DNA from: Sphingobacterium alimentarium
GTDB lineage: Bacteria; Bacteroidota; Bacteroidia; Sphingobacteriales; Sphingobacteriaceae
Length of the DNA: 64,000 nt
Direction of reading: 5' to 3'
Assembly (NCBI RefSeq): GCF_004342685.1
Contig: NZ_SMBZ01000010.1
Coordinates: 1-64,000, forward strand
Shown piece by piece: positions 1 to 64,000 of the stretch. The first letter of the stretch is position 1, and every line of letters starts with the position of its first letter. The notes under the pieces are model-generated. The model saw only the letters and a list, made by a program, of their open reading frames with translations. It made no database searches and had not been told where the DNA came from. The position numbers were made by a program, and so were the translations under genes.

Positions 1-55
1 AAAACTAAATTTCAAAATGACAAAGAACGAGCTAGCCTTAATGGGCCAAATTTGT

Positions 56-223
56 TTAATTTTTAAAACGTCCCGATTTTAATGGGACACTAGTGTTATC
101 ATATATCAACTTAGTTTCCGCACGCGACACAGATGAATTCTTTTTATTGGGTTTCTGTGCAAATGAAATAGAAATAAAAAGAATAGATAACAGGAATAGA
201 ATAAATGATTTAGGTTGAATCAT
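56..223 (-). CDS. Small exported protein, 55 aa
   Basis: A 55-residue reading frame with an ATG at 223 and a stop at 56. Residues 6-23 are a hydrophobic stretch ending in SFAQ, which looks like a cleavable signal peptide. The mature part would be about 32 polar residues rich in Asn, Lys and Ser. It starts 16 bases after the stop of the membrane protein at 239-646, on the same strand, so the two are probably co-transcribed. I do not recognise the family. Its reality rests on the signal peptide and the operon-like spacing only. Confidence 0.45.
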   Translation of the reverse strand: MIQPKSFILFLLSILFISISFAQKPNKKNSSVSRAETKLIYDNTSVPLKSGRFKN

Positions 224-238
224 CCAAAGTAAAGGTTC

Positions 239-646
239 TTATTTCATTTGAACAATTCTATCTACGATATACACCGTATTGCCTCTCCATGGTAACTTTC
301 CGTGATATTCTCTGTAATGCAAATCAAAAAATTTACCGCTATTGCTTTCTAGAATATGAAAGATGGAATCATTTTCGATTGAAAATTCAAATTCGTTACT
401 TCTTATAGAGCCTGTATTGGCACTACCAAAACCTTCTTGAATGAGCTTGCCTTCATAGGTCTTGAATAAATTGCCTTTTTTGACTGCAAAATTAAGATAG
501 CCAGACTTAACGCCTTCGCCAAATACGAAATAGTACTTGTAATACACAAATCCTGCTCCTATTAGCAATAGAAGCAGAAAAAACCATCCTAAAAACGATT
601 TCACTTTGGCCCCCCTTTTTGATGTTTGTGATGTGGATTCATTCAT
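239..646 (-). CDS. Single-pass membrane protein of unknown function
   Basis: 135 residues: a short basic cytoplasmic tail, one strong membrane segment at about residues 18-40 (rich in Phe and Leu), and a soluble domain of about 95 residues with alternating hydrophobic and polar positions, suggesting beta structure on the periplasmic side. Proteins of this size and layout are common in Sphingobacteriaceae. Some carry an implausible 6-phosphogluconate dehydrogenase label, but no Rossmann motif is visible here. The small exported protein at 56-223 follows closely. Function unknown. Confidence 0.75.
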   Translation of the reverse strand: MNESTSQTSKRGAKVKSFLGWFFLLLLLIGAGFVYYKYYFVFGEGVKSGYLNFAVKKGNLFKTYEGKLIQEGFGSANTGSIRSNEFEFSIENDSIFHILESNSGKFFDLHYREYHGKLPWRGNTVYIVDRIVQMK

Positions 647-757
647 AATAGCTATTTATTAACCTCTATAAATATAGTATATTTTTCGATACGTGGCGTT
701 CAACGACGTCTAAAAATTTTTGACACTATAGCTGATGCATGACATCTTAACTACAAA

Positions 758-779
758 AGCTCCGTATGATGGCGGAGCT
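758..779 (-). terminator. Intrinsic terminator after dapA
   Basis: A perfect 7-bp stem (AGCTCCG with CGGAGCT, 8-base loop), followed on the minus strand by a short T run (TTTTG). It lies 22 bases beyond the dapA stop, the right place and orientation to end the ligA-dapA transcript. Confidence 0.7.
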
Positions 780-801
780 CCTGTGTTTAGATAGGTATGA
801 A

Positions 802-1677
802 TTAAATTTCTGTAAGCTCTTTCTTGATTTTAGCTTGGGTGTCGGAAGAAATGGGCACAATTGGCAAACGCACATGGTCTATGCCGTAACCCATTTCGCG
901 CAGGATATATTTGACGCCACAGGGATTGCCTTCTACAAAGCATAAGTCTGTGATGTGCAAGAGCTGATGATGTATTTTCCGTGCTGATATATAATCACCT
1001 TCAGCACATAAACGAGCTAGCGTCGCTACCTGTCGCGGTAGGGCATTGCCTACGACGGAGATAATCCCTACTGCTCCCAAGGCCATCATAGGTAAGGTGG
1101 CAGGGTCATCACCCGAGATTAGCATAAAGTTTTCAGGCTTGTCGCGTAATATTTCGGAAAATTGCGCGAAATTTCCTGATGCTTCTTTGATGGCTACAAT
1201 ATTTTTGAATTCTTTGGCCAAACGTAACGTCGTCTGAGCCGTCATATTGGATCCTGTCCGTCCCGGCACATTGTACAAGATAATAGGAAGTGTGGATACT
1301 TCCGCAATAGCTTTATAATGCTGATAAATTCCTTCTTGAGTTGGTTTGTTGTAATATGGTGAAACTGAAAGTATTGAGCAATATCCTTCTGTCTCAAAAT
1401 CCTTAATATTTTGGATGATTTCAGAAGTGTTATTTCCTCCAATACCAGCTACCAAGGGTACTCTGCCGTTCACCTTTTCCTTTGTAAATTTCCAGATCTT
1501 CTTCTTCTCCTCAGAGCTTAATGTAGCTGTCTCACCTGTAGTTCCCAACGAAACTAAATAGTTCATTCCCTCTTCAATTTGAAACTCGATTAATCTTCCT
1601 AAAGTTTCAAAATCAATGCTTCCGTCTGCATTAAACGGCGTAACCAATGCTACACCTGCTCTTTGAATCTCTGTCAT
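802..1677 (-). CDS. dapA: 4-hydroxy-tetrahydrodipicolinate synthase
   Basis: Condenses pyruvate with aspartate semialdehyde in the lysine/diaminopimelate pathway; cytoplasmic. The 291 residues are the usual family length and form a class I aldolase TIM barrel. Visible signatures are GTTGE at 45-49, Tyr135 and Arg140 in LYNVPGRTG, and the Schiff-base lysine Lys164 in VAIKEASG. It lies 23 bases downstream of ligA on the same strand and is followed by a hairpin terminator at 758-779, so ligA-dapA is probably one transcript. The diaminopimelate product also feeds peptidoglycan. Confidence 0.97.
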   Translation of the reverse strand: MTEIQRAGVALVTPFNADGSIDFETLGRLIEFQIEEGMNYLVSLGTTGETATLSSEEKKKIWKFTKEKVNGRVPLVAGIGGNNTSEIIQNIKDFETEGYCSILSVSPYYNKPTQEGIYQHYKAIAEVSTLPIILYNVPGRTGSNMTAQTTLRLAKEFKNIVAIKEASGNFAQFSEILRDKPENFMLISGDDPATLPMMALGAVGIISVVGNALPRQVATLARLCAEGDYISARKIHHQLLHITDLCFVEGNPCGVKYILREMGYGIDHVRLPIVPISSDTQAKIKKELTEI

Positions 1678-1700
1678 TTGATTTTATATTGTATTAAATT

Positions 1701-3740
<2,040 letters not shown>

Positions 3741-3836
3741 TTAAATGCTTAAAATAATTTAGAAACCAATAATTTACTCGCTATAACCTTTAGGTAAATA
3801 GTCGAAAAATGCTATTGTTCTATAGAATGAGTAGGG

Positions 3837-4862
3837 TTAAAAATTTTTTGCAGATAAGTCTGAAAATTTTTGAATTTTATTCACGTAAAAATCCCAAATA
3901 ATGGATTTCTTATAAAGACCTTTTTTATTGAATGGCACATTATATTTTTTTCTTTTTTTAGAATTTTTGAAAAAATTAGTAAAAAATGCCTGATGCGAGC
4001 GGCTAATTGCCCAAGCGTCTTTGCCTTTTCCTTGGACTAAAAAATGGATTAACGCCAACAGATCTAACCAAAAACGTATAAATATTATACCTAAAGCCTG
4101 ACCCAATGGCAGATTTTTGTGCAACATAAATAAGTTGTTCCGGAAGTTAAGGTAAGTTTTTTTAGGATTACTTGTTTGCAACGTACCTCCGCCTACATGA
4201 TAAACTGTGCTTTTGGGACAATAACCGATTTTATGCCCCAGACGTTTGAGTCGCCAGCAAAGATCTATTTCTTCCATATGCGCAAAGAAATCAGCATCAA
4301 AGCCTTGAGCTTCTCTCCAGGCAGAGGATTTAATAAATAATGCGGCACCTGTAGCCCAAAAAATTTCTTCTTCGGTGTCGTATTGCCCTCGATCTTCCTC
4401 AGTGACGTGTAGGATGCGTCCTCTGCAAAATGGATAGCCCCATTTATCCAAATATCCGCCAGCACCACCTGCATGTTCGAAATGTGTCTTCTTGTGAAAA
4501 GCTCGTATTTTGGGTTGGGCGGCTACATAATTTTCCCTTTCCATCATTTCAATCACGGGTTCGATCCAGTGGGTTGTTACCTCTACATCCGAATTTAATA
4601 AAATATAATAATCCGTTTGGACCTGCTCCAATACTTTATTGTATCCGCCTGCAAAGCCATAGTTTTGGTCATTTTGAATAATTCGAATCTGCGGGTAATT
4701 TGCTTTCACAAAATCCAAAGAATCGTCTGTCGACCCATTGTCACCAATGACAAATTCGATGTTTGGATATGTGCTATTATATACGGAAGGGAGAAATTTT
4801 TCTAAAAAAAATCGTCCATTCCAGTTCAAAATTACAACAGATACTTTCGGATAATTTATCAT
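3837..4862 (-). CDS. Family 2 glycosyltransferase
   Basis: 341 residues with a GT-A fold. The start VSVVILNWNG is the nucleotide-binding strand, GDNGSTDDS follows, and LLNSDVEV carries the metal-binding DXD-type acid. ATGAALF and FFAHMEEIDLCWR, typical of rhamnosyltransferase-like GT2 enzymes, come next. A hydrophobic helix near residues 250-275 suggests membrane association. Its ATG overlaps the stop of the upstream acyltransferase by 4 bases, so the two are translationally coupled and probably act together on a cell-surface glycolipid or polysaccharide. Sugar donor and acceptor cannot be told from sequence. Confidence 0.92.
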   Translation of the reverse strand: MINYPKVSVVILNWNGRFFLEKFLPSVYNSTYPNIEFVIGDNGSTDDSLDFVKANYPQIRIIQNDQNYGFAGGYNKVLEQVQTDYYILLNSDVEVTTHWIEPVIEMMERENYVAAQPKIRAFHKKTHFEHAGGAGGYLDKWGYPFCRGRILHVTEEDRGQYDTEEEIFWATGAALFIKSSAWREAQGFDADFFAHMEEIDLCWRLKRLGHKIGYCPKSTVYHVGGGTLQTSNPKKTYLNFRNNLFMLHKNLPLGQALGIIFIRFWLDLLALIHFLVQGKGKDAWAISRSHQAFFTNFFKNSKKRKKYNVPFNKKGLYKKSIIWDFYVNKIQKFSDLSAKNF

Positions 4863-5731
4863 ATTTTATTTCTTCTCTGTCTTTTCCAACGATTGTGCGT
4901 CCACAACCAATAGGGAGGATTCTCTTGTATCATCTTCTCCGTGAATTGATTATGTATATGCGTTATTTCATATTCATTGTAATCCTTGGGATCCTCTATT
5001 AATGTGGTAAATTTACAATAATAATGCCCTCTTTTGGCCTTCCGTCCGATATGACAATAGACCACCGGATTATTTGTCATTTTGGCAATGCGCTCTGTGC
5101 CCGTGTATACTAACGCTTCCTGATTCAAGAAGGTCATAAAATAATCTGAATCTTGATAAACGGGTGTCTGATCCGCAACGAATATGCTAATATGTGGTGT
5201 GTTTTTAAGACGTACAATGTGCCGCAAGATTTGCTTCATAGGCACCATTGTCGCACCAAAGCGTGTTCGAATAGTATTGTAGACACTGTCAAAATCCTTG
5301 TTGTTTAGTGGCTTGTAGATGACGAGCTTAGGGAATTCCGTCATCAAAGACAATCTTAAAATCCCTAATTCCCAGTTTCCGTAATGTGCGGTGACACCAA
5401 TAACGGCTTTGCCCGCATCAAAATGCCGGTAGACTTCTTCGGGATTTAGTAATTCAATTCGTTTTTCTACCTCTTGCCGCGAAATGCTCGCCATTTTGAT
5501 GGATTCAACGATCAAATCTGGAAAATATTTATAAAATTTCTTAGCAATATCTTGAATTTCGGCCTCGGATTTTTCAGGGAAAGAATTTCTTAAATTTTTG
5601 AATACTACCTTTTTACGATATCCAAAAATATGGTAAACAAGAATGTAGAGCGTGTCAGAGAGCATATACAATGCGCTGAAAGGCAGTCTGGATAAACTCC
5701 AAAATAAAAATCGAAGAAGGCTTTTGCTCAT
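4859..5731 (-). CDS. LpxL/HtrB-family lysophospholipid acyltransferase
   Basis: 290 residues with an N-terminal membrane anchor (about 5-35) and the acyltransferase signature HYGNWE at about residue 116, where His and Glu are the catalytic pair. Later VADQTP fits the LpxL/HtrB branch, which adds secondary acyl chains to lipid A precursors at the inner membrane. Bacteroidota often carry several homologues, some acting on amino-lipids. The coupling to a glycosyltransferase agrees with an envelope role. Exact acyl acceptor unknown. Confidence 0.9.
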   Translation of the reverse strand: MSKSLLRFLFWSLSRLPFSALYMLSDTLYILVYHIFGYRKKVVFKNLRNSFPEKSEAEIQDIAKKFYKYFPDLIVESIKMASISRQEVEKRIELLNPEEVYRHFDAGKAVIGVTAHYGNWELGILRLSLMTEFPKLVIYKPLNNKDFDSVYNTIRTRFGATMVPMKQILRHIVRLKNTPHISIFVADQTPVYQDSDYFMTFLNQEALVYTGTERIAKMTNNPVVYCHIGRKAKRGHYYCKFTTLIEDPKDYNEYEITHIHNQFTEKMIQENPPYWLWTHNRWKRQRRNKI

Positions 5732-5812
5732 TAATCTATCTTGTTTTTCGATACCACAAATATCCCCAAATTAACTTATTTTTGCACTAATTTTTAATAA
5801 GTAAGTAGAAAT

Positions 5813-6421
5813 ATGTCAAATTCAATCATTTTATCAGCTAGTTACCTTCCTCCAGTTTCATACTTTCATGCTATAGCAAAAAATGAAGGAGATATAGTTC
5901 TTGATAAATACGAACATTTCCCCAAGCAGACTTTTCGGAATCGTACCCAAATAGCTACTGCTAATGGTGTGCTGGATTTGATAGTTCCTATTCAGCATGG
6001 TCGTAAGGAGCGTATTGGGATGAAGGATGTTAAAATTGCTTATGATCATGAATGGCAACGTTTACACTGGCTGAGTTTGCAGACAGCTTATCGAAGTTCT
6101 GCTTATTTTGAATATTATGAGGATGATTTCAGACCTTTCTATACGCGCAAATTTGACTACTTGTTTGATTTCAATTTAGCGCAGCTGGAATTAGTTCTGA
6201 AATGTTTGAAGATTAAACGTACGATAGGGTTTACCGATACATACGAAAAGGATTACGGGGATTTGGATTTTAGACATGTTATTCATCCCAAGAAAGCGTC
6301 TATTTATGCTAATCCGAAGCCTTACTATCAGATCTTTGAGGATAGACATGGCTTTTTGTCAGACCTGAGCGTAATTGACTTAATATTCAACCAAGGTCCT
6401 CAAGGCAAGAATTTCTTATAA
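5813..6421 (+). CDS. WbqC-family protein
   Basis: 202 residues beginning with ILSASYLPPVSYF and followed by a conserved FRNRTQIATANG segment, the pattern of the WbqC-like family (PF08889). Members occur near O-antigen loci and in Bacteroidota genomes as stand-alone genes. The biochemical role is not established. It is divergent from the acyltransferase gene. A TATTTTTG box at 5777-5784 resembles the Bacteroidota -7 element and lies 28 bases before the ATG, but no good -33 partner is visible. Confidence 0.85.
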   Translation: MSNSIILSASYLPPVSYFHAIAKNEGDIVLDKYEHFPKQTFRNRTQIATANGVLDLIVPIQHGRKERIGMKDVKIAYDHEWQRLHWLSLQTAYRSSAYFEYYEDDFRPFYTRKFDYLFDFNLAQLELVLKCLKIKRTIGFTDTYEKDYGDLDFRHVIHPKKASIYANPKPYYQIFEDRHGFLSDLSVIDLIFNQGPQGKNFL

Positions 6422-6517
6422 TGCTTTTTTAACTGTATCCCTCCTAGGGATGGAATATCAAGGGCAAAACATTTCTAGCAATTTACTGTTAAGGAATAAT
6501 AATGCCTATAGATATTT

Positions 6518-7180
6518 ATGGTAAAAAACATCACACTATTGCTTAGCTTATTGTTTGCTATTCAATTTTCTTATGCCCAAAGCGGTGCAGATACAATTCA
6601 CTATCGGAAAATTTATTATTTCGCTGGAACGGGATTGGCCCTGCCAATAGGGAAAACAAAAGAAGTGCTTTCACCCAAGTTGTTCGCGGGAAGTATGGGT
6701 TTGGATATTGCACTGAAAAATCCAAAATACTACTTATATCCAGCGTTATACATGTTTAATTTTTCATATGATCAGCAGCTCGAGGACCCAAAGTATGACC
6801 ATTATATAGAGAACGGTAACGCAAGTGTATATATGCTCAGCCTCGCGGGAGGCACGCGGAAGCAGCTCAAACGGCTTAATACCTATGTGTACGGAGGCCC
6901 GAGTTTCGGATTGGTCAGTGAGCCACGGGCACAGGAATTGGAATCCATTGTGAAGATTGATTATGATAGGTCATTTGCTGTGGGGGCCAAAGTGGGGGTA
7001 GGTGCCGATTATAAGTTCAAAAGTTTCTTTTTGGGAGGGGAGATAGGGTATATGCGACATTTTACCAAATTGCAAGGAAGACCGTTTCATGCTGTTACTA
7101 TTTTATTTGGGCTAAAATCTGATATCACGCGTCTCGGCGAAAAGGTGGTAGAAATTATTGCACCCTCTGCCATTAATTGA
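6518..7180 (+). CDS. Predicted outer-membrane beta-barrel protein
   Basis: 220 residues. Residues 1-20 form a signal peptide ending FSYAQS. The rest has alternating amphipathic strands and glycine/aromatic turns, such as GGPSFGLVSE, VGVGADYKF and FFLGGEIGYMRHF, typical of small porin-like barrels of Bacteroidota. No enzymatic motif is visible. It stands alone downstream of the WbqC gene, and the two repeat-plus-hairpin units at 7261-7472 follow it. Function unknown. Confidence 0.75.
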   Translation: MVKNITLLLSLLFAIQFSYAQSGADTIHYRKIYYFAGTGLALPIGKTKEVLSPKLFAGSMGLDIALKNPKYYLYPALYMFNFSYDQQLEDPKYDHYIENGNASVYMLSLAGGTRKQLKRLNTYVYGGPSFGLVSEPRAQELESIVKIDYDRSFAVGAKVGVGADYKFKSFFLGGEIGYMRHFTKLQGRPFHAVTILFGLKSDITRLGEKVVEIIAPSAIN

Positions 7181-7260
7181 TTTGTTAAAAAATGTTAAAA
7201 CAAATTATGGATATACTATTTAATCTGCGGTTGCGTTTTAATTGTAGAAATTAATATTCA

Positions 7261-7330
7261 TAATTTCATATTTAGGTTAATAATTGGTTTGGTAACCCCT
7301 AAAGTTCTCCGCTTTAGGGGTTTCTTTTTG
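7261..7330 (+). ncRNA. Repeat-plus-hairpin unit A, possible small RNA or terminator
   Basis: The first of two tandem units. A 35-base block (7261-7295) is followed by an 11-bp stem (7294-7304 with 7312-7322), a loop carrying TTCTCCG, and a T-rich tail. The hairpin can serve as the terminator of the upstream outer-membrane gene. The 35-base block is repeated exactly at 7410-7444 next to a different stem with the same loop core, so a paired small RNA is a reasonable alternative. No convincing promoter was found. Confidence 0.4.
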
Positions 7331-7409
7331 GTTATTTTTTTAAATAATATAACATTTATTACTTTTTGGTATGATTGTTGTTTTTAAAAAGCGAATATAA
7401 AATTTTCAA

Positions 7410-7472
7410 TAATTTCATATTTAGGTTAATAATTGGTTTGGTAAACCCCGTGCTCTCCGCTCGGGGTTTTTT
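7410..7472 (+). ncRNA. Repeat-plus-hairpin unit B, possible small RNA or terminator
   Basis: The second unit. The identical 35-base block (7410-7444) is followed by an 8-bp stem (7443-7450 with 7462-7469), a loop carrying CTCTCCG, and seven Ts on the plus strand. The stem differs from unit A while the block and loop core are kept. It abuts the stop codon of the convergent acetyltransferase gene and may also serve it as a weak terminator. Confidence 0.4.
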
Positions 7473-8065
7473 TATATCAACTTGTTTTTATAGTAATAAT
7501 TCTTGTCTTCTTCCGTAATTTCTCGCACTACTTTGCATGGGTTGCCGACTGCTATTACATTGGCCGGAATGTCGCGTGTCACCACAGATCCGGAACCTAT
7601 AACCGTATTGTCACCAATTGTCACATTTGGATTAATGACAGTATTACCTCCAATCCACACATTATTGCCAATATGTACCGGAAAAGCATATTCCAATCCC
7701 GAATTGCGCGTTTCGGGGTGAATCGGATGACCTGCCGTATAAATCGCTACATTCGGTCCTAACATTACATTTTCTCCTATCGTGACTTTAGCGCAGTCGA
7801 GAATGGTCAGGTTATAATTCGAAAAGAAATTATTACCGATGGAGATATTTGAACCATAATCGCAATAAAAAGGCTGTTCGATGCAAAATAGGGCATCAGT
7901 AGCTTCGAACAGTCCGCGAATAATCGATTTTCGCTCCTTCAAGTGTTTGGGATCCGTATTATTATATCTGAAACAAGTCCGCTGTGCATGAAGCCGAGTC
8001 TGTTGTAGTTCTTTTTCGGAGGCCAAATAGGGCAGTCCTTGCAGCATCTTTTCTTTTTCTGTCAT
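7472..8065 (-). CDS. Maltose/galactoside-type sugar O-acetyltransferase
   Basis: 197 residues. The N-terminal MAT-type helical cap begins MTEKEKMLQGLPYLA. It is followed by a left-handed beta helix of hexapeptide repeats (for example IGNNVWIGGNTVI and IGSGSVVTRDIP) and a short C-terminal tail. The His of the TAGHPI segment is the expected catalytic base. It transfers acetyl from acetyl-CoA to a sugar hydroxyl in the cytoplasm. It is transcribed away from gpsA. The true sugar substrate cannot be inferred. Confidence 0.92.
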   Translation of the reverse strand: MTEKEKMLQGLPYLASEKELQQTRLHAQRTCFRYNNTDPKHLKERKSIIRGLFEATDALFCIEQPFYCDYGSNISIGNNFFSNYNLTILDCAKVTIGENVMLGPNVAIYTAGHPIHPETRNSGLEYAFPVHIGNNVWIGGNTVINPNVTIGDNTVIGSGSVVTRDIPANVIAVGNPCKVVREITEEDKNYYYKNKLI

Positions 8066-8157
8066 TCTTTACTAGTTAATGTCTATGCGGGAAGATAATT
8101 AAAGTCATTTTATTACCATTAAATTTACCAAAAAATAGGCGATAAATTAATATTAAG

Positions 8158-8165
8158 TATCTTTG
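8158..8165 (+). promoter_or_regulatory. Possible -7 element of the gpsA promoter
   Basis: TATCTTTG matches the Bacteroidota primary sigma -7 consensus TAnnTTTG and lies 16 bases before the gpsA ATG. No clear TTTG partner is seen about 20 bases upstream, so this is tentative. Confidence 0.35.
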
Positions 8166-8181
8166 AAGCAAGCAAAATAAT

Positions 8182-9192
8182 ATGGATATAAACATTTCGA
8201 ACCGTATTGGTGTCATCGGAAGCGGTAGTTGGGCCACAGCTATGATTAAAATGCTGACGGACAATCAATCAGAAAAAGAAATATATTGGTGGGTAAGAAA
8301 GCAGGAAGATATCGATTATATTGCGTCCTTTGGGCACAATCCTAGTTATCTGACAGCGGTGGAAGTGAAGATTCCTATGGAGAATATTTCACCAGATCCA
8401 AAATACGTATTTGATAATAGTGCTATTATTGTATTAAATACACCTGCAGCCTATCTGAAAGATGCCTTAAAAGATCTGACGGCTGAGGATTTCAAAGAAA
8501 AGATCATTGTGTCCGCTATCAAGGGAATTATTCCGGATGAAAATCAAATCGTCGGCGAGTACTTGTGTGAGCGCTACCAGATTGCAGAAGATAATATTAT
8601 AGTCATTGGAGGTCCTTGTCATGCTGAAGAGGTGTCGCAGGAAAAATTATCCTACCTTACTTTTGGCTGTAATGATGTGGAGAAAGCGAAGCTAGTCGCT
8701 CGCTTTTATGAAAGCAGATATATCAATACCATCATCTCAGATGATACGCTGGGCATTGAATATGGCGCGGTACTAAAAAATATATATGCCCTTGCGGGTG
8801 GCATTGGCCATGGGCTGGGTTTTGGGGACAACTTTCAAGCCGTCCTTATTTCCAATGCGATACGTGAGATGGAGTATTTTATGGATAATATCAATCCATC
8901 GGGACGTGATATCAACGCATCGGCTTATTTGGGGGATCTGCTGGTTACAGCATACTCTCAATTCAGCCGTAATCGTACTTTCGGTAATATGATCGGAAAG
9001 GGATATAGCGTTAAATCCGCTCAGCTGGAGATGAATATGGTTGCAGAAGGCTACTATGCATCGGGCTGTATACAAAGTATTATTGCCCGTCATCAATTGG
9101 ATATGCCGATATGCAATATGGTGTATGAGATATTGTACAACAAAAGCCCCGCAATGAAAGAAATGAATATTTTGGCTCAAAAAATGAACTAA
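8182..9192 (+). CDS. gpsA: Glycerol-3-phosphate dehydrogenase (NAD(P)+)
   Basis: Reduces dihydroxyacetone phosphate to sn-glycerol-3-phosphate for phospholipid synthesis. The 336 residues are family length. The N-terminal Rossmann motif is IGVIGSGSWATA. Later signatures are VSAIKGI, IGGPCHAEEV and LKNIYALAGGIGHGLGFGDN, where the Lys and Asn contribute to catalysis. It leads a plus-strand group with hemF (5-base gap) and the M16 genes; no functional link with these is evident. Confidence 0.96.
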   Translation: MDINISNRIGVIGSGSWATAMIKMLTDNQSEKEIYWWVRKQEDIDYIASFGHNPSYLTAVEVKIPMENISPDPKYVFDNSAIIVLNTPAAYLKDALKDLTAEDFKEKIIVSAIKGIIPDENQIVGEYLCERYQIAEDNIIVIGGPCHAEEVSQEKLSYLTFGCNDVEKAKLVARFYESRYINTIISDDTLGIEYGAVLKNIYALAGGIGHGLGFGDNFQAVLISNAIREMEYFMDNINPSGRDINASAYLGDLLVTAYSQFSRNRTFGNMIGKGYSVKSAQLEMNMVAEGYYASGCIQSIIARHQLDMPICNMVYEILYNKSPAMKEMNILAQKMN

Positions 9193-9197
9193 TTTAC

Positions 9198-10094
9198 ATG
9201 ATATCAAAAGAACATATAGCTGCCACCTACCAACAGATTCAAGACGAAATCACTACGGCTTTAGAAGCATTTGATGGAAAAGCTAAATTTCAGGAAGAAA
9301 AGTGGGAGCGTGAAGGTGGTGGTGGTGGGAGAACCCGAATTATTCAGCATGGTGATGTTCTGGAAAAAGGTGGGGTGAATTTTTCGGCTGTGCACGGCAA
9401 GTTGCCCGAGCCGATAAAAAAGGCTTTCGGTGTGCAGGAAGAAGATTTTTTTGCAACGGGTGTTTCAATTGTATTACACCCTAACAATCCGCATGTTCCT
9501 ATCATTCACATGAATATTCGTTATTTCGAACTCAATGAGCAGATACGTTGGTTTGGGGGGGGGATCGATTTGACACCACATTATGTGGTAGAGGAAGATG
9601 CAAAATTCTTTCATCAGCAGATGAAAAATGTGTGTGATCAGCATCACTCAGATTTTTACAAGGATTTTAAAACCTGGGCGGATAATTATTTCTTTATCAA
9701 ACACCGTAATGAGACACGTGGTATAGGTGGAGTTTTCTACGACAAGCTGACACCCGAAAAGACAGGTTTAGCTTACGAACAACTATTTGATTTTTCGTGT
9801 GATTTGGGACGTACTTTTGCGCCTACTTACATCGAAATAGCCAACCGACACCGTGCCCAATCATTTACTCCACAAGAGAAAGATTGGCAGCTGCTTCGCA
9901 GAGGTCGCTACGTGGAGTTTAATTTGGTGTACGATTCGGGAACTAAATTTGGTTTAGAAACTAATGGACGAATAGAATCCATTTTGATGAGTCTACCCGC
10001 TCAGGCCAACTGGTTTTATGATTTCAAGGCAGAGCCAAACTCTGCAGAGCAAAAGACTTTAGATTTGCTCAAAAAAGATATACAATGGGTGTAA
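9198..10094 (+). CDS. hemF: Oxygen-dependent coproporphyrinogen III oxidase
   Basis: Converts coproporphyrinogen III to protoporphyrinogen IX with O2 in heme synthesis. 298 residues with the hallmark motifs ENWER-like KWEREGGGGGRT, WFGGGIDLTP, FFIKHRNETRGIGGVFYD and GRYVEFNLVYDSGT. It indicates an aerobic life style. The WFGGG codons contain an uninterrupted run of nine G (9555-9563), an unusual slippage-prone tract in this AT-rich genome. The frame is intact here. Confidence 0.97.
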   Translation: MISKEHIAATYQQIQDEITTALEAFDGKAKFQEEKWEREGGGGGRTRIIQHGDVLEKGGVNFSAVHGKLPEPIKKAFGVQEEDFFATGVSIVLHPNNPHVPIIHMNIRYFELNEQIRWFGGGIDLTPHYVVEEDAKFFHQQMKNVCDQHHSDFYKDFKTWADNYFFIKHRNETRGIGGVFYDKLTPEKTGLAYEQLFDFSCDLGRTFAPTYIEIANRHRAQSFTPQEKDWQLLRRGRYVEFNLVYDSGTKFGLETNGRIESILMSLPAQANWFYDFKAEPNSAEQKTLDLLKKDIQWV

Positions 10095-10107
10095 TAACTA
10101 ATAATTA

Positions 10108-11361
10108 ATGATAAATTTTAGTCGATTCCGATTAGATAATGGCTTGACGGTCCTTGTCCATGAGGACCATACCACTGCCATGGCAGCGGTAAATATTCTA
10201 TATAAAGTAGGTGCGCGGGATGAATCTCCCGAACAAACTGGATTCGCACACTTATTTGAACACCTCATGTTTGGCGGATCAGTAAATATTCCAAACTATG
10301 ATGCACCTTTGCAAAGTGTAGGTGGCGAGAATAATGCTTTTACGAGCAATGATATCACAAATTACTACATCACATTACCGAGCAATAATTTAGAAACAGC
10401 CTTCTGGTTGGAAAGTGATCGGATGTTAAGTTTAGCTTTTAGTGATCAAAGCTTAGAGGTTCAAAGACAGGTAGTTTGTGAGGAATTTAAACAACGTTAT
10501 TTGAACCAGCCTTATGGTGATGTATGGTTGAAGCTTCGTCCTTTGGCATATAAGGTGCACCCCTATCGGTGGGCAACTATTGGAAAAGAATTGAAGCATA
10601 TTGAAGATGCCAAAATGGAGGATGTCAAAGCCTTCTTTCACAAATACTACACCCCTCAAAATGCTATTATGGTGGTTGCGGGTGATGTAAATCTGGAAGA
10701 GGTGAAAGTTTTGGCGGATAAATGGTTTGGGAGTATTCCTGCTGGAAATTCATTCGTGCGCGATATTCCACAAGAGCCAAAGCAAGCGGAGGCGCGCAAA
10801 GAATGGGTGGAAGCGGATGTCCCCGTTGATGCGCTTTATATTGCTTTCCATGGACCAGATAGACTGTCAGCAGACTATTATGCCACAGATTTAATTACAG
10901 ATTTGCTTTCCCGAGGTGCTTCGTCTCGATTATATCGTGCATTGGTTAAAGAAAATCAGCTTTTTAGCGAAATCAATGCTTATATGATGGGAAGCATAGA
11001 TACCAATTTGATTGTTGTGGAGGGTAAGCCTTTGCCACATATCTCTCTGGAAGAAGCTGAAAAATATATTTGGAAAGAACTCGAAAATATTAAAACCCAT
11101 GCGGTAGAAGAGGTTGAGCTTCAGAAAGTGAAAAACAAGATTCAATCGACTATGCTATTTGCAGAATTGTCCATTTTGGATAAAGCCATGAATTTGGCAT
11201 TTTTTGAAATGCTCAATAAGGCGGAAGACTACAACCACGAAACTTCGAAATACGAAGCAGTCACTTCATCGGATATCACTCGTTTAGCAAATCAAATATT
11301 TACGGAGGAAAACTCAAATACTCTTTATTACCAATCCAAACAAAAAGAAAATGTTGAATAG
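10108..11361 (+). CDS. M16-family zinc metallopeptidase, catalytic subunit
   Basis: 417 residues of the pitrilysin/processing-peptidase type. The inverted zinc motif HLFEH is at residues 48-52, with a downstream acidic ligand candidate in the VVCEEFKQRY segment. The C-terminal half is the non-catalytic M16 domain. The next gene is a second M16-like subunit lacking the zinc motif, so the pair probably forms a heterodimer of active and inactive halves. No signal peptide is visible, so a cytoplasmic site is likely. Substrate unknown. Confidence 0.94.
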   Translation: MINFSRFRLDNGLTVLVHEDHTTAMAAVNILYKVGARDESPEQTGFAHLFEHLMFGGSVNIPNYDAPLQSVGGENNAFTSNDITNYYITLPSNNLETAFWLESDRMLSLAFSDQSLEVQRQVVCEEFKQRYLNQPYGDVWLKLRPLAYKVHPYRWATIGKELKHIEDAKMEDVKAFFHKYYTPQNAIMVVAGDVNLEEVKVLADKWFGSIPAGNSFVRDIPQEPKQAEARKEWVEADVPVDALYIAFHGPDRLSADYYATDLITDLLSRGASSRLYRALVKENQLFSEINAYMMGSIDTNLIVVEGKPLPHISLEEAEKYIWKELENIKTHAVEEVELQKVKNKIQSTMLFAELSILDKAMNLAFFEMLNKAEDYNHETSKYEAVTSSDITRLANQIFTEENSNTLYYQSKQKENVE

Positions 11362-12628
11362 AACGCTTGCTCCAGAATTTCAAAATATAAAAGAAATATC
11401 GTTAGTTCAGCCCGAATCGACAAGTTATCCCAATGGGCTGAAAGTGTTTGTTTTTCAGCAAAATGATATAGATCTGTTGAAGTTTGAATTCATATTTTCG
11501 AATGTGTTGTTGGAGGAAGAGCTGGCGACGTTAAATCCGATTTTATCATCCATGCTCAAAGAGGGGACGAAAACACTTAGTTCTCGCGAGATAGCTGATA
11601 CTATCGATTTCTACGGTGCGTATTTGATGCCAGAATACAGCTACGATCATACTTCACTGACGGTCTACACCATGCATAAGTATGTGGGTAAGATTCTTCC
11701 AATTCTGGCAGATATCTTACAAAATTCGATTCTGCCTCAGACCGAATTGGGTACGTACATTCGTAATAATAAGCAAAACTTGCAAATATCTTTGCAAAAG
11801 AATGATGTACTGGCTCGACGTAATTTTTACAAAGAAGTATTCAAGGGCACGCGATACGGTGTGATTCCTACGGAATCTACCTTTGACAGTGTACGACGTG
11901 AGGAATTACTAACTCTATATAACAGCCAAATTCGCCCAGATAATTGTACGTTATTTGTTGCAGGTAGAGTTAATGAAGATATCGCACAGATGACAGCCAC
12001 ATTATTTGGAAATGAATGGTCCAATAACGCATCTGCAGTAGAAGTTAAACTGCCTGAATTCCAAACAGCTTCTACGGATTTGAAATACGAACAAAGAGAA
12101 GATTCATTGCAATCAGCGATACGTATGGGATGTCAAATTGTAAACCGTGTACATCCTGATTTTCCGGCTATTCAATTTGTAAATACGCTTTTCGGAGGTT
12201 TCTTTGGATCCCGTCTCATGAAAAATATCCGTGAAGAAAAAGGATATACCTATAGTATTGGTTCGTATATCGGGAATTTAAAGTACACTGCTTTCATGAC
12301 TTTGGCAACAGAGGTAGGTGTAGATGTGACCACACAGACCTTACAGGAGATACACAACGAATTTGATATTCTGCGCCAAGAAAAAACAGCCGCAGAAGAA
12401 ATCGAACTCGTGAAAAATTATATGCAAGGTTCATTATTGGGAAGTTTGGAAAGTATATTTTCTCACGTGGATAAGTTCAAAAAAGTATATTTCTCCGGGC
12501 TGACAACAGAATATTATCACTATTATTCCGAAGTGATTCAACAAATGGATGGCAGCAAAGTGCAAGATATTGCTATTAAATATTTTGATTACGATAAGCT
12601 GTTTAAAGTAGTCGTAGGCAGAATGTAA
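11351..12628 (+). CDS. M16-like peptidase, zinc-motif-lacking partner subunit
   Basis: 425 residues related to M16 peptidases. The position of the HxxEH motif is occupied by LSSMLKEGTK, so no zinc site is formed. The C-terminal GGFFGSRLMKNIREEKGYTYSI segment carries the conserved substrate-binding Arg and Tyr typical of the non-catalytic subunit. It overlaps the catalytic gene by 11 bases, which argues for coupled translation and a heterodimer. A hairpin terminator follows at 12650-12684. Confidence 0.92.
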   Translation: MLNRTLAPEFQNIKEISLVQPESTSYPNGLKVFVFQQNDIDLLKFEFIFSNVLLEEELATLNPILSSMLKEGTKTLSSREIADTIDFYGAYLMPEYSYDHTSLTVYTMHKYVGKILPILADILQNSILPQTELGTYIRNNKQNLQISLQKNDVLARRNFYKEVFKGTRYGVIPTESTFDSVRREELLTLYNSQIRPDNCTLFVAGRVNEDIAQMTATLFGNEWSNNASAVEVKLPEFQTASTDLKYEQREDSLQSAIRMGCQIVNRVHPDFPAIQFVNTLFGGFFGSRLMKNIREEKGYTYSIGSYIGNLKYTAFMTLATEVGVDVTTQTLQEIHNEFDILRQEKTAAEEIELVKNYMQGSLLGSLESIFSHVDKFKKVYFSGLTTEYYHYYSEVIQQMDGSKVQDIAIKYFDYDKLFKVVVGRM

Positions 12629-12649
12629 AGAAAGCTTGTTTTAGAAGTA

Positions 12650-12684
12650 AAAAGCTCAATATCTGTCCAAGGTATTGAGCTTTT
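12650..12684. terminator. Bidirectional intrinsic terminator
   Basis: A perfect 12-bp stem (12650-12661 with 12673-12684) flanked by A on one side and T on the other. It sits between the M16 operon (plus) and the broken NamZ gene (minus) and can serve both. Confidence 0.75.
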
Positions 12685-12689
12685 GGATT

Positions 12690-13674
12690 TTAATAGAGTA
12701 AGTAGGGGCGCATAGATTCAATCCAGCTATCAATATACTTTTTTGTATCGACGGTATGTTCCCTAATATAGTCGAAAGCATGCGGTATACCCAGTAATTT
12801 GTCCAAATGTTGACTTCCAGATGGGTTGGCATTCGTTAAGTAATTTCTTTCTTTAACCGCATTTTGCCACAAGCGCATGATGAGTTGGATTAAGCGCAAG
12901 AAATAGTCGATGGGTTGAAAATTTTCGATTTGAATCGGTGTAATTTTAAGACCATAACATTCTTGCTGCGCGTACTGTCCATGATTAGGGGTGTATGTTA
13001 CTATACTGATCTGTGCTTCAGGTAATTCATGCTTAGCGGCTTCATATAATACATGAACAACTATCCATGGTTACACACGTCATATCGATTGTTGGATAAT
13101 GGATATTTTTAAAATACAGTGCTAACTCAGCAAATGTACATTGGTGGGTGATCGGAATATTCCATCTTCCAATAAAGGAGCTGCAGGATCCATCTAAAAA
13201 AGGACCTTCAGCGAGATTTAAGCCATGCGAAAAAGGGTTGGGAAGATCAAGAACCATCACCGGTGTCTGATGCTCGCAACAGCTTTCAAGCATATGTGTC
13301 ATTGTCCAGAGGTGCGTATAGAATCGGGCACCAATATCGGGCAAATCTATGAGTACCACGTCTACATCAGCGAGATCTTCGGCGCTAGGAGCGAGTTTAT
13401 CTCCATACAAACTTATAATCGGTAGGCGTGTCTCTTTATCCATATTATGATGGATAAATGCACCATCCGCACCAGTAGTGTCAAAAACATGTTCGGGAGA
13501 GAAGAGTTTGATGAGGTTGAATCCAGCATTTTGTAAGGCCAAACGCGAATGCATACCTTCTGCAGTCAAGGATGCAGCATTACACAGTAAGGCTATTCTT
13601 TTGTTTTTATATGTAGTATAGTGCTGTAAGAATTGATCAATACCAAATTGTACAGTTTGGGTCATAGGGAGCAT
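12690..13674 (-). pseudogene. NamZ/DUF1343-family exo-N-acetylmuramidase, disrupted
   Basis: The N-terminal 200 residues (13042-13674) carry NamZ/DUF1343 signatures: KRIALLCN, LFSPEHVF, ISLYG, IDLPDIGARFYTHLWTM and LDLPNPF. After MTCVTMDS the frame ends. The rest of the protein (VVHVLYEAA..., ending RPYLLY) continues in another frame to the stop at 12690, and includes a separate open stretch at 12690-12899. Against the family layout, the stretch between TVIPM-like and GAPW-like motifs, about 55-60 residues, is absent. One internal deletion not divisible by three explains both the loss and the frameshift. The family cleaves N-acetylmuramic acid from peptidoglycan fragments. There is no signal peptide. 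It follows the AraC gene on the same strand. Confidence 0.8.
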
Positions 13675-13679
13675 TACTG

Positions 13680-14537
13680 TTAAGTAGTAGGGATGTTTTG
13701 ATTTTTGTACTGTTTTGGGCTAGTGTGCGTAATATTCTTGAATATTTTATGAAAATTAACAAAGCTATTGAAGCCACTTTCATAGCAAATTTCTTTTAGG
13801 TTTTTGTCGCTGGATTTGAGCAATCGACAAGCATGAGATACGCGCAGTTCGGAAACAAACTGAATGGGAGTCTTTCCTGTTTTTTGCTTAAAATACCTGC
13901 AAAATGAATTTTTGGTCATTTTTGCAAGATTAGCTAATTCATCCAGTTCGATTTTGCTTCTGTAGTTATCTTTGACGTAGTTGATGACATCATTCATACG
14001 TTTTATATCGATCGAATGATTCAGCACCGCATAATTTTCACTCAGTAGATTTTTCGGATTATGCTGGTCAAAAAAGTACAGCGATTCGATAAGTTTGGTG
14101 ATTTTTAAGACCTCTTTTTCATTTAATATCTGAAGAAATAAAGGAGCAATGTGATCGGGACAGAAACTCAGAAGCATTGCTTTGGAAGAGGAAGTAATTA
14201 AATCCTTTAAACTTTTTGTTTCTTCCAATTCATAAAACTCTCTGCCTAAAAAGTCCGCATGAAAATGTATTACCACACAGTCTATGCTGTCTTCATCCTG
14301 TAAAGTATCACTGAAAAGCCAATAATGGGGGATATTGGGCCCAATGAGTACACAGCTATTTGCAACGATAGGCTGTATGCAATCTCCGACAAACAAAGTT
14401 CCATTGCCTTTTGATATATATATAAACTCAATTTCTTCGTGATAGTGCCATACATTATGATGTTGGGGTATGGTATCTTGACGCACATGAAATCGCTTAT
14501 GATAACTTTCGGAAAGGCTTAGCTTTTTGATCTTCAT
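13680..14537 (-). CDS. AraC-family regulator, probably of L-fucose catabolism
   Basis: 285 residues. The N-terminal cupin-like sensor domain (about 15-110) has HHNVWHYHEEIEF and LIGPNIPHYW. The C-terminal double helix-turn-helix (about 185-280) has LANLAKMTKNSFCRYFKQKTG and ICYESGFNSFVNFHKIFK. It is divergent from the fucose operon, the usual place for a pathway-specific activator sensing the sugar or an intermediate. A perfect palindrome at 14591-14609 in the shared promoter region is a possible site. The broken NamZ gene follows after 5 bases. Confidence 0.9.
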   Translation of the reverse strand: MKIKKLSLSESYHKRFHVRQDTIPQHHNVWHYHEEIEFIYISKGNGTLFVGDCIQPIVANSCVLIGPNIPHYWLFSDTLQDEDSIDCVVIHFHADFLGREFYELEETKSLKDLITSSSKAMLLSFCPDHIAPLFLQILNEKEVLKITKLIESLYFFDQHNPKNLLSENYAVLNHSIDIKRMNDVINYVKDNYRSKIELDELANLAKMTKNSFCRYFKQKTGKTPIQFVSELRVSHACRLLKSSDKNLKEICYESGFNSFVNFHKIFKNITHTSPKQYKNQNIPTT

Positions 14538-14590
14538 AAGGTTGTATTAAGTGCATATTCTATGATATCCTAAAAATAAACAATAATGGG

Positions 14591-14609
14591 ATAATATAGT
14601 GTATATTAT
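14591..14609. promoter_or_regulatory. Palindromic candidate operator between araC-type gene and fucP
   Basis: A perfect inverted repeat, ATAATATA-GTG-TATATTAT, centred in the 140-base divergent region. AraC proteins more often bind direct repeats, so the owner could be another regulator, or the match may be chance in AT-rich DNA. Confidence 0.35.
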
Positions 14610-14677
14610 AGATAAATTGGTTTATTTATTTGTTGGCGGAAAAGGTTAATTTTATTTATCCAATATATAATTACCTT

Positions 14678-15934
14678 ATGAGCAAGATAACCAAGTATAC
14701 GTTTGCGATTATATTAATTACCTCCCTTTTCTTTTTTTGGGGGTTTATTCATAATCTCGATCCCATATTAATTAAGCATTTGCGTAGTGCCTTTAGCCTG
14801 ACTCACTTGCAAGCATCCCTTGTTGACTCAGCAGTATTTTTTGCATACTTTCTTTTGGCTATTCCTGCCGGAATTATTATGCAGAAATATGGCTATAAGT
14901 CGGGCATATTAGTTGGGTTAAGTTTATTTGCGTTGGGTTGTTTTCTCTTTGTTCCGGCTGCAAATATGGTCAGTTATCCTTTTTTCTTGACCGCTTTATT
15001 TGTGTTATCATGTGGCCTCACGATTCTGGAGACTGCAGCTAATCCATATATTACGCTGTTGGGCGATCCCGCGAAGGCTACCCAAAGGCTAAATTTTGCT
15101 CAATCTTTTAATGGGTTAGCGGCGAGTATAGCACCCATTGTAGGTGGTGTTTTTATTTTGGCTGAAGAACCAAAATCTACAGAAGAATTAGCGGCTATGA
15201 GCGATGTTGCAAAGCAAGCGTATATTCAGGCTGAGACAGCCTTGGTCAAAGGACCCTATATTGTTCTAGGTTTGATTATACTATTGGTTACTATTTTGTT
15301 CTTTTTTACCAAACTTCCGGATATTAAAGAAGAAAAAACTGAAAATAAAAGAGGCTTCTTTGCCAGTCTTCGACACAAAAATGTCCGTTGGGCAGTGATT
15401 GCGCAGTTCTTTTATGTGGGAGCACAGATATATGTGTTTAGTTTTTTATTGGTATTTGCCGAAGATTCACTAGCGATGTCAGGCCAAGAAGCCAAATATT
15501 ATGCAGGATTGGCGGGCTTATTATTTATGATAGGACGATTTGTAGGGACCTTCTTTATGCGCTATGTAGCGCCTTACAAGTTATTAATGTTATACAGCAT
15601 TTTTTCTGCTTTATTGTGCTTTTTGGTGATTTTTGGATCGGGTTATATAACCTTATACGCTTTGGTCGCCATACCATTTTTTATGTCCATCATGTTTCCT
15701 ACGATATTTGCCATAGGTATTAGCGGCATTGGTGCTGATACAAAATCTGCCTCCAGCTTTATTATTATGGCCATCGTTGGTGGTGCTGTCATTCCGCCTT
15801 TAGCGAGTTTGGTTACAGATGGGACAGCCTATATTAATTATTCTTACAGTGTCGTCTTGCTTTGTTTTCTTGTGGTATTGGTGTTTGCTTGGAATACGCG
15901 TGAACTTGCTGCCGACAAAAGCGAAATTTTATAA
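14678..15934 (+). CDS. fucP: L-fucose:proton symporter, MFS family
   Basis: 418 residues with about 12 membrane segments. The FucP-type start is FFFWGFIHNLDPILIKHL, followed by SCGLTILETAANPYITLLG and NFAQSFNGLAASIAPIVGG. A central hydrophilic loop lies near 190-250. I chose the ATG at 14678, which matches FucP N termini, over an in-frame TTG at 14630. It imports L-fucose across the inner membrane and begins a plus-strand operon of seven genes to 21222. The AraC gene upstream is the likely regulator. Confidence 0.93.
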   Translation: MSKITKYTFAIILITSLFFFWGFIHNLDPILIKHLRSAFSLTHLQASLVDSAVFFAYFLLAIPAGIIMQKYGYKSGILVGLSLFALGCFLFVPAANMVSYPFFLTALFVLSCGLTILETAANPYITLLGDPAKATQRLNFAQSFNGLAASIAPIVGGVFILAEEPKSTEELAAMSDVAKQAYIQAETALVKGPYIVLGLIILLVTILFFFTKLPDIKEEKTENKRGFFASLRHKNVRWAVIAQFFYVGAQIYVFSFLLVFAEDSLAMSGQEAKYYAGLAGLLFMIGRFVGTFFMRYVAPYKLLMLYSIFSALLCFLVIFGSGYITLYALVAIPFFMSIMFPTIFAIGISGIGADTKSASSFIIMAIVGGAVIPPLASLVTDGTAYINYSYSVVLLCFLVVLVFAWNTRELAADKSEIL

Positions 15935-15936
15935 AT

Positions 15937-16266
15937 ATGAAAAGATATGCTTTAGCATTGGATTTGGTGGATGAACCGCAGTTAATCTCCGAATATGTCA
16001 GCTACCACCAAGAAGTGTGGCCTGAAATAAAAGCGTCCATTAAGGATGCAGGTATAGAAAATATGGAAATATACAAGTTTGGAAATCGGCTGTTTATGGT
16101 CATGGAAGTCACAGAAGAGTTTAGTTTTGAACGCAAGGCAAATGTGGATAAGACGAATCCAAAAGTCAAAGAATGGGAGGACTTAATGTGGAAATACCAA
16201 CAGGCGCTTCCTGGAGCTGCGGAAGGCGAGAAATGGGTATTAATGGATAAAATCTTTCAGTTGTAA
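15937..16266 (+). CDS. L-rhamnose/L-fucose mutarotase-type protein
   Basis: 109 residues of the RhaM/DUF718 family, a dimeric ferredoxin-like alpha/beta barrel. Conserved features are YHQEVWPEI, with the catalytic His, and a late MWKYQQALP stretch. It interconverts alpha and beta anomers of a deoxy-sugar, here most likely L-fucose, supplying the anomer used by the dehydrogenase. It starts 2 bases after fucP, and its stop overlaps the next start by one base (TAATG). Confidence 0.9.
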   Translation: MKRYALALDLVDEPQLISEYVSYHQEVWPEIKASIKDAGIENMEIYKFGNRLFMVMEVTEEFSFERKANVDKTNPKVKEWEDLMWKYQQALPGAAEGEKWVLMDKIFQL

Positions 16267-17930
16267 TGGAAAAAATAAGGTTAAAATATTTGCAGATACA
16301 TCCGGACGATAACGTTCTGGTGGCGTTGCAAGATCTTCCAGTGGGATACGAGATCCTGTTTCAGGACAAGAGATTTATACTTAAAAAAGCTGTACGTGCT
16401 AAGCATAAATTCACGATAGCTGATTTTGATGCAAATCATGAGATCTTTATGTATGGGGTATTAGTTGGTAAATTGAATTATTATTTGCCGCAAGGCTCTG
16501 TGCTTACAGTGGAGAATACACGCCACGCAAGTGGTGAATACACCGTTAAACAACGAAAACTAGATTGGATAAAGCCGGATGTATCGCTTTTTGCAAACAA
16601 AACTTTTAAAGGGTTCTATCGTTCCAACGGTAAAGTGGGGACAGCGAATTATTGGCTAGTCATCCCTTTGGTATTTTGTGAAAATCGTAATATTTTGACG
16701 CTAAAAGATGCTTTGGAAGATAAACTCGGATACAATATACAGAGCAAGGATTATTCGCAAGAGGTTGATTTATTATTAGCAAAATATAAAGCGGGTGCTT
16801 CTGTGGACGAATTGATGCAAATGGATCTGAATGCAAGTACTGCCTTAGCTACGAAGGAGCGTGTTTTTGAAAACGTTGATGGTATCAAGTTTTTGAATCA
16901 CGAGCTGGGGTGTGGAGGGATCAGAATGGATTCCGATGCATTATGCGGACTGCTTGCGGGGTATATCACACATCCGAATGTCGCTGGTGCTACGGTGATT
17001 AGTCTGGGTTGTCAGCATGCACAAGCTTCTATTTTGCGTGAGGAAATTAGAAAACGTGATGCTGAATTTGAAAAGCCCTTGTATATTTTAGAACATCAAC
17101 AGGAAGGTACCGAGGCAGTACTGATGAATAAGGCGTTGAAAATGACCATCGCGGGGTTGTCACAAGCCAATATGCAGACACGGCAAGATGCGCCTTTGAG
17201 CAAGCTTTGCATAGGGTTGGAGTGTGGAGGCTCCGATGGTTTTTCAGGTATTTCCGCAAATCCTGCCGTAGGTTATGTATCCGATATGTTAGTCACTTTG
17301 GGTGGTTCGGTTATATTGTCCGAATTTCCTGAATTATGTGGTGTTGAACAAGAATTGAGTGATCGCTGCCTGGATGACCAAATCGCTCAACGTTTTGTTT
17401 CGTTGATGACGACATACAATGCAAAAGCTGAAGCTGATGGGTCTGGGTTTTATATGAATCCTTCGCCGGGAAATATTCGAGATGGACTTATCACGGATGC
17501 TATTAAGTCTGCAGGTGCAGCTAAGAAGGGCGGTACTTCACCCATTGTGCATGTAGCGGATTATCCCGAACTCGCGGATAAGCCGGGCTTGAACCTGCTC
17601 TGTACTCCGGGTAATGATGTAGAAAGCACGACGGCCGAGGTGGCTGCAGGTGCTAATATTGTATTGTTTACCACAGGATTGGGAACGCCAACGGGCAATC
17701 CTATTGTGCCGGTAATCAAAATATCAACCAATACAGCTACCTATCAGCGTATGCCTGATGCCATTGATATCAATTGCGGAACCATTATCGATGGCGAAGA
17801 GCGTATAGAAGAAGCTGCGCACCGGATTTTAGAGTATGTAATACAGGTCGCTAGTGGTGAGGAGATGCCGAAATCGGTATTATTGGGTCAAGATGATTTT
17901 ATTCCTTGGCGTAGAGGAGTGTCTTTATAA
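16266..17930 (+). CDS. UxaA-family dehydratase, predicted L-fuconate dehydratase
   Basis: 554 residues. An N-terminal SAF domain (about 10-90) is followed by the large UxaA/GarD-type dehydratase domain, with cysteine-rich motifs NHELGCGG, GLECGGSDGFSG and SPGNIRDG. Characterised relatives dehydrate altronate or galactarate. In this operon the only missing step is L-fuconate to 2-keto-3-deoxy-L-fuconate, so I infer that role. Many fucose pathways use an enolase-superfamily dehydratase instead; none is present here. It couples directly to the mutarotase gene. Confidence 0.85.
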   Translation: MEKIRLKYLQIHPDDNVLVALQDLPVGYEILFQDKRFILKKAVRAKHKFTIADFDANHEIFMYGVLVGKLNYYLPQGSVLTVENTRHASGEYTVKQRKLDWIKPDVSLFANKTFKGFYRSNGKVGTANYWLVIPLVFCENRNILTLKDALEDKLGYNIQSKDYSQEVDLLLAKYKAGASVDELMQMDLNASTALATKERVFENVDGIKFLNHELGCGGIRMDSDALCGLLAGYITHPNVAGATVISLGCQHAQASILREEIRKRDAEFEKPLYILEHQQEGTEAVLMNKALKMTIAGLSQANMQTRQDAPLSKLCIGLECGGSDGFSGISANPAVGYVSDMLVTLGGSVILSEFPELCGVEQELSDRCLDDQIAQRFVSLMTTYNAKAEADGSGFYMNPSPGNIRDGLITDAIKSAGAAKKGGTSPIVHVADYPELADKPGLNLLCTPGNDVESTTAEVAAGANIVLFTTGLGTPTGNPIVPVIKISTNTATYQRMPDAIDINCGTIIDGEERIEEAAHRILEYVIQVASGEEMPKSVLLGQDDFIPWRRGVSL

Positions 17931-17952
17931 TAACTATTTAACATTATAATTT

Positions 17953-18717
17953 ATGTCAAAACTAAAAGGAAAAATTGCTGTAGTAACGGGTGGAGGTAGT
18001 GGAATCGGTGAAGCGATTTCCAAATTGTTTGCCCAAGAAGGAGCAAGCGTGCATATCATGGATTTGAATGAAGAACAAGGACGTCAAGTCGTCGATTCCA
18101 TTGTGAATGATTGTGGTGACGCACAATTGCACGTCTGTTCAGTATCCCATCAAGCTGATGTTATGAAGATTACCGCAGCTATTGGCAAAATAGATATTCT
18201 AGTGAATAATGCAGGTATAGCGCATGTGGGGAATTTAGAAAATTGCTCTGAGCTTGACTTTAACCATTTATTTGAAGTGAATGTCAAGGGCGCTTATAAT
18301 ATGCTCTATGCGGTTGTCCCACAGATGAAGAATCAAGGTGGCGGAGTCATCCTAAATTTGGCATCTATAGCTGCTTTGGTTGGAATACCTGATCGATTTG
18401 CGTACTCGATGACCAAAGGTGCTGTACATGCGATGAGTTTATCGGTAGCGAGGGATTATATGAAAGATAATATCCGTTGTAATTCCATATCTCCGGCGCG
18501 CGTTCATACACCTTTTGTGGATGGTTTTATCGCTAAAAATTATCCGGGTAAGGAGGAAGAAATGTTTGCCAAATTATCTAGTTCTCAACCTATAGGTCGT
18601 ATGGCAAAACCAGAAGAAATCGCTAAATTGGCTTTATTCTTATGTTCGGACGATGCCGCATTTATCACGGGCAATGATTATCCTATCGATGGAGGATTTA
18701 TTAAACTAAACAACTAA
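17953..18717 (+). CDS. SDR oxidoreductase, predicted 2-keto-3-deoxy-L-fuconate dehydrogenase
   Basis: 254 residues of the classical short-chain dehydrogenase type. The NAD-binding motif TGGGSGIG is at about 13-20, NNAGIAH follows, and the catalytic Ser/Tyr/Lys are in LASIA and YSMTK. By position it should oxidise 2-keto-3-deoxy-L-fuconate to the 2,4-diketo acid consumed by the next enzyme. It lies 22 bases after the dehydratase gene. A second SDR ends the operon; which one uses free fucose is inferred from homology and order. Confidence 0.85.
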   Translation: MSKLKGKIAVVTGGGSGIGEAISKLFAQEGASVHIMDLNEEQGRQVVDSIVNDCGDAQLHVCSVSHQADVMKITAAIGKIDILVNNAGIAHVGNLENCSELDFNHLFEVNVKGAYNMLYAVVPQMKNQGGGVILNLASIAALVGIPDRFAYSMTKGAVHAMSLSVARDYMKDNIRCNSISPARVHTPFVDGFIAKNYPGKEEEMFAKLSSSQPIGRMAKPEEIAKLALFLCSDDAAFITGNDYPIDGGFIKLNN

Positions 18718-18740
18718 CACTTTTATAATACATATTAAGC

Positions 18741-19595
18741 ATGAAACTTATACGATTCGGTGAAGCAGGACAAGAGAAACCAGGAGTACAAATAGCTGGG
18801 GTGAATTATGACGTCTCATCTTTTATTTCCCAATATGATGAGGATTTTTTTGCAAATGATGGCTTGGCGAAATTGCAAACTTATATCGAAGAAAATAAAT
18901 CAGATCTGACTGAGATCGCAGCTGGAGTACGTTTGGGAGCACCATTTTCCCGACCATCCAAAATAGTATGTATAGGATTGAATTATAAAGATCACGCCGA
19001 AGAAACGGGCGCCGCACTTCCTGCGGAACCTATCATATTTATAAAGTCGACAACGGCTTTGGTAGGTCCAAATGACCACGTGATGATTCCTAAGAATTCC
19101 ACGAAAACAGACTGGGAGGTAGAATTCGGAATCGTCATCGGCAAGCGAGCTACCTATGTAGAGGAATCAGAAGCTTTGGATTATGTGGCAGGTTATGTAT
19201 TGCATAATGATGTCTCAGAACGGGAATTTCAAATCGAAAGAGGAGGAACATGGGATAAGGGTAAGGGCTGTGATACATTTGCACCTATGGGGCCTGTACT
19301 GACGACTCCAGATGAAATACCCGATATCCACAATGTGAAGCTATGGCTTAAAGTGAATGGGAAAATATACCAAAATGGAAACACGAGTAATCTGATTTTC
19401 TCCGTGCCTTTTATTGTATCGTATGTATCCCAATTTATGACCTTATTGCCTGGAGATGTTATTTCTACAGGTACACCGGCAGGAGTCGGTTTAGGATTTA
19501 ATCCCCCAATATATCTTCAAGAAGGAGATATCATTGAATTGGGTGCGGAGTATTTGGGCGAGCAGCGTCAAGAGGTATTAGCTTATAAAAAATAG
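18741..19595 (+). CDS. FAH-family hydrolase, predicted 2,4-diketo-3-deoxy-L-fuconate hydrolase
   Basis: 284 residues with the fumarylacetoacetate hydrolase fold. KIVCIGLNYKDHAEETG begins the core, WEVEFGIVIGKR and NDVSEREFQ supply acidic metal ligands, and FAPMGP and STGTPAGVGLG follow. In oxidative L-fucose degradation this family cleaves the diketo acid to pyruvate and L-lactate, the last step. Close spacing to its SDR neighbour supports the assignment. Confidence 0.88.
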   Translation: MKLIRFGEAGQEKPGVQIAGVNYDVSSFISQYDEDFFANDGLAKLQTYIEENKSDLTEIAAGVRLGAPFSRPSKIVCIGLNYKDHAEETGAALPAEPIIFIKSTTALVGPNDHVMIPKNSTKTDWEVEFGIVIGKRATYVEESEALDYVAGYVLHNDVSEREFQIERGGTWDKGKGCDTFAPMGPVLTTPDEIPDIHNVKLWLKVNGKIYQNGNTSNLIFSVPFIVSYVSQFMTLLPGDVISTGTPAGVGLGFNPPIYLQEGDIIELGAEYLGEQRQEVLAYKK

Positions 19596-19597
19596 GT

Positions 19598-20428
19598 ATG
19601 CGAATAGATGCACATCAACATTTTTGGTTATATGATTCACAGCGCGATGCGTGGATAACAGAAGAAATGTCTACCATCCGTCGTAATTTTTTACCCAATG
19701 ATATTTCACATATTCTAAAAAATAATCATTTCGATGGTGCGGTAGCTGTACAAGCGGATCAGTCACATCAAGAGACACGATTTCTGGTAGAGCTTGCACA
19801 AGTGTACAAAATGATCAAGGGTGTAGTAGGTTGGGTGGATTTACGATCGCCACAGGTAGAACAATATCTTGCAGATTTTGCCCAACATGATATAATTAAA
19901 GGATTCCGACATATTGTGGAAGGGGAGCAGGATGCAGATTTTCTTACAACCGATGCATTTCAGAATGGCATTAGTCAATTGACAAAATATGGGTTTACAT
20001 ATGATTTGCTCATTCATCCTAGACATTATGCCAGTACCCTAGCTTGTGTACGTGCTAATCCTGCACAGAAATTCATATTGGATCATATGGCAAAACCTGC
20101 AATCAGAACAAAAGAATTTGATGATTGGGCTTTGTTTATAGAAGAATTGTCCGCGTGCTCTAATGTGTATTGTAAAGTCTCCGGATTAGCCACAGAGGCT
20201 GAGTGGTCCAATTGGCGTGTAGAGCAGTTTGAACCTTATATTCATCATGTGATCCGCTGCTTTGGCAAAAATCGTATATGTTTCGGTTCGGACTGGCCAG
20301 TAAGTTTGTTGGCAGCTTCATACGAACAAAGTGTCCAAATTGTTGCGGAGAATTTGCAGGATTTTACTGCAGAGGAACTTGATATGTTCTGGGGAATAAA
20401 TGCCTCAAAATTTTACAATTTAAAATAA
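19598..20428 (+). CDS. Amidohydrolase-2 family L-fuconolactonase
   Basis: 276 residues of the COG3618 lactonase group. The N-terminal metal motif is IDAHQHFW. DHMAKPAI and a late FGSDWPVS place the remaining His and the catalytic Asp. It hydrolyses L-fucono-lactone, the product of L-fucose dehydrogenase, to L-fuconate. It starts 2 bases after the FAH gene and is followed after 5 bases by the SDR. Confidence 0.88.
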   Translation: MRIDAHQHFWLYDSQRDAWITEEMSTIRRNFLPNDISHILKNNHFDGAVAVQADQSHQETRFLVELAQVYKMIKGVVGWVDLRSPQVEQYLADFAQHDIIKGFRHIVEGEQDADFLTTDAFQNGISQLTKYGFTYDLLIHPRHYASTLACVRANPAQKFILDHMAKPAIRTKEFDDWALFIEELSACSNVYCKVSGLATEAEWSNWRVEQFEPYIHHVIRCFGKNRICFGSDWPVSLLAASYEQSVQIVAENLQDFTAEELDMFWGINASKFYNLK

Positions 20429-20433
20429 TTGCT

Positions 20434-21222
20434 ATGAAACTAAACTTAACAGGCAAAGTTTTTATTGTGACGGGTGCTGCTAAAGGCATCGGACGCGGTA
20501 TTGCCCTTGCATTAGCCAAAGAGGGAGCGATTTCTCTCATCGTGGGAAGAAAGCAGCAGGACAACAAAATAGTCGAACAAGAGATTCTTTCATTAGGCGG
20601 AAAATGTCTCTGCGTAGAAGCTGAATTATCCAATCCCGAAGAAAGTAAAATTGCTGTAGAAGTTGCACTAGCTCATTATGGCCGTATCGATGGTGTGGTG
20701 AATAATGCAGGTCAGAACGATGGAGTTGGATTAGAAAATGGCAGTTATGAAGGTTTCATAGAATCATACCATAAGAATGTAGTGCATTATTACCTGACCG
20801 TTCAACATGCTTTAGGGGCATTAAAAAAAACAAAAGGTACCATTTTAAATATCAACTCCAAGACGGCCGAAACTGGTCAGGGCGGAACCTCCGGTTATGC
20901 TGCTGCAAATGGTGCGCGCAATGCACTCACCCGTGAATGGGCCGTTGAACTTTTACCCTATGGGATTCGTGTAAATGCCATTGTGGTGGCCGAATGTGCG
21001 ACTCCACAGTATGATACCTGGATAGAAACATTGGATAATCCAGCCGAAACATTAAAAAAGATTACAGATCGTATTCCGCTAGAAAATCGTATGACGACTG
21101 TCGAAGAGATAGCGAATACAGCTGTATTTCTTTTGTCAGATTGCTCCAGCCATACTACTGGGCAACTTATTCATGTGGATGGGGGATATGTGCATCTGGA
21201 TCGAGCCTTGATAAAAGAATAA
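20434..21222 (+). CDS. SDR oxidoreductase, predicted L-fucose dehydrogenase with altered active site
   Basis: 262 residues with the cofactor motif TGAAKGIG, NNAGQND, and a C-terminal TGQLIHVDGGYVH. In this pathway it should oxidise L-fucose to the lactone with NAD(P)+. The classical YxxxK active site reads Tyr155-Ala-Ala-Ala-Asn159, with Asn (AAT at 20908-20910) where Lys is expected. The rest is intact. Either another residue replaces the lysine or activity is reduced. It is the last gene of the operon, and the terminator overlaps its stop codon. Confidence 0.82.
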   Translation: MKLNLTGKVFIVTGAAKGIGRGIALALAKEGAISLIVGRKQQDNKIVEQEILSLGGKCLCVEAELSNPEESKIAVEVALAHYGRIDGVVNNAGQNDGVGLENGSYEGFIESYHKNVVHYYLTVQHALGALKKTKGTILNINSKTAETGQGGTSGYAAANGARNALTREWAVELLPYGIRVNAIVVAECATPQYDTWIETLDNPAETLKKITDRIPLENRMTTVEEIANTAVFLLSDCSSHTTGQLIHVDGGYVHLDRALIKE

Positions 21223-21248
21223 TGCCAGGCCTTTCGGCTGGCATTATT
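21218..21248 (+). terminator. Terminator of the fucose operon
   Basis: An 11-bp perfect stem (21218-21228 with 21238-21248) followed by CGTTTTTATT. It begins inside the last codon and stop of the L-fucose dehydrogenase gene. Confidence 0.85.
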
Positions 21249-21259
21249 CGTTTTTATTC

Positions 21260-23355
21260 TTAGCTATTGTACAAAGTGGATAATGTTTGGAGGTCAAATC
21301 CCTTATCTAGTACCGCATCAAACTGATAGGGTGCTTCGTTGTCTTTCGTAAAACTTTGTTCCGCAGAATTGGCCATGACCTTAGTTTGGCTCAACTCTTT
21401 ATTAGATTTAATTTTTTCTAATACCTGCCAGCCTGTAAGTTTTGGCATATGTACGTCCGTGATTACCAACATTGGTCTATATTCTTCAATATAAGAAACC
21501 GCTTCTTCTGGATCCTCAAAAAGCTTAATATTTTTATAATCTTTGAAAAGCTGTTTCGCCAAAAGCAGGTTGATTTTATGTCATCGACCACGAGTATGGA
21601 GGTCTCTACTGGTAATACATTAGACGTTGCGGGAGCTCCGGAATTCTTCTTTCTAGCTTGAGTGAAAGGAATCTTCAGTGAGAAAACGGATCCCACACCC
21701 AATTGACTCTTCACCAATAACTTTCCTCCGATTTGCTTGGCCAATAATTCTGATATGTGTAACCCCAAGCCAAAGCCTATTTTTGCTCTTTCGCCATCGA
21801 CTGTATAATATTTTCTAAAAATTTGATCCAATTGGTCCTCAGGAATTCCTTCTCCTGTATCAATCACATCAATAATAATTTTGTTTTTTACAATCTTACT
21901 GACAACTCTGATTGAGCCTTTAGGTGTATATTTCAACGCATTACTTACCAGGTTAGAAATAATCTGTCTTAGCGTAAACTCATTGGATGAAATCATGAGC
22001 ATAGGATCCAGCATGTTTTCATTAACCAATTGTAATCCTTTCTGTTCCGCTTGATATCTATGTAAGCCTACGGTATCATCAATGATTCGCGAGATATAAA
22101 CATCATCCAGCTCGGCAGGAAGTGCATTGGATTCGATTTTGCTGAGATTTAAAATGTCGTTGACGGTATTATTGATGTTATTAATGTCGTACTCAATATT
22201 GATCAATAATTTTTTGTCAATATCTTCTTTTTCGTTGCTAGACAATAATTTAATAACACTTTTAAGGGAGTTGAGTGGCGTACGAATCTCGTGGCTGATA
22301 TTTGCCAATAGATTGGTTTTCTCTTCTGCTAATTGAGAAGCATATATTTTTTCTTTTGTTAGTTTTCGCTCGATTTTGGATACGACATATTGATAATAAA
22401 TAATAAACAAAAGCATGAGTATAATGACGCCGAGAGCTATTATTGCATATATCCTGAATTTGTTGATATTATATTTATATAAGATATAATCTGATTTTTC
22501 AGCTTCACGGAATTTTTTGAACTCCAGCTCACGAATATTCTCTATGGTGTTTTTCAGCTCATTGATCAGATTATAATTCATAGTAATAAGTTTCCTTTCC
22601 TGCTATTTGGATTGCAGGTAGATTCTTCGCAGACTTTGAAAATTATTAATGAATGAAGCTTCATTGGTCCGAATAATATTCTCAATGTTTTTGTGTACAA
22701 TATCAATTTGATTAATATTCAAAACAGTAGAATTGTTGGTATTCAGTAAAGTATCATTTTTAGCACGAAATATTCGGTCAAAAAGACGCTGCTTCTTGAA
22801 TACAATGGTATCGGCATTGGACAGTGAGTTGACTGTAGTATCATTCAAAATTCGGTTTATTGCTGAATCGACGTTGAGTACTGAAGAGCGCTGAACCGTT
22901 CTTAAGTCGGAGCTATTCTCCGGCAATTCCTCCTCCGAAAAAAGAATTAGATCTTCTATTTTCTTTTTTAAATTAATGTATTCCAAGGAAAGCGATTGAT
23001 CCAAAATGGCTATTTCTTTTTGCGCTTTTTGATTTTCCTGAGGTGGTAATACCGTATCCAAGGAATGGATGATTTGACTAAGTGTGTCTAGCTTAATTTG
23101 ATAGGCTTTCAGATTGGCTTCGTCAAAGGAGTTGGCATATAAACTGAATAAATTGTCTACTTCCGAAAAGGTCGAAAATAATTTGTAAAGGGTAGGGGAA
23201 GATTTCGAATTATTGGCGTATGCCATATTCAGCCGATCTTCTACTTCGTTGTATTGTCTATATTGTGAGATGAAAATACTACAAAGCATGATTAACGTTA
23301 TTATTATCACAAATAATAATAAATACCTTAATTGTGATGTTTTTCTAATTGGCAC
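21260..23355 (-). pseudogene. Hybrid sensor histidine kinase with two disabling lesions
   Basis: Three open segments of one gene. 22603-23355 encodes an N-terminal membrane helix and a helical sensor region of about 220 residues. An in-frame TAG (22603-22605) is followed without frame change by QERKLIT and the segment starting at Met 22581: a second membrane helix, the HisKA motif NISHEIRTPLN with the phospho-His, then an HATPase with VSNALKYTP and DTGEGIP. After ILVVDDIK a missing base in a T run (21574-21577; A run on the coding strand) shifts the frame. The receiver domain (ITDVHMPK) continues at 21260-21562. Restoring one base joins both parts cleanly. Full length would be about 695 residues. 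No DNA-binding gene is adjacent. Confidence 0.85.
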
Positions 23356-23743
23356 GATACTCTTATAGTTATACGCAAAATATATTAAAAATAGTTAGTA
23401 ATGTTAGCGAGATTTAATAATTGAACATGAGCCAAATAACCATTTAGCTATGAGAGGATTCACTGATATTCATGCAAATATCCCGTTTTGAGCTAAGCTG
23501 CACTGCTTAAAATAATTCTCTTTGCAAAATATATTTAAGGAGAGTTGTTTTTGAGTGTGTTATTGTTTGATTTGTAGGTAAATATGCTTTAATTTAATTC
23601 TTTATAATGTTTCCGGTGATTAATATTGATGAAGAAATAGGACATTTAGGTTTTCTTCATACTTTAAATTTAAAAGAGAAGAAATTTTGATTATTGATTG
23701 ATAAATTCTAAAGAAAATAGGGGTGAGTCCAGAAAAGTGGCAT
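23356..23743. other. Intergenic stretch upstream of the broken kinase
   Basis: About 390 AT-rich bases without a credible reading frame, hairpin or repeat. It probably holds the promoter of the kinase gene (minus), but no convincing TTTG/TAnnTTTG pair was seen. Confidence 0.5.
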
Positions 23744-23782
23744 AAATAAAGCGAGCTGTCAAATGTACAGCTCGCTTTATTT
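23744..23782 (-). terminator. Strong intrinsic terminator after the PhnA-type gene
   Basis: A perfect 16-bp stem (23744-23759 with 23767-23782, 7-base loop) lies 22 bases beyond the PhnA-type gene stop on the minus strand. The stem ends in A/T pairs on both sides. Confidence 0.85.
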
Positions 23783-23803
23783 TGTATAAATGACCAAAAA
23801 AGT

Positions 23804-24382
23804 TTAGCCCTTTCTTAAATATTTGGTGAGGATAACAATAGTTTGTCCATCGATTTTTCCTTCTATATAATCTGTATTGTTTGGATCTAAACGAATGTTT
23901 TTCACTACGGTTCCTAATTTAGCATTTACTGATGAACCTTTCACGTCTAGAGTTTTGATGAGTACCACGGTATCCCCTTCGTATAGGCGTGTGCCGTTTG
24001 AATCCTGATGAAATTCTACGGTCGCATCTTGTTCATGATCGCCTGTCTTCTTAGCCCACTCCAATGTTTCATCATCCAAATACAATATGTCCAAATTGTC
24101 CGTTGCCCAGCTTTCATTACGAAGTCTGCTCAACATCCGCCATGCCATCACCTGCACTGCTGGATGCTCAGACCACATTGTTTCACTCAATACTTTCCAG
24201 TGGTTGGCGTCAATTTGTTCAGTCTTTTCGATTTGGGACTTACAAGTTTGACATACATATACGCTATTATCAGCATTTGTAATCGACACCGGCGGAACTT
24301 CATATACACTAAGATTGGATGTGCTCGTGCACAACTCACATTGGCTGCCGCTTCTTGCTTGAAGTTGTTTTTCTAAACTCAT
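23804..24382 (-). CDS. PhnA/YjdM-family zinc-ribbon protein
   Basis: 192 residues. The N-terminal zinc ribbon has CELC (about 15-18) and CQTC (about 44-47). The C-terminal PhnA domain (about 125-192) has an SH3-like GDTVVLIKTLDVKG stretch and ends ILTKYLRKG. Family members were named after alkylphosphonate uptake, but no phn gene is nearby and the function remains unclear. Cytoplasmic. A strong terminator follows. Confidence 0.88.
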   Translation of the reverse strand: MSLEKQLQARSGSQCELCTSTSNLSVYEVPPVSITNADNSVYVCQTCKSQIEKTEQIDANHWKVLSETMWSEHPAVQVMAWRMLSRLRNESWATDNLDILYLDDETLEWAKKTGDHEQDATVEFHQDSNGTRLYEGDTVVLIKTLDVKGSSVNAKLGTVVKNIRLDPNNTDYIEGKIDGQTIVILTKYLRKG

Positions 24383-24518
24383 GATAGGTTAAAATAAAAA
24401 GCCAAAAATACGAATTATCCCCGATATATGTCGGATATGTTATTTTGGTCAAGTTCTTTTCGCTTTTGGTAAGGAATTTGTAATATTGAATTAAAATTAA
24501 TAATCAAATATATAAATT

Positions 24519-25382
24519 ATGAAATGGCAAGGAGGTCGCAAAGGAGGTAACATCGAAGATAGACGTGGTATGTCTGGCGGAACAAAATTAGCTTTTGGTG
24601 GTATTGGTGGAGTAATTGTATTGTTGATAGGCTTATTCATGGGAGGAGATCCCGGACTGCTATTGCAGCAAATGCAAGGAGCGGGAGGATTGACTACAGA
24701 GCAGGGAGAATATCAATCCACGCCCGAAGAGGATCGTCTGATGGAATTTTCCGAAATTGTGCTAACAAGTACGGATGAGGTGTGGACTCATTTATTTAAG
24801 CAAGCAGGTCAAAATTACCAGAAGCCTACGCTACTCGTGTATACAAATGCGCACGAAACAGGTGGTTGTGGGGTTGGGCAGTCGGCATTCGGTCCATTCT
24901 ACTGTCCCGCAGATCAAAAAGTGTATTTGGACTTAAGTTTCAACCGCGAGCTAAATACAAAATTCGGTGCTAAGGGTGAATTTGCTTTGGCTTATGTCAT
25001 TGCGCATGAAGTAGGTCATCATATTCAAAATCTGACCGGTGTATTGGGGCAGACAAATGCCATGCGTTCTAAAATGCGCGAACGCGAATACAACAAAATT
25101 TCGGTAATGACTGAGCTGCAAGCTGACTTTTATGCTGGTGTGTGGGCGCATTATGTCAATAAATTAACCAGTATAGAGCTGACCTATGACGATATCGTGG
25201 AAGGGATGCAAGCCGCAGCGGCTGTAGGTGATGACCATATACAGGAACGTACTCAAGGTTATGCTAATCCTGAGTCGTTCACCCACGGATCCTCTCAACA
25301 GCGTATGTATTGGTTTAAAAAAGGTTATGAATCCGGCGATCTCAATGCCGGCAATACGTTTAATGATCCAAGTCTTCAATAA
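24519..25382 (+). CDS. YpfJ-family neutral zinc metallopeptidase
   Basis: 287 residues (PF04228). A short basic N terminus with a RxGG-type start is followed by one membrane segment (about 23-42, AFGGIGGVIVLLIGLFMGG). The peptidase domain has HEVGHHIQN as zinc site and ELQADFYAGVWAH as the downstream glutamate ligand region. CGVGQSAFGPFYCP supplies two cysteines. It is probably anchored in the inner membrane facing the periplasm. Substrate unknown. A shared terminator separates it from the convergent gene. Confidence 0.92.
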   Translation: MKWQGGRKGGNIEDRRGMSGGTKLAFGGIGGVIVLLIGLFMGGDPGLLLQQMQGAGGLTTEQGEYQSTPEEDRLMEFSEIVLTSTDEVWTHLFKQAGQNYQKPTLLVYTNAHETGGCGVGQSAFGPFYCPADQKVYLDLSFNRELNTKFGAKGEFALAYVIAHEVGHHIQNLTGVLGQTNAMRSKMREREYNKISVMTELQADFYAGVWAHYVNKLTSIELTYDDIVEGMQAAAAVGDDHIQERTQGYANPESFTHGSSQQRMYWFKKGYESGDLNAGNTFNDPSLQ

Positions 25383-25395
25383 TATAGTGTAATAC

Positions 25396-25431
25396 CAAGT
25401 AAGGCGGAATCGGGAGGTTCCGCCTTACTTG
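25396..25431. terminator. Bidirectional terminator between convergent genes
   Basis: A perfect 14-bp stem (25396-25409 with 25418-25431) just before the stop codon of the LuxE-like gene and 14 bases after the YpfJ-type gene. The T run is weak on both strands. Confidence 0.75.
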
Positions 25432-25432
25432 C

Positions 25433-26422
25433 TTATTGGACTAATAAGTTGCATCCTCGAATATCAGCATTATCAAACCTTCCTAGTATTTCAAATGTAT
25501 GATCGGGATAGATTTTACCCAGGTCTTGTGTAGCTATAAATGCGCAGGAGTGAATATTGGCTAGGTCAATGACATTAATAGCACCCGTACTGCTGTTGTG
25601 GATTAGACTTAGCGGATCATTGGTGTCACGTATTAAAATTTTCATCCAAGGTGGTGTTTGGAAAATCCCTTTGCCATAAGAATATCCTTGAGAAAGGAGC
25701 TCTGTCATCCCATATTCAGAGTGTATGGATGAGACACCAAAACCTCTGCACAATATATCGTGAAGCTCTTCTCGAATCATTTCCTTGCGTTTGCCTTTCA
25801 TCCCACCAGTCTCCATCACGATTAACTCCGGAAAATCTATAGGGTACTTTTCAATAAAGTCCAGGAGCGCGTAGGTCACTCCGATTAATAAGGTTTTTGT
25901 GCCTTTCTGCTTTAATCGAAGTAAAATGTCATGAAGTTCTGCGTGATTATACAGGAAATAGTTGCTTTCTGGCTGCCGAGATGAATTGATCAAATCATCT
26001 ACCATGTAAATAAGCGATGACCCTTCTCGTTCTAAGTAGGATGGGAGGAGTGCTAAGAGGGCTATTTCTTCCACATTGCCATAAAATTGCTCAAAAGCCT
26101 TTCTAAAACTTGTTTCGTACCATTCCAAATCATAAACATGGTGTTGACTGCTGATCATACCCGTAGTACCTGAGCTCGTAAAAGTTATTTGAGGTTGATT
26201 GGGTAATGTTGAAACAGTTTGTGTTTTGAAAAATTGTATAGGCAGAAAAGGTATTTGTGTGTAATGATGGATAGCCGAAATGTCAATATTTAGATGCTGT
26301 ACATACTGCGCATATACGTTGTTATTTTCAAGTTGGTATTGAAAAACTTTCAAAGCAATTTGATTAAAATCATCTTCGTTGCGAATGGAGAATACTAAAT
26401 CTTTAGCTATCATAGTGCGCAA
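25433..26422 (-). CDS. LuxE/PaaK-like acyl-activating protein
   Basis: 329 residues of the ANL-like acyl-protein synthetase/LuxE group. The phosphate-binding motif is FTSSGTTGM, followed by a METGGMKGKRKE stretch and the conserved HSEYGMTELLSQ motif. LuxE activates fatty acids as acyl-AMP and forms an acyl-enzyme. No luxCD genes are nearby, and in Bacteroidota these solo genes often sit near surface-lipid or O-antigen functions. The substrate is unknown. An in-frame ATG three codons in is an equally possible start. Confidence 0.85.
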   Translation of the reverse strand: MRTMIAKDLVFSIRNEDDFNQIALKVFQYQLENNNVYAQYVQHLNIDISAIHHYTQIPFLPIQFFKTQTVSTLPNQPQITFTSSGTTGMISSQHHVYDLEWYETSFRKAFEQFYGNVEEIALLALLPSYLEREGSSLIYMVDDLINSSRQPESNYFLYNHAELHDILLRLKQKGTKTLLIGVTYALLDFIEKYPIDFPELIVMETGGMKGKRKEMIREELHDILCRGFGVSSIHSEYGMTELLSQGYSYGKGIFQTPPWMKILIRDTNDPLSLIHNSSTGAINVIDLANIHSCAFIATQDLGKIYPDHTFEILGRFDNADIRGCNLLVQ

Positions 26423-26438
26423 ATATAAGTATAAAAAA

Positions 26439-26462
26439 AGCGTCTCAAATTTTTGAGACGCT
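26439..26462 (-). terminator. Terminator downstream of fabG
   Basis: An 11-bp stem (26439-26449 with 26452-26462) followed on the minus strand by seven Ts. It lies about 120 bases after the fabG stop; no reading frame is seen between them. Confidence 0.8.
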
Positions 26463-26581
26463 TCCTATCATTTTATTACAATAATAAGATCAGTGTATAA
26501 TTATGATGTGGAATCAGTTGAGGATTCCTAAACTTTAAGTGTTGTTTATACTTCGCTCAACAAGACATCAAGAAGTTTTGG

Positions 26582-27325
26582 TTACACCATACCGCCATCT
26601 ACAGACAAAGTTTGTCCAGTGATGTACGATGATAAGTCTGATGCTAAGAATAAACAGGCATTAGCAATGTCATCTGTCGAGCCAGCACGCTTCAATGGAA
26701 TACCTGCTTCCCAGCCTGCTACTACTTGCGGATCCAATACGTCGGTCATTTCGGTACGGATAAATCCTGGAGCAATTACATTGGCACGGATATTACGTGA
26801 TCCTAATTCCTTAGCTACTGATTTGGTAAAGCCGATGATTCCCGCTTTCGAAGCTGCATAGTTTGCTTGTCCTGCATTACCTTGAATACCCACAACAGAA
26901 GACATGTTAATGAACGAACCTTTACGTTGTTTCATCATGACTTTAGAAGCTGACTTAGTAACGTTGAAAATAGATTTCAAATTTACATTGATCACATCAT
27001 CCCAGTTTTCTTCCGTCATACGTAATAATAAACCATCTTTCGTAATACCCGCATTGTTTACCACGATGTCGATAGTTCCAAAATCTGCTACTATGTCATT
27101 AATAAGTTTTTCTGCTTCATCAAATTTTGAAGCGTCTGAGCGATAACCTACTACTTTAGTGCCGAATGCTTGTAACTCTTGTTCGAGTGCTTGACCTTTT
27201 TCTACCGACGAAAGGTACGTGAAAGCCACATTAGCGCCTTGTTGAGCAAATACTTCGGCGATTTTACGACCGATTCCTTTAGAAGCACCGGTTACTAAAG
27301 CTGTTTTTCCCTCTAATAATTTCAT
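26582..27325 (-). CDS. fabG: 3-oxoacyl-[acyl-carrier-protein] reductase
   Basis: 247 residues of classical SDR type. TGASKGIG is at about 10-17, NNAGITKDGLL follows, and the catalytic Ser and Tyr/Lys are in MSSVVG and YAASKAG. LSVDGGMV is C-terminal. It reduces 3-oxoacyl-ACP with NADPH in fatty acid elongation. I chose the ATG at 27325 because the motif MKLLEGKTALVTG starts there. The longer frame to 27394 would begin at or above a -7-like promoter box at 27392-27399. Confidence 0.95.
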   Translation of the reverse strand: MKLLEGKTALVTGASKGIGRKIAEVFAQQGANVAFTYLSSVEKGQALEQELQAFGTKVVGYRSDASKFDEAEKLINDIVADFGTIDIVVNNAGITKDGLLLRMTEENWDDVINVNLKSIFNVTKSASKVMMKQRKGSFINMSSVVGIQGNAGQANYAASKAGIIGFTKSVAKELGSRNIRANVIAPGFIRTEMTDVLDPQVVAGWEAGIPLKRAGSTDDIANACLFLASDLSSYITGQTLSVDGGMV

Positions 27326-27391
27326 ATATAAATTTTTATAGTTTTCTATTCCCTTGACATGAGGTGGTGTTGTTGACCGAACCCTTAGCAA

Positions 27392-27399
27392 CAAAAATA
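27392..27399 (-). promoter_or_regulatory. Possible -7 element of the fabG promoter
   Basis: Read on the minus strand this is TATTTTTG, a TAnnTTTG match about 65 bases before the chosen fabG start. A weak TTAG lies about 20 bases further upstream. Confidence 0.4.
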
Positions 27400-27515
27400 C
27401 ACAAATTTTGAAATTGTACTAACTTATTAAATAATGACAGTGAATTTTAAATTTTAACGTAGGTTGACTTTTTATTGATAAGTTTCAAATTATATGAGCA
27501 TAAATTGACAAAATC

Positions 27516-27548
27516 TTTCGTTAGATAGATTTATGAATGTTAATTTTG
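27516..27548 (+). promoter_or_regulatory. Predicted mqo promoter (Bacteroidota type)
   Basis: TTTCG at 27516-27520, a 20-base spacer, then TAATTTTG at 27541-27548, a good fit to TTTG-N19/20-TAnnTTTG. It places transcription start near 27555, which decides for the mqo ATG at 27567 over the in-frame ATG at 27537. Confidence 0.55.
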
Positions 27549-27566
27549 TTGGAATTTATACTAGTC

Positions 27567-29060
27567 ATGGGTAAGAAAAAACAAAAATCAGAAGTTGATG
27601 TAGTGCTAATTGGTGGAGGTATTATGAGTGCTACTCTAGGTACATTGATCAATGAGTTAAATCCAGATATTGATATAGAGATTTTAGAGCGCTTGGACGT
27701 GGTAGCGGCAGAAAGTTCTGATGCATGGAATAATGCGGGAACTGGCCATTCAGCTTTATGTGAATTGAACTATACACCGCAACAAGCTGATGGTTCAGTG
27801 AAAATCGATAAAGCCATCACAATTGCGGAGCAATTCGAGGTGTCCAAACAATTTTGGGCCTATTTGGTGGAAAAAGGAGTTATCAAGAACCCGGAAAATT
27901 TTATCCGCAAAGTTCCTCACATGAGTGCTGTATTTGGTGCTGATGATGTTCAGTTTCTGAAGACACGTTATGAGGCATTAACCAAACAGACGCTTTTCAA
28001 AGGAATGGAATATACAGAGGACACCGCTCTTTTGGAGCAATGGGTTCCTTTGATGATGGAAGGTAGAGTAGGTAATGAGCCTATCGCTGCTACAAAAATG
28101 GATATCGGTACCGATGTGAATTTTGGGGCTTTGACGAGAGACTTAATTGCTCACTTGGCTACGAAATCCAACATTAATATTTCTGTCAATCAAGAAGTAA
28201 AAGATATAGACCGTGAGGATGATGGACGTTGGGAAGTCGAAGTAAAAGACTTAAAAACGGGAGAAAAACGCGAAATCAAGGCCAAATTTGTTTTTATCGG
28301 AGCAGGTGGTCACTCCCTGTTGTTATTAGAAAAATCAGGTATCCCGGAGGCGAATGGCTATGGTGGTTTTCCAGTAGGTGGACAATGGTTGAGATGTACA
28401 AACGAGGAAATCATTAAAAAACACCAAGCTAAGGTGTATGGTAAAGCTTCAGTAGGTGCGCCTCCAATGTCAGTTCCTCACTTGGACACCCGATATATTG
28501 ACGGAAAACAAGCTTTATTGTTTGGTCCTTATGCAGGATTTTCTACTAAATTCTTGAAACAAGGATCTTTCTTTGATTTGCCAGCTTCAATCAAATTATC
28601 TAACATCAAACCGATGTTGTCCGCAGGTTTGGATAATCTCGACTTGACTAAATATTTGATTACGGAGGTAATGAAAAAACCAAAAGACAAATTAGAGTCT
28701 TTGAAGCAATTCATGCCTACAGCAAAAATGGAAGATTGGGTTATCGAAAAAGCAGGTCAACGTGTACAGGTTATCAAAAAAGATCCTAAACATGGTGGTG
28801 TATTAGAATTCGGTACCGAGGTGGTTTCTAGTGCTGATGGTTCTATCGCGGCATTATTGGGTGCTTCACCGGGTGCTTCTACATCTGTGGCGATCATGAT
28901 TCAATTATTGAAGAAGTGTTTCCCTGATAGAGCGAAATCTTCAGAATATAAAGATAAATTACGTGAAATGATTCCTTCTTGGGGGCAATCATTAAATGAG
29001 AATCCAGCACTGTGTGCCGAAGTACGTGAGCATTCGCAACGCGTATTGAAAATGGATTAA
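27567..29060 (+). CDS. mqo: Malate:quinone oxidoreductase
   Basis: 497 residues from the ATG at 27567. The FAD-binding motif VVLIGGGIMSATLG is followed by ERLDVVAAESSDAWNNAGTGHSA-type sequence (the Mqo signature), KMDIGTDVNFGALTR and a C-terminal LGASPGASTSV. It oxidises malate to oxaloacetate and passes electrons to the quinone pool at the inner membrane, replacing or supplementing NAD malate dehydrogenase. An in-frame ATG at 27537 lies within the predicted promoter and is less likely. The TPP riboswitch begins 20 bases after the stop. Confidence 0.96.
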   Translation: MGKKKQKSEVDVVLIGGGIMSATLGTLINELNPDIDIEILERLDVVAAESSDAWNNAGTGHSALCELNYTPQQADGSVKIDKAITIAEQFEVSKQFWAYLVEKGVIKNPENFIRKVPHMSAVFGADDVQFLKTRYEALTKQTLFKGMEYTEDTALLEQWVPLMMEGRVGNEPIAATKMDIGTDVNFGALTRDLIAHLATKSNINISVNQEVKDIDREDDGRWEVEVKDLKTGEKREIKAKFVFIGAGGHSLLLLEKSGIPEANGYGGFPVGGQWLRCTNEEIIKKHQAKVYGKASVGAPPMSVPHLDTRYIDGKQALLFGPYAGFSTKFLKQGSFFDLPASIKLSNIKPMLSAGLDNLDLTKYLITEVMKKPKDKLESLKQFMPTAKMEDWVIEKAGQRVQVIKKDPKHGGVLEFGTEVVSSADGSIAALLGASPGASTSVAIMIQLLKKCFPDRAKSSEYKDKLREMIPSWGQSLNENPALCAEVREHSQRVLKMD

Positions 29061-29080
29061 TATAAGTATAAGAAACTTAT

Positions 29081-29184
29081 GGGGTGCTAAAGTAGAGCTA
29101 TAAGGCTCTACTTTTTAAGCTGAGATTATACCCAATTCCGTTGTGACGGAAGGAACCTGATCCAGGTAATGCTGGCGTAGGGAT
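29081..29184 (+). promoter_or_regulatory. TPP (THI-element) riboswitch
   Basis: The conserved sequence elements appear in order: GGGGTGC (29081-29087), a variable P3 stem AGTAGAGC/GGCTCTACT, CTGAGATTATACCC (the thi-box pyrimidine sensor), and GGAACCTGATCCAGGTAATG followed by CTGGCGTAGGGA (pyrophosphate sensor). It precedes pnuT by about 66 bases. No U-tract terminator is seen downstream, so translational control is more likely. Confidence 0.95.
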
Positions 29185-29250
29185 TAATTTCTACTAGCTG
29201 TAAATTATAGCATTTCCGTAAGTGTAGTTTAAAAAATATAACACACTTAA

Positions 29251-29859
29251 ATGGAAATTATCAATCAAATTATTCAAGCCTTTCAAGCTACCTCCTGGCT
29301 GGAGCGATTCTCGGTGCTGTGTGGCATTATTCAAGTACTTTTAAGCAAAAATAATAAGGTGTCCAATTACCTCTTTGGCATCTTAGGGATAATTTCGGGT
29401 ATGTATGTACTTTTCGGCGCTAAATTATATGCCGATATCGCCTTGAATATGTACTACCTCATCATGAGTATTTATGGCTGGTGGTACTGGAAAACCAACA
29501 AGATAGCGAAAGAACAACCTATAACCTCCTGCACACCAAAAGATTGGAGCATCGTATTGGCCATCGTATTTGGTGGATTTTTCATCCTTTATTTTTCGCT
29601 TATTACATTCACAGATTCTGATGTGCCTATTTGGGACGCATGGGTGTCTGCTACCGCGTGGGCAGGCATGTGGCTATTAGCTAGACGAAAAATCGAAAAC
29701 TGGATTTTGCTCAATATCAGTAATGCTTTCGCTATTCCTTTATTGATTCACAAAGATCTATATCTATTTGCCGCACTGACTACATTTCTATTTACCGTAG
29801 CTATTTTTGGCTATATCAAATGGAAAGGAATTATGAAACTTGAAGCTAAAACCATATAA
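29251..29859 (+). CDS. pnuT: PnuC-family transporter, predicted thiamine transporter PnuT
   Basis: 202 residues with about seven membrane helices and PnuC-family signatures such as YLFGILGIISGMYV, YYLIMSIYGWWYWK and a late WILLNISNAFAIPL. PnuC itself takes up nicotinamide riboside. Members under a TPP riboswitch are PnuT, which takes up thiamine, and the riboswitch directly upstream gives that assignment. The stop is one base from the start of the next gene, so the pair is co-regulated. Confidence 0.92.
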   Translation: MEIINQIIQAFQATSWLERFSVLCGIIQVLLSKNNKVSNYLFGILGIISGMYVLFGAKLYADIALNMYYLIMSIYGWWYWKTNKIAKEQPITSCTPKDWSIVLAIVFGGFFILYFSLITFTDSDVPIWDAWVSATAWAGMWLLARRKIENWILLNISNAFAIPLLIHKDLYLFAALTTFLFTVAIFGYIKWKGIMKLEAKTI

Positions 29860-29860
29860 T

Positions 29861-30946
29861 ATGTACCTAGACGAACAAACAATAGCCGTAATCCGCGATT
29901 CACAAGCAAAATCCATTCAAGCTAAGCAATTAGTGCCCGAACAACTGGAAGTTATTTATGCGAAAAACTGGTTTAATATTTGGGTTAGCAGTAAGTATAA
30001 TGGTTTAAAATTAAGTTTGTTAGATGGATTTAATTTAATCAAAGAAATAGCTTATTACGATGGTGCATTTGCCTGGACCGTCACACTCTGCTCGGGAGCA
30101 AATATGTTTTCTGGTTTTATCAATACCGATTTGGCCAGCGTTGTTTTTAGTGATCCCAAGGTATGTTTTGGCGGCAGTGGAAGAGCAAATGGAAAGGCAG
30201 TTTGGAATGGTGAGCAGTATCATCTTACCGGTGTTTGGCAATACGCGACTGGCGCACCTCATTTGACACATTTTACTTTGAATGCATTTGTTTTCGATGG
30301 GAATGCCCAAAGAGTAGATGTAGCTGGCCAGCCTGTAGTATATTCTTTCTTTGTGCCCAAAGAATACGTTTTGATTCATTACGACTGGGATACTTTTGGC
30401 TTGGAATGTACGGCTTCACATAGTTTTTCATTAGATAATGTAAGTGTAGATAAATCTTATGCCTTTGAACTAAAACCTTCAGAAAATAGGGTAGATTCTG
30501 CTTTATACAAAATACCGTTTATGACTTTTGCAGAATTAACTTTGCTCCCTAATTATTTGGGTATGTACCAACGTTTTTTGGATCTGGTTGAAAAGTACTT
30601 TTTTGATAAATCTAAAAATCCCGATTGGGCTGATAAATACAGTAAAAGTCGTTTTCGCCAAATTGATAGCTATCAACAAAAATCGGAAGGATATACTTCG
30701 AACGCTGTTTCATTAATAAACACTTTATGGCTTGAAGTAAATCAAAATCCTGATAATATTAATGCAGAACTTTTGGTAGAAATAGCATCAGAATCTAGAA
30801 GGATAGTGAAAGAAATCAGAGAATCTGTAACTGTTTTATTCCCTTTAGTAGGAATATCTGGAGCACAGAGAGATAATGAACTGAATATAGTTTTTAGGAA
30901 TATTTTTACCGCGACTCAGCATAGTTTGTTGAATTTGGAAGGGTAG
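29861..30946 (+). CDS. Acyl-CoA dehydrogenase-like flavoprotein under TPP control
   Basis: 361 residues. The N-terminal helical region, central beta domain (KVCFGGSGRANGKAV, WQYATGAPHLTHF) and C-terminal four-helix region with SRRIVKEIRESV and PLVGISG follow the acyl-CoA dehydrogenase/group D flavin monooxygenase pattern. It is weakly conserved, and no catalytic Glu can be named. I use the ATG at 29861, one base after pnuT, rather than an in-frame TTG at 29840. Co-transcription under the TPP riboswitch suggests a role in uptake or salvage of thiamine or a precursor, but no such enzyme is known to me. Confidence 0.75.
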   Translation: MYLDEQTIAVIRDSQAKSIQAKQLVPEQLEVIYAKNWFNIWVSSKYNGLKLSLLDGFNLIKEIAYYDGAFAWTVTLCSGANMFSGFINTDLASVVFSDPKVCFGGSGRANGKAVWNGEQYHLTGVWQYATGAPHLTHFTLNAFVFDGNAQRVDVAGQPVVYSFFVPKEYVLIHYDWDTFGLECTASHSFSLDNVSVDKSYAFELKPSENRVDSALYKIPFMTFAELTLLPNYLGMYQRFLDLVEKYFFDKSKNPDWADKYSKSRFRQIDSYQQKSEGYTSNAVSLINTLWLEVNQNPDNINAELLVEIASESRRIVKEIRESVTVLFPLVGISGAQRDNELNIVFRNIFTATQHSLLNLEG

Positions 30947-30984
30947 AGATTTTAGTAAAATTGCCCTCTATGCCGGGCAGGCAT

Positions 30985-31008
30985 CCTACTTTTGGTCGCA
31001 AAAGTAGG
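30985..31008. repeat. Small palindromic hairpin, REP-like
   Basis: A 9-bp stem (CCTACTTTT with AAAAGTAGG, loop GGTCGC) preceded by a GC-rich GCCGGGCAGGC. This pattern of a GC-rich patch plus a palindrome, standing in a 205-base gap between convergent genes, resembles dispersed intergenic repeats of Sphingobacteriaceae. It could also act as a terminator. Confidence 0.4.
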
Positions 31009-31151
31009 CAAAACTCGACGCTGAAATCTTTTGGCTGTAAGTTTTGTGCTTCCATATGCCATTACCAAAATATTCCAAGGCGACATTTTTAGTATTTGTA
31101 TAGTGTGGTGGTGTTATTGATGAATAAATTAATCTGAATTGATAGATAATT

Positions 31152-31928
31152 CTAACAATCAAATTGTCTGTCTCCAATATAAGTCGTGTTGTCCGAAGAT
31201 AGAATAATTAAATAGCGTTCTTCTTCATAGTCTCGTGGGCTTGAAAAGATAAAATCAGGTAAACCGTCTTTGTCGAAATCCGCAATTACGACCAACTCTG
31301 TGCTCGTGTCATTATATTCTGTTTGATGGATTAGTGTCAAACCTTTTGGATATTTCTCCGAAAACAATTTTAAAGTATAATCTCCATTTGGATTGCTACC
31401 ATTGTTTCCGTAAAATGTTATTCCGGAAGCCTGTAATGTGTAACTTTTGCTATTAAACTCAAATTTAAACGGTTCATTTGGCATTATCATGGCATTCGAA
31501 AATGCTACTGTATCCAATTTACCGGGTTGGATTTGTGGAATATTAAACAACAATAAAGCCTTGTTGTTTGATTCGATTACCTGTGCCGGATAGCCCGAAC
31601 ATGGATCCTCATTAATTTTGGATAAATAATACATAGCGTATGCGATCTGGTAAACTCCATCTTTCTTATATATTTCTTTCCATTTCGCAGAAGCTAATTT
31701 ATCCTTCAATTCTGTACTATTTAATATTCTATAGGTGGCAGGAAATAAAATCACATCTTCCACTACATTTGTCTCATCAGAGATTTCTGTTTCAACGACC
31801 AAGCTGTCTGATGTTAATTCTGGCAACTCGATAACAGTAGAATCTTGTGTATTATCACTTTCATTTCTATTATTACAACTAAATAATAAAAATGTCTCCA
31901 ATAAAATTATTAGTACAGAATTCTTCAT
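31152..31928 (-). CDS. Lipoprotein of unknown function with FG-GAP-like C terminus
   Basis: 258 residues. Residues 1-18 form a lipoprotein signal with lipobox LLFSC. A Ser/Thr/Glu-rich linker (about 20-60) leads to a globular domain. Near the C terminus IADFDKDGLPDFIFSSP resembles one calcium-binding FG-GAP/DxDxDG repeat. It is likely attached to the outer or inner membrane facing the periplasm. It is separated from the LLM oxidoreductase by only 3 bases, so probably co-transcribed, without an obvious functional link. Confidence 0.8.
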   Translation of the reverse strand: MKNSVLIILLETFLLFSCNNRNESDNTQDSTVIELPELTSDSLVVETEISDETNVVEDVILFPATYRILNSTELKDKLASAKWKEIYKKDGVYQIAYAMYYLSKINEDPCSGYPAQVIESNNKALLLFNIPQIQPGKLDTVAFSNAMIMPNEPFKFEFNSKSYTLQASGITFYGNNGSNPNGDYTLKLFSEKYPKGLTLIHQTEYNDTSTELVVIADFDKDGLPDFIFSSPRDYEEERYLIILSSDNTTYIGDRQFDC

Positions 31929-31931
31929 CTT

Positions 31932-32927
31932 CTAATTTTGAATAAGTGCCTTTGCAATAATATCAAAAGCTTTCAAACGTTTTTGATTATCAAATATATA
32001 ATTTGTCGTCATTATTTCATCGGCCTGGTATTCTTCCGCAAAAGTCAGCACATCTTCCCGAATTTCTTTTTCTGTACCGATGAAAGTACAGCTTACCATA
32101 CTTTGCACTGCTTGTTCAATTTCTGGAATGCCGTCGTAAATAGGCTTTTCGGTAGGCGGAGATAGCGGTTTGCGCAGATTAGTCAGGATTCCGGCAAACA
32201 TGTTGAATAAGCTCGTAGACAGGAAATTCGCTTCTTCGACAGTATCTGCAGCCACAATATTTACACAGATGATAAAGTAAGGCTGTTCCAAATATTGCGA
32301 AGGTTGGAATTTTTCATGATAGATCGCTGATGCCTGTCTGAGCATGGCAGGAGCAAAGTGCGCTGCAAAGGCGTATGGTAACCCTAATTCAGCCGCGAGA
32401 TAAGCACTATCAGTACTTGATCCTAGAATGTAAATTGGAATGTCTAGACCTTCTCCCGGGAAAGCACGAACTTTTGCATCTACATTGTTCTCATCCAAAT
32501 ATTTCTGCAATTCTAAGATATCATCTTTGAAATAAAATGATGTATTTAAGTTATTTCTGCGTAAAGCCATAGCCGTCAATTGGTCGGTGCCTGGCGCACG
32601 ACCCAAGCCTAAGTCGATGCGACCGGGATAGATACTTTCTAAAGTACCGAATTGCTCCGCCACGACCAATGGAGTATGGTTGGGTAACATAATACCTCCT
32701 GAACCGACACGAAGTGTGCTAGTCTTGCCAGCGATGTGTCCGATGAGTACAGATGTCGCAGAGCTTGCGATATGTGGCATATTGTGATGCTCCGCGAACC
32801 ACATCCTTTCGTAGCCTAATTTTTCAATATGTTGAGCTCCTTCTACCGCACGTTCGATAGCTTCGGAGGGGTTGCTATTTTTACAAATAGTTGCTAATTC
32901 TAAAGCAGATATTTTTAGTGAATTCAT
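31932..32927 (-). CDS. LLM-class flavin-dependent oxidoreductase
   Basis: 331 residues of the luciferase-like monooxygenase family, alkanal-monooxygenase-alpha-like group. Signatures are RMWFAEHHNMPHIA near the N terminus, LGHIAGKT-like LIGHIAGKTSTLRVGSGGIMLPNH, RIDLGLGRAPGTD, and a C-terminal TNYIFDNQKRLKAF. It uses reduced flavin and O2; the substrate is unknown. It is followed by the lipoprotein gene. Confidence 0.93.
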   Translation of the reverse strand: MNSLKISALELATICKNSNPSEAIERAVEGAQHIEKLGYERMWFAEHHNMPHIASSATSVLIGHIAGKTSTLRVGSGGIMLPNHTPLVVAEQFGTLESIYPGRIDLGLGRAPGTDQLTAMALRRNNLNTSFYFKDDILELQKYLDENNVDAKVRAFPGEGLDIPIYILGSSTDSAYLAAELGLPYAFAAHFAPAMLRQASAIYHEKFQPSQYLEQPYFIICVNIVAADTVEEANFLSTSLFNMFAGILTNLRKPLSPPTEKPIYDGIPEIEQAVQSMVSCTFIGTEKEIREDVLTFAEEYQADEIMTTNYIFDNQKRLKAFDIIAKALIQN

Positions 32928-33017
32928 AGATTTTAAAACTTGAGGGGCTTTATTGCCCTGATCTCAACGCCATAAATATACTATGAATAGGATAGAAGAT
33001 TGTAAACTGAGTGTCTT

Positions 33018-34202
33018 TTATAAAATTTTTGAGCAATGTATGACAATGTGATTATCCGCGTAGTCTGTAACGAAATATAGAAAGTCGCTACCTCCATCTT
33101 TTATCTTAAATTTCTTACGCACCTCATCCACTTTGATGGGAAAATTTTTGGTTGCTACATTGGCTTTTCCTAAAGTGTTTAGTTTTTTGAACTCACCTAA
33201 CGTATATACATTTTCGATCTGAAATATTCGTCCTAGAAAATCACTTTCCAATGTGTCGGAAGTATATAAATGGGTATGAGTATGCAGCTTAAACAAACTA
33301 AAAGCCTTTGCAACAGACTTAAAAGCACCCGCTTTGGTTAGTGCTACATCCGGATCATACAAATACTTCAATGGAGTTGATGTTTTGACCAGTGTTGTTT
33401 TTTCTTCTTGCTGGGTGAAGGAAATATTTTGTAACTGGTCGGCAGACAAACGGATCGCTGTAATTTTTGTTTCCCCTTCAAATGTGCGATCTTGTAAGAA
33501 CAATAATTCTTTGCAATCGCCCTCTAAACTTATGACATACAATAGTTTGACATGCTTCAACTTTTGTAGCGCTGAATTAATATCCATCAGCGGAGATAGT
33601 TTGCAAAGGATGTAGCGCGACTTTTGAAAGAACATATCCTGCAAAGCCACGATATTAGGTTCGCAATCTTCCAACAAAAATACCTTGGCATGATTCACCC
33701 TACGGGAGGGATCAATATAAATGTAATCAATAGAATTATCTTCTTGATCTTGTACAAACTTAACACCATCCGTATGCAGCGGAACCAAATTAGCGACACC
33801 AAGCTGTTGCGCGTTATGTTTTACGATTTGCGAAAGCTTTTCATTGAGCTCGCAGTGAACGACAATTTGCGCTTCTTGCGCGAGATAACAGCTGTCTACA
33901 CTGAATCCTCCTGTCACGTCGACGATTTTACAGCCTTTACGAATCAATGATTGCTTGACCAAGGCAGTATGTTCCGAAGAACATTGTTCGAGGTTAATTT
34001 TATCAGGATAATAGATATTTGGCGAATATGCCCAAGTAGGCAATTTCTTGTATGCTCGCTGCCAGCCATCAATCTGAGTAGCTAATTCGGAGGAAGAAAC
34101 TTCGGCGAAAGGGCTTTTCTTGAAAGCCATAGCACCTGGATCCAACTGCCTGTTGGCTTTTATATAGTCCTGAACCTCTTTATCTAATATGCTTCTATTC
34201 AT
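33018..34202 (-). CDS. SAM-dependent methyltransferase with THUMP-like domain
   Basis: 394 residues. The central Rossmann methyltransferase core has IVDVTGGFSVDSCYLAQ (SAM motif I), VVHCELNE (motif II) and YIYIDPSRR (motif IV, DPxR in place of DPPY). The C-terminal part (about 300-394) is the THUMP-like region. Such proteins are annotated in Bacteroidota without known substrate; an RNA base is likely. It overlaps the aspartate kinase gene by 8 bases. Confidence 0.88.
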   Translation of the reverse strand: MNRSILDKEVQDYIKANRQLDPGAMAFKKSPFAEVSSSELATQIDGWQRAYKKLPTWAYSPNIYYPDKINLEQCSSEHTALVKQSLIRKGCKIVDVTGGFSVDSCYLAQEAQIVVHCELNEKLSQIVKHNAQQLGVANLVPLHTDGVKFVQDQEDNSIDYIYIDPSRRVNHAKVFLLEDCEPNIVALQDMFFQKSRYILCKLSPLMDINSALQKLKHVKLLYVISLEGDCKELLFLQDRTFEGETKITAIRLSADQLQNISFTQQEEKTTLVKTSTPLKYLYDPDVALTKAGAFKSVAKAFSLFKLHTHTHLYTSDTLESDFLGRIFQIENVYTLGEFKKLNTLGKANVATKNFPIKVDEVRKKFKIKDGGSDFLYFVTDYADNHIVIHCSKIL

Positions 34203-35463
34203 TCAAATCTTTAACCAGAATCTGACAAGTATATTGATCCTTAAGTTCGCGAATTATTTCCTTATTTACTAATACACGCTCAATAGTTTGCTGATTATAG
34301 TAGCGAATAGTGATCAATTCCAGACCTGTCTGTACAGAAACTTTGAATCTTTTCTCTAATTCTTCTAGCAGGGAATTGATGTTTGAACCTGTATTATCCA
34401 CACTTATCGCAAAGCTGATGGCGCTATTGTGCATCATATTGATTTTGATACGATGTTTGTGCAATAGATTAAAAATATAGGATAAATTGTCTTCTACGAT
34501 AAAAGAAAAATCACGTGGCTGTATATTGATAAAAACCTGCTCCACTTTAAATATAAAGGAGGGTACAGGCAAAGTTTGATTGGTAGTCCTTATGACGGTT
34601 CCTGCCTTATCGGGATTAAGGAAAGACCTTACATTCAAAGTTATTTTTTTGTTTTGTAAGGGTTTGATGGTTTTGGGGTGAATTACGGTTGCACCATAAT
34701 AAGTCAACTCAATCGCATCGGTATACGACAATTCAGGAATGAGTTCTGTCTCTGCAAACCATTTTGGGTCGGCATTGAGTACTCCGGGTACATCTTTCCA
34801 GATGGTGATGTCTTCGGCATTCAGGCACGAAGCAAAAATTGCTGCCGAATAATCGGAACCCTCACGCCCTAATGTTGTGGTAAAATTTTCGGAAGTCGAT
34901 CCAATAAAACCTTGTGTGATGACTATATATTCATCCAAAATTTCAGGCAAATCACGACGTATTCTGTCTTCCGTCAATTGCCAGTTTACTGTGGCTTCGC
35001 GGTACGTATTGTCTGTTTGGATATAATCTCGGGCATCTATCCATTGTGCCTGCATGCCGGTATGCTTGAGGTACGCAGCGATAATGCGCGAAGAAAGTAT
35101 TTCACCCAGTGAAACTATCTGATCATACAAATAATCAAATGTGTCTTGTGGCTCTTCTTCGAGAATCCACTCCACTTCGACAAAAGCATTCGCTATTTCA
35201 TTAAAAATAGGATGTGATGAATCCTCAAATAATTCTTGAAGAATCTGGAAATGCTCAGTTTTCACCTCATCCAAATACCCAAAATAGTCCCCATTTTGAT
35301 TAAAAAAGGTGTTAATCACACTTTCCAACTTATTGGTGGTCTTATTGATAGCCGATACCACCACTAAAAGCTCGGAGGAATTATATGTAGATATTATGGA
35401 GGTTATATTTTTAATGTTGTCAGCATTCTTTACAGAAGCACCACCAAACTTAAATACTTGCAT
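34195..35463 (-). CDS. Aspartate kinase, monofunctional
   Basis: 422 residues. It starts VFKFGGASVKNADNI (ATP/substrate site), has TTLGREGSDYSAA and IWKDVPGVLNADPK, and C-terminal ACT-type regulatory segments (about 305-415). It phosphorylates aspartate as first step to lysine, threonine and methionine, and with dapA (802-1677) feeds diaminopimelate. It is not fused to homoserine dehydrogenase. It is upstream of and overlaps the methyltransferase gene. Confidence 0.93.
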   Translation of the reverse strand: MQVFKFGGASVKNADNIKNITSIISTYNSSELLVVVSAINKTTNKLESVINTFFNQNGDYFGYLDEVKTEHFQILQELFEDSSHPIFNEIANAFVEVEWILEEEPQDTFDYLYDQIVSLGEILSSRIIAAYLKHTGMQAQWIDARDYIQTDNTYREATVNWQLTEDRIRRDLPEILDEYIVITQGFIGSTSENFTTTLGREGSDYSAAIFASCLNAEDITIWKDVPGVLNADPKWFAETELIPELSYTDAIELTYYGATVIHPKTIKPLQNKKITLNVRSFLNPDKAGTVIRTTNQTLPVPSFIFKVEQVFINIQPRDFSFIVEDNLSYIFNLLHKHRIKINMMHNSAISFAISVDNTGSNINSLLEELEKRFKVSVQTGLELITIRYYNQQTIERVLVNKEIIRELKDQYTCQILVKDLNE

Positions 35464-35476
35464 GTATTGTATTAGA

Positions 35477-36289
35477 TTAATTTAAAGACTGCCTTATACT
35501 TTTGACGTATTTCTGTCCTTGCGGATTCAAAATGGATAATATATCCTGATAAGGTATTTCCAATTCTGTAGGTCCTTCCACGTATGGTTTGATTTCGTAT
35601 TCGTTATAATAAAAAATCAAACCATTCTTGCCCAGCCCAAAGTTATAATTTATAGCAAATATTCCATTTTCAAAAAAGTATTTTTTTGAAAATGATGCTG
35701 TATCCGACAATTTTTCGTTTTTACGAAATTGTCTTTCCGCTATTTTGGTCAAGGCGGAGACATTCTCTTTATGAATGATGTCTTCCAGTTCTATTTTTTC
35801 CCTGGTTGCAATATCGAAGTTCGATAATACGGTATAGTGAATACCATGCGCTCCACCCGTATATTCATCTACCGCAGTCGACAAAGTCATGATGTCGGGA
35901 GTATTTATCCAGACCTTACTCGAAATATTCTTGTACCACGCAAAGGATACGGAGGTTGTACTACTCTCTTCGACGAATTCGTTAAATCCAAGAATGAAAG
36001 TTTCAGCAGCTTCTTCAATTTTTTCTTCACCATCCAATAGGATATAGGAACGGATAGTATCATTTAACGTTTTATCTTCGAAAAGGGGATATGAAATCTG
36101 AAAATAAGTCGTGTCGATTCTATCTCCATTTTCAATAAAATATGGGCTGAAATCTTTGTAGACTTGATAAGAATAGGCTACCGAGTCCATTTGGGCACTA
36201 TCTTGTGCGGTGGATCGGGCGCTCTTATCCTTTCCTTGCGTACATGAATTACATAGAATAACCAGGAATAAGGCGAGTGTTTGAATCAT
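35477..36289 (-). CDS. DUF3298/RsiV-like lipoprotein
   Basis: 270 residues. A signal peptide with lipobox ILCNSC is followed by a polar linker, a DUF4163-type segment (about 60-150, YFQISYPLFEDKTLN) and a DUF3298 domain (about 165-265) containing GGAHGIHYTV and EIKPYVEGPTELEIPYQDI. RsiV is an anti-sigma factor in Bacillus, but this copy has no cytoplasmic anti-sigma part and is probably a periplasmic lipoprotein of unknown role. It lies 13 bases upstream of nothing functional-looking other than aspartate kinase. Confidence 0.85.
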   Translation of the reverse strand: MIQTLALFLVILCNSCTQGKDKSARSTAQDSAQMDSVAYSYQVYKDFSPYFIENGDRIDTTYFQISYPLFEDKTLNDTIRSYILLDGEEKIEEAAETFILGFNEFVEESSTTSVSFAWYKNISSKVWINTPDIMTLSTAVDEYTGGAHGIHYTVLSNFDIATREKIELEDIIHKENVSALTKIAERQFRKNEKLSDTASFSKKYFFENGIFAINYNFGLGKNGLIFYYNEYEIKPYVEGPTELEIPYQDILSILNPQGQKYVKSIRQSLN

Positions 36290-36324
36290 TTATGATTTTG
36301 ATAAATAGATGTAGGGCAAAATAT

Positions 36325-37014
36325 TTATTTTGCTTTGAAATGTTTGATTACTCTTTTTCCGAATAGCGTACTTCCCAGACGAATCATATTGCTTCCTTGT
36401 TCGATGGCAATTTTGTAATCCGATGACATACCCATAGATAAGGTGTCAAAAGAATCTTCCTTGCGGAAATAGCTTACTTTGATGCCATCAAATAACATTT
36501 TCAATTCATAAAATTCTTCTTTGATGACCTTCTCATTATCGGTGTTGGTCGCGATGCCCATCAATCCGCGGATACGAATGTTCTCTAAAGTTGCGAATTC
36601 TTCACTTTCTAGCAACTCGATAAGCTCCACATGGTCTAAGCCAAATTTAGTGTCTTCATCAGCAATGAAAATTTGAAGTAGACAGTCTATTACCCTATTG
36701 TTTTTTGTTGCTTGTTTGTTAATTTCTTTGAGCACTTTGAGCGAATCTACGGACTCAATCATCGCGATGAAAGGAGCGATGTATTTGACTTTATTCGTCT
36801 GTAGATGCCCCACCATATGCCATTGTATATCTTTTGGTAGTTGCTCGTACTTATCTACCATGTCTTGTACCAGATTTTCGCCAAATATGCGCTGCCCAGC
36901 GTCATATGCTTCTTGAATATCTTCTAGGGGTTTAGTCTTGGAGATAGCTACCAAAGTGACACCGATAGGTTTCAATTCATTTTGGATTTCCTCAATATTT
37001 GTTGTGATGCTCAT
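36325..37014 (-). CDS. YggS/PLPBP-family pyridoxal phosphate homeostasis protein
   Basis: 229 residues with the fold type III alanine-racemase-like barrel. The PLP lysine is in LVAISKTKPL, followed by FGENLVQDMVDKYEQLP, WHMVGHLQTNKVKYI and SMGMSSDYKIAIEQGSNMIR. It binds PLP, has no known catalytic activity, and helps keep free PLP and amino-acid pools balanced. It stands alone, divergent from the DUF4296 gene. Confidence 0.95.
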   Translation of the reverse strand: MSITTNIEEIQNELKPIGVTLVAISKTKPLEDIQEAYDAGQRIFGENLVQDMVDKYEQLPKDIQWHMVGHLQTNKVKYIAPFIAMIESVDSLKVLKEINKQATKNNRVIDCLLQIFIADEDTKFGLDHVELIELLESEEFATLENIRIRGLMGIATNTDNEKVIKEEFYELKMLFDGIKVSYFRKEDSFDTLSMGMSSDYKIAIEQGSNMIRLGSTLFGKRVIKHFKAK

Positions 37015-37106
37015 TATAAAAAATCGAATAAGAAGATAAAAAGTTTATTTTACATGTTGTACCGCTAAGAAGAGTATCATTTTGTAAATTTGTACAAATT
37101 TAAGCA

Positions 37107-38024
37107 ATGCAAAGATTATTATACAGCATATTTATATCGTTTTTTTTGATTCTTTCTTGTGCCAAATCCAAACCTAAGGATATTATCTCTGAAAGTAAAA
37201 TGACAGAGGTGCTTACACAAGTATCCATTTTGGATGGCTATCTTAATACATTGCCTTCGGATAGTGCCAAAAAGGTCATGCCTGTATTGTACGAGAAAAT
37301 ATTTAAGCAGTTTGATTTGGACTCCGCACGTTTCGTTCGCAATCTGGATTATTATTTTGCTGATCCCAATCTAACAGAAAAAATCTATTCAAATGTGAGT
37401 AAAGAACTGACGGTGTATGACCGAAAGTTCAATGCTGAAGATTCGATACGACAAGTTTTTGTGCAAGACAGCTTAAATCGCCATTATTATTTCCAACGTA
37501 TTTATGATCGTCAACAAGTTATGCGCTATTATAATTCAAGTGATACGTTATACACCAATTATTATGCATTCAACCGACGAGTGATTCAAGAATCTCCATT
37601 AGATTTCTTAAATCATTATCTAAATATGGTGCCTGTAGATGCAACTCATTTGGCAATTATAGACTCAGTAGCTTCAGGGAAATATAATAAGTTGGAATAC
37701 TTACTGGTGTACAATGATACTACTGCACATCAGGATGCTGAAGTGGCAAATTATAAACGGAATAGCGAACTTTTCTTGCAAAAATTGAGACTACAAGAAG
37801 CTGTTACGGGAACATTACCTACTGCTTCACCACGCTACCATCCGGATGATATGTTCGAAAGAAATGGTCCGCAGCCGCAAGAAGTGCCAGCTCAGGAAAT
37901 TCCCCAACCTACGGAGGAATTTATCAGTGATACGTCCAATAATGTGAAACTGGAACCTAGACCTGATAAACAAATTAATGAGCGAATGGTTAAACCTGTA
38001 AGAAGAAGAGAATTACCTCAATGA
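37107..38024 (+). CDS. DUF4296 lipoprotein
   Basis: 305 residues. The lipoprotein signal is LILSC at about 14-18. The N-terminal domain (about 25-115) is DUF4296, with SKMTEVLTQVSILDG and YFADPNLTEKIY. The tail (about 250-305) is rich in Pro, Glu and Arg. A TAAATTTG box at 37085-37092 lies 14 bases before the ATG and may be the -7 element. Its TGA overlaps the mutS2 start (ATGA), so the genes are coupled. Function unknown. Confidence 0.85.
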   Translation: MQRLLYSIFISFFLILSCAKSKPKDIISESKMTEVLTQVSILDGYLNTLPSDSAKKVMPVLYEKIFKQFDLDSARFVRNLDYYFADPNLTEKIYSNVSKELTVYDRKFNAEDSIRQVFVQDSLNRHYYFQRIYDRQQVMRYYNSSDTLYTNYYAFNRRVIQESPLDFLNHYLNMVPVDATHLAIIDSVASGKYNKLEYLLVYNDTTAHQDAEVANYKRNSELFLQKLRLQEAVTGTLPTASPRYHPDDMFERNGPQPQEVPAQEIPQPTEEFISDTSNNVKLEPRPDKQINERMVKPVRRRELPQ

Positions 38025-40402
38025 TATACCCGCAAAATGCAATAGATAAATTAGGCTTCACGGAAATCCGGGAATTAATCAAGGAAAAGTGCTTAACGGA
38101 AGCTGGACGCTTGATGGTCGAAAAGATCCAACCGCAGGTTAAGGTGGATCAAATTGATCGTTTTCTGCGCCAAACACAAGAGTTCAAAGCGCTGTTGCTG
38201 CATGATGAACCGCTTCCGGTAGATCATATTTACCCAATCAAACCTTTGGCCGACAAGGCTAAGCTGGAAGGTGCTTTCTTGAGTGAAGATGAGCTACATC
38301 GCATGTTGTTAGCACTTCGCACTGTGTTTAATATCATCAGGTATTTCAATGATCGTGAAGGACAGTATGCGAATCTGGAGCTGCTGTTTGAGCATTTGCC
38401 TATTGAGAAATCCATCGTGCGTTCGATCGAAAAAGTATTGGATGAACGAGGCCGATTGAAGAATAACGCTTCACGATTGTTGGAAGCAATTACACATGAG
38501 ATTGCCAAATCAGAACAAGAGGCACGTAAACGGTTAGACGCTGTATATAGACAGGCTCAAGCCAATGGATGGACAGGAGATGGTAGCCTCACGATTCGCG
38601 AGGGAAGACTTTGTATCCCTATTCTCGCTGAAAATAAAAGAAAAATCAAAGGCCTCATTCATGATGAGTCTGCAACCGGACAAACGGCTTATATAGAGCC
38701 AGAAGAGGTTTTTCACTTAAACAATAGAGTTAGGGATTTGGAGTTTGATCGTCGTAGAGAAGTGATTCGTATCTTGACGGAATTGACTACAGAGATTCGT
38801 CCTCATGTCCCTTTGCTGTTGGCATATCATGGACTTATTACCAAATTGGATTTTGTACGCGCGAAGGCATTATTTGCGATAGATTTGCAGGCCGAAATGC
38901 CTATTTTGGATAAAGAAGGTAGTATCAATCTGATTAATGCTAGACATCCTATCCTGTATTTGAATTCGGTGAAAGATAAGCAAGAGGTTGTGCCTTTGAA
39001 TATTAAAATCGATTCTACCGATCGCATCATATTGGTCTCTGGCCCAAATGCTGGAGGTAAATCCGTATGTATGAAGACAGTAGGGCTTTTGCAGTTGATG
39101 GTTCAATCTGGCTTATTGATTCCGGCGGACGAACGTTCTTCATTAGGTGTTTTTAAACAAATATTTGCAGACATAGGAGATGACCAGTCTATAGAAAGTG
39201 ATTTGAGTACGTATTCGGCACACCTTTCTAAGATGAAACATTTTACCACTTTTGCCAATGCGCGCACCTTGGTGCTCATAGATGAATTTGGTACGGGGAC
39301 AGATCCACAATTTGGTGGACCAATTGCTGAGGCGGTCCTCGAACAATTGAACAAGAAGCAGGTGCGCGGAGTTATTACGACGCACTATTCAAATTTGAAG
39401 GTATACGCCAGTCATGCAGAAGGGTTGGAAAATGCATCTATGCTATTTGATAACCAAAAGATGCAACCTCTATATATTTTGCAAATCGGCAAGCCCGGTA
39501 GTTCTTACGCTTTCGAAATTGCTCAAAAAATTGGTTTGAGTGATGATATATTGCGCGCAGCCAAGCAAAAAATAGGAGTGCAGCAGAAGAAAGTGGATAC
39601 GCTTTTGGTCGATTTGGAACGGGATAAGAAAGAAATTGTGGATACAAAATCTGCAATTAATAGGCGAGAGAAAGAACTGATCGAATTAAAGGCGAAATAC
39701 GAGAGCTTATCTACGGATATCGAAACCAACAAACGCGAAATCATCCGTAAGGCTAAAGAGGAAGCCAAGATAATCCTTAAAGATGCCAATAAATTGATTG
39801 AGAATACGATCGCGGATATTAAGTCGGCGCAAGCTGATAAAGATAAAACGAAGGAAATTCGGGCAAAGCTTAATAAAAGTCTGGAACAACATAGCACCGC
39901 TTTACAGAAGGATAAAAAAATAGTCAAACCTGCCGCTACTACCATTTCTACAGAATTAGAAGTAGGGGATTGGGTAAGGATTGAGGATTCGGGTTCGGAA
40001 GGCGAAATCTTGGAAATCACCAAAAATAATAGTTTGATACTCGCGCTCGGCGAACTGCGTACCGTAGTGAAAAAGAATAGGGTGACGAAACTAAGGAGTA
40101 AGGAAAAATCCAAAGCAAAAAAACGTCAAACGTCGATGTCTACGGAGTCTGCAGCGGATTTTTACCCGGAATTGGATGTACGTGGCATGCGTACCGAAGA
40201 CGCCCTGCACAAAATTGAATTGGTGCTAGACAGAGCAGTCATGATTGGATATCCGACCTTGAAAATAATTCATGGCAAAGGCGACGGTATCTTACGCAAA
40301 TTTATTCGCGATTACCTGCGTAAATATAACCATGTGAGTCGATTCGAAGATGAAAATGCAGACCGGGGAGGTGACGGAATTACATATGCTTATATAGGCT
40401 AA
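38021..40402 (+). CDS. mutS2: Endonuclease MutS2 with Smr domain
   Basis: 793 residues. An N-terminal clamp-like region without the MutS mismatch-recognition domain is followed by the ATPase with Walker A GPNAGGKSV (about 340-348), VLIDEFGTGTDP as Walker B, and ITTHYSNLK. A long coiled coil (about 520-630) follows, and the C-terminal Smr nuclease domain (about 715-793) has ELDVRGMRTEDAL and IIHGKGDGILR. MutS2 suppresses recombination and in some bacteria rescues collided ribosomes. It overlaps the DUF4296 gene by 4 bases. Confidence 0.95.
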   Translation: MIYPQNAIDKLGFTEIRELIKEKCLTEAGRLMVEKIQPQVKVDQIDRFLRQTQEFKALLLHDEPLPVDHIYPIKPLADKAKLEGAFLSEDELHRMLLALRTVFNIIRYFNDREGQYANLELLFEHLPIEKSIVRSIEKVLDERGRLKNNASRLLEAITHEIAKSEQEARKRLDAVYRQAQANGWTGDGSLTIREGRLCIPILAENKRKIKGLIHDESATGQTAYIEPEEVFHLNNRVRDLEFDRRREVIRILTELTTEIRPHVPLLLAYHGLITKLDFVRAKALFAIDLQAEMPILDKEGSINLINARHPILYLNSVKDKQEVVPLNIKIDSTDRIILVSGPNAGGKSVCMKTVGLLQLMVQSGLLIPADERSSLGVFKQIFADIGDDQSIESDLSTYSAHLSKMKHFTTFANARTLVLIDEFGTGTDPQFGGPIAEAVLEQLNKKQVRGVITTHYSNLKVYASHAEGLENASMLFDNQKMQPLYILQIGKPGSSYAFEIAQKIGLSDDILRAAKQKIGVQQKKVDTLLVDLERDKKEIVDTKSAINRREKELIELKAKYESLSTDIETNKREIIRKAKEEAKIILKDANKLIENTIADIKSAQADKDKTKEIRAKLNKSLEQHSTALQKDKKIVKPAATTISTELEVGDWVRIEDSGSEGEILEITKNNSLILALGELRTVVKKNRVTKLRSKEKSKAKKRQTSMSTESAADFYPELDVRGMRTEDALHKIELVLDRAVMIGYPTLKIIHGKGDGILRKFIRDYLRKYNHVSRFEDENADRGGDGITYAYIG

Positions 40403-40420
40403 AATTACATAGGAGGAAAA

Positions 40421-40627
40421 GTGACAAGAGAAGAATTAAAACAAGATTTATTAGGCAAGTCTTATCCCAACGAAGTACCCATCAGCGCCGACCAAGTGGT
40501 GGTAGATGTGTCCTTATTTCTACGTATTCAATTTATTGAATTGGACCAATGGGCAAAAGATATTACAAAATGCCCGGCATACGTCAGATTGATGAAATTT
40601 AAAGAAGCCGTTAAACTAATTAATTAG
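40421..40627 (+). CDS. Small conserved acidic protein, 68 aa
   Basis: 68 residues starting at GTG, with a perfect AGGAGG at 40411-40416 four bases before. No methionine occurs early, and the strong ribosome site decides the GTG start; such a site is uncommon in this phylum. The product is helical, with Trp and several Lys/Asp, and resembles short uncharacterised Bacteroidota proteins (possibly DUF6965). It begins 18 bases after mutS2 and ends the transcript before a hairpin terminator. Function unknown. Confidence 0.7.
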   Translation: MTREELKQDLLGKSYPNEVPISADQVVVDVSLFLRIQFIELDQWAKDITKCPAYVRLMKFKEAVKLIN

Positions 40628-40649
40628 GTTCAATAGGTACAATAAAAAA

Positions 40650-40671
40650 AACCACTATACGCATAGTGGTT
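40650..40671. terminator. Bidirectional intrinsic terminator
   Basis: A 9-bp stem (40650-40658 with 40663-40671, loop ACGC) flanked by seven As and six Ts. It serves mutS2 and its small partner on plus, and the D15 operon on minus. Confidence 0.9.
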
Positions 40672-40683
40672 TTTTATTTGAGA

Positions 40684-43257
40684 TTAAAAGGACATACCGA
40701 TTCGGATATAAGGTAAGGTCGCTTCCTTACTGACACCGACGGCAGCCTGTATGATAAATAATTCCGCAGGAATAAAATAAATTCCTCCTCCATAGCCCAT
40801 ATGCCATGTTTCTGACTTTTCGCTGGTATGCCACACGCGACCAATATCATAGAAACCTAAGATGCCAAAAGTCGCTGGGAATAAGTAAGAATTAAAGGAG
40901 AGAAGCTTGACTCTGGTGTCGAAATTATTGTAAACAGCCGTTTTACCCGTAAATCGGTTGGAATTAAAACCCCGTAAACTGTTTTCTCCGCCAATACGCG
41001 CGTGTTGAAAAAAATAGGGGTTGCCCCATACAGCTTGCACACCCGACCTATTCGCAATCGTTACTGTACTGTCTGCAAATGTATGGTAAGCGGAGAAGCT
41101 ACTTTCTAAAGAAGTATATTGTCTTTGTTCGCCCCCGATCTGTGACTGCCAATTTAATTTACTTTGAAAATAAATACCTTTTTTAGCAAAATCTTCTTGA
41201 TCCCTGCTATCGTATTTTAATCCCAGAGATGCTCCTGTAAAGAATTTATTGCCATAAATATTTTCATCCGGATTTACTTGGTCATAATCTTCGAAGAAAT
41301 TATCCTCATTATACTCACTTGAACTGTGGTAAAATTGCGACATATTGCCATACTGAATGCGGAATGCTGATGATATAGCTTTTTCCAATAGAATATGTGC
41401 GTTGACTACGTCATACCTATTCCGATAGTATTCGATGCCACGGCTTCTTCGGTGTTGAAATTCCGTTTCATTACCATAGCCAAAGAAATTGCTTTGATTG
41501 CGTGGTCCTAAAGAATTTAATCCAATTTTTAAATCTTGGTTATCAAATACTTCTTTAAATATTCCTTCGTAATCTAATATAAAGGATTGGCGACCAGTGA
41601 GATATCTGGCAGAGAATGTATGCTTTTCTGCAAAAGGGGATTTGCGAAATCCTTGGTTTTCGATTAAATAACCGAGCCCGATTATTAAACCCCGATCCAC
41701 ACCGTAATTAAGATTTACAAAGGCTCCTTTGCGATCGTATTTGTAATTATAATAATCGTAAGCGTGCACAGCAGAATCGTTTTTTAGACGATATTTTACT
41801 TTATTGTTTAAGGCTACGGCATTGGTTGTGGGATCTTTTGACTCATAAAGGAAAATTCGGTTTTGGTTCGGGAATTCGGCGCTATGTGCGTATTTATCAA
41901 ATTTACTGCCTCCGATTATTCTTATTGTAATGTTGGATTTTTGATCTCCCGATAAGATATATTCATCCTCACCCGCAATCCCGTAGATACGTAATTCCTC
42001 AGTTTCCTCTGGGTAGAAAGTTCTTTTGTACAATCTTCTTCCTTCCGAGCCGTCTTTTTTCTTATTGCGTACTTCGACTTCGACCATACCTTGGGGCAAC
42101 GTTCTTACATAAATAAACTCGTTTTTTTCGGAAAGCGGAATGTCCACTACCTTGGCTAAGGAATGATAGTAGCTCATGCCTGATTCCAACAATTCATTTC
42201 TCCTGGATTGGATATTCAGTTCTATATCATTGGCGCTTAGTACAGCGATGGTATCGGGCATGGCAAGCATCGCCTGATGAATCAGCGAATCTGTAAGGAT
42301 AGTTTGGAAAGCTTTAATTCCTTGTTCCCAATCGGAGCTATCCAATTGATTTAAAAAATAACGATCAAAATGCCGTTGGTTAAAATTCCAATGTGAGACA
42401 TTTCGGATTTTAGGTCCGAAGGGCTGCAAATGGGCTTTTAGCCATTGATAGGAAAGCAAGGTCGGAAATACGCCGGAAGTTTTGTAGTACACTTTATCCC
42501 GATCGCGAGGCACTGGCGAATAGAGTGTTTCGCCCTTATCTTTATTTGGTGACCAACGCCAATTATCCTCGTGCCGATCCCAGTCGCCCAACACAAAATC
42601 CAATAATCTTGCTTTCAACGTTAATTTTTGGTCTACTTGATCGTCATTGTCCTCTAGAGTTTTGCGAATAACCTTGGCTGTATTATCCGTTTTTTCGTCC
42701 TCATCGGGTGTGCGTGGCTCAAATATATAGGCTCTATTTTTGAATATCTCGCGGTATTCACCCAGCTGTGGGTCATCTTTTACATATACCAAATTGGGAA
42801 CAGCATGAGGGATTTTTAACGCTTTATTAAATGTTGGGACAGTCAGAGCTCCAAAGGGATGCGCAATGGAAATTTGATCCTGCACAATGTCTTTCGCAAT
42901 AGTCTGCCGCAGCGCAGGAGGGAGGCTCCGTTCGGGAAACTTCTGAATAGAACGTAAAACCCATTCTCTACCCGAAGCATCCTGCAAGCGTAAGGATTGG
43001 GTTTGCATACCACCACCTAATTTGATGACTTCGAGACCACCTTTCTCCGTAGATATATCCAATACACGCATTTTGACCGGCGTATTATACAGTTGGCGAT
43101 AACTATCACCAAGCCAAAAACGATGAAATGCACCTACTTGGTCGTATTCTGACGCTATAATAGCCGTAATACTGTCCGTCTGTTGCGCCACAACAGGCAA
43201 CGTTCCATTAGCAACAAGGAGAAAAAGAAGGCACAAGTGGAGTATGCATTTTTTCAT
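40684..43257 (-). CDS. Outer-membrane D15/BamA-like barrel with kinase-like periplasmic region
   Basis: 857 residues. The signal peptide ends PVVAQQ (about 25). The C-terminal 350 residues are a bacterial surface antigen (Omp85/D15-like) barrel, with LGLKYDSRDQEDF, RIGGENSLRGF and a terminal Phe. Residues about 75-260 carry a glycine-rich KLGGGMQTQSLRL, a following EWVLRSIQK strand, then LLDFVLGDWDRHEDNW (217-233) and VPRDRDKVY (249-257). These resemble the Gly loop, beta-3 lysine, catalytic DRHxxN and metal-binding acid of FAM20/HipA/PI3K-like atypical kinases. In other Bacteroidota such barrels may be fused to a calcineurin phosphoesterase; here that enzyme is a separate gene of the same operon. 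Last gene of a five-gene operon. Confidence 0.85.
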   Translation of the reverse strand: MKKCILHLCLLFLLVANGTLPVVAQQTDSITAIIASEYDQVGAFHRFWLGDSYRQLYNTPVKMRVLDISTEKGGLEVIKLGGGMQTQSLRLQDASGREWVLRSIQKFPERSLPPALRQTIAKDIVQDQISIAHPFGALTVPTFNKALKIPHAVPNLVYVKDDPQLGEYREIFKNRAYIFEPRTPDEDEKTDNTAKVIRKTLEDNDDQVDQKLTLKARLLDFVLGDWDRHEDNWRWSPNKDKGETLYSPVPRDRDKVYYKTSGVFPTLLSYQWLKAHLQPFGPKIRNVSHWNFNQRHFDRYFLNQLDSSDWEQGIKAFQTILTDSLIHQAMLAMPDTIAVLSANDIELNIQSRRNELLESGMSYYHSLAKVVDIPLSEKNEFIYVRTLPQGMVEVEVRNKKKDGSEGRRLYKRTFYPEETEELRIYGIAGEDEYILSGDQKSNITIRIIGGSKFDKYAHSAEFPNQNRIFLYESKDPTTNAVALNNKVKYRLKNDSAVHAYDYYNYKYDRKGAFVNLNYGVDRGLIIGLGYLIENQGFRKSPFAEKHTFSARYLTGRQSFILDYEGIFKEVFDNQDLKIGLNSLGPRNQSNFFGYGNETEFQHRRSRGIEYYRNRYDVVNAHILLEKAISSAFRIQYGNMSQFYHSSSEYNEDNFFEDYDQVNPDENIYGNKFFTGASLGLKYDSRDQEDFAKKGIYFQSKLNWQSQIGGEQRQYTSLESSFSAYHTFADSTVTIANRSGVQAVWGNPYFFQHARIGGENSLRGFNSNRFTGKTAVYNNFDTRVKLLSFNSYLFPATFGILGFYDIGRVWHTSEKSETWHMGYGGGIYFIPAELFIIQAAVGVSKEATLPYIRIGMSF

Positions 43258-43266
43258 AGATATAGA

Positions 43267-45579
43267 TTATTTAACCTTAACGCGTATAGCTCGCAACTCG
43301 CTGACACCTTGCAATTCTTCCAAGGTATGAAATTCAAAGTTTTTCTCGATAAGTCCCATAGTAGCTATTTCATTAAGGTTGCCTACAATGGAAGATGTGA
43401 TACTTTCATTGCTAAAAACAATGGCTATGGTATCAGGCTGCACAAGTCTTTCTTTGGTATTCTCGATTAGAGCTTTATCTATACGCTTTTTAATAATTTG
43501 ATATCTGATATTATAACCTCCCTCCACATCAAAACGCTTTTCATCTTCACGAAAACTAATGCTGATTTTATCGGGATGCACAAATAATAGTTGTGTTGTC
43601 CGCAGCGCAATGGACAATTCCGCAGAAAGCTCCTTGGTCTTTTGAATGATGCGCACCATGGACAAAATCTGCTTTTTACGAATCTCATGGAGCATTTCTA
43701 TCTTAAAAGTAGTCGTAGGTGTAATCGACTGACCTATATATCCATCATACTCAATGCCATCGGTGCGGATTGTTTCGAAATAGCTCGGAAAAATTTCTTG
43801 TATCTCCGTGTTCAGCACGTCGAATTCCTCTTTGATCGCGCGAGTCAATGTAGATAATGACTTTTCAAATGGATCATTGCCAGGTTCGATGATTTGTGCA
43901 TTATGGTCTTCAATCTGACGGATAAGATGTTTCAAATCGTCGTCCATAACGCAGCTCGAACGCACTTGATCTAATAAAACTGGAATTTCGGTTTCTAAAA
44001 ACTCCCGAATGCTGACAATATTTTTCTCAACCCCGTTATCCTTTACACAAGTGAATATTTTTTCTATGTACTCTCTAAAGCCAAGAAACACTGTTGTACC
44101 ATCGCGTTGTGCTAGGTTATTGAGTAATTCTTGAATGTAGGACAGATGTTGAATAAGAACCTGTTTGTAAGATAAATTACGAATACGCGTGGAATCTTTG
44201 ATATCTACCGCCCCGTAAATGGGGTACACATCTTTAAAGGCAATTTTTTCCAAAATCAATTTCGAATTTTCATCCTCGTTATTCATCTCACCCAAATACG
44301 AAACGGCGACTTCATTGAACCGCCATTGCAATGCAGGTTGAATGGATGTATAATTTTCTAAGATGATTTTGTTTAGCTGATTCTTCAGGAATGCAACAAA
44401 ATCATTTGACAGCTGAGCAAAATGCGGTAAATAAGGTTTGAGTTTTAAAGCATCATTTTTATTGAAATTATTGTTTGAAGCATAAATTTCAATGAAACCT
44501 ACAAAACGGTCTCTATGAAATAGGGGTAATCCTAAGTAATTGGTGATACCTTTTGATTTTAAAATATCTATAAAAACCTGATCATCTATATTCAGATCAC
44601 TTTCAATTCCATACGTCCATATTATGGGTTTGCTCAGATAGGAGTAGATGCTGCACGAATTGCAGGCTTTCGAAAAGTTTAGGTATTGCCCTAATAAGAT
44701 CGATTCTTTGGTATATTCACTTTCTGATATTGGAAATCCGCTGATTTCAAAGATGGGTAGAAAGAAATACTTAATATCATTTTTCCGGATGATGGATTTG
44801 AAAATATTATTTATTTCAATCTCTAATTCTTTTTTGTTTTTCAGATTGAAATTTTTAATAATATTTTGAATACGCCTCAAAATGAATTCTTTATCTCTGT
44901 TGATAAAATGGAGGATACTTATACCTTCAAATTTGAATTTTGTTAAATCCACTACAGAAAGGGCTTTAATTAGCAAATCCATGGAGTCGTATGCGTTCTC
45001 TTTTATCGCTTTCAGATCCAATTTCGGAAGCTTTCCCTCATACTGAATATCGACATATGAAAAATCTACCTGCAATTCGTAGTATTGGCTAAAACCTTCC
45101 CGTTTGGACTCGATAATATATTCCTTTTCTAACGTATTGATGCCGTAAAACCGTTCTAGAATATGGTAATACAATATCTTGTTTGTAATTATCTGATAAT
45201 CTTGACTATCCTCAAGATCCAAGATTTCTAAATCTGAAGCCAATAGCTCCTGTAAAGAACTTGTACTGTAGATTAATTTATTAGGAATGGGTTCTGCAAA
45301 GGCGATATATTCATCACGAGAGGATTTTAAGCTACCCGATAAGTGCCCAAGAATTTCAAAAATTGCCTTTAATTCCTCTTCGGCGTGCGACAGATCTATG
45401 TTTGTTGGAGAATGGATTAAGTTTAATAATTCCTTTGCCAATATTTTAGCGCCATAAGGTGTATCCTCACTCAGGGCAGTTATTTTATCAATAATGGGCC
45501 GAAATGACGTCACTTGAGCTATGCCAGTGGCGTCAAGATTGAGATTTAAATTAATATTTTCGAACGGCTGCAAAATCAT
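43267..45579 (-). CDS. GAF-domain protein of unknown function
   Basis: 770 residues, no signal peptide, cytoplasmic. A GAF-like segment at about 290-400 contains GLPLFHRDRFVGFIEIYAS. It is followed at about 451-468 by VYPIYGAVDIKDSTRIRN, which recalls the D-I-x-x-S-T metal-binding strand of class III cyclases. A second acidic partner is not evident, so cyclase activity is only a guess. The C-terminal 200 residues are mixed helical and end with a FSNESITSSIVGNL region. It is fourth in the operon led by the HD-membrane protein, 24 bases after the phosphoesterase gene and 9 bases before the D15 gene. Confidence 0.8.
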   Translation of the reverse strand: MILQPFENINLNLNLDATGIAQVTSFRPIIDKITALSEDTPYGAKILAKELLNLIHSPTNIDLSHAEEELKAIFEILGHLSGSLKSSRDEYIAFAEPIPNKLIYSTSSLQELLASDLEILDLEDSQDYQIITNKILYYHILERFYGINTLEKEYIIESKREGFSQYYELQVDFSYVDIQYEGKLPKLDLKAIKENAYDSMDLLIKALSVVDLTKFKFEGISILHFINRDKEFILRRIQNIIKNFNLKNKKELEIEINNIFKSIIRKNDIKYFFLPIFEISGFPISESEYTKESILLGQYLNFSKACNSCSIYSYLSKPIIWTYGIESDLNIDDQVFIDILKSKGITNYLGLPLFHRDRFVGFIEIYASNNNFNKNDALKLKPYLPHFAQLSNDFVAFLKNQLNKIILENYTSIQPALQWRFNEVAVSYLGEMNNEDENSKLILEKIAFKDVYPIYGAVDIKDSTRIRNLSYKQVLIQHLSYIQELLNNLAQRDGTTVFLGFREYIEKIFTCVKDNGVEKNIVSIREFLETEIPVLLDQVRSSCVMDDDLKHLIRQIEDHNAQIIEPGNDPFEKSLSTLTRAIKEEFDVLNTEIQEIFPSYFETIRTDGIEYDGYIGQSITPTTTFKIEMLHEIRKKQILSMVRIIQKTKELSAELSIALRTTQLLFVHPDKISISFREDEKRFDVEGGYNIRYQIIKKRIDKALIENTKERLVQPDTIAIVFSNESITSSIVGNLNEIATMGLIEKNFEFHTLEELQGVSELRAIRVKVK

Positions 45580-45603
45580 TATTCTGTTAATTATTTTAAA
45601 GTG

Positions 45604-46683
45604 CTAGTTGAGGTTGGGTAAATTAACTTCATAGCTCTTAGTAGTTTGGTTATTCAATACTGTATAGAAGGAAACAAGAAGTTGACCATTGTCTAGACAG
45701 TCAATGACACAAAATCCCTGTTTATTAGAAACAAATTGCTGTGTGGGATGCTTAGCGATATGTGAGCGTTTAGCTCCCGAACCGGTTACAATTTGAATGA
45801 AATTATTATCTTGAATCATTTGTAAGCCATGATCATGACCCGCCACAAAAATTAGATTCGAAAAATCTTTAGTGGCGCGCGTAATATCATTTATGAGCTC
45901 GCGATAAAGCGGATGTGTGGCATCTTCTGCCGAATAGAAAATGGTGGTCCGTATCAGGGGATACAATGACCCTAATACAGGCAACGGCAGATACATATTA
46001 TTGTTTATTCGTGTCAACGGGAAAATATGGTCTTTCCAAGTGATATTTTTGCCGTGTTCACCATAGGAGCGCATAGGATGATGTGATAAAATAAGTACAT
46101 GTTTGTCCTTATTTTGCTCTACTTCTTGCCTTATTACTTGTAAGAATTCTTGTCTAATTGAGCTGGAAAGGGCAGAATCGGGGTTGGAATGATGAGGGAA
46201 TAACCAATACTCGCTATCATAAACAAGGATTCTAGCCGAATTCGTGACATCCTCAGCTATTACATCCGCTGATCCGGCTTTAGGTAGGAACCTTAGATTT
46301 TTTATACCTCTGCCTTTAATAAATTCTTCCTGTGCTTTTACCTTCTCCAGTCCCATACTTCGGGATTTATCCCAATCGTGGTTACCAGCCACGAATGTCA
46401 CGGGGATATTCCGCTCGGTAAAGGGTAGGTATTGGGATTCTAATATGTCGATGCTTTCTTGGATTTCACTTCTGTCCAAAGCCATTCCGTAGGGATAGAT
46501 ATTGTCCCCTAGAAAGTATACGGATGATTTTTCGGGAATAATAAGTTCTACAGCCTTCTGTATAGCCGCTCTTTGGCCCGCATTGACCTCACCCGCATCA
46601 CCGAATAATATTAATCGATGTTCTACCTCTTGGCCAAGAGCATTAAACCAAATAAAAAGAAATACAGGGAATAAGGCTCTCAT
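45604..46683 (-). CDS. Exported calcineurin-like metallophosphoesterase
   Basis: 359 residues with a signal peptide ending NALGQE. All metal motifs are present in order: LFGDAG (DxG, lacking DxH), FLGDNIYPYG (GDN), VAGNHDWD (GNHD), LSHHPMRSYG and VAGHDHGLQ (GHxH). It hydrolyses phospho-monoesters or diesters in the periplasm. Its ATG overlaps the stop of the beta-propeller gene by one base. In related genomes the same domain may be the N terminus of the D15 barrel protein encoded two genes downstream. Confidence 0.92.
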   Translation of the reverse strand: MRALFPVFLFIWFNALGQEVEHRLILFGDAGEVNAGQRAAIQKAVELIIPEKSSVYFLGDNIYPYGMALDRSEIQESIDILESQYLPFTERNIPVTFVAGNHDWDKSRSMGLEKVKAQEEFIKGRGIKNLRFLPKAGSADVIAEDVTNSARILVYDSEYWLFPHHSNPDSALSSSIRQEFLQVIRQEVEQNKDKHVLILSHHPMRSYGEHGKNITWKDHIFPLTRINNNMYLPLPVLGSLYPLIRTTIFYSAEDATHPLYRELINDITRATKDFSNLIFVAGHDHGLQMIQDNNFIQIVTGSGAKRSHIAKHPTQQFVSNKQGFCVIDCLDNGQLLVSFYTVLNNQTTKSYEVNLPNLN

Positions 46684-47564
46684 TATTTTTGCATTTGAAA
46701 TTTATATAAAGACGCGGAAGATGTGTTTCCCATTTCACTACTGATATATAAATGGCCTTCTTTACTTATAGCCATACCTTCGGGCTGCTCAAACTGGCTT
46801 CGTTTGAAAGGTATGACCTTTTTGATATGGAAATCCAAATCCGCAACGATCAAAACTTTGTCAATGGAAGATAGGATATACCATTCATTGCTATGCTGAT
46901 TATAGGTTATGGCAGCAGGTTTTAGTTGAGTAGAAAGCGTGTTATCCAAAGACTTTAGCTGTTGCAGGTCTATCGCAAACGAACTCGGCGTATTTAACGA
47001 GCCGTCAGGTAGTACCCCAAACTTGTAGCCTGTCAGCGTAGCTTTGGATTTATCTACTTTGCATTCTTTACAAAGTATGAGCAGGCTATTATCTTTCGCT
47101 TGGTAGGCTAGAGATTCATATTCACCTTTCGGAACCACATTTTTTATAATCTTAACGCTGTTTTTATCTCGATTATGTTCAAATGGAAAATAATAGATAT
47201 CACCATCACTTCTTAGCACATAGATATATTTTCCATCTGTTGCGATGCCTTCGTAATCTCCATTTTTGCCAAAAGTGAATTCGTCAACAACCTTTTCGGT
47301 CGACAAATCATATGTGAATACTTTGCCATCTTCATCCTGAATCGCATACAGTAAATTGGAGTTGTCTGGGTGAAATGTAATGCCAGATATTTCATCCAAA
47401 TTAGAACTCAAATCGTATTTTTTGGAATTCGCTAAGTCATATACAAAATTAACCAAAAGGGCTGTCTGTTGGTTGGATTGTTGTTGTCCGTTACTGGCAT
47501 TTTGGCAAGAATACAAGATGTGAATAAGTACAGCTATGAGTAGGGTGAAGATGATGTTTTTCAT
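46683..47564 (-). CDS. SdiA-regulated-type beta-propeller lipoprotein
   Basis: 293 residues. A lipoprotein signal with lipobox ILYSC is followed by a low-complexity Gln/Asn stretch and a beta-propeller (PF06977 or phytase-like). Repeated motifs are SGITFHPDNSNLLYAIQDE, GDYEGIATDG, YESLAYQAKDN, PAAITYNQHSNEWYILS and PEGMAISKEGHLYISSE. Likely periplasmic or surface. It is the second gene of the operon. The family is uncharacterised; some propellers of this type hydrolyse phosphoesters, which would fit the adjacent phosphoesterase. Confidence 0.85.
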   Translation of the reverse strand: MKNIIFTLLIAVLIHILYSCQNASNGQQQSNQQTALLVNFVYDLANSKKYDLSSNLDEISGITFHPDNSNLLYAIQDEDGKVFTYDLSTEKVVDEFTFGKNGDYEGIATDGKYIYVLRSDGDIYYFPFEHNRDKNSVKIIKNVVPKGEYESLAYQAKDNSLLILCKECKVDKSKATLTGYKFGVLPDGSLNTPSSFAIDLQQLKSLDNTLSTQLKPAAITYNQHSNEWYILSSIDKVLIVADLDFHIKKVIPFKRSQFEQPEGMAISKEGHLYISSEMGNTSSASLYKFQMQK

Positions 47565-47572
47565 AATTCTTA

Positions 47573-48724
47573 TTATTTACCTAAAACTACCGCTATGCTA
47601 AAAGCAAAAACAGATACAACTAATCCGATCATAAAAATGGTATATGCATAGCGCAGAAGCACATATTTACGACCCAAGGATACACCTTGAGAATATACAT
47701 CTTTTGTCAACATTCCGTAAAGTAAATCACTGTTTTTCATTGTTCTATTCATTCCTTCTTCGTAGTCCGAGAAGCTTGATTTATAGAAATTTCCAAAGAA
47801 CAATAAATTCACTTTTCTTCGTTCTACATTCTGTACATCGAAATGTCCATTAGGGATTTTTGGAATAGTCGCCAGAATAGCAAAAATCATCGTCAACACC
47901 ACACTGACCATCAATAAAATCGTAGGTATGAGTAGATGGGTTTCATTATCGAGTCTTCGCAAAAGCACAGTCACTACAAGCGACAGTATAATGGAGTTTA
48001 CAGTCAAGAGGATATTCGCTTTATTGTCGGCCATATCGCTCAATCGCTGGTTATTCGAAGAAGTGATTCGAAACATAGTTTCGATTCCCCGTCCTGGCTT
48101 TTTGGCCTCGCTGTTTTTATCCTTTGCTTTTTTATCTTCTTGAAGAAGATTTTGCAGATTTTCTTTTTTCTTTTCTTCCAATTTGTTTTTAGCGTAATCG
48201 GTATGGTAATTATGTTCTTCCAAAAGCTTTATAGTCATACTGCGCCATAGTCCTTTTCCTATTTTCTGCTTGTGTGTCGCTTCAATTTCCTGATGTATCA
48301 ATTTGCTTTTCTCTTTAAAATCAGCGGTACCAAGATGAAACAAATCCGCATCACACAATATGGATTCCACCAAATTTGAAGGTGATTGAGGCATTTTGGT
48401 GGCTAGAATACAAGATTTGACGCGCTGAATAACAGCAGCAGACACATTTTCCTTAGACAAGAATTCCTCCGCAAAAACAGCACTTCTCGATTCATGTTCC
48501 TGACTTCCGCCATTGACATACCCTAAGTCATGAAAATAGGCAGCAGAAGTGACGATAAAATCTTCTTCTTCCGGAAGATTATAATGTCTTGACATCTCCT
48601 GGACAGCCTCTACCACACGAGCAGTATGATCGACACCGTGATAGCAATATGATGCTGAATCATGGGTATAAAAGCTTTGAATATAAGCCTTAATTTTTTG
48701 TAATATTTCGCTATAGGGTATCAT
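47573..48724 (-). CDS. HD phosphohydrolase fused to Pycsar-effector-type membrane domain
   Basis: 383 residues. The N-terminal HD domain (about 20-180) has His29 and His33, HD at 65-66 (AAYFHDLGY) and CDADLFH near 124-130. A charged linker (about 182-212) follows. The C-terminal DUF5706/PycTM-like domain has FRITSSNNQRLSDMADNKAN (219-237), then membrane segments at about 238-258, 264-286 and 357-380. In Pycsar defence the membrane effector opens the inner membrane after binding a cyclic pyrimidine nucleotide. HD fusions of this domain are chromosomal in many Bacteroidota and have no proven role. It leads the five-gene operon; no nucleotide cyclase gene is recognised with confidence nearby. 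Confidence 0.88.
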   Translation of the reverse strand: MIPYSEILQKIKAYIQSFYTHDSASYCYHGVDHTARVVEAVQEMSRHYNLPEEEDFIVTSAAYFHDLGYVNGGSQEHESRSAVFAEEFLSKENVSAAVIQRVKSCILATKMPQSPSNLVESILCDADLFHLGTADFKEKSKLIHQEIEATHKQKIGKGLWRSMTIKLLEEHNYHTDYAKNKLEEKKKENLQNLLQEDKKAKDKNSEAKKPGRGIETMFRITSSNNQRLSDMADNKANILLTVNSIILSLVVTVLLRRLDNETHLLIPTILLMVSVVLTMIFAILATIPKIPNGHFDVQNVERRKVNLLFFGNFYKSSFSDYEEGMNRTMKNSDLLYGMLTKDVYSQGVSLGRKYVLLRYAYTIFMIGLVVSVFAFSIAVVLGK

Positions 48725-48922
48725 ATACTTATACTAATATTTGAAATGGAAAGATTTATTATAGGTTTCTTATGGTAGACCGTTAATATTATCCAATTTA
48801 CAAATATTTATGCGAAAATAATCTTAAAACATGACTTGCATGTCATTGTATTTTCAAGATTATGAAGGGAAAAGGTAGGAGGGTAGCTCAGCGCAAAAGA
48901 GAATTAGATGCCGAATCACCTA

Positions 48923-49144
48923 TTATTTATGGACCACCTGCAGGTAAAGTTGTTCAACTTTTGCACGGGCCCATGCTGTCTTACGTAAGAATGTAAGGGA
49001 TGACTTGATAGAAGGATTTTCATTGAAACAACGGATATTTATTTCGCGTCCCAAATCTTCCCAACCACCGTAATGCGCTAGCAATTCTTCAAGTATGGTG
49101 TCCAATCTTTTGCCATGTAAAGGATTATTCTTTTGCTGTTCCAT
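48923..49144 (-). CDS. VF530/DUF2132-family DNA-binding protein
   Basis: 73 residues of the VF530 family: [20 protein letters not shown], the conserved [32 protein letters not shown]. The structure of the Vibrio homologue is a small helical fold proposed to bind DNA. It is a single gene with its own upstream and downstream gaps. The 200 bases below it (48725-48922) contain the promoter region of the HD operon and no other clear feature. Confidence 0.92.
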
Positions 49145-49260
49145 AGTACAAATATAAGATTTAATTATCGCGGGAGAGGGTGAAGTTCACCTAAGTTTTA
49201 TCCTAGTATATAAAATTAACCTTCTCAGTCTTATAACAAGTATGCTCGTATAGTGGATGA

Positions 49261-49296
49261 AAAAAGAGTAGCAAAATTTATTTTACTACTCTTTTT
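49261..49296 (-). terminator. Terminator after the ABC-F gene
   Basis: An 11-bp stem (49261-49271 with 49286-49296) with five As/Ts at the ends, 28 bases downstream of the ABC-F stop on the minus strand. Confidence 0.7.
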
Positions 49297-49323
49297 GGAA
49301 TATACTCTGAAAACTGAAATAGA

Positions 49324-50955
49324 TTATTTTTCAATATCTTTCAGGTTGCTCATTTTTTTGTATTCTAAGAATCCTTTAATGTCTTCAAAATGTTCGCGAA
49401 CGCGTTTATTTCCAAATTCAAAGACCTTTGTCACCAATCCATCTAAGAAATCACGGTCGTGAGAAACCAAGATTAATGTACCATCGAAATCTTGTAAGGC
49501 ATCTTTGATAATATCTTTTGTTTTCATGTCCAAATGATTGGTCGGCTCATCCAGAATCAACACATTCACGGGCTCTAATAATAGTTTGATCATGGCTAGA
49601 CGAGTACGCTCACCACCAGATAATACTTTTACTTTTTTGTTCATATCGTCACCGCTGAACATAAAAGCGCCAAGTAAATCTTTAATCTTAACACGGACAT
49701 CACCGACAGCAATCTGATCGATTGTATCAAAAACCGTCAACTCACCATCCAAGAGAGATGCTTGGTTTTGTGCGAAGTAACCGATTTTGGCGTTGTGGCC
49801 GACTTTCAGCGTACCTTCAAAATCAATTTCGCCCATGATGGCTTTTATCATCGTCGATTTACCTTCACCATTTTTACCTACGAAGGCTAATTTTTGTCCA
49901 CGTTCGATGACCATATTGGCTTTTTCAAATACCACATGATCGCCATAAGACTTCGAAAGATCTTCAACAATGACAGGATAATTGCCAGATCGAGGTGATG
50001 GAGGAAACTTCAGTCGTAAAGCCGAATTATCGACTTCGTCAATCTGAATGATTTCCAATTTCTCCAGCATCTTTACACGAGATTGTACTTGCAAAGTTTT
50101 GGAGTAGGTGCCCTTGAATCTATCGATAAATTCTTGATTCTCTGCGATGAATTTCTGCTGCTCTTCGTAAGCTTTGAGCTGGTGTGCACGACGGTCTTTT
50201 CGCAATTCCAAATAATGTGAATATTTGGCTTTGTAGTCGTAAATTTTGCCCATCGTCACCTCTATGGTACGATTGGTAATGTTGTCTACAAAAGCACGGT
50301 CATGGGATATCACAATTACAGCTTTGGCAGAATTCATTAAAAATTCCTCTAACCACTGTATACTTTCGATATCCATATGGTTGGTTGGCTCATCCAATAA
50401 GATAAGATCCGGTTTTTTGAGCAATATTTTGGCAAGCTCTATGCGCATACGCCAGCCACCCGAAAATTCGGATGTCGGACGAGTGAAATCACTACGGTCA
50501 AATCCCAATCCCTTCAGTACTTTCTCTACTTCTTCATCGTAATTTGTTTCTTCTATGGAATAGAATTTTTCACTCAATTCGGAAACGCGCTCTATCAACT
50601 TCATGTAATCGTCCGATTCATAATCCGTACGAATGGTGAGTTGCTCATTCAGCTGTTCCAATTCATCGCGCATCTGATAGACTTCGACAAATGCTTTCGA
50701 AGCTTCTTCAAATACCGATACATTATCTTCTGTCAAGAGATGCTGTGGAAGATAGGCGATCACCGCATCTTTTGGACCTGCAATATTTCCGGTGGTAGGT
50801 TTGCCGACACCAGCGATGATTTTCAACAGTGTGGATTTACCCGCACCATTTTTGCCCATCAGCGCAATTTTGTCATTCTCATTTATTGAAAAGGAAACTC
50901 CACTAAAAAGTGTTGTGCCTCCGAATGAAACGGAGACGTTATTTACATCAATCAC
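49324..50955 (-). CDS. ABC-F family ATPase (ribosome-associated type)
   Basis: 543 residues with two ABC domains and no membrane part. Walker A motifs are GKNGAGKST (about 35) and GKNGEGKST (about 350). Signature motifs are SGGWRMR and SGGERTRLA, and Walker B motifs are LILLDEPTNHMD and LILDEPTNHLD. The linker between domains (about 240-310) is charged and helical, like the P-site tRNA interaction motif of EttA/YbiT-type translation factors. It acts on the ribosome; a drug-resistance role cannot be excluded. A terminator follows. Confidence 0.94.
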   Translation of the reverse strand: MIDVNNVSVSFGGTTLFSGVSFSINENDKIALMGKNGAGKSTLLKIIAGVGKPTTGNIAGPKDAVIAYLPQHLLTEDNVSVFEEASKAFVEVYQMRDELEQLNEQLTIRTDYESDDYMKLIERVSELSEKFYSIEETNYDEEVEKVLKGLGFDRSDFTRPTSEFSGGWRMRIELAKILLKKPDLILLDEPTNHMDIESIQWLEEFLMNSAKAVIVISHDRAFVDNITNRTIEVTMGKIYDYKAKYSHYLELRKDRRAHQLKAYEEQQKFIAENQEFIDRFKGTYSKTLQVQSRVKMLEKLEIIQIDEVDNSALRLKFPPSPRSGNYPVIVEDLSKSYGDHVVFEKANMVIERGQKLAFVGKNGEGKSTMIKAIMGEIDFEGTLKVGHNAKIGYFAQNQASLLDGELTVFDTIDQIAVGDVRVKIKDLLGAFMFSGDDMNKKVKVLSGGERTRLAMIKLLLEPVNVLILDEPTNHLDMKTKDIIKDALQDFDGTLILVSHDRDFLDGLVTKVFEFGNKRVREHFEDIKGFLEYKKMSNLKDIEK

Positions 50956-51081
50956 AAATAATAATAATTAAAAGTGCAAAGATAAGATAATGTGGCAAAT
51001 AATAGGAGAGAACAGACCATTTGCAACAAATATTTGCAAGGCTCCTTCTATTATGATGAGGATGCGTTATTGTTCTGGATT

Positions 51082-51693
51082 TTAGATACCGTTTGGTACG
51101 GTAATGTCCACATCCATATTGTAAAAATCGATTTTTTCTACTAATAACCTATAAAAAGAAGCGGTAGAATCGAGGTCCTCACCCAATTGCTGGCTGATGA
51201 ATTCTAAAGAAGGGTGGGAGTTTGCCAGTTCAATAAGTTTTTTTTCGCGTTTTGTCAGTTGAGGAACCTTATTACCCATTACGGCTTTCATATCCAGCGC
51301 ATGTTGAGTTGTATTGCAAAAGTACTGTTCACCTTGTATGACCTTGGCTATAGCGTCCAGCATTTCAGAGTTTTTAGCACCTTTTACAATATAACCATCG
51401 GCACCATTCTCAAGCAATAATGAAATATGTTCATAATCTTCAAACGAAGAAATACCAATAATTTTTATGGATGGGAAGTTGCTTTTGAGGTATTTACTGA
51501 TTTCAAATCCGTTGAGATCAGGGAGATTAATATCTAACAATGCTACATCTATTTCCTCTAAGATAGTGGAATTCATTAGTGATTTGCCCGAGCTGTAAGT
51601 TTCGACGACCTCCACGCCGTCGTAGCCATGCAAGCCTAACTTTAGATTACAGACAACGATAGGGTGGTCCTCAATTATTATAACCTTTTTCAT
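51082..51693 (-). CDS. Response regulator with divergent LuxR-like output domain
   Basis: 203 residues. The receiver domain (1-120) has acidic residues IIEDH, phospho-acceptor Asp54 in LLDINLPD, SS in ISSFED and Lys in IVKGAK. The C-terminal part (about 143-190), LTKREKKLIELANSHPSLEF, follows the LuxR-type HTH pattern loosely and ends early, so DNA binding is uncertain. It resembles orphan regulators paired with hybrid kinases such as the broken one at 21260-23355, but no direct link is shown. The mobile element begins just upstream of its start and may have displaced its promoter. Confidence 0.85.
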   Translation of the reverse strand: MKKVIIIEDHPIVVCNLKLGLHGYDGVEVVETYSSGKSLMNSTILEEIDVALLDINLPDLNGFEISKYLKSNFPSIKIIGISSFEDYEHISLLLENGADGYIVKGAKNSEMLDAIAKVIQGEQYFCNTTQHALDMKAVMGNKVPQLTKREKKLIELANSHPSLEFISQQLGEDLDSTASFYRLLVEKIDFYNMDVDITVPNGI

Positions 51694-52007
51694 TAAGTAG
51701 ATGTAGTTTGTATATCAATATTACAATAAAAAATCTTTTTATACAATAAATTTTCAGTAAAGATACATCAAAGATTAAAAACAGGAAAAACGGTTGTAAA
51801 TAAAGGCTTTACAGCCGTTTTATGATTTTTTGGTAATGTGGTAAAAAGCAGGAAAAAGCAACAATTAGCAAAAGTAAGGTTACTAAAACGTTACTTTTAA
51901 ACATCGGAAACAATCGATTCAAAATACTGTATTTCAGCTTTTTGCGTAATTCTTCATATTGTTCCGTGGCTCACATAAGTTTAATTTTATCATTAAGAAT
52001 TGTGAGT
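51694..52007. other. Boundary region of the mobile element
   Basis: 314 AT-rich bases between the chromosomal response regulator and the integrase. The element end (att site) should lie here. No duplicated core can be recognised because the other end is outside the window. GTATTTCAGC at 51929-51938 resembles the CTnDOT-type core GTAnnTTTGC at 8 of 10 positions, which is weak evidence only. Confidence 0.5.
51786..51822. terminator. Hairpin near the element boundary
   Basis: A stem of about 15 bp with one G-T/A-G mismatch zone (51786-51800 with 51808-51822) flanked by As and Ts. It has the form of an intrinsic terminator insulating chromosome and element. Confidence 0.6.
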
Positions 52008-53258
52008 ATGGAAACGACAAAAAAATCAACATTTAAGGTGCTTTTCTACCTTAAAAAGAACGCCCCGAAGAAGAACGGAAAAGTTACGGTTATGTGCAGG
52101 GTTACCGTAAACGGTAAACAGTCAGCATTCAGTACCAAGTTGGATATTTCTGCATCAAATTGGGATTTGAAGTACGGCAGGGTTTTAGGTAAAAGCCGAG
52201 AAGCCCAGGACACAAACAGCAAACTTGACAAAATTCGTTCGGGTATCGAGGAATGTTATTCCAAAATCTTGAAAAACGAGGGGGCTGTAAACAGTGCTAA
52301 GCTTAAAAATGCTTTTCTTGGTATGGAAAGCGGAGAGCTTACCTTTTTCAAATTCTATGAACAGTTCCTGTCCGACTATGAAAAAAAGGTAAACAGCGGA
52401 CTTCGGGTAAATGGCACATGCAGTAAATACAAAATACTTTTAAAACACCTGCGAAATTTTGCACTTACAAAATACGGTTATTCCGATGTGTCCTTTAACG
52501 ACCTTACACCTTATTTTGTACAGGACTTTGATTATTATCTACGTGACGACCAAAGTTTAACACACAATACCATTTGGCTGTATATGATTGGATTTACCAC
52601 GCTTTGCCGATTGGCAATGAGCAGAAAGCATCTTGCTTTTAATCCGTTCAGCGAGTATAAGAATACTAAAAAGGATAAAGACCGTGGTTATTTGTTGCGG
52701 AACGAGTTGGAACAGCTTGTAACATTCAACTGTGAGAAAAAGAAAGATGAGTTGGTTAAAGATCTGTTTGTTTTCAGTTGCTTTACAGGTCTTTCCTATT
52801 CGGATATGAAAGGACTTAAAAACAGCAATATTCAGGAGTTTTTTGACGGTAACCAGTGGATTATTGTACGCAGAAAAAAGACAGCTACATCGTCAAACGT
52901 GATGCTGTTGGATATTCCAAAAATGATTATTGAGAAATATGTAGGATTTTCAAAGGACGGCAAGGTTTTTCCTGTTCCGTCTAACAGCTACTGCAACGAT
53001 AGATTAAGTGCAATATCCCAACAAATCGACTGCTTGAAAGAAAAGAAAGTAACCTTTCATTTGGCACGCCATACGTTTGCCACCTTGTTTTTGAGCGAGG
53101 GCGTTCCGTTGGAGAGTTTGAGCAAGATGTTAGGGCATAAGAATATTGCCACCACACAGATTTACGCCAAGATACTCAACGAGAAAGTCGGAAAGGATAT
53201 GCAAAAGGTTTCACATAAATTTAAGGGTATGGAACGCTCTTTTGTTTCGCAACTCTGA
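52008..53258 (+). CDS. Tyrosine integrase, IntDOT-like
   Basis: 416 residues from the ATG at 52008 (an in-frame TTG at 51942 is less likely). The N-terminal arm-binding and SAM-like domains (about 1-215) precede the catalytic domain. Catalytic residues visible are Lys near 291, His351-x-x-Arg354 (HLARH), His377 (LGHKN) and the nucleophile Tyr386. The first arginine of the classical set is replaced by Ser263 in TGLSYSD, as known for the CTnDOT integrase. It integrates and excises the element that starts here. A 12-bp hairpin terminator follows. Confidence 0.93.
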   Translation: METTKKSTFKVLFYLKKNAPKKNGKVTVMCRVTVNGKQSAFSTKLDISASNWDLKYGRVLGKSREAQDTNSKLDKIRSGIEECYSKILKNEGAVNSAKLKNAFLGMESGELTFFKFYEQFLSDYEKKVNSGLRVNGTCSKYKILLKHLRNFALTKYGYSDVSFNDLTPYFVQDFDYYLRDDQSLTHNTIWLYMIGFTTLCRLAMSRKHLAFNPFSEYKNTKKDKDRGYLLRNELEQLVTFNCEKKKDELVKDLFVFSCFTGLSYSDMKGLKNSNIQEFFDGNQWIIVRRKKTATSSNVMLLDIPKMIIEKYVGFSKDGKVFPVPSNSYCNDRLSAISQQIDCLKEKKVTFHLARHTFATLFLSEGVPLESLSKMLGHKNIATTQIYAKILNEKVGKDMQKVSHKFKGMERSFVSQL

Positions 53259-53280
53259 AACCAATTTAAAGCGATTAAAG

Positions 53281-53310
53281 AAAGGCAATGCAAGAAACTG
53301 CATTGCCTTT
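53281..53310 (+). terminator. Terminator of the integrase gene
   Basis: A perfect 12-bp stem (53281-53292 with 53299-53310, loop AGAAAC), followed by TTTG and further Ts. 23 bases after the integrase stop. Confidence 0.85.
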
Positions 53311-53343
53311 TTTGTATTTTTGAAGTCAATAAAACAACAAAAT

Positions 53344-54153
53344 ATGATTGAACAATTTTCACAAAAGGCACAAGAAGAATTAAAATCTTATGTTTATATT
53401 CTAATAGACCCACGAGATAATAAAATATTCTATGTTGGAAAAGGTTATGGGAATCGTGTTTTTTTTCATATTAATGAAGCGATATTCAACCCAAGCGGAA
53501 CTGAAAAATTAGAGATTATTAGAGCGATTAAATTAGAAAATCTAAAAGTAAAACACTTTATAGTTAGACACGGATTAGAAGAAAATGAAGCGCTAATAGT
53601 TGAATCTGTTTTAATTGATTTTTTAACTTTTAAGGATTTTGCGGAGATTGCGAAAATTTCAAATATTGTTGCAGGACATTATTCATTTAATCAAGGTATT
53701 AAAACTGTTAATGAGTGTGAAATACTTTACAATTGTGAAGTATTAAAAAACGAAGATATTAAGCATAACATTTTAGTAATCAATATAAACAAAACATACG
53801 ATAATAAACGAAAAAAGAAAAGTGAGAACCCTATTTATGACAGACCAAACATTTATGAGGCAACCAGAGGTTGGTGGGTATTAGACAGAAACAGAGCAGA
53901 AAATTCAGATTTTGTTTTGGCAGAATATAAAGGCGTAATAAGAGCGGTATTTAAACCTGAAAAATGGGTTCAAGATATTGAAAATAGAGGTGTAAAAAGA
54001 TGGGGCTTTGAAGGTTCAAAAGTTACTTCAAAAGAAATTCTTGATATATATATGAATAAAGAAGTTCCTAAAATTAGAGGAATGGCAAATCCAATTCGTT
54101 ATTTTGAAAAAATACTCGTCACCAACAAGGGGTTTGCAAATGACGAGGTTTAA
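53344..54153 (+). CDS. LEM-3-like GIY-YIG nuclease domain protein
   Basis: 269 residues from the ATG at 53344. The longer open frame to 53146 overlaps the integrase and its terminator and is not used. The N-terminal GIY-YIG-like motif is YVYILIDP...IFYVGKGYGNR (about 16-40), with Arg and a later Glu in EENEALIVES. The C-terminal part (about 150-265) is a separate lysine-rich region with WWVLDRNRAE. The DNA is much more AT-rich than the chromosomal neighbours. Its position just behind the integrase marks it as cargo; an anti-phage or DNA-damage role is possible but not shown. Confidence 0.85.
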   Translation: MIEQFSQKAQEELKSYVYILIDPRDNKIFYVGKGYGNRVFFHINEAIFNPSGTEKLEIIRAIKLENLKVKHFIVRHGLEENEALIVESVLIDFLTFKDFAEIAKISNIVAGHYSFNQGIKTVNECEILYNCEVLKNEDIKHNILVININKTYDNKRKKKSENPIYDRPNIYEATRGWWVLDRNRAENSDFVLAEYKGVIRAVFKPEKWVQDIENRGVKRWGFEGSKVTSKEILDIYMNKEVPKIRGMANPIRYFEKILVTNKGFANDEV

Positions 54154-54156
54154 TCG

Positions 54157-54489
54157 CTAATGCTGATAATTATCTTCCAATACTTTTACAATATCACTTT
54201 CACGGAAAAGAATTTTCCTTTCGAGCTTGATAAAAGGTATCAGTCCGTCATCCCTGTACTGTTGCAACGTTCGTTTGCTGATGTGTAACATCTCGCAAAC
54301 CTGTTCGCCTGATAGGTATATTTCCCCTTTTAGTAATGGGCGGAAATATTCTCTGATATACAACAGTTCATTTTTTATGCCTACCACAGCTTCGAGCAAG
54401 GCAAGCATATCTTCGTTTGAATTTCCAATCTGTTTCATCTGTTCTTTTATTTGTTTTTTAATGGTCAGATGGAGCCTTTCAGGGTTCAT
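54157..54489 (-). CDS. Excisionase-like HTH_17 protein, second of pair
   Basis: 110 residues from the ATG at 54489. A helical N-terminal region (about 1-50) is followed by the MerR/excisionase-type winged helix EQVCEMLHISKRTLQQYRDDG (about 60-82) and a FRESDIVKVLE tail. A longer frame up to 54663 only shadows the upstream gene. The ATG overlaps the stop of the upstream HTH gene (ATGA), so the pair is coupled. Such genes near the integrase in Bacteroidota elements control excision or transfer. Confidence 0.88.
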   Translation of the reverse strand: MNPERLHLTIKKQIKEQMKQIGNSNEDMLALLEAVVGIKNELLYIREYFRPLLKGEIYLSGEQVCEMLHISKRTLQQYRDDGLIPFIKLERKILFRESDIVKVLEDNYQH

Positions 54490-54782
54490 TTCTTTTGCTT
54501 TTTTAATGGTCGCTCTCCCTGCATAAGTAACTCCACTTCGGATAATCTGAAATAAGTTTTCCGATTGATTTGCGTTGCCCTGAGAATGCCTTTCGCTCTG
54601 TATGTCTGCAAGGTTCTTTTGCTGATATTGAGGAGTTGGCAGGCTTCCTGCTGGTCGAGCCATTTCGTTGCCTGTTGCAATGCTTTGTAGGGTGCAGTGA
54701 TTTCCTCAATCATATTGGAAACTTCCTTTACTTCCTTGTGCAATGCTTTCAAAATCTGAATGTCTAAAACTGTTATTTCCAT
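54486..54782 (-). CDS. Excisionase-like HTH_17 protein, first of pair
   Basis: 98 residues from the ATG at 54782; an in-frame alternative start at 54830 would give 114. A coiled N-terminal region is followed by the HTH QEACQLLNISKRTLQTYRAKG (about 43-64) and the wing YFRLSEVELLMQ. It is homologous to the next gene and likely arose by duplication. An iteron array at 54838-54877 lies 55 bases upstream of the chosen start and may be its own control site. Confidence 0.88.
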   Translation of the reverse strand: MEITVLDIQILKALHKEVKEVSNMIEEITAPYKALQQATKWLDQQEACQLLNISKRTLQTYRAKGILRATQINRKTYFRLSEVELLMQGERPLKKQKK

Positions 54783-54837
54783 ATCTGCATCATTTAAACC
54801 TCGAAAATAAAAGCTATTCACATAGATCATTGTATTG

Positions 54838-54877
54838 TTGTAGTCAAAGGTTGCATTTGGCGTTCAGATGCTAAATA
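54838..54877. repeat. TGGC iteron array 0 (degenerate)
   Basis: Four 10-base units, TTGTAGTCAA, AGGTTGCATT, TGGCGTTCAG and ATGCTAAATA. Unit 3 is nearly identical to unit 3 of the other arrays and the remaining units are diverged. It lies upstream of the HTH pair. Confidence 0.5.
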
Positions 54878-54882
54878 CTCGA

Positions 54883-55293
54883 CTATAATCCCAACTTTGG
54901 TTTCTTGTTTTTTTGGTAAGTCTGTTGCATTTTGTTTGATTTGTCCATTTTTAGAGCAGGCTTCTTATTGGTCTGCACGGTTTGACTTTTTTCATCGCTT
55001 TTGAAATCCGAATGTATAACTGTTTTTGTCGCACCTATTATGCTTTCAGGTTCGGCAGTCTGTTTTTGTTGTTCAGTACGTTTGCCCCCAAAGAGCCTTC
55101 CCAGTCCCAGACCTTTTGTGTGCATGAATTGACGCCTTAAGTTGGCTATGAAATTGGAAATCGGGTCGCTGTTCTTATCGACCTGCATAAAAGGTGTGTT
55201 CTTTTTTTGCTCGGATTGTTCTTTATCTTTCCGCTCTTTGTCGGTAATTACTTTTTGTGCCATAGATTCAAAATTTCCCCCAATGTAAGCCAT
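54883..55293 (-). CDS. Conserved element protein, highly charged, unknown function
   Basis: 136 residues (ATG at 55293; Met11 is an alternative start). It is rich in Lys, Gln and Thr with little hydrophobic content. A short conserved-looking core SNFIANLRRQFMHTKGLGLGRLFGG-type basic segment lies in the middle, and the tail is repetitive KKP/NKK. It is probably disordered and may bind nucleic acid or a partner. An iteron array lies 22 bases upstream of the start. No function is recognised. Confidence 0.65.
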   Translation of the reverse strand: MAYIGGNFESMAQKVITDKERKDKEQSEQKKNTPFMQVDKNSDPISNFIANLRRQFMHTKGLGLGRLFGGKRTEQQKQTAEPESIIGATKTVIHSDFKSDEKSQTVQTNKKPALKMDKSNKMQQTYQKNKKPKLGL

Positions 55294-55315
55294 AATAGAT
55301 TACTTCTTTTACCTT

Positions 55316-55355
55316 TGGCATTCAGTGGCAGTTTTTGGCGTTCATTGGCATTACA
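55316..55355. repeat. TGGC iteron array 1
   Basis: Four exact TGGC units starting at 55316, 55326, 55336 and 55346, each 10 bp apart: TGGCATTCAG, TGGCAGTTTT, TGGCGTTCAT, TGGCATTACA. The cleanest copy. It lies 22 bases before the start of the 54883-55293 gene on the minus strand. Confidence 0.8.
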
Positions 55356-56038
55356 AATGCATTTTAATCCTCAAAACACTTTAATTTTTCACGCCTATTT
55401 CCACTGCACATTAAAGAGTTTTGGACGGATAGGGAAAAGCATAACAAAAATATCCACCGCTTCTTAGCTGAACATATTTTCTGTTATCCTTTCTGTGGCT
55501 TTCAGAGCCACTAGGATTTAAACAGGTATTAATCCGCTTTTCATAAGCGGAGAGATTGTAGTGAAGATATTTCCAAACAAAACGGATAAAAAGGCAGCTA
55601 AGTTGGAATGGGCAACCCCACGCACTAGCCACCCAAAAGCTTACGGCATAATGAAAAAGAAAACATCAAATTCTTTTTTCTTTTTCACCCTTCGGGACTT
55701 ATTCCGTTTCCTTTTGGTTCTGCATTGCCCATTCTGTTTATCTGCTTTCTTTTTTTTCTCTTTTTTTGTTTTGGAAATATTTTTTTAGAGGGTTTTACGG
55801 GTATATACAATCAGTTGAGATGCACAATACGACATGTGTTCCTGAAGGATATGTCGTGACTTCTTTTTCTTGTATAAGTTGCGGAGCAAGAAAAAGAAGC
55901 AAAAAGAACACCGCTTTATTGATTTTGGATTTTATATATTTCCTAAATTTGTTGTGTCATTGACGAGTGCATAAGCATAAAATAAATACGTAATGCCTGT
56001 ATTTTTGAGTCACCTGTCGTTTTACTAAAACAAACTGC
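55356..56038. other. Long noncoding stretch with clustered hairpins
   Basis: About 680 bases without a supported gene. Hairpins: GTGGCT/AGCCAC (55495-55511), TCCGCTT/AAGCGGA (55533-55551), CGACAT/ATGTCG (55830-55856) and a 13-bp stem at 55860-55872 with 55887-55899. An open frame of 73 codons on the minus strand (55411-55632) has no support beyond length. The region might hold a regulatory leader or transfer-related structure. Confidence 0.5.
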
Positions 56039-56959
56039 ATGAAAAAATTAAATTATATTTTATTAATTCTACTACTTACTTCTTGTTATTCACAAAAAAA
56101 TCAAAAAGCATCCAAAGAAAATTTAAGAATTATTGATATCGGCACAAGCCAACTTTCGATTCTTAATAAATTTAAAAACTCTAATTTACTTGAAAGAAAT
56201 CAGGTTCTCCTCGACTCAATTTATAAGCCAAATAAAAAGTTTTGGAATGGTTATCTCGGAGATGAAGAAGTATTTTTAGATTGGATTAATGAAAAAGGAA
56301 TTAATCAGATTGATAGTTGGAATAAAAGTTCGCAAATTATAAACCCTGACCTTTTGACTTCAAAATTAAATGAAACTGCAATTGCAATGTATAAATTTAC
56401 AGGTCACTTTGCAAAAGGTGAATGGAATATACTATATGGTCCCGCCTGGGCAGATTTAGGTGGTTTTGATGATGGAACTATGTTAATTGATTTAGCACAT
56501 AAATCAAACAAAAATGCGGAGAGAATCATCAGGCTTTATCCACACGAATTAAATCATCAAATTTACTCTAATACATTAAAAACACAGGGAAATACAGTCT
56601 TGCATAGAATCATAGACGAAGGTTTTGCTACTTATGTCAGTTACCTCTATCACAGAAAAAAATATTCTATTGCCCAAGAACTGATGTACTCAGAAGAAGA
56701 CTATCGATTTTGTACCGAAAATGAAAATGAACTTTTGAGTTTGTTAAAAGAAAATTATTACAAAGAAGACGAATCGTTGAGCAGGAAATTTGCTGATAGA
56801 GGTTATAAATTTAAAGAGAACTATCCCGATGCAATCGGATATTATTTAGGATTCCGAATAATTGAAGAATTTATAAAACAAAACGGGAAAGATTCGTGGA
56901 GAAAAATATATGTAATGGAACCTCTTGAAGTGTTAAACAAAAGTAAAATATTGAAGTGA
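56039..56959 (+). CDS. Exported lipoprotein with HExxH zinc-protease motif
   Basis: 306 residues. The lipoprotein signal is LLLTSC (about 11-16). A gluzincin-type site is His169-Glu-Leu-Asn-His173 in LYPHELNHQIY, with Glu194 in IIDEGFATYVSYLY as probable third ligand, spaced as in DUF2268-like peptidases. It is presumably active at the periplasmic or outer surface; the substrate is unknown. The gene is very AT-rich and stands alone in plus orientation among minus-strand genes, typical of cargo acquired by the element. Confidence 0.8.
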   Translation: MKKLNYILLILLLTSCYSQKNQKASKENLRIIDIGTSQLSILNKFKNSNLLERNQVLLDSIYKPNKKFWNGYLGDEEVFLDWINEKGINQIDSWNKSSQIINPDLLTSKLNETAIAMYKFTGHFAKGEWNILYGPAWADLGGFDDGTMLIDLAHKSNKNAERIIRLYPHELNHQIYSNTLKTQGNTVLHRIIDEGFATYVSYLYHRKKYSIAQELMYSEEDYRFCTENENELLSLLKENYYKEDESLSRKFADRGYKFKENYPDAIGYYLGFRIIEEFIKQNGKDSWRKIYVMEPLEVLNKSKILK

Positions 56960-57043
56960 AAAACGACAGATGATAAGGCTTTGTTGATTTTGTGCAGAAC
57001 AGTGGTAGAAACAATCTGGAACTAACAGATATTTTTTGAGGAT

Positions 57044-57358
57044 TTATATCCAATGGTAAGGTTTATCCTTACGATTCAGGTAACAGTACATTTCTTCCTT
57101 TTTGAGTTCAGGGAAGAACCTCAAAGCCTTTTCAATGGCGTAATTAGGTAAGAAGTAGATTTCGTCACGGATAGCCGTAATTACTTTGTCATGACCATAA
57201 AAACGAATCAGTTCATCAATTTCATTCTGTCCGCCACGCTCTATGATACGGGCAATAATAGTCTTATAGGCTTTCCTAAAGTCCATTGCTTCAATGTCGA
57301 AATCCCAAAAAAACACACGGTCAAAATCTGGAGCAACCTTGTTGTTTTTTTTATCCAT
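57044..57358 (-). CDS. DUF6922 protein, second tandem copy
   Basis: 104 residues. The core IIARIIERGGQNEIDELIRFYG, DKVITAIRDEIYFLPNYAIEKA and the end KKEEMYCYLNRKDKPYHWI are almost identical to the preceding paralogue. The N-terminal 20 residues differ. In Bacteroidota DUF6922 genes sit beside AbiEii-type nucleotidyltransferases, which suggests an antitoxin or partner role; this is inferred from context. It lies 18 bases downstream of copy one. Confidence 0.8.
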   Translation of the reverse strand: MDKKNNKVAPDFDRVFFWDFDIEAMDFRKAYKTIIARIIERGGQNEIDELIRFYGHDKVITAIRDEIYFLPNYAIEKALRFFPELKKEEMYCYLNRKDKPYHWI

Positions 57359-57376
57359 AGTGATCCATCCATTAAT

Positions 57377-57694
57377 TTATATCCAATGGTAAGGCTTGTC
57401 CTTACGGTTCAGGTAACAGTACATTTCTTCTTTTTTTAATTCTGGAAAGAATTTTAAAGCGTCTTCAATTGCGTAATTTGGAAGAAAGTGGATTTCGTCA
57501 CGAACCGCTGTAATAACTTTTTTATATCCATAGAAGCGGACAATCTCATCAATTTCATCCTGTCCGCCACGTTCTATAATTCGTGCGATGACAGACAGAT
57601 AGGCTTTTTGCCAATCCAGTTTATCTACATTGGTGTCCCAAAAGAATTTGGGATGCAGATTAGGTTTCAGGATACCTTTTATTGCCTTTTCCAT
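57377..57694 (-). CDS. DUF6922 protein, first tandem copy
   Basis: 105 residues with the same core as the copy at 57044-57358, about 80 percent identical over the last 80 residues by eye. A WDTNVDKLDWQKAY segment (about 19-32) corresponds to WDFDIEAMDFRKAY in the other copy. It lies 32 bases after the AbiEii-type gene in the same transcript. The duplication may allow one copy to diverge. No HTH motif is obvious. Confidence 0.8.
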   Translation of the reverse strand: MEKAIKGILKPNLHPKFFWDTNVDKLDWQKAYLSVIARIIERGGQDEIDEIVRFYGYKKVITAVRDEIHFLPNYAIEDALKFFPELKKEEMYCYLNRKDKPYHWI

Positions 57695-57726
57695 ACTATA
57701 AATTTAATGATTTTTATCGAATTGAA

Positions 57727-58416
57727 CTACAATCCCCGACCTTTTTTAGGAGGGTTATTTCTATTTTTCAGCTTTGGTATTGTTCCAAATTGCAATTCTG
57801 GGTTAGCTACGGCTTTCGATAATCGCCCGGATATTTTTTCCCAATTTTTCTCTTTCCCTTTAATCATCGATACGTCATATTCCTTTTCGATATTTCCAAA
57901 ATAAGATAGCGCATGAGCTGCCCAATAAACGTTTCCTGAATACTTCTTCTCATAAGCTTGGAGATAATGCTTTAGTGTTTTTTCATTGAGAAGAAAATAC
58001 ATATCTACAAAATCTTTTAATCTTTTTCCGCTCTGAAAAACAGCATGGATTTTCATTGCACCTATATCATCATTGGAAATCATCCTGACTCCGTCTTTTT
58101 CTTCTACGGGATTTAACAGCGGATACTTGTGGGTGATCAGATCAACTTTTATATCGTTGATATAGGTAAGTACCGTATTATTATCAAGTCTGCTCTGTTT
58201 TAGTTCAGCACCATATGCATCGTGTAAATACCTAATCATTGTTCTTGAATCAAAATCTTTGGTAGTGAACAGGTCTATATCAATACTTAATCGATGCCCC
58301 AATCGTAAAGCGAGTGCAGTTCCACCGACCAGTACAAAATCTTTCAACATTTCATCTTTCATCAGCTTTTGGAGAAGTTCCCACATCTCACTGCTTACTG
58401 TTTCTTTGTATAACAT
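57727..58416 (-). CDS. AbiEii/AbiGii-family nucleotidyltransferase toxin
   Basis: 229 residues. The nucleotidyltransferase motif has Gly31-Gly32 in VLVGGTALALRLG and the metal-binding Asp46-x-Asp48 in SIDIDLFT, with a later NDIKVDLITH strand. GAMKIHAVFQSGKRLKDFVDMYFL is the family's helical signature. Relatives are toxins of type IV abortive-infection systems that modify tRNA or other targets. The DUF6922 copies downstream are the probable partners. A hairpin (58422-58454) and an iteron array lie upstream. Confidence 0.9.
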   Translation of the reverse strand: MLYKETVSSEMWELLQKLMKDEMLKDFVLVGGTALALRLGHRLSIDIDLFTTKDFDSRTMIRYLHDAYGAELKQSRLDNNTVLTYINDIKVDLITHKYPLLNPVEEKDGVRMISNDDIGAMKIHAVFQSGKRLKDFVDMYFLLNEKTLKHYLQAYEKKYSGNVYWAAHALSYFGNIEKEYDVSMIKGKEKNWEKISGRLSKAVANPELQFGTIPKLKNRNNPPKKGRGL

Positions 58417-58421
58417 AATTT

Positions 58422-58454
58422 TTCGTTTTTCGGGAATTTAATCCCGAAAACGAA
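58422..58454 (-). promoter_or_regulatory. Hairpin between iteron array and AbiEii start
   Basis: A near-perfect stem (58422-58435 with 58442-58454, one bulged base, 6-base loop), six bases before the ATG on the minus strand. It could be an operator palindrome or a leader hairpin limiting translation of the toxin-like gene. Confidence 0.5.
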
Positions 58455-58468
58455 GCCTTTGCCCAAAG

Positions 58469-58508
58469 TGGCAGTCAGTGGCACTGTTTGGCTTTCATTG
58501 TCTACTTT
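58469..58508. repeat. TGGC iteron array 2
   Basis: Units start at 58469, 58479, 58489 and 58499: TGGCAGTCAG, TGGCACTGTT, TGGCTTTCAT, TGTCTACTTT. It lies 52 bases upstream of the AbiEii start on the minus strand. Confidence 0.75.
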
Positions 58509-58557
58509 GTACCTGTTTTTACTCCGATCGGTCGAATAGATAAGGCTGAATAACCGT

Positions 58558-58971
58558 CTAAAAAATAGGTTTGTTCTTTTCGTTGAAGCTTTCTGTTATC
58601 TGCTGTTCAAATTCCCCGAAATGATGATCCAGTAAATTACTTAGATACGCATAGATGGTAATGTTGTCATCCCCGATAACCTGAATGATACGTGAGAGCT
58701 TTTTATGGTGGTCGGGATTGATATAGACCGATTTCCCATGCCGTGCGGTGCTTTTCACTTCCCTGAAGAATATTTCTTCGTATTCAGCCGTGCTGATTCC
58801 TTTGGTACGGCTACGCTCTCTTTTGACAGGTTTTTCTTTTTCGGACTGTTCAATGGGTTTTTCTTCCTCGGGAATATTAAAACCTTCCTTTCTTACCCCA
58901 TCGACCATTAGGTTCATTAACGCATTTTCATCCAGATCGGGCGTTACTTTTTTTTCTTTGTCTCTGTCCAT
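58558..58971 (-). CDS. DUF3408 conjugal-transfer-associated protein
   Basis: 137 residues from ATG 58971; a start at 59016 is also open. The N-terminal half is acidic and charged, with MDRDKEKK and EEEKPIEQSEKEKPVKRERSRTK-type low-complexity sequence. The C-terminal half is the DUF3408 domain, with YEEIFFREV, GKSVYINPDHHKKLSRIIQVIG and ITIYAYLSNLLDHHFGEF. Such proteins accompany mobA/mobB in Bacteroidota conjugative transposons (TraB/ParB-partner group); the exact role is unsettled. Confidence 0.85.
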   Translation of the reverse strand: MDRDKEKKVTPDLDENALMNLMVDGVRKEGFNIPEEEKPIEQSEKEKPVKRERSRTKGISTAEYEEIFFREVKSTARHGKSVYINPDHHKKLSRIIQVIGDDNITIYAYLSNLLDHHFGEFEQQITESFNEKNKPIF

Positions 58972-59083
58972 GATTTTTATGTTTATGTGTCTGTAAATTT
59001 TGTTGCCCGTTCTCAAATAATATTGTGCAAATGCAATTTTTATTGTCTTAGCTCCTGTGTGTCAAAGCATCGGCTACCATTAC

Positions 59084-59096
59084 AGTGCATTGCACT
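59084..59096. repeat. 13-base palindrome in the mob upstream region
   Basis: AGTGCA-T-TGCACT, perfect dyad in the 510-base gap between the divergent DUF3408 and mobA genes. Possible operator; could be chance. Confidence 0.3.
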
Positions 59097-59213
59097 ACTG
59101 CTTGTCTTTTTAACCATTGGGAGCAACGTAATGCCGTTCTTGCGTTTTGCTGACTGTGCAGTTTGTTTATCGACGGGACAAATAAAAGGAGATATGTGCC
59201 AACTAAAAAAAAG

Positions 59214-59253
59214 TGGCACTCAAAGGCACTATTTGGCGTTCATTGTCCAGATT
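59214..59253. repeat. TGGC iteron array 3
   Basis: Units start at 59214, 59224, 59234 and 59244: TGGCACTCAA, AGGCACTATT, TGGCGTTCAT, TGTCCAGATT. It lies between the divergent DUF3408 gene and mobA, 242 and 231 bases from their starts. Confidence 0.75.
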
Positions 59254-59340
59254 GTAAATAGCTGTTATTCAAATACTCTTGTCGAAATTTGTATTTAAAG
59301 CGACTGATTTTTTCAGCTAACTCCAATCCGTTTGCAGAAC

Positions 59341-59484
59341 GGATTTTTCTGAACCCCTGTTCAGAGCAAGTTATCTCTTGAGGTCCTCGAAATGAATTTC
59401 GGCACCTCAAAAGCACTTGCCCTTGCAGGGGGCTAGAAACGGCTCCGAAGTCGCACGTTTATTAAAAATTAAAAATGGATTACT
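59341..59484. other. Candidate origin of transfer (oriT) upstream of mobA
   Basis: Directly before mobA, this stretch is GC-richer than its surroundings and has a small hairpin GAAC-CCCT-GTTC (59351-59362) and a two-part hairpin at 59380-59408 (GAGGT/ACCTC outer, CGAAAT/ATTTCG inner). GCACTTGCCCTTGCAGGGGG follows. In related elements oriT lies just upstream of the mob genes. The nick site is not identifiable by eye. Confidence 0.45.
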
Positions 59485-59919
59485 ATGGAAGAGATAAATA
59501 GAAAACAGATTAGAAAAACAGGAAGAAAACCAAAGAATGACCCTGCCGTCAATCGATATTCCATTAACCTAAATGCAGAAGATAATGCAAAGTTTCTTGC
59601 ACTTTTTGACCAATCAGAAATGAAAGTAATTGCTCATTTTATCACAGCTTGCATCTTTCAGAAGACGGTAAAGACCGTCAAAATTGATATGAATGCGGTG
59701 GAATATCACGAAAAATTGACTCGATTTTTTAACCAATTCCGAGCAATCGGAACAAATTATAATCAGATTGTGAAGATATTGTACCGCAATTTTTCAGAGA
59801 AAAAAGCAGGAACATACCTTTTTAAATTGGAAAAAGAAACCATAGAATTGGTAAAAATCACGAAAGAAGTCATCCGTTTGACACAGGAATTTGAAGAGAA
59901 GTATCTGAAAAAAGAGTAA
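59485..59919 (+). CDS. mobA: Mobilization protein MobA (relaxosome accessory, MobC-like)
   Basis: 144 residues. A basic N terminus RKQIRKTGRKPKNDP leads to a ribbon-helix-helix-like segment with RYSINLNAEDNAKF, followed by FFNQFRAIGTNYNQIVKILY, the signature of MobC/MobA relaxosome accessory proteins. It binds oriT DNA and assists the relaxase. It starts 4 bases before mobB after its stop, so both are one operon. The symbol follows Bacteroides element usage. Confidence 0.88.
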   Translation: MEEINRKQIRKTGRKPKNDPAVNRYSINLNAEDNAKFLALFDQSEMKVIAHFITACIFQKTVKTVKIDMNAVEYHEKLTRFFNQFRAIGTNYNQIVKILYRNFSEKKAGTYLFKLEKETIELVKITKEVIRLTQEFEEKYLKKE

Positions 59920-59923
59920 AAAT

Positions 59924-61186
59924 ATGATTGCAAAAATTGGAAAGGGAAGCAATATGTACGGAGCAATTCTTTACAATCAGCAGAAAGTGGACAAGGAAAA
60001 CGGAACGGTTTTGTTACTGAACAAGATACCCGACACGGTGGACGGCAGGTATTCTGTAGCCTATTTTAATAAATGCTTTGAGCCGTATCTGTCTGCAAAT
60101 ATTAAAACTGAAAAGACGGTACGGCATATATCGCTGAACCCAGATCCTGCGGATAAGGTCAGCGATGAACAGTTTGCCGAAATGGCACAGGAATATATGG
60201 AGCGTATGGGTTATAGCAATCAACCTTATATTGTTTTCAAACATACGGACATTGACCGGACGCACATTCATATCGTTTCAACCTGCGTAGGTATTGACGG
60301 CAGGAAAATCCCCGATGATTACGACCATCCACGCTCAATGGCAATCTGTCGGGATTTGGAACAGAAATATAATATGAAAAAGGCAACTGAACAAGAGCAG
60401 AAACAAGCCAATAAAGTTTTCAAGCCCGTAAATCATAAAAATGGCGACATAAAAAGTCAGATTGCTTCGGTAGTACGGCATCTACCAAAGTATTATAACT
60501 TTTCGACTATGGGTAGTTACAATGCTTTACTATCACTTTTCAACATCACAGCGGAAGAAGTCACAGGCGAGCGCAACGGTCAGACCGTAAACGGTTTGGT
60601 TTATGTGGCATTGGACGAGAACGGAAACAAGGTAAGCAATCCGTTCAAAGCATCACTTTTCGGGAAAGATGCAGGCGTTGCACATCTACAAAAACACTTT
60701 GAGCAGTCCAAAGAGAAAATGAAAGCCAACCCTGCAAGGTCTGTTCTAAAAAATACGGTGGAGCTTGCCATACATACCACAAGCAACGAAACAGATTTTA
60801 AAAAGCAGTTGACCGAGCAGGGTATTAATACAGTTGTAAGACGTAATAGTGAAGGACGAATTTACGGTATGACCTTTATTGACCACGTAAGCCGTAGCGT
60901 TTGGAATGCTTCGGCTTTAGACAGAAACCTATCGGCAAATATATTTAACGATTGGTGGAACAATGGAAATAAACCCAAATTGAAGATACAAGATAACCCT
61001 GTTTCTAAGGCAAATGAAATAGACAACCTACCGACAAAAGACCTTTTTGAGTTTCTCTCACAGGAACATTCGCCTAATACCGATTTGGGATTGTTTAGCC
61101 TGTTATCCGATGTACTGGGCGAGGATTACGAAGAAGAACAGTTTGCTAATCGGATGAAGAAAAAGAAGAAAGGGAGAAGGTTATGA
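59924..61186 (+). CDS. mobB: Relaxase/mobilization nuclease MobB
   Basis: 420 residues. The relaxase domain is at about 1-150, with metal-binding histidine triad His107, His114 and His116 in HTDIDRTHIHI. The preceding motif VRHISLNP matches the family. The C-terminal half (about 200-420) is variable and ends in a lysine-rich KKKKKGRR tail. It nicks oriT and pilots the strand. The usual next gene (mobC, a coupling protein) is missing; a 20-codon frame overlaps its stop instead. Confidence 0.93.
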   Translation: MIAKIGKGSNMYGAILYNQQKVDKENGTVLLLNKIPDTVDGRYSVAYFNKCFEPYLSANIKTEKTVRHISLNPDPADKVSDEQFAEMAQEYMERMGYSNQPYIVFKHTDIDRTHIHIVSTCVGIDGRKIPDDYDHPRSMAICRDLEQKYNMKKATEQEQKQANKVFKPVNHKNGDIKSQIASVVRHLPKYYNFSTMGSYNALLSLFNITAEEVTGERNGQTVNGLVYVALDENGNKVSNPFKASLFGKDAGVAHLQKHFEQSKEKMKANPARSVLKNTVELAIHTTSNETDFKKQLTEQGINTVVRRNSEGRIYGMTFIDHVSRSVWNASALDRNLSANIFNDWWNNGNKPKLKIQDNPVSKANEIDNLPTKDLFEFLSQEHSPNTDLGLFSLLSDVLGEDYEEEQFANRMKKKKKGRRL

Positions 61187-61245
61187 AAGACTTTCATTCC
61201 AATTCTTACATGATGTTTAGAGGGAGTAAAGCATTTATTGATTAA
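61183..61245 (+). pseudogene. 20-codon remnant overlapping the mobB stop
   Basis: An ATG overlaps the mobB stop (ATGA) and opens a frame of 20 residues starting MKDFHSNSYMMF. Coupled position suggests the start of a once longer downstream gene, now cut short next to the restriction-modification gene. Too short to name. Confidence 0.35.
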
Positions 61246-61314
61246 ATCTAATAAAAAAGCATAATTTGTAGAGAGATAAAAAAAACAAATGTGCTTTCAC
61301 ACACTTGGCTTATT

Positions 61315-64000
61315 TTAATTTAAATATTTTGTTAGAATCTCCATTTTCTCATTAGGGATTTCGGCAAGTTCTTGCTCTAAAGTATTAATTTGATTTTCTA
61401 TTTTCTCAATTTTTGAAACAATTTTTTGTTGTTCTGATAATGAAGGTAGAATTATCTTGTAATCCATAATGTGCTGTTTGTCACCACGTGGCATTTTCAG
61501 TCCTTTGGGTTTTTCCATTTCATAGTCAAAAAACTCATCTTGCTTTAAAGTATAGTAGATATATTTTGATTCAAAACTGTCATCTATGCTCTGTAAAACT
61601 AACACATCATTTGAACTTCCACCATTATTATTTGCAAACCAGATTTTCTTCAAATACGGTCTAATATTTGACAATAAAATGTCTCCTATTTTATATTCTG
61701 TAGATGTTCCTGTATTTGAAACAAAATTAGAGTCAACTTTCCCCCTTGTATTTTGCAGTAGGTTATCAACACCTATGTAGTTTTTTGAAGTCAATTGGGC
61801 AGAACTAATTTTTTTATCAGAATATTTACATAATTCTCGAAGTTTTTTATGTTCTCCGACAACTGTACTGATGATGTTTTTAATTTCATCTTTTAATTTT
61901 AATATAGTATCGATTGCTTTCTTCTCTTTAGTTTCTATAACTTCAATATCCTTGACAATTTTTTCCTGCACATTTTGTGGCGGAACTGGGATTTTAATTT
62001 CATTAATAAGACCAGAAAGATTATTGATATTAGAACCACTGCCAATATCTCTGATACTTTGCCTTAATAATGAATTTAGAAGCTGATAGATATATTTGGG
62101 TTTCACTTCGTTTTTGGTTCTGATGATTCCCATAAAACCACCTGCCAAATAGTTGGTGTCACCATCAATAAATGCAACTTTCCCCAAATGTTCTATGCTT
62201 CCACTTGAAAAGCAAATAAAAACATCATTTTTCTTTAGCTTTTTTTCTTCTGGAACATTAAACCCATCAAAAAGATACACTTCTTTCTTAATTTCAAAGT
62301 CTCCATTAAGGGTAATATTATCGGCAGTTAAAACTATGTTTTCCGTTTTTTCAATAGTTTGGTCAGCTTTTGAGTAAGTAACACCTTTGATTATATTAGC
62401 TACTTCATCAAATCGCTTTTCATCCCATTTGGTTTCAATTTTTATCTTTTTTTTTACATTCAGAGAAACGTTTAAATCAAAATCAAAACGGTTAAAGTTT
62501 AGCATTTCCTCTAATTTTGTATAGAATACATTTTCTTTTAATGTTTCATCTATTTCAGAGAAATACTTTCCTTTAAAAGCATTGTTGATATATGTACTTG
62601 CTTTTTTAATGTCATTGTCATTATTTACATTGTACATTTTTGTACAATCGTCAATAGTGGAACGACCGTTTACAGGATGAATTCCCTCGCTTCCTTTCCC
62701 GTTTCGGAATTCATATCCTAAAAATTGTTTTTCTTTTGTTTTACTTCCCGATTTTACAACAACTACTTTTTGTGAAACGGTTAACACAAAATAAAACAAT
62801 TTTTCTTCTTCTCTTTGATGCAGTTGGTTCCAAAATTCATCATCATTCTTGGATTTTATTTTCTTTCTGTATTCTTTATAAATATCATGAGCCAATATTG
62901 TTTCGTTTGGTTCATTCTTTAATAAAGAGATGTAATCATCTAAAGAAATGTTTTCCCAAACGTGATTTACATATTTTGATAATGATTTTTGAACACCATT
63001 TATAGTAACATCTTTTGTGTTATTAATGCTTTGATGGCAAGATTTTTTAAGCTCCTCAATATTTTTATATTTTCGTCTTAAAAAGAGTGTGACAGTACTT
63101 GTATTAGTAGCCATAAAAGTAAAGCTACCAAACTCCGTAATAGCAATTATATCAAAGTTTTGAAAAATAATTTCCCTTGTTCTTGTATGTAGATTACCTG
63201 TATTAGTTAAAATAGAACTTGGTAAAATAATAGCAGCCAAACCATCCTCTTTTAAAAGTTGTTTGGTTCTTTCGATAAACATACATTCAATTTCAGAACT
63301 TTTATCTGTTAACAGATTGAAAAGTTCAAAATCTTTGTCTGCATTTTTATTTTTCAGATCTCCTTTAAAAGTTGGTACAGAATATGGCGGATTGGAAACA
63401 ACAATTGAGAATTTTTCCAATTCTGAATCATCTATTTTCTTTAATCTCCCTACAAAACTTTTCGAATCTTTAAAGCTATCCAAACCATCTCCGTGTATAA
63501 TTTGAGCAAGACCATCCCCATAAAAATAGCAACCTACTTTCGCTACTTTTACTAATCTGTAATCTTTCTCAATTCCATATACATATTTTGCCGCCCAATC
63601 ATATTTCTTGCGTTGCCAAACTTCAATGTCTTCAATCACATCAGGATATAAGTTGGTTGTATCAATATTGGTATCAATTACATTTTGATATTCTTCCATT
63701 ACTTCAGTGATGAAATGTCCACTACCTACGGCATAATCAATTACGGCAGGAAGCTTCGCTGTTTCGCCTTTTAATTGCTCATTAATCAATTCTTTTATTG
63801 GAAGTGATTTTATGATAAATCTTGTAATTGGTGGAGGACTGAAAAACTGACCAGCTTTTTGTTTTAAACCAGTTGTAAGTAGTCGCTCAAAAAAATCGCT
63901 TAAGTGCGCTTGTCTTCGAGGATAGCGAATTTGATATTTATGTAATAATTCTACAACTTCTTTTAAAACCCGATGGTTGTCATCAAATGATTCACTATCA
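61315..64000 (-). CDS. N6-adenine DNA methyltransferase fused to specificity domains (partial)
   Basis: The frame stays open to the window edge, so the start lies beyond 64000; an apparent start at 63789 is only an internal TTG. The upstream part reads LKQKAGQFFSPPPITRFI, the type I M-subunit motif. The methyltransferase core follows with VIDYAVGSGHF (SAM motif I) and VVSNPPYSVP (NPPY). The C-terminal half contains two target recognition domains with coiled-coil linkers (KIPVPPQNVQEKIVKDIE and LPSLSEQQKIVSKIE). This is an M-S fusion, as in single-chain type I or type IIG/BcgI-like systems. A nuclease or helicase may lie outside the window. Strongly AT-rich. Confidence 0.9.
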   Translation of the reverse strand, partial: DSESFDDNHRVLKEVVELLHKYQIRYPRRQAHLSDFFERLLTTGLKQKAGQFFSPPPITRFIIKSLPIKELINEQLKGETAKLPAVIDYAVGSGHFITEVMEEYQNVIDTNIDTTNLYPDVIEDIEVWQRKKYDWAAKYVYGIEKDYRLVKVAKVGCYFYGDGLAQIIHGDGLDSFKDSKSFVGRLKKIDDSELEKFSIVVSNPPYSVPTFKGDLKNKNADKDFELFNLLTDKSSEIECMFIERTKQLLKEDGLAAIILPSSILTNTGNLHTRTREIIFQNFDIIAITEFGSFTFMATNTSTVTLFLRRKYKNIEELKKSCHQSINNTKDVTINGVQKSLSKYVNHVWENISLDDYISLLKNEPNETILAHDIYKEYRKKIKSKNDDEFWNQLHQREEEKLFYFVLTVSQKVVVVKSGSKTKEKQFLGYEFRNGKGSEGIHPVNGRSTIDDCTKMYNVNNDNDIKKASTYINNAFKGKYFSEIDETLKENVFYTKLEEMLNFNRFDFDLNVSLNVKKKIKIETKWDEKRFDEVANIIKGVTYSKADQTIEKTENIVLTADNITLNGDFEIKKEVYLFDGFNVPEEKKLKKNDVFICFSSGSIEHLGKVAFIDGDTNYLAGGFMGIIRTKNEVKPKYIYQLLNSLLRQSIRDIGSGSNINNLSGLINEIKIPVPPQNVQEKIVKDIEVIETKEKKAIDTILKLKDEIKNIISTVVGEHKKLRELCKYSDKKISSAQLTSKNYIGVDNLLQNTRGKVDSNFVSNTGTSTEYKIGDILLSNIRPYLKKIWFANNNGGSSNDVLVLQSIDDSFESKYIYYTLKQDEFFDYEMEKPKGLKMPRGDKQHIMDYKIILPSLSEQQKIVSKIEKIENQINTLEQELAEIPNEKMEILTKYLN

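Follow-up and report, generated by a model that had tools for sequence, protein, structure and literature searches.

What is a kinase-like sequence doing in a protein of the bacterial outer membrane? The question is raised by a gene of Sphingobacterium alimentarium lying on a stretch of 64,000 nucleotides (hereafter the window), in which an initial annotation had noticed, by eye, kinase motifs upstream of an outer-membrane barrel. A kinase-shaped domain at this place is noteworthy, since one would not look for a kinase beyond the cytoplasm: the periplasm is generally regarded as devoid of ATP. The gene, its protein (P0001) and the parts discussed here are as follows:

40684..43257, minus strand: kinase-fold / Omp85 barrel protein of 857 aa (P0001), from the open reading frame and its translation
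42151..43113, minus strand: kinase-fold domain, residues ~49–369, from AlphaFold2 and Foldseek, replicated on a 34%-identical relative
42982..43032, minus strand: glycine-rich loop with its flanking strands, residues 76–92 (GGG81-83, Gln85-Thr86)
42940..42954, minus strand: Arg102 (beta3-lysine position) and Lys106
42868..42900, minus strand: putative helix C with the invariant Asp127 (helix 120–130 in the model)
42559..42585, minus strand: predicted catalytic loop DWDRHEDNW, residues 225–233 (Asp227 catalytic, Asn232 metal)
42496..42510, minus strand: PRDRD, residues 250–254, in which the predicted metal-binding (DFG-equivalent) aspartate is Asp252 or Asp254
41788..42150, minus strand: beta-rich domain linking the kinase fold to the barrel, residues ~370–490 (short strands in the model)
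40684..41691, minus strand: Omp85-type beta-barrel, residues ~523–857, from Pfam and from homology to a free-standing barrel gene at another locus (L197)

Judged from its sequence, the N terminus of P0001 resembles a signal peptide, with a cleavage site guessed at about residue 25. By its Pfam match (PF01103 at residues 607–827, 2.8e-10, above the cut-off), the C-terminal barrel belongs to the Omp85 superfamily, and it remained the sole match of P0001 in the Pfam, NCBIfam and PADLOC scans, NCBIfam adding none above the cut-off. The N-terminal half displayed no convincing Pfam family in any of 50 relatives; the kinase-fold domain is an unnamed family without a covering Pfam or NCBIfam model. 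Searches of open-licence articles turned up no kinase reported for Omp85 proteins or for the envelope of Bacteroidota, and no account of this domain.

The initial annotation proposed structure prediction followed by a fold search, and these gave a confident model in which the kinase fold is present. Indeed, the AlphaFold2 model of residues 25–501, built with 50 homologues, reached a pLDDT of 87.7 and a pTM of 0.88 with its elements in kinase order, and the model of a relative sharing 34% identity (L081) had a pLDDT of 82.8. Foldseek against the PDB returned ten matches at E <= 0.001 for the P0001 model, headed by CtkA (1.9e-5) and then PI4KIIa and RIO2, the other two being YihE and an ADP-complexed mycobacterial protein, and 27 at the same threshold for the L081 model, led by CtkA (1.5e-6), HipA and CotH (5jd9, 1.8e-4), with FAM20C at 2.7e-3. 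HipA reached 5.6e-5 and PI4KIIa 7.8e-5 in the searches with the two models. The search of viral models matched a phage protein resembling PI3/4K at 5.7e-8 and one of CotH type at 9.4e-4. TM-scores on CtkA were modest (0.53–0.55), and such values are common for atypical kinases. With two confident models whose best PDB matches are almost only kinases, these computations confirm, at the level of predicted structure, that residues ~49–369 of the barrel protein form a two-lobed kinase fold comprising a glycine loop, beta3, helix C, a catalytic loop and a metal-binding aspartate.

Conservation was examined on two scales, as the initial annotation had asked of the DRH motif. Six search patterns, run across all species with a single genome for each, left 80 seed loci, all of them in Bacteroidota. 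In the alignment of 50 homologues (34–76% identity), GGG81-83, R102, K106, D127, DWDRHED225-231, W233, D252 and D254 were invariant, in a set that is biased since one of the six patterns was the motif itself. A profile search then placed the domain in 146/395 species and 74/170 genera of Bacteroidota. Among 48 copies found with the profile and forming the phylum-wide sample of our neighbourhood survey, R102, K106, D127, E180, D225, D252 and D254 were each present in 48/48, D227 and H229 each in 47/48, and Gly81, Gly82 and Gly83 in 47/48, 48/48 and 42/48, respectively. The catalytic and metal-site aspartates are therefore computed to be essentially invariant, and this conservation excludes a motif match by chance.

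Most of what had been read by eye stood up to this comparison. LLDFVLGDWDRHEDNWRW and PRDRD are present where they had been placed (Asp227, Asn232 and Asp252), and the glycine-rich loop announced at residues ~80–92 corresponds to the strongly conserved GGG81-83, located between strands 76–81 and 88–92 of the P0001 model. The claim of a beta-3 strand carrying a lysine at residues 98–106 survived for the strand and failed for the lysine, as the invariant Arg102 occupies the lysine position and Lys106 comes shortly after the strand has ended. Similarly, the parallel drawn with the DRHxxN loop and metal-binding acid of atypical kinases was right about the catalytic and metal aspartates and needed correction for Asn232, which the window's protein has but which is Gln in 47/48 phylum-wide copies. 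Asn232 belongs to the window's own clade, comprising Sphingobacterium, Pedobacter and Dyadobacter; among the domains of the seed loci from this clade and neighbouring ones, 81/85 carry it. For the family as a whole, the motif is thus to be written DRHxx[QN]W and not DRHxxN, and the family departs from the beta3 lysine and catalytic-loop asparagine that typify active kinases, of which variants are known.

Ordinary kinases are less active when Arg replaces the beta3 lysine and Gln the catalytic Asn, and Arg102 and Gln232 probably make the chemistry of this family unusual. Because of these two departures, binding without catalysis is possible, and we give a minority chance, clearly below that of phosphotransfer, to a pseudokinase whose fold only binds a ligand (a nucleotide, polyphosphate or an inositol-phosphate-like compound) and regulates the phosphatase or the barrel. 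Such a reading would agree with both substitutions being found in almost all relatives and with the general expectation that there is no ATP outside the cytoplasm, but a strictness of 47–48/48 at Asp227, His229, Asp252 and Asp254 is not obviously needed for binding alone. At one locus (L175), the kinase domain is present in two free-standing copies, divergently arranged and each with a lipoprotein-type signal peptide, at 7433–9055 on the minus strand and 9192–10778 on the plus strand. One of this duplicated pair, reading GDWSRREDQW, is the single copy without Asp227, and the two look, from their motifs, like an active kinase beside a pseudokinase. A clearly degenerate copy speaks for the pseudokinase reading, but it sits divergently beside an intact one.

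Which known kinases are nearest was addressed by profile comparisons, in addition to the structural searches. CtkA, the best structural match, was also the sole PDB sequence-profile match up to E 10, weak (E 0.035) and in register on DRHxxNW / DRHNGNW, and it shares the DRHxxN loop. For CotH, that is, the exported spore-coat-type kinases, a profile-profile alignment against 30 Bacteroidota CotH kinases scored 30.9 over 222 columns when the maximum of 60 column shuffles was 21.9, and 32.1 against a 50-shuffle maximum of 22.9 with the family enlarged. In this alignment, GDWDRH and PRDRD fall on the CotH catalytic loop and metal motif (the IPWDxDxxF-type segment). CotH kinases (PF08757) share with the family a kinase fold in which an IP-D-x-D metal motif comes after an Asp-based catalytic loop, and a solved CotH structure is among the structural matches; however, they carry no barrel, the loop of the family is DRHxxQW rather than the CotH pattern, and none of 50 family members matched PF08757 in Pfam. 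The HipA_2 profile (PF20613) scored 27.2 and in register, Arg102 being aligned with the YVLK beta3 lysine and DWDRH with the DRT loop, but this similarity is suggestive only, since one of 50 shuffles reached 26.0 (the next 19.5), and no Pfam match to PF20613 was found in the 50 members. Kinship with HipA_C (PF07804) by sequence was rejected, its profile score of 17.2 lying within the shuffles and no Pfam match being obtained, whereas HipA itself remains alike by structural match. The family differs from CtkA and from HipA / HipA_2 in being barrel-linked, probably exported and without a Pfam match. FAM20 / Golgi casein kinase (FAM20C being a secretory-pathway kinase) and PI3K/PI4K also share a kinase fold with a DRH loop and appear among the structural matches, but more weakly than CtkA and without a match to a Pfam family model; membership in PI3_PI4_kinase was discarded, as no member was found in the 247 Bacteroidota genomes searched.

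In the light of these comparisons, we consider it very improbable that the motifs are coincidental and that what precedes the barrel is an ordinary Omp85 extension, POTRA-like or of another kind. It is true that they were first seen by eye, that no Pfam or NCBIfam kinase model reports the domain and that a 2014 survey (PMC4104836) filed the fused form of the family as an Omp85-metalloprotease. However, two models, two fold searches, the profile alignment and the conservation across the phylum agree on a kinase fold.

The genomic context places this kinase fold in one operon with a phosphatase. Five genes on the minus strand follow each other in the order HD-PycTM, SdiA-regulated propeller, metallophosphatase, GAF protein and kinase-Omp85, with gaps of 8, -1, 24 and 9 nt. 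The other four genes and the flanking signals are:

47573..48724, minus strand: membrane protein with HD and PycTM domains, which opens the operon (PF01966 1.7e-6, PF18967 1e-30)
46683..47564, minus strand: SdiA-regulated / phytase-like beta-propeller with a lipoprotein-like N terminus (PF06977 1.4e-10; PF13449 1.3e-4, below cut-off)
45604..46683, minus strand: calcineurin-like metallophosphatase with a signal-peptide-like start (PF00149 7e-10)
43267..45579, minus strand: 770-aa GAF-type protein (weak GAF match below cut-off; no other family)
40646..40675, minus strand: intrinsic terminator just past the kinase-Omp85 stop codon (13-pair stem, then a T run)
48758..48786, minus strand: weak promoter-like site upstream of the operon (10/12 matches), of a kind no commoner than chance in the region (28 found vs 31 expected)

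The operon with an exported phosphatase, as first described, is thus real, and in most surveyed relatives the association goes further, with phosphatase, kinase and barrel forming one polypeptide of ~1250 aa. The metallophosphatase of the window aligns with the N-terminal third of these fused relatives (up to 45% identity) and the kinase-barrel protein with the remainder; the two genes look like a split form of the fused proteins. At L197, the phosphatase (405 aa), the kinase (530 aa) and the barrel (400 aa) are three adjacent genes, and this kinase is 37% identical to residues 21–490 of P0001. Taken with the fused relatives, this split indicates computationally that the kinase domain is a discrete module, joined to phosphatase and barrel by fusion/fission. 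Heinz and Lithgow (2014; PMC4104836) described an Omp85-Metallo subfamily made of an Omp85 barrel with an N-terminal PF00149, read as a metalloprotease and conserved at the genus level; a term search of their paper found no mention of a kinase. From its architecture, we infer that this group is the fused family discussed here. There are differences between that description and ours: according to Pfam, PF00149 is a calcineurin-like phosphoesterase and not a metalloprotease, the distribution of the kinase domain given above is much broader than one genus, and in the window PF00149 belongs to a separate gene of the same operon and not to the polypeptide of the barrel.

The neighbourhood survey covered 46 loci, made up of the window and another 45, from ~25 families. 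Near the kinase, 33 of them have HD-PycTM, 24 the propeller, 12 the GAF protein, 11 PPK1 and 8 SixA, which shows on a broad scale that the neighbourhood is conserved. Where full-length HD-PycTM occurs, the kinase is also present in 50/51 genomes. HD-PycTM (47573–48724; L173–L218) matches PADLOC Pycsar-effector models (7e-16), but because the gene tracks the kinase operon we prefer another role to defence, and annotating such genes as defence by this one domain could be misleading. The GAF protein adjoins the kinase in 59/80 seed loci. It is conserved beside the kinase in Sphingobacteriaceae, and a class III cyclase-TPR protein holds a similar place elsewhere; a relationship between the two was considered, and profile comparison gave nothing. 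Note that a probable mobile element, judged from its sequence, lies near the operon at 51942–63789:

51942–53258: tyrosine recombinase
57727–58416: nucleotidyltransferase-like protein
59924–61186: relaxase-like protein
61315–63789: restriction-modification-like protein

PPK1 lies within ~9 kb of the kinase in the 11/46 loci against ~0.27 expected, a rough estimate that assumes 1.3 copies per 4.3-Mb genome; since related species are not independent, the formal P value is too favourable. PPK1 was also found in 35/80 seed loci, or about 34 if one with just a short partial match is discounted, in most cases placed right between HD-PycTM and the propeller, and the window itself contains none. Together with HD-PycTM and the phytase-like propeller, the PPK1 of many relatives suggests a role of the kinase operon in polyphosphate handling; what the gene positions show is an association of PPK1 with the kinase and not a shared substrate. 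PAP2 and CotH genes, located near the kinase in some genomes, fit a phosphate-chemistry locus. In addition, VTC polyphosphate-polymerase genes lie <= 6 kb from a CotH gene in 5/22 VTC-bearing Bacteroidota genomes (G062, G108, G055, G019 and G078), a possible second pairing of an exported kinase with polyphosphate, parallel to the kinase operon. The PPK1 neighbourhood and the unusual active site (Arg102 and Gln232) would also agree with a kinase fold devoted to other chemistry, such as nucleotidyl transfer, as performed by SelO with its kinase fold, or polyphosphate-chain transfer. We regard this as improbable, less so than coincidence and more so than a pseudokinase, and the closest relatives in our searches (CotH, HipA and CtkA) are phosphotransferases.

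Altogether, homology, structure prediction and gene order, from which we infer export, membrane side, catalysis, donor and acceptor alike, lead us to favour, with some confidence, an exported atypical-kinase domain that is held at the outer membrane, most likely on the periplasmic side, by an Omp85-type barrel and works there as a phosphotransferase. Phosphotransfer by the kinase-fold domain is thus the activity we think rather probable. In such a mechanism, Asp227 would activate the acceptor hydroxyl, a metal would be held by Asn/Gln232 and Asp252/254, and the donor phosphates by the glycine loop with Arg102/Lys106; the metallophosphatase, co-transcribed here and fused in most of the relatives surveyed, would then take the phosphate off again. 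That this metallophosphatase reverses the phosphorylation made by the kinase appears about evenly balanced. Outside the cytoplasm, polyphosphate or a released nucleotide may serve as donor instead of periplasmic ATP, and polyphosphate in particular is a tentative candidate that we would not bet on. Equally speculative is the complete picture, namely an outer-membrane kinase-phosphatase pair that uses polyphosphate (from operon-linked PPK1) in place of ATP and phosphorylates an envelope protein, lipid or glycan; if true, this would amount to a polyphosphate-driven cycle of extracytoplasmic phosphorylation.

With our findings, the outer membrane, an unexpected place for kinases, gains an unnamed kinase-fold family that is spread across the phylum, and the 'Omp85-Metallo' group of the 2014 survey a plausible function as an envelope kinase-phosphatase. 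Since relatives in Sphingobacterium and Pedobacter can be cultivated and carry the parts as separable genes, it becomes directly testable whether phosphoryl transfer takes place outside the bacterial cytoplasm, and from which donor.
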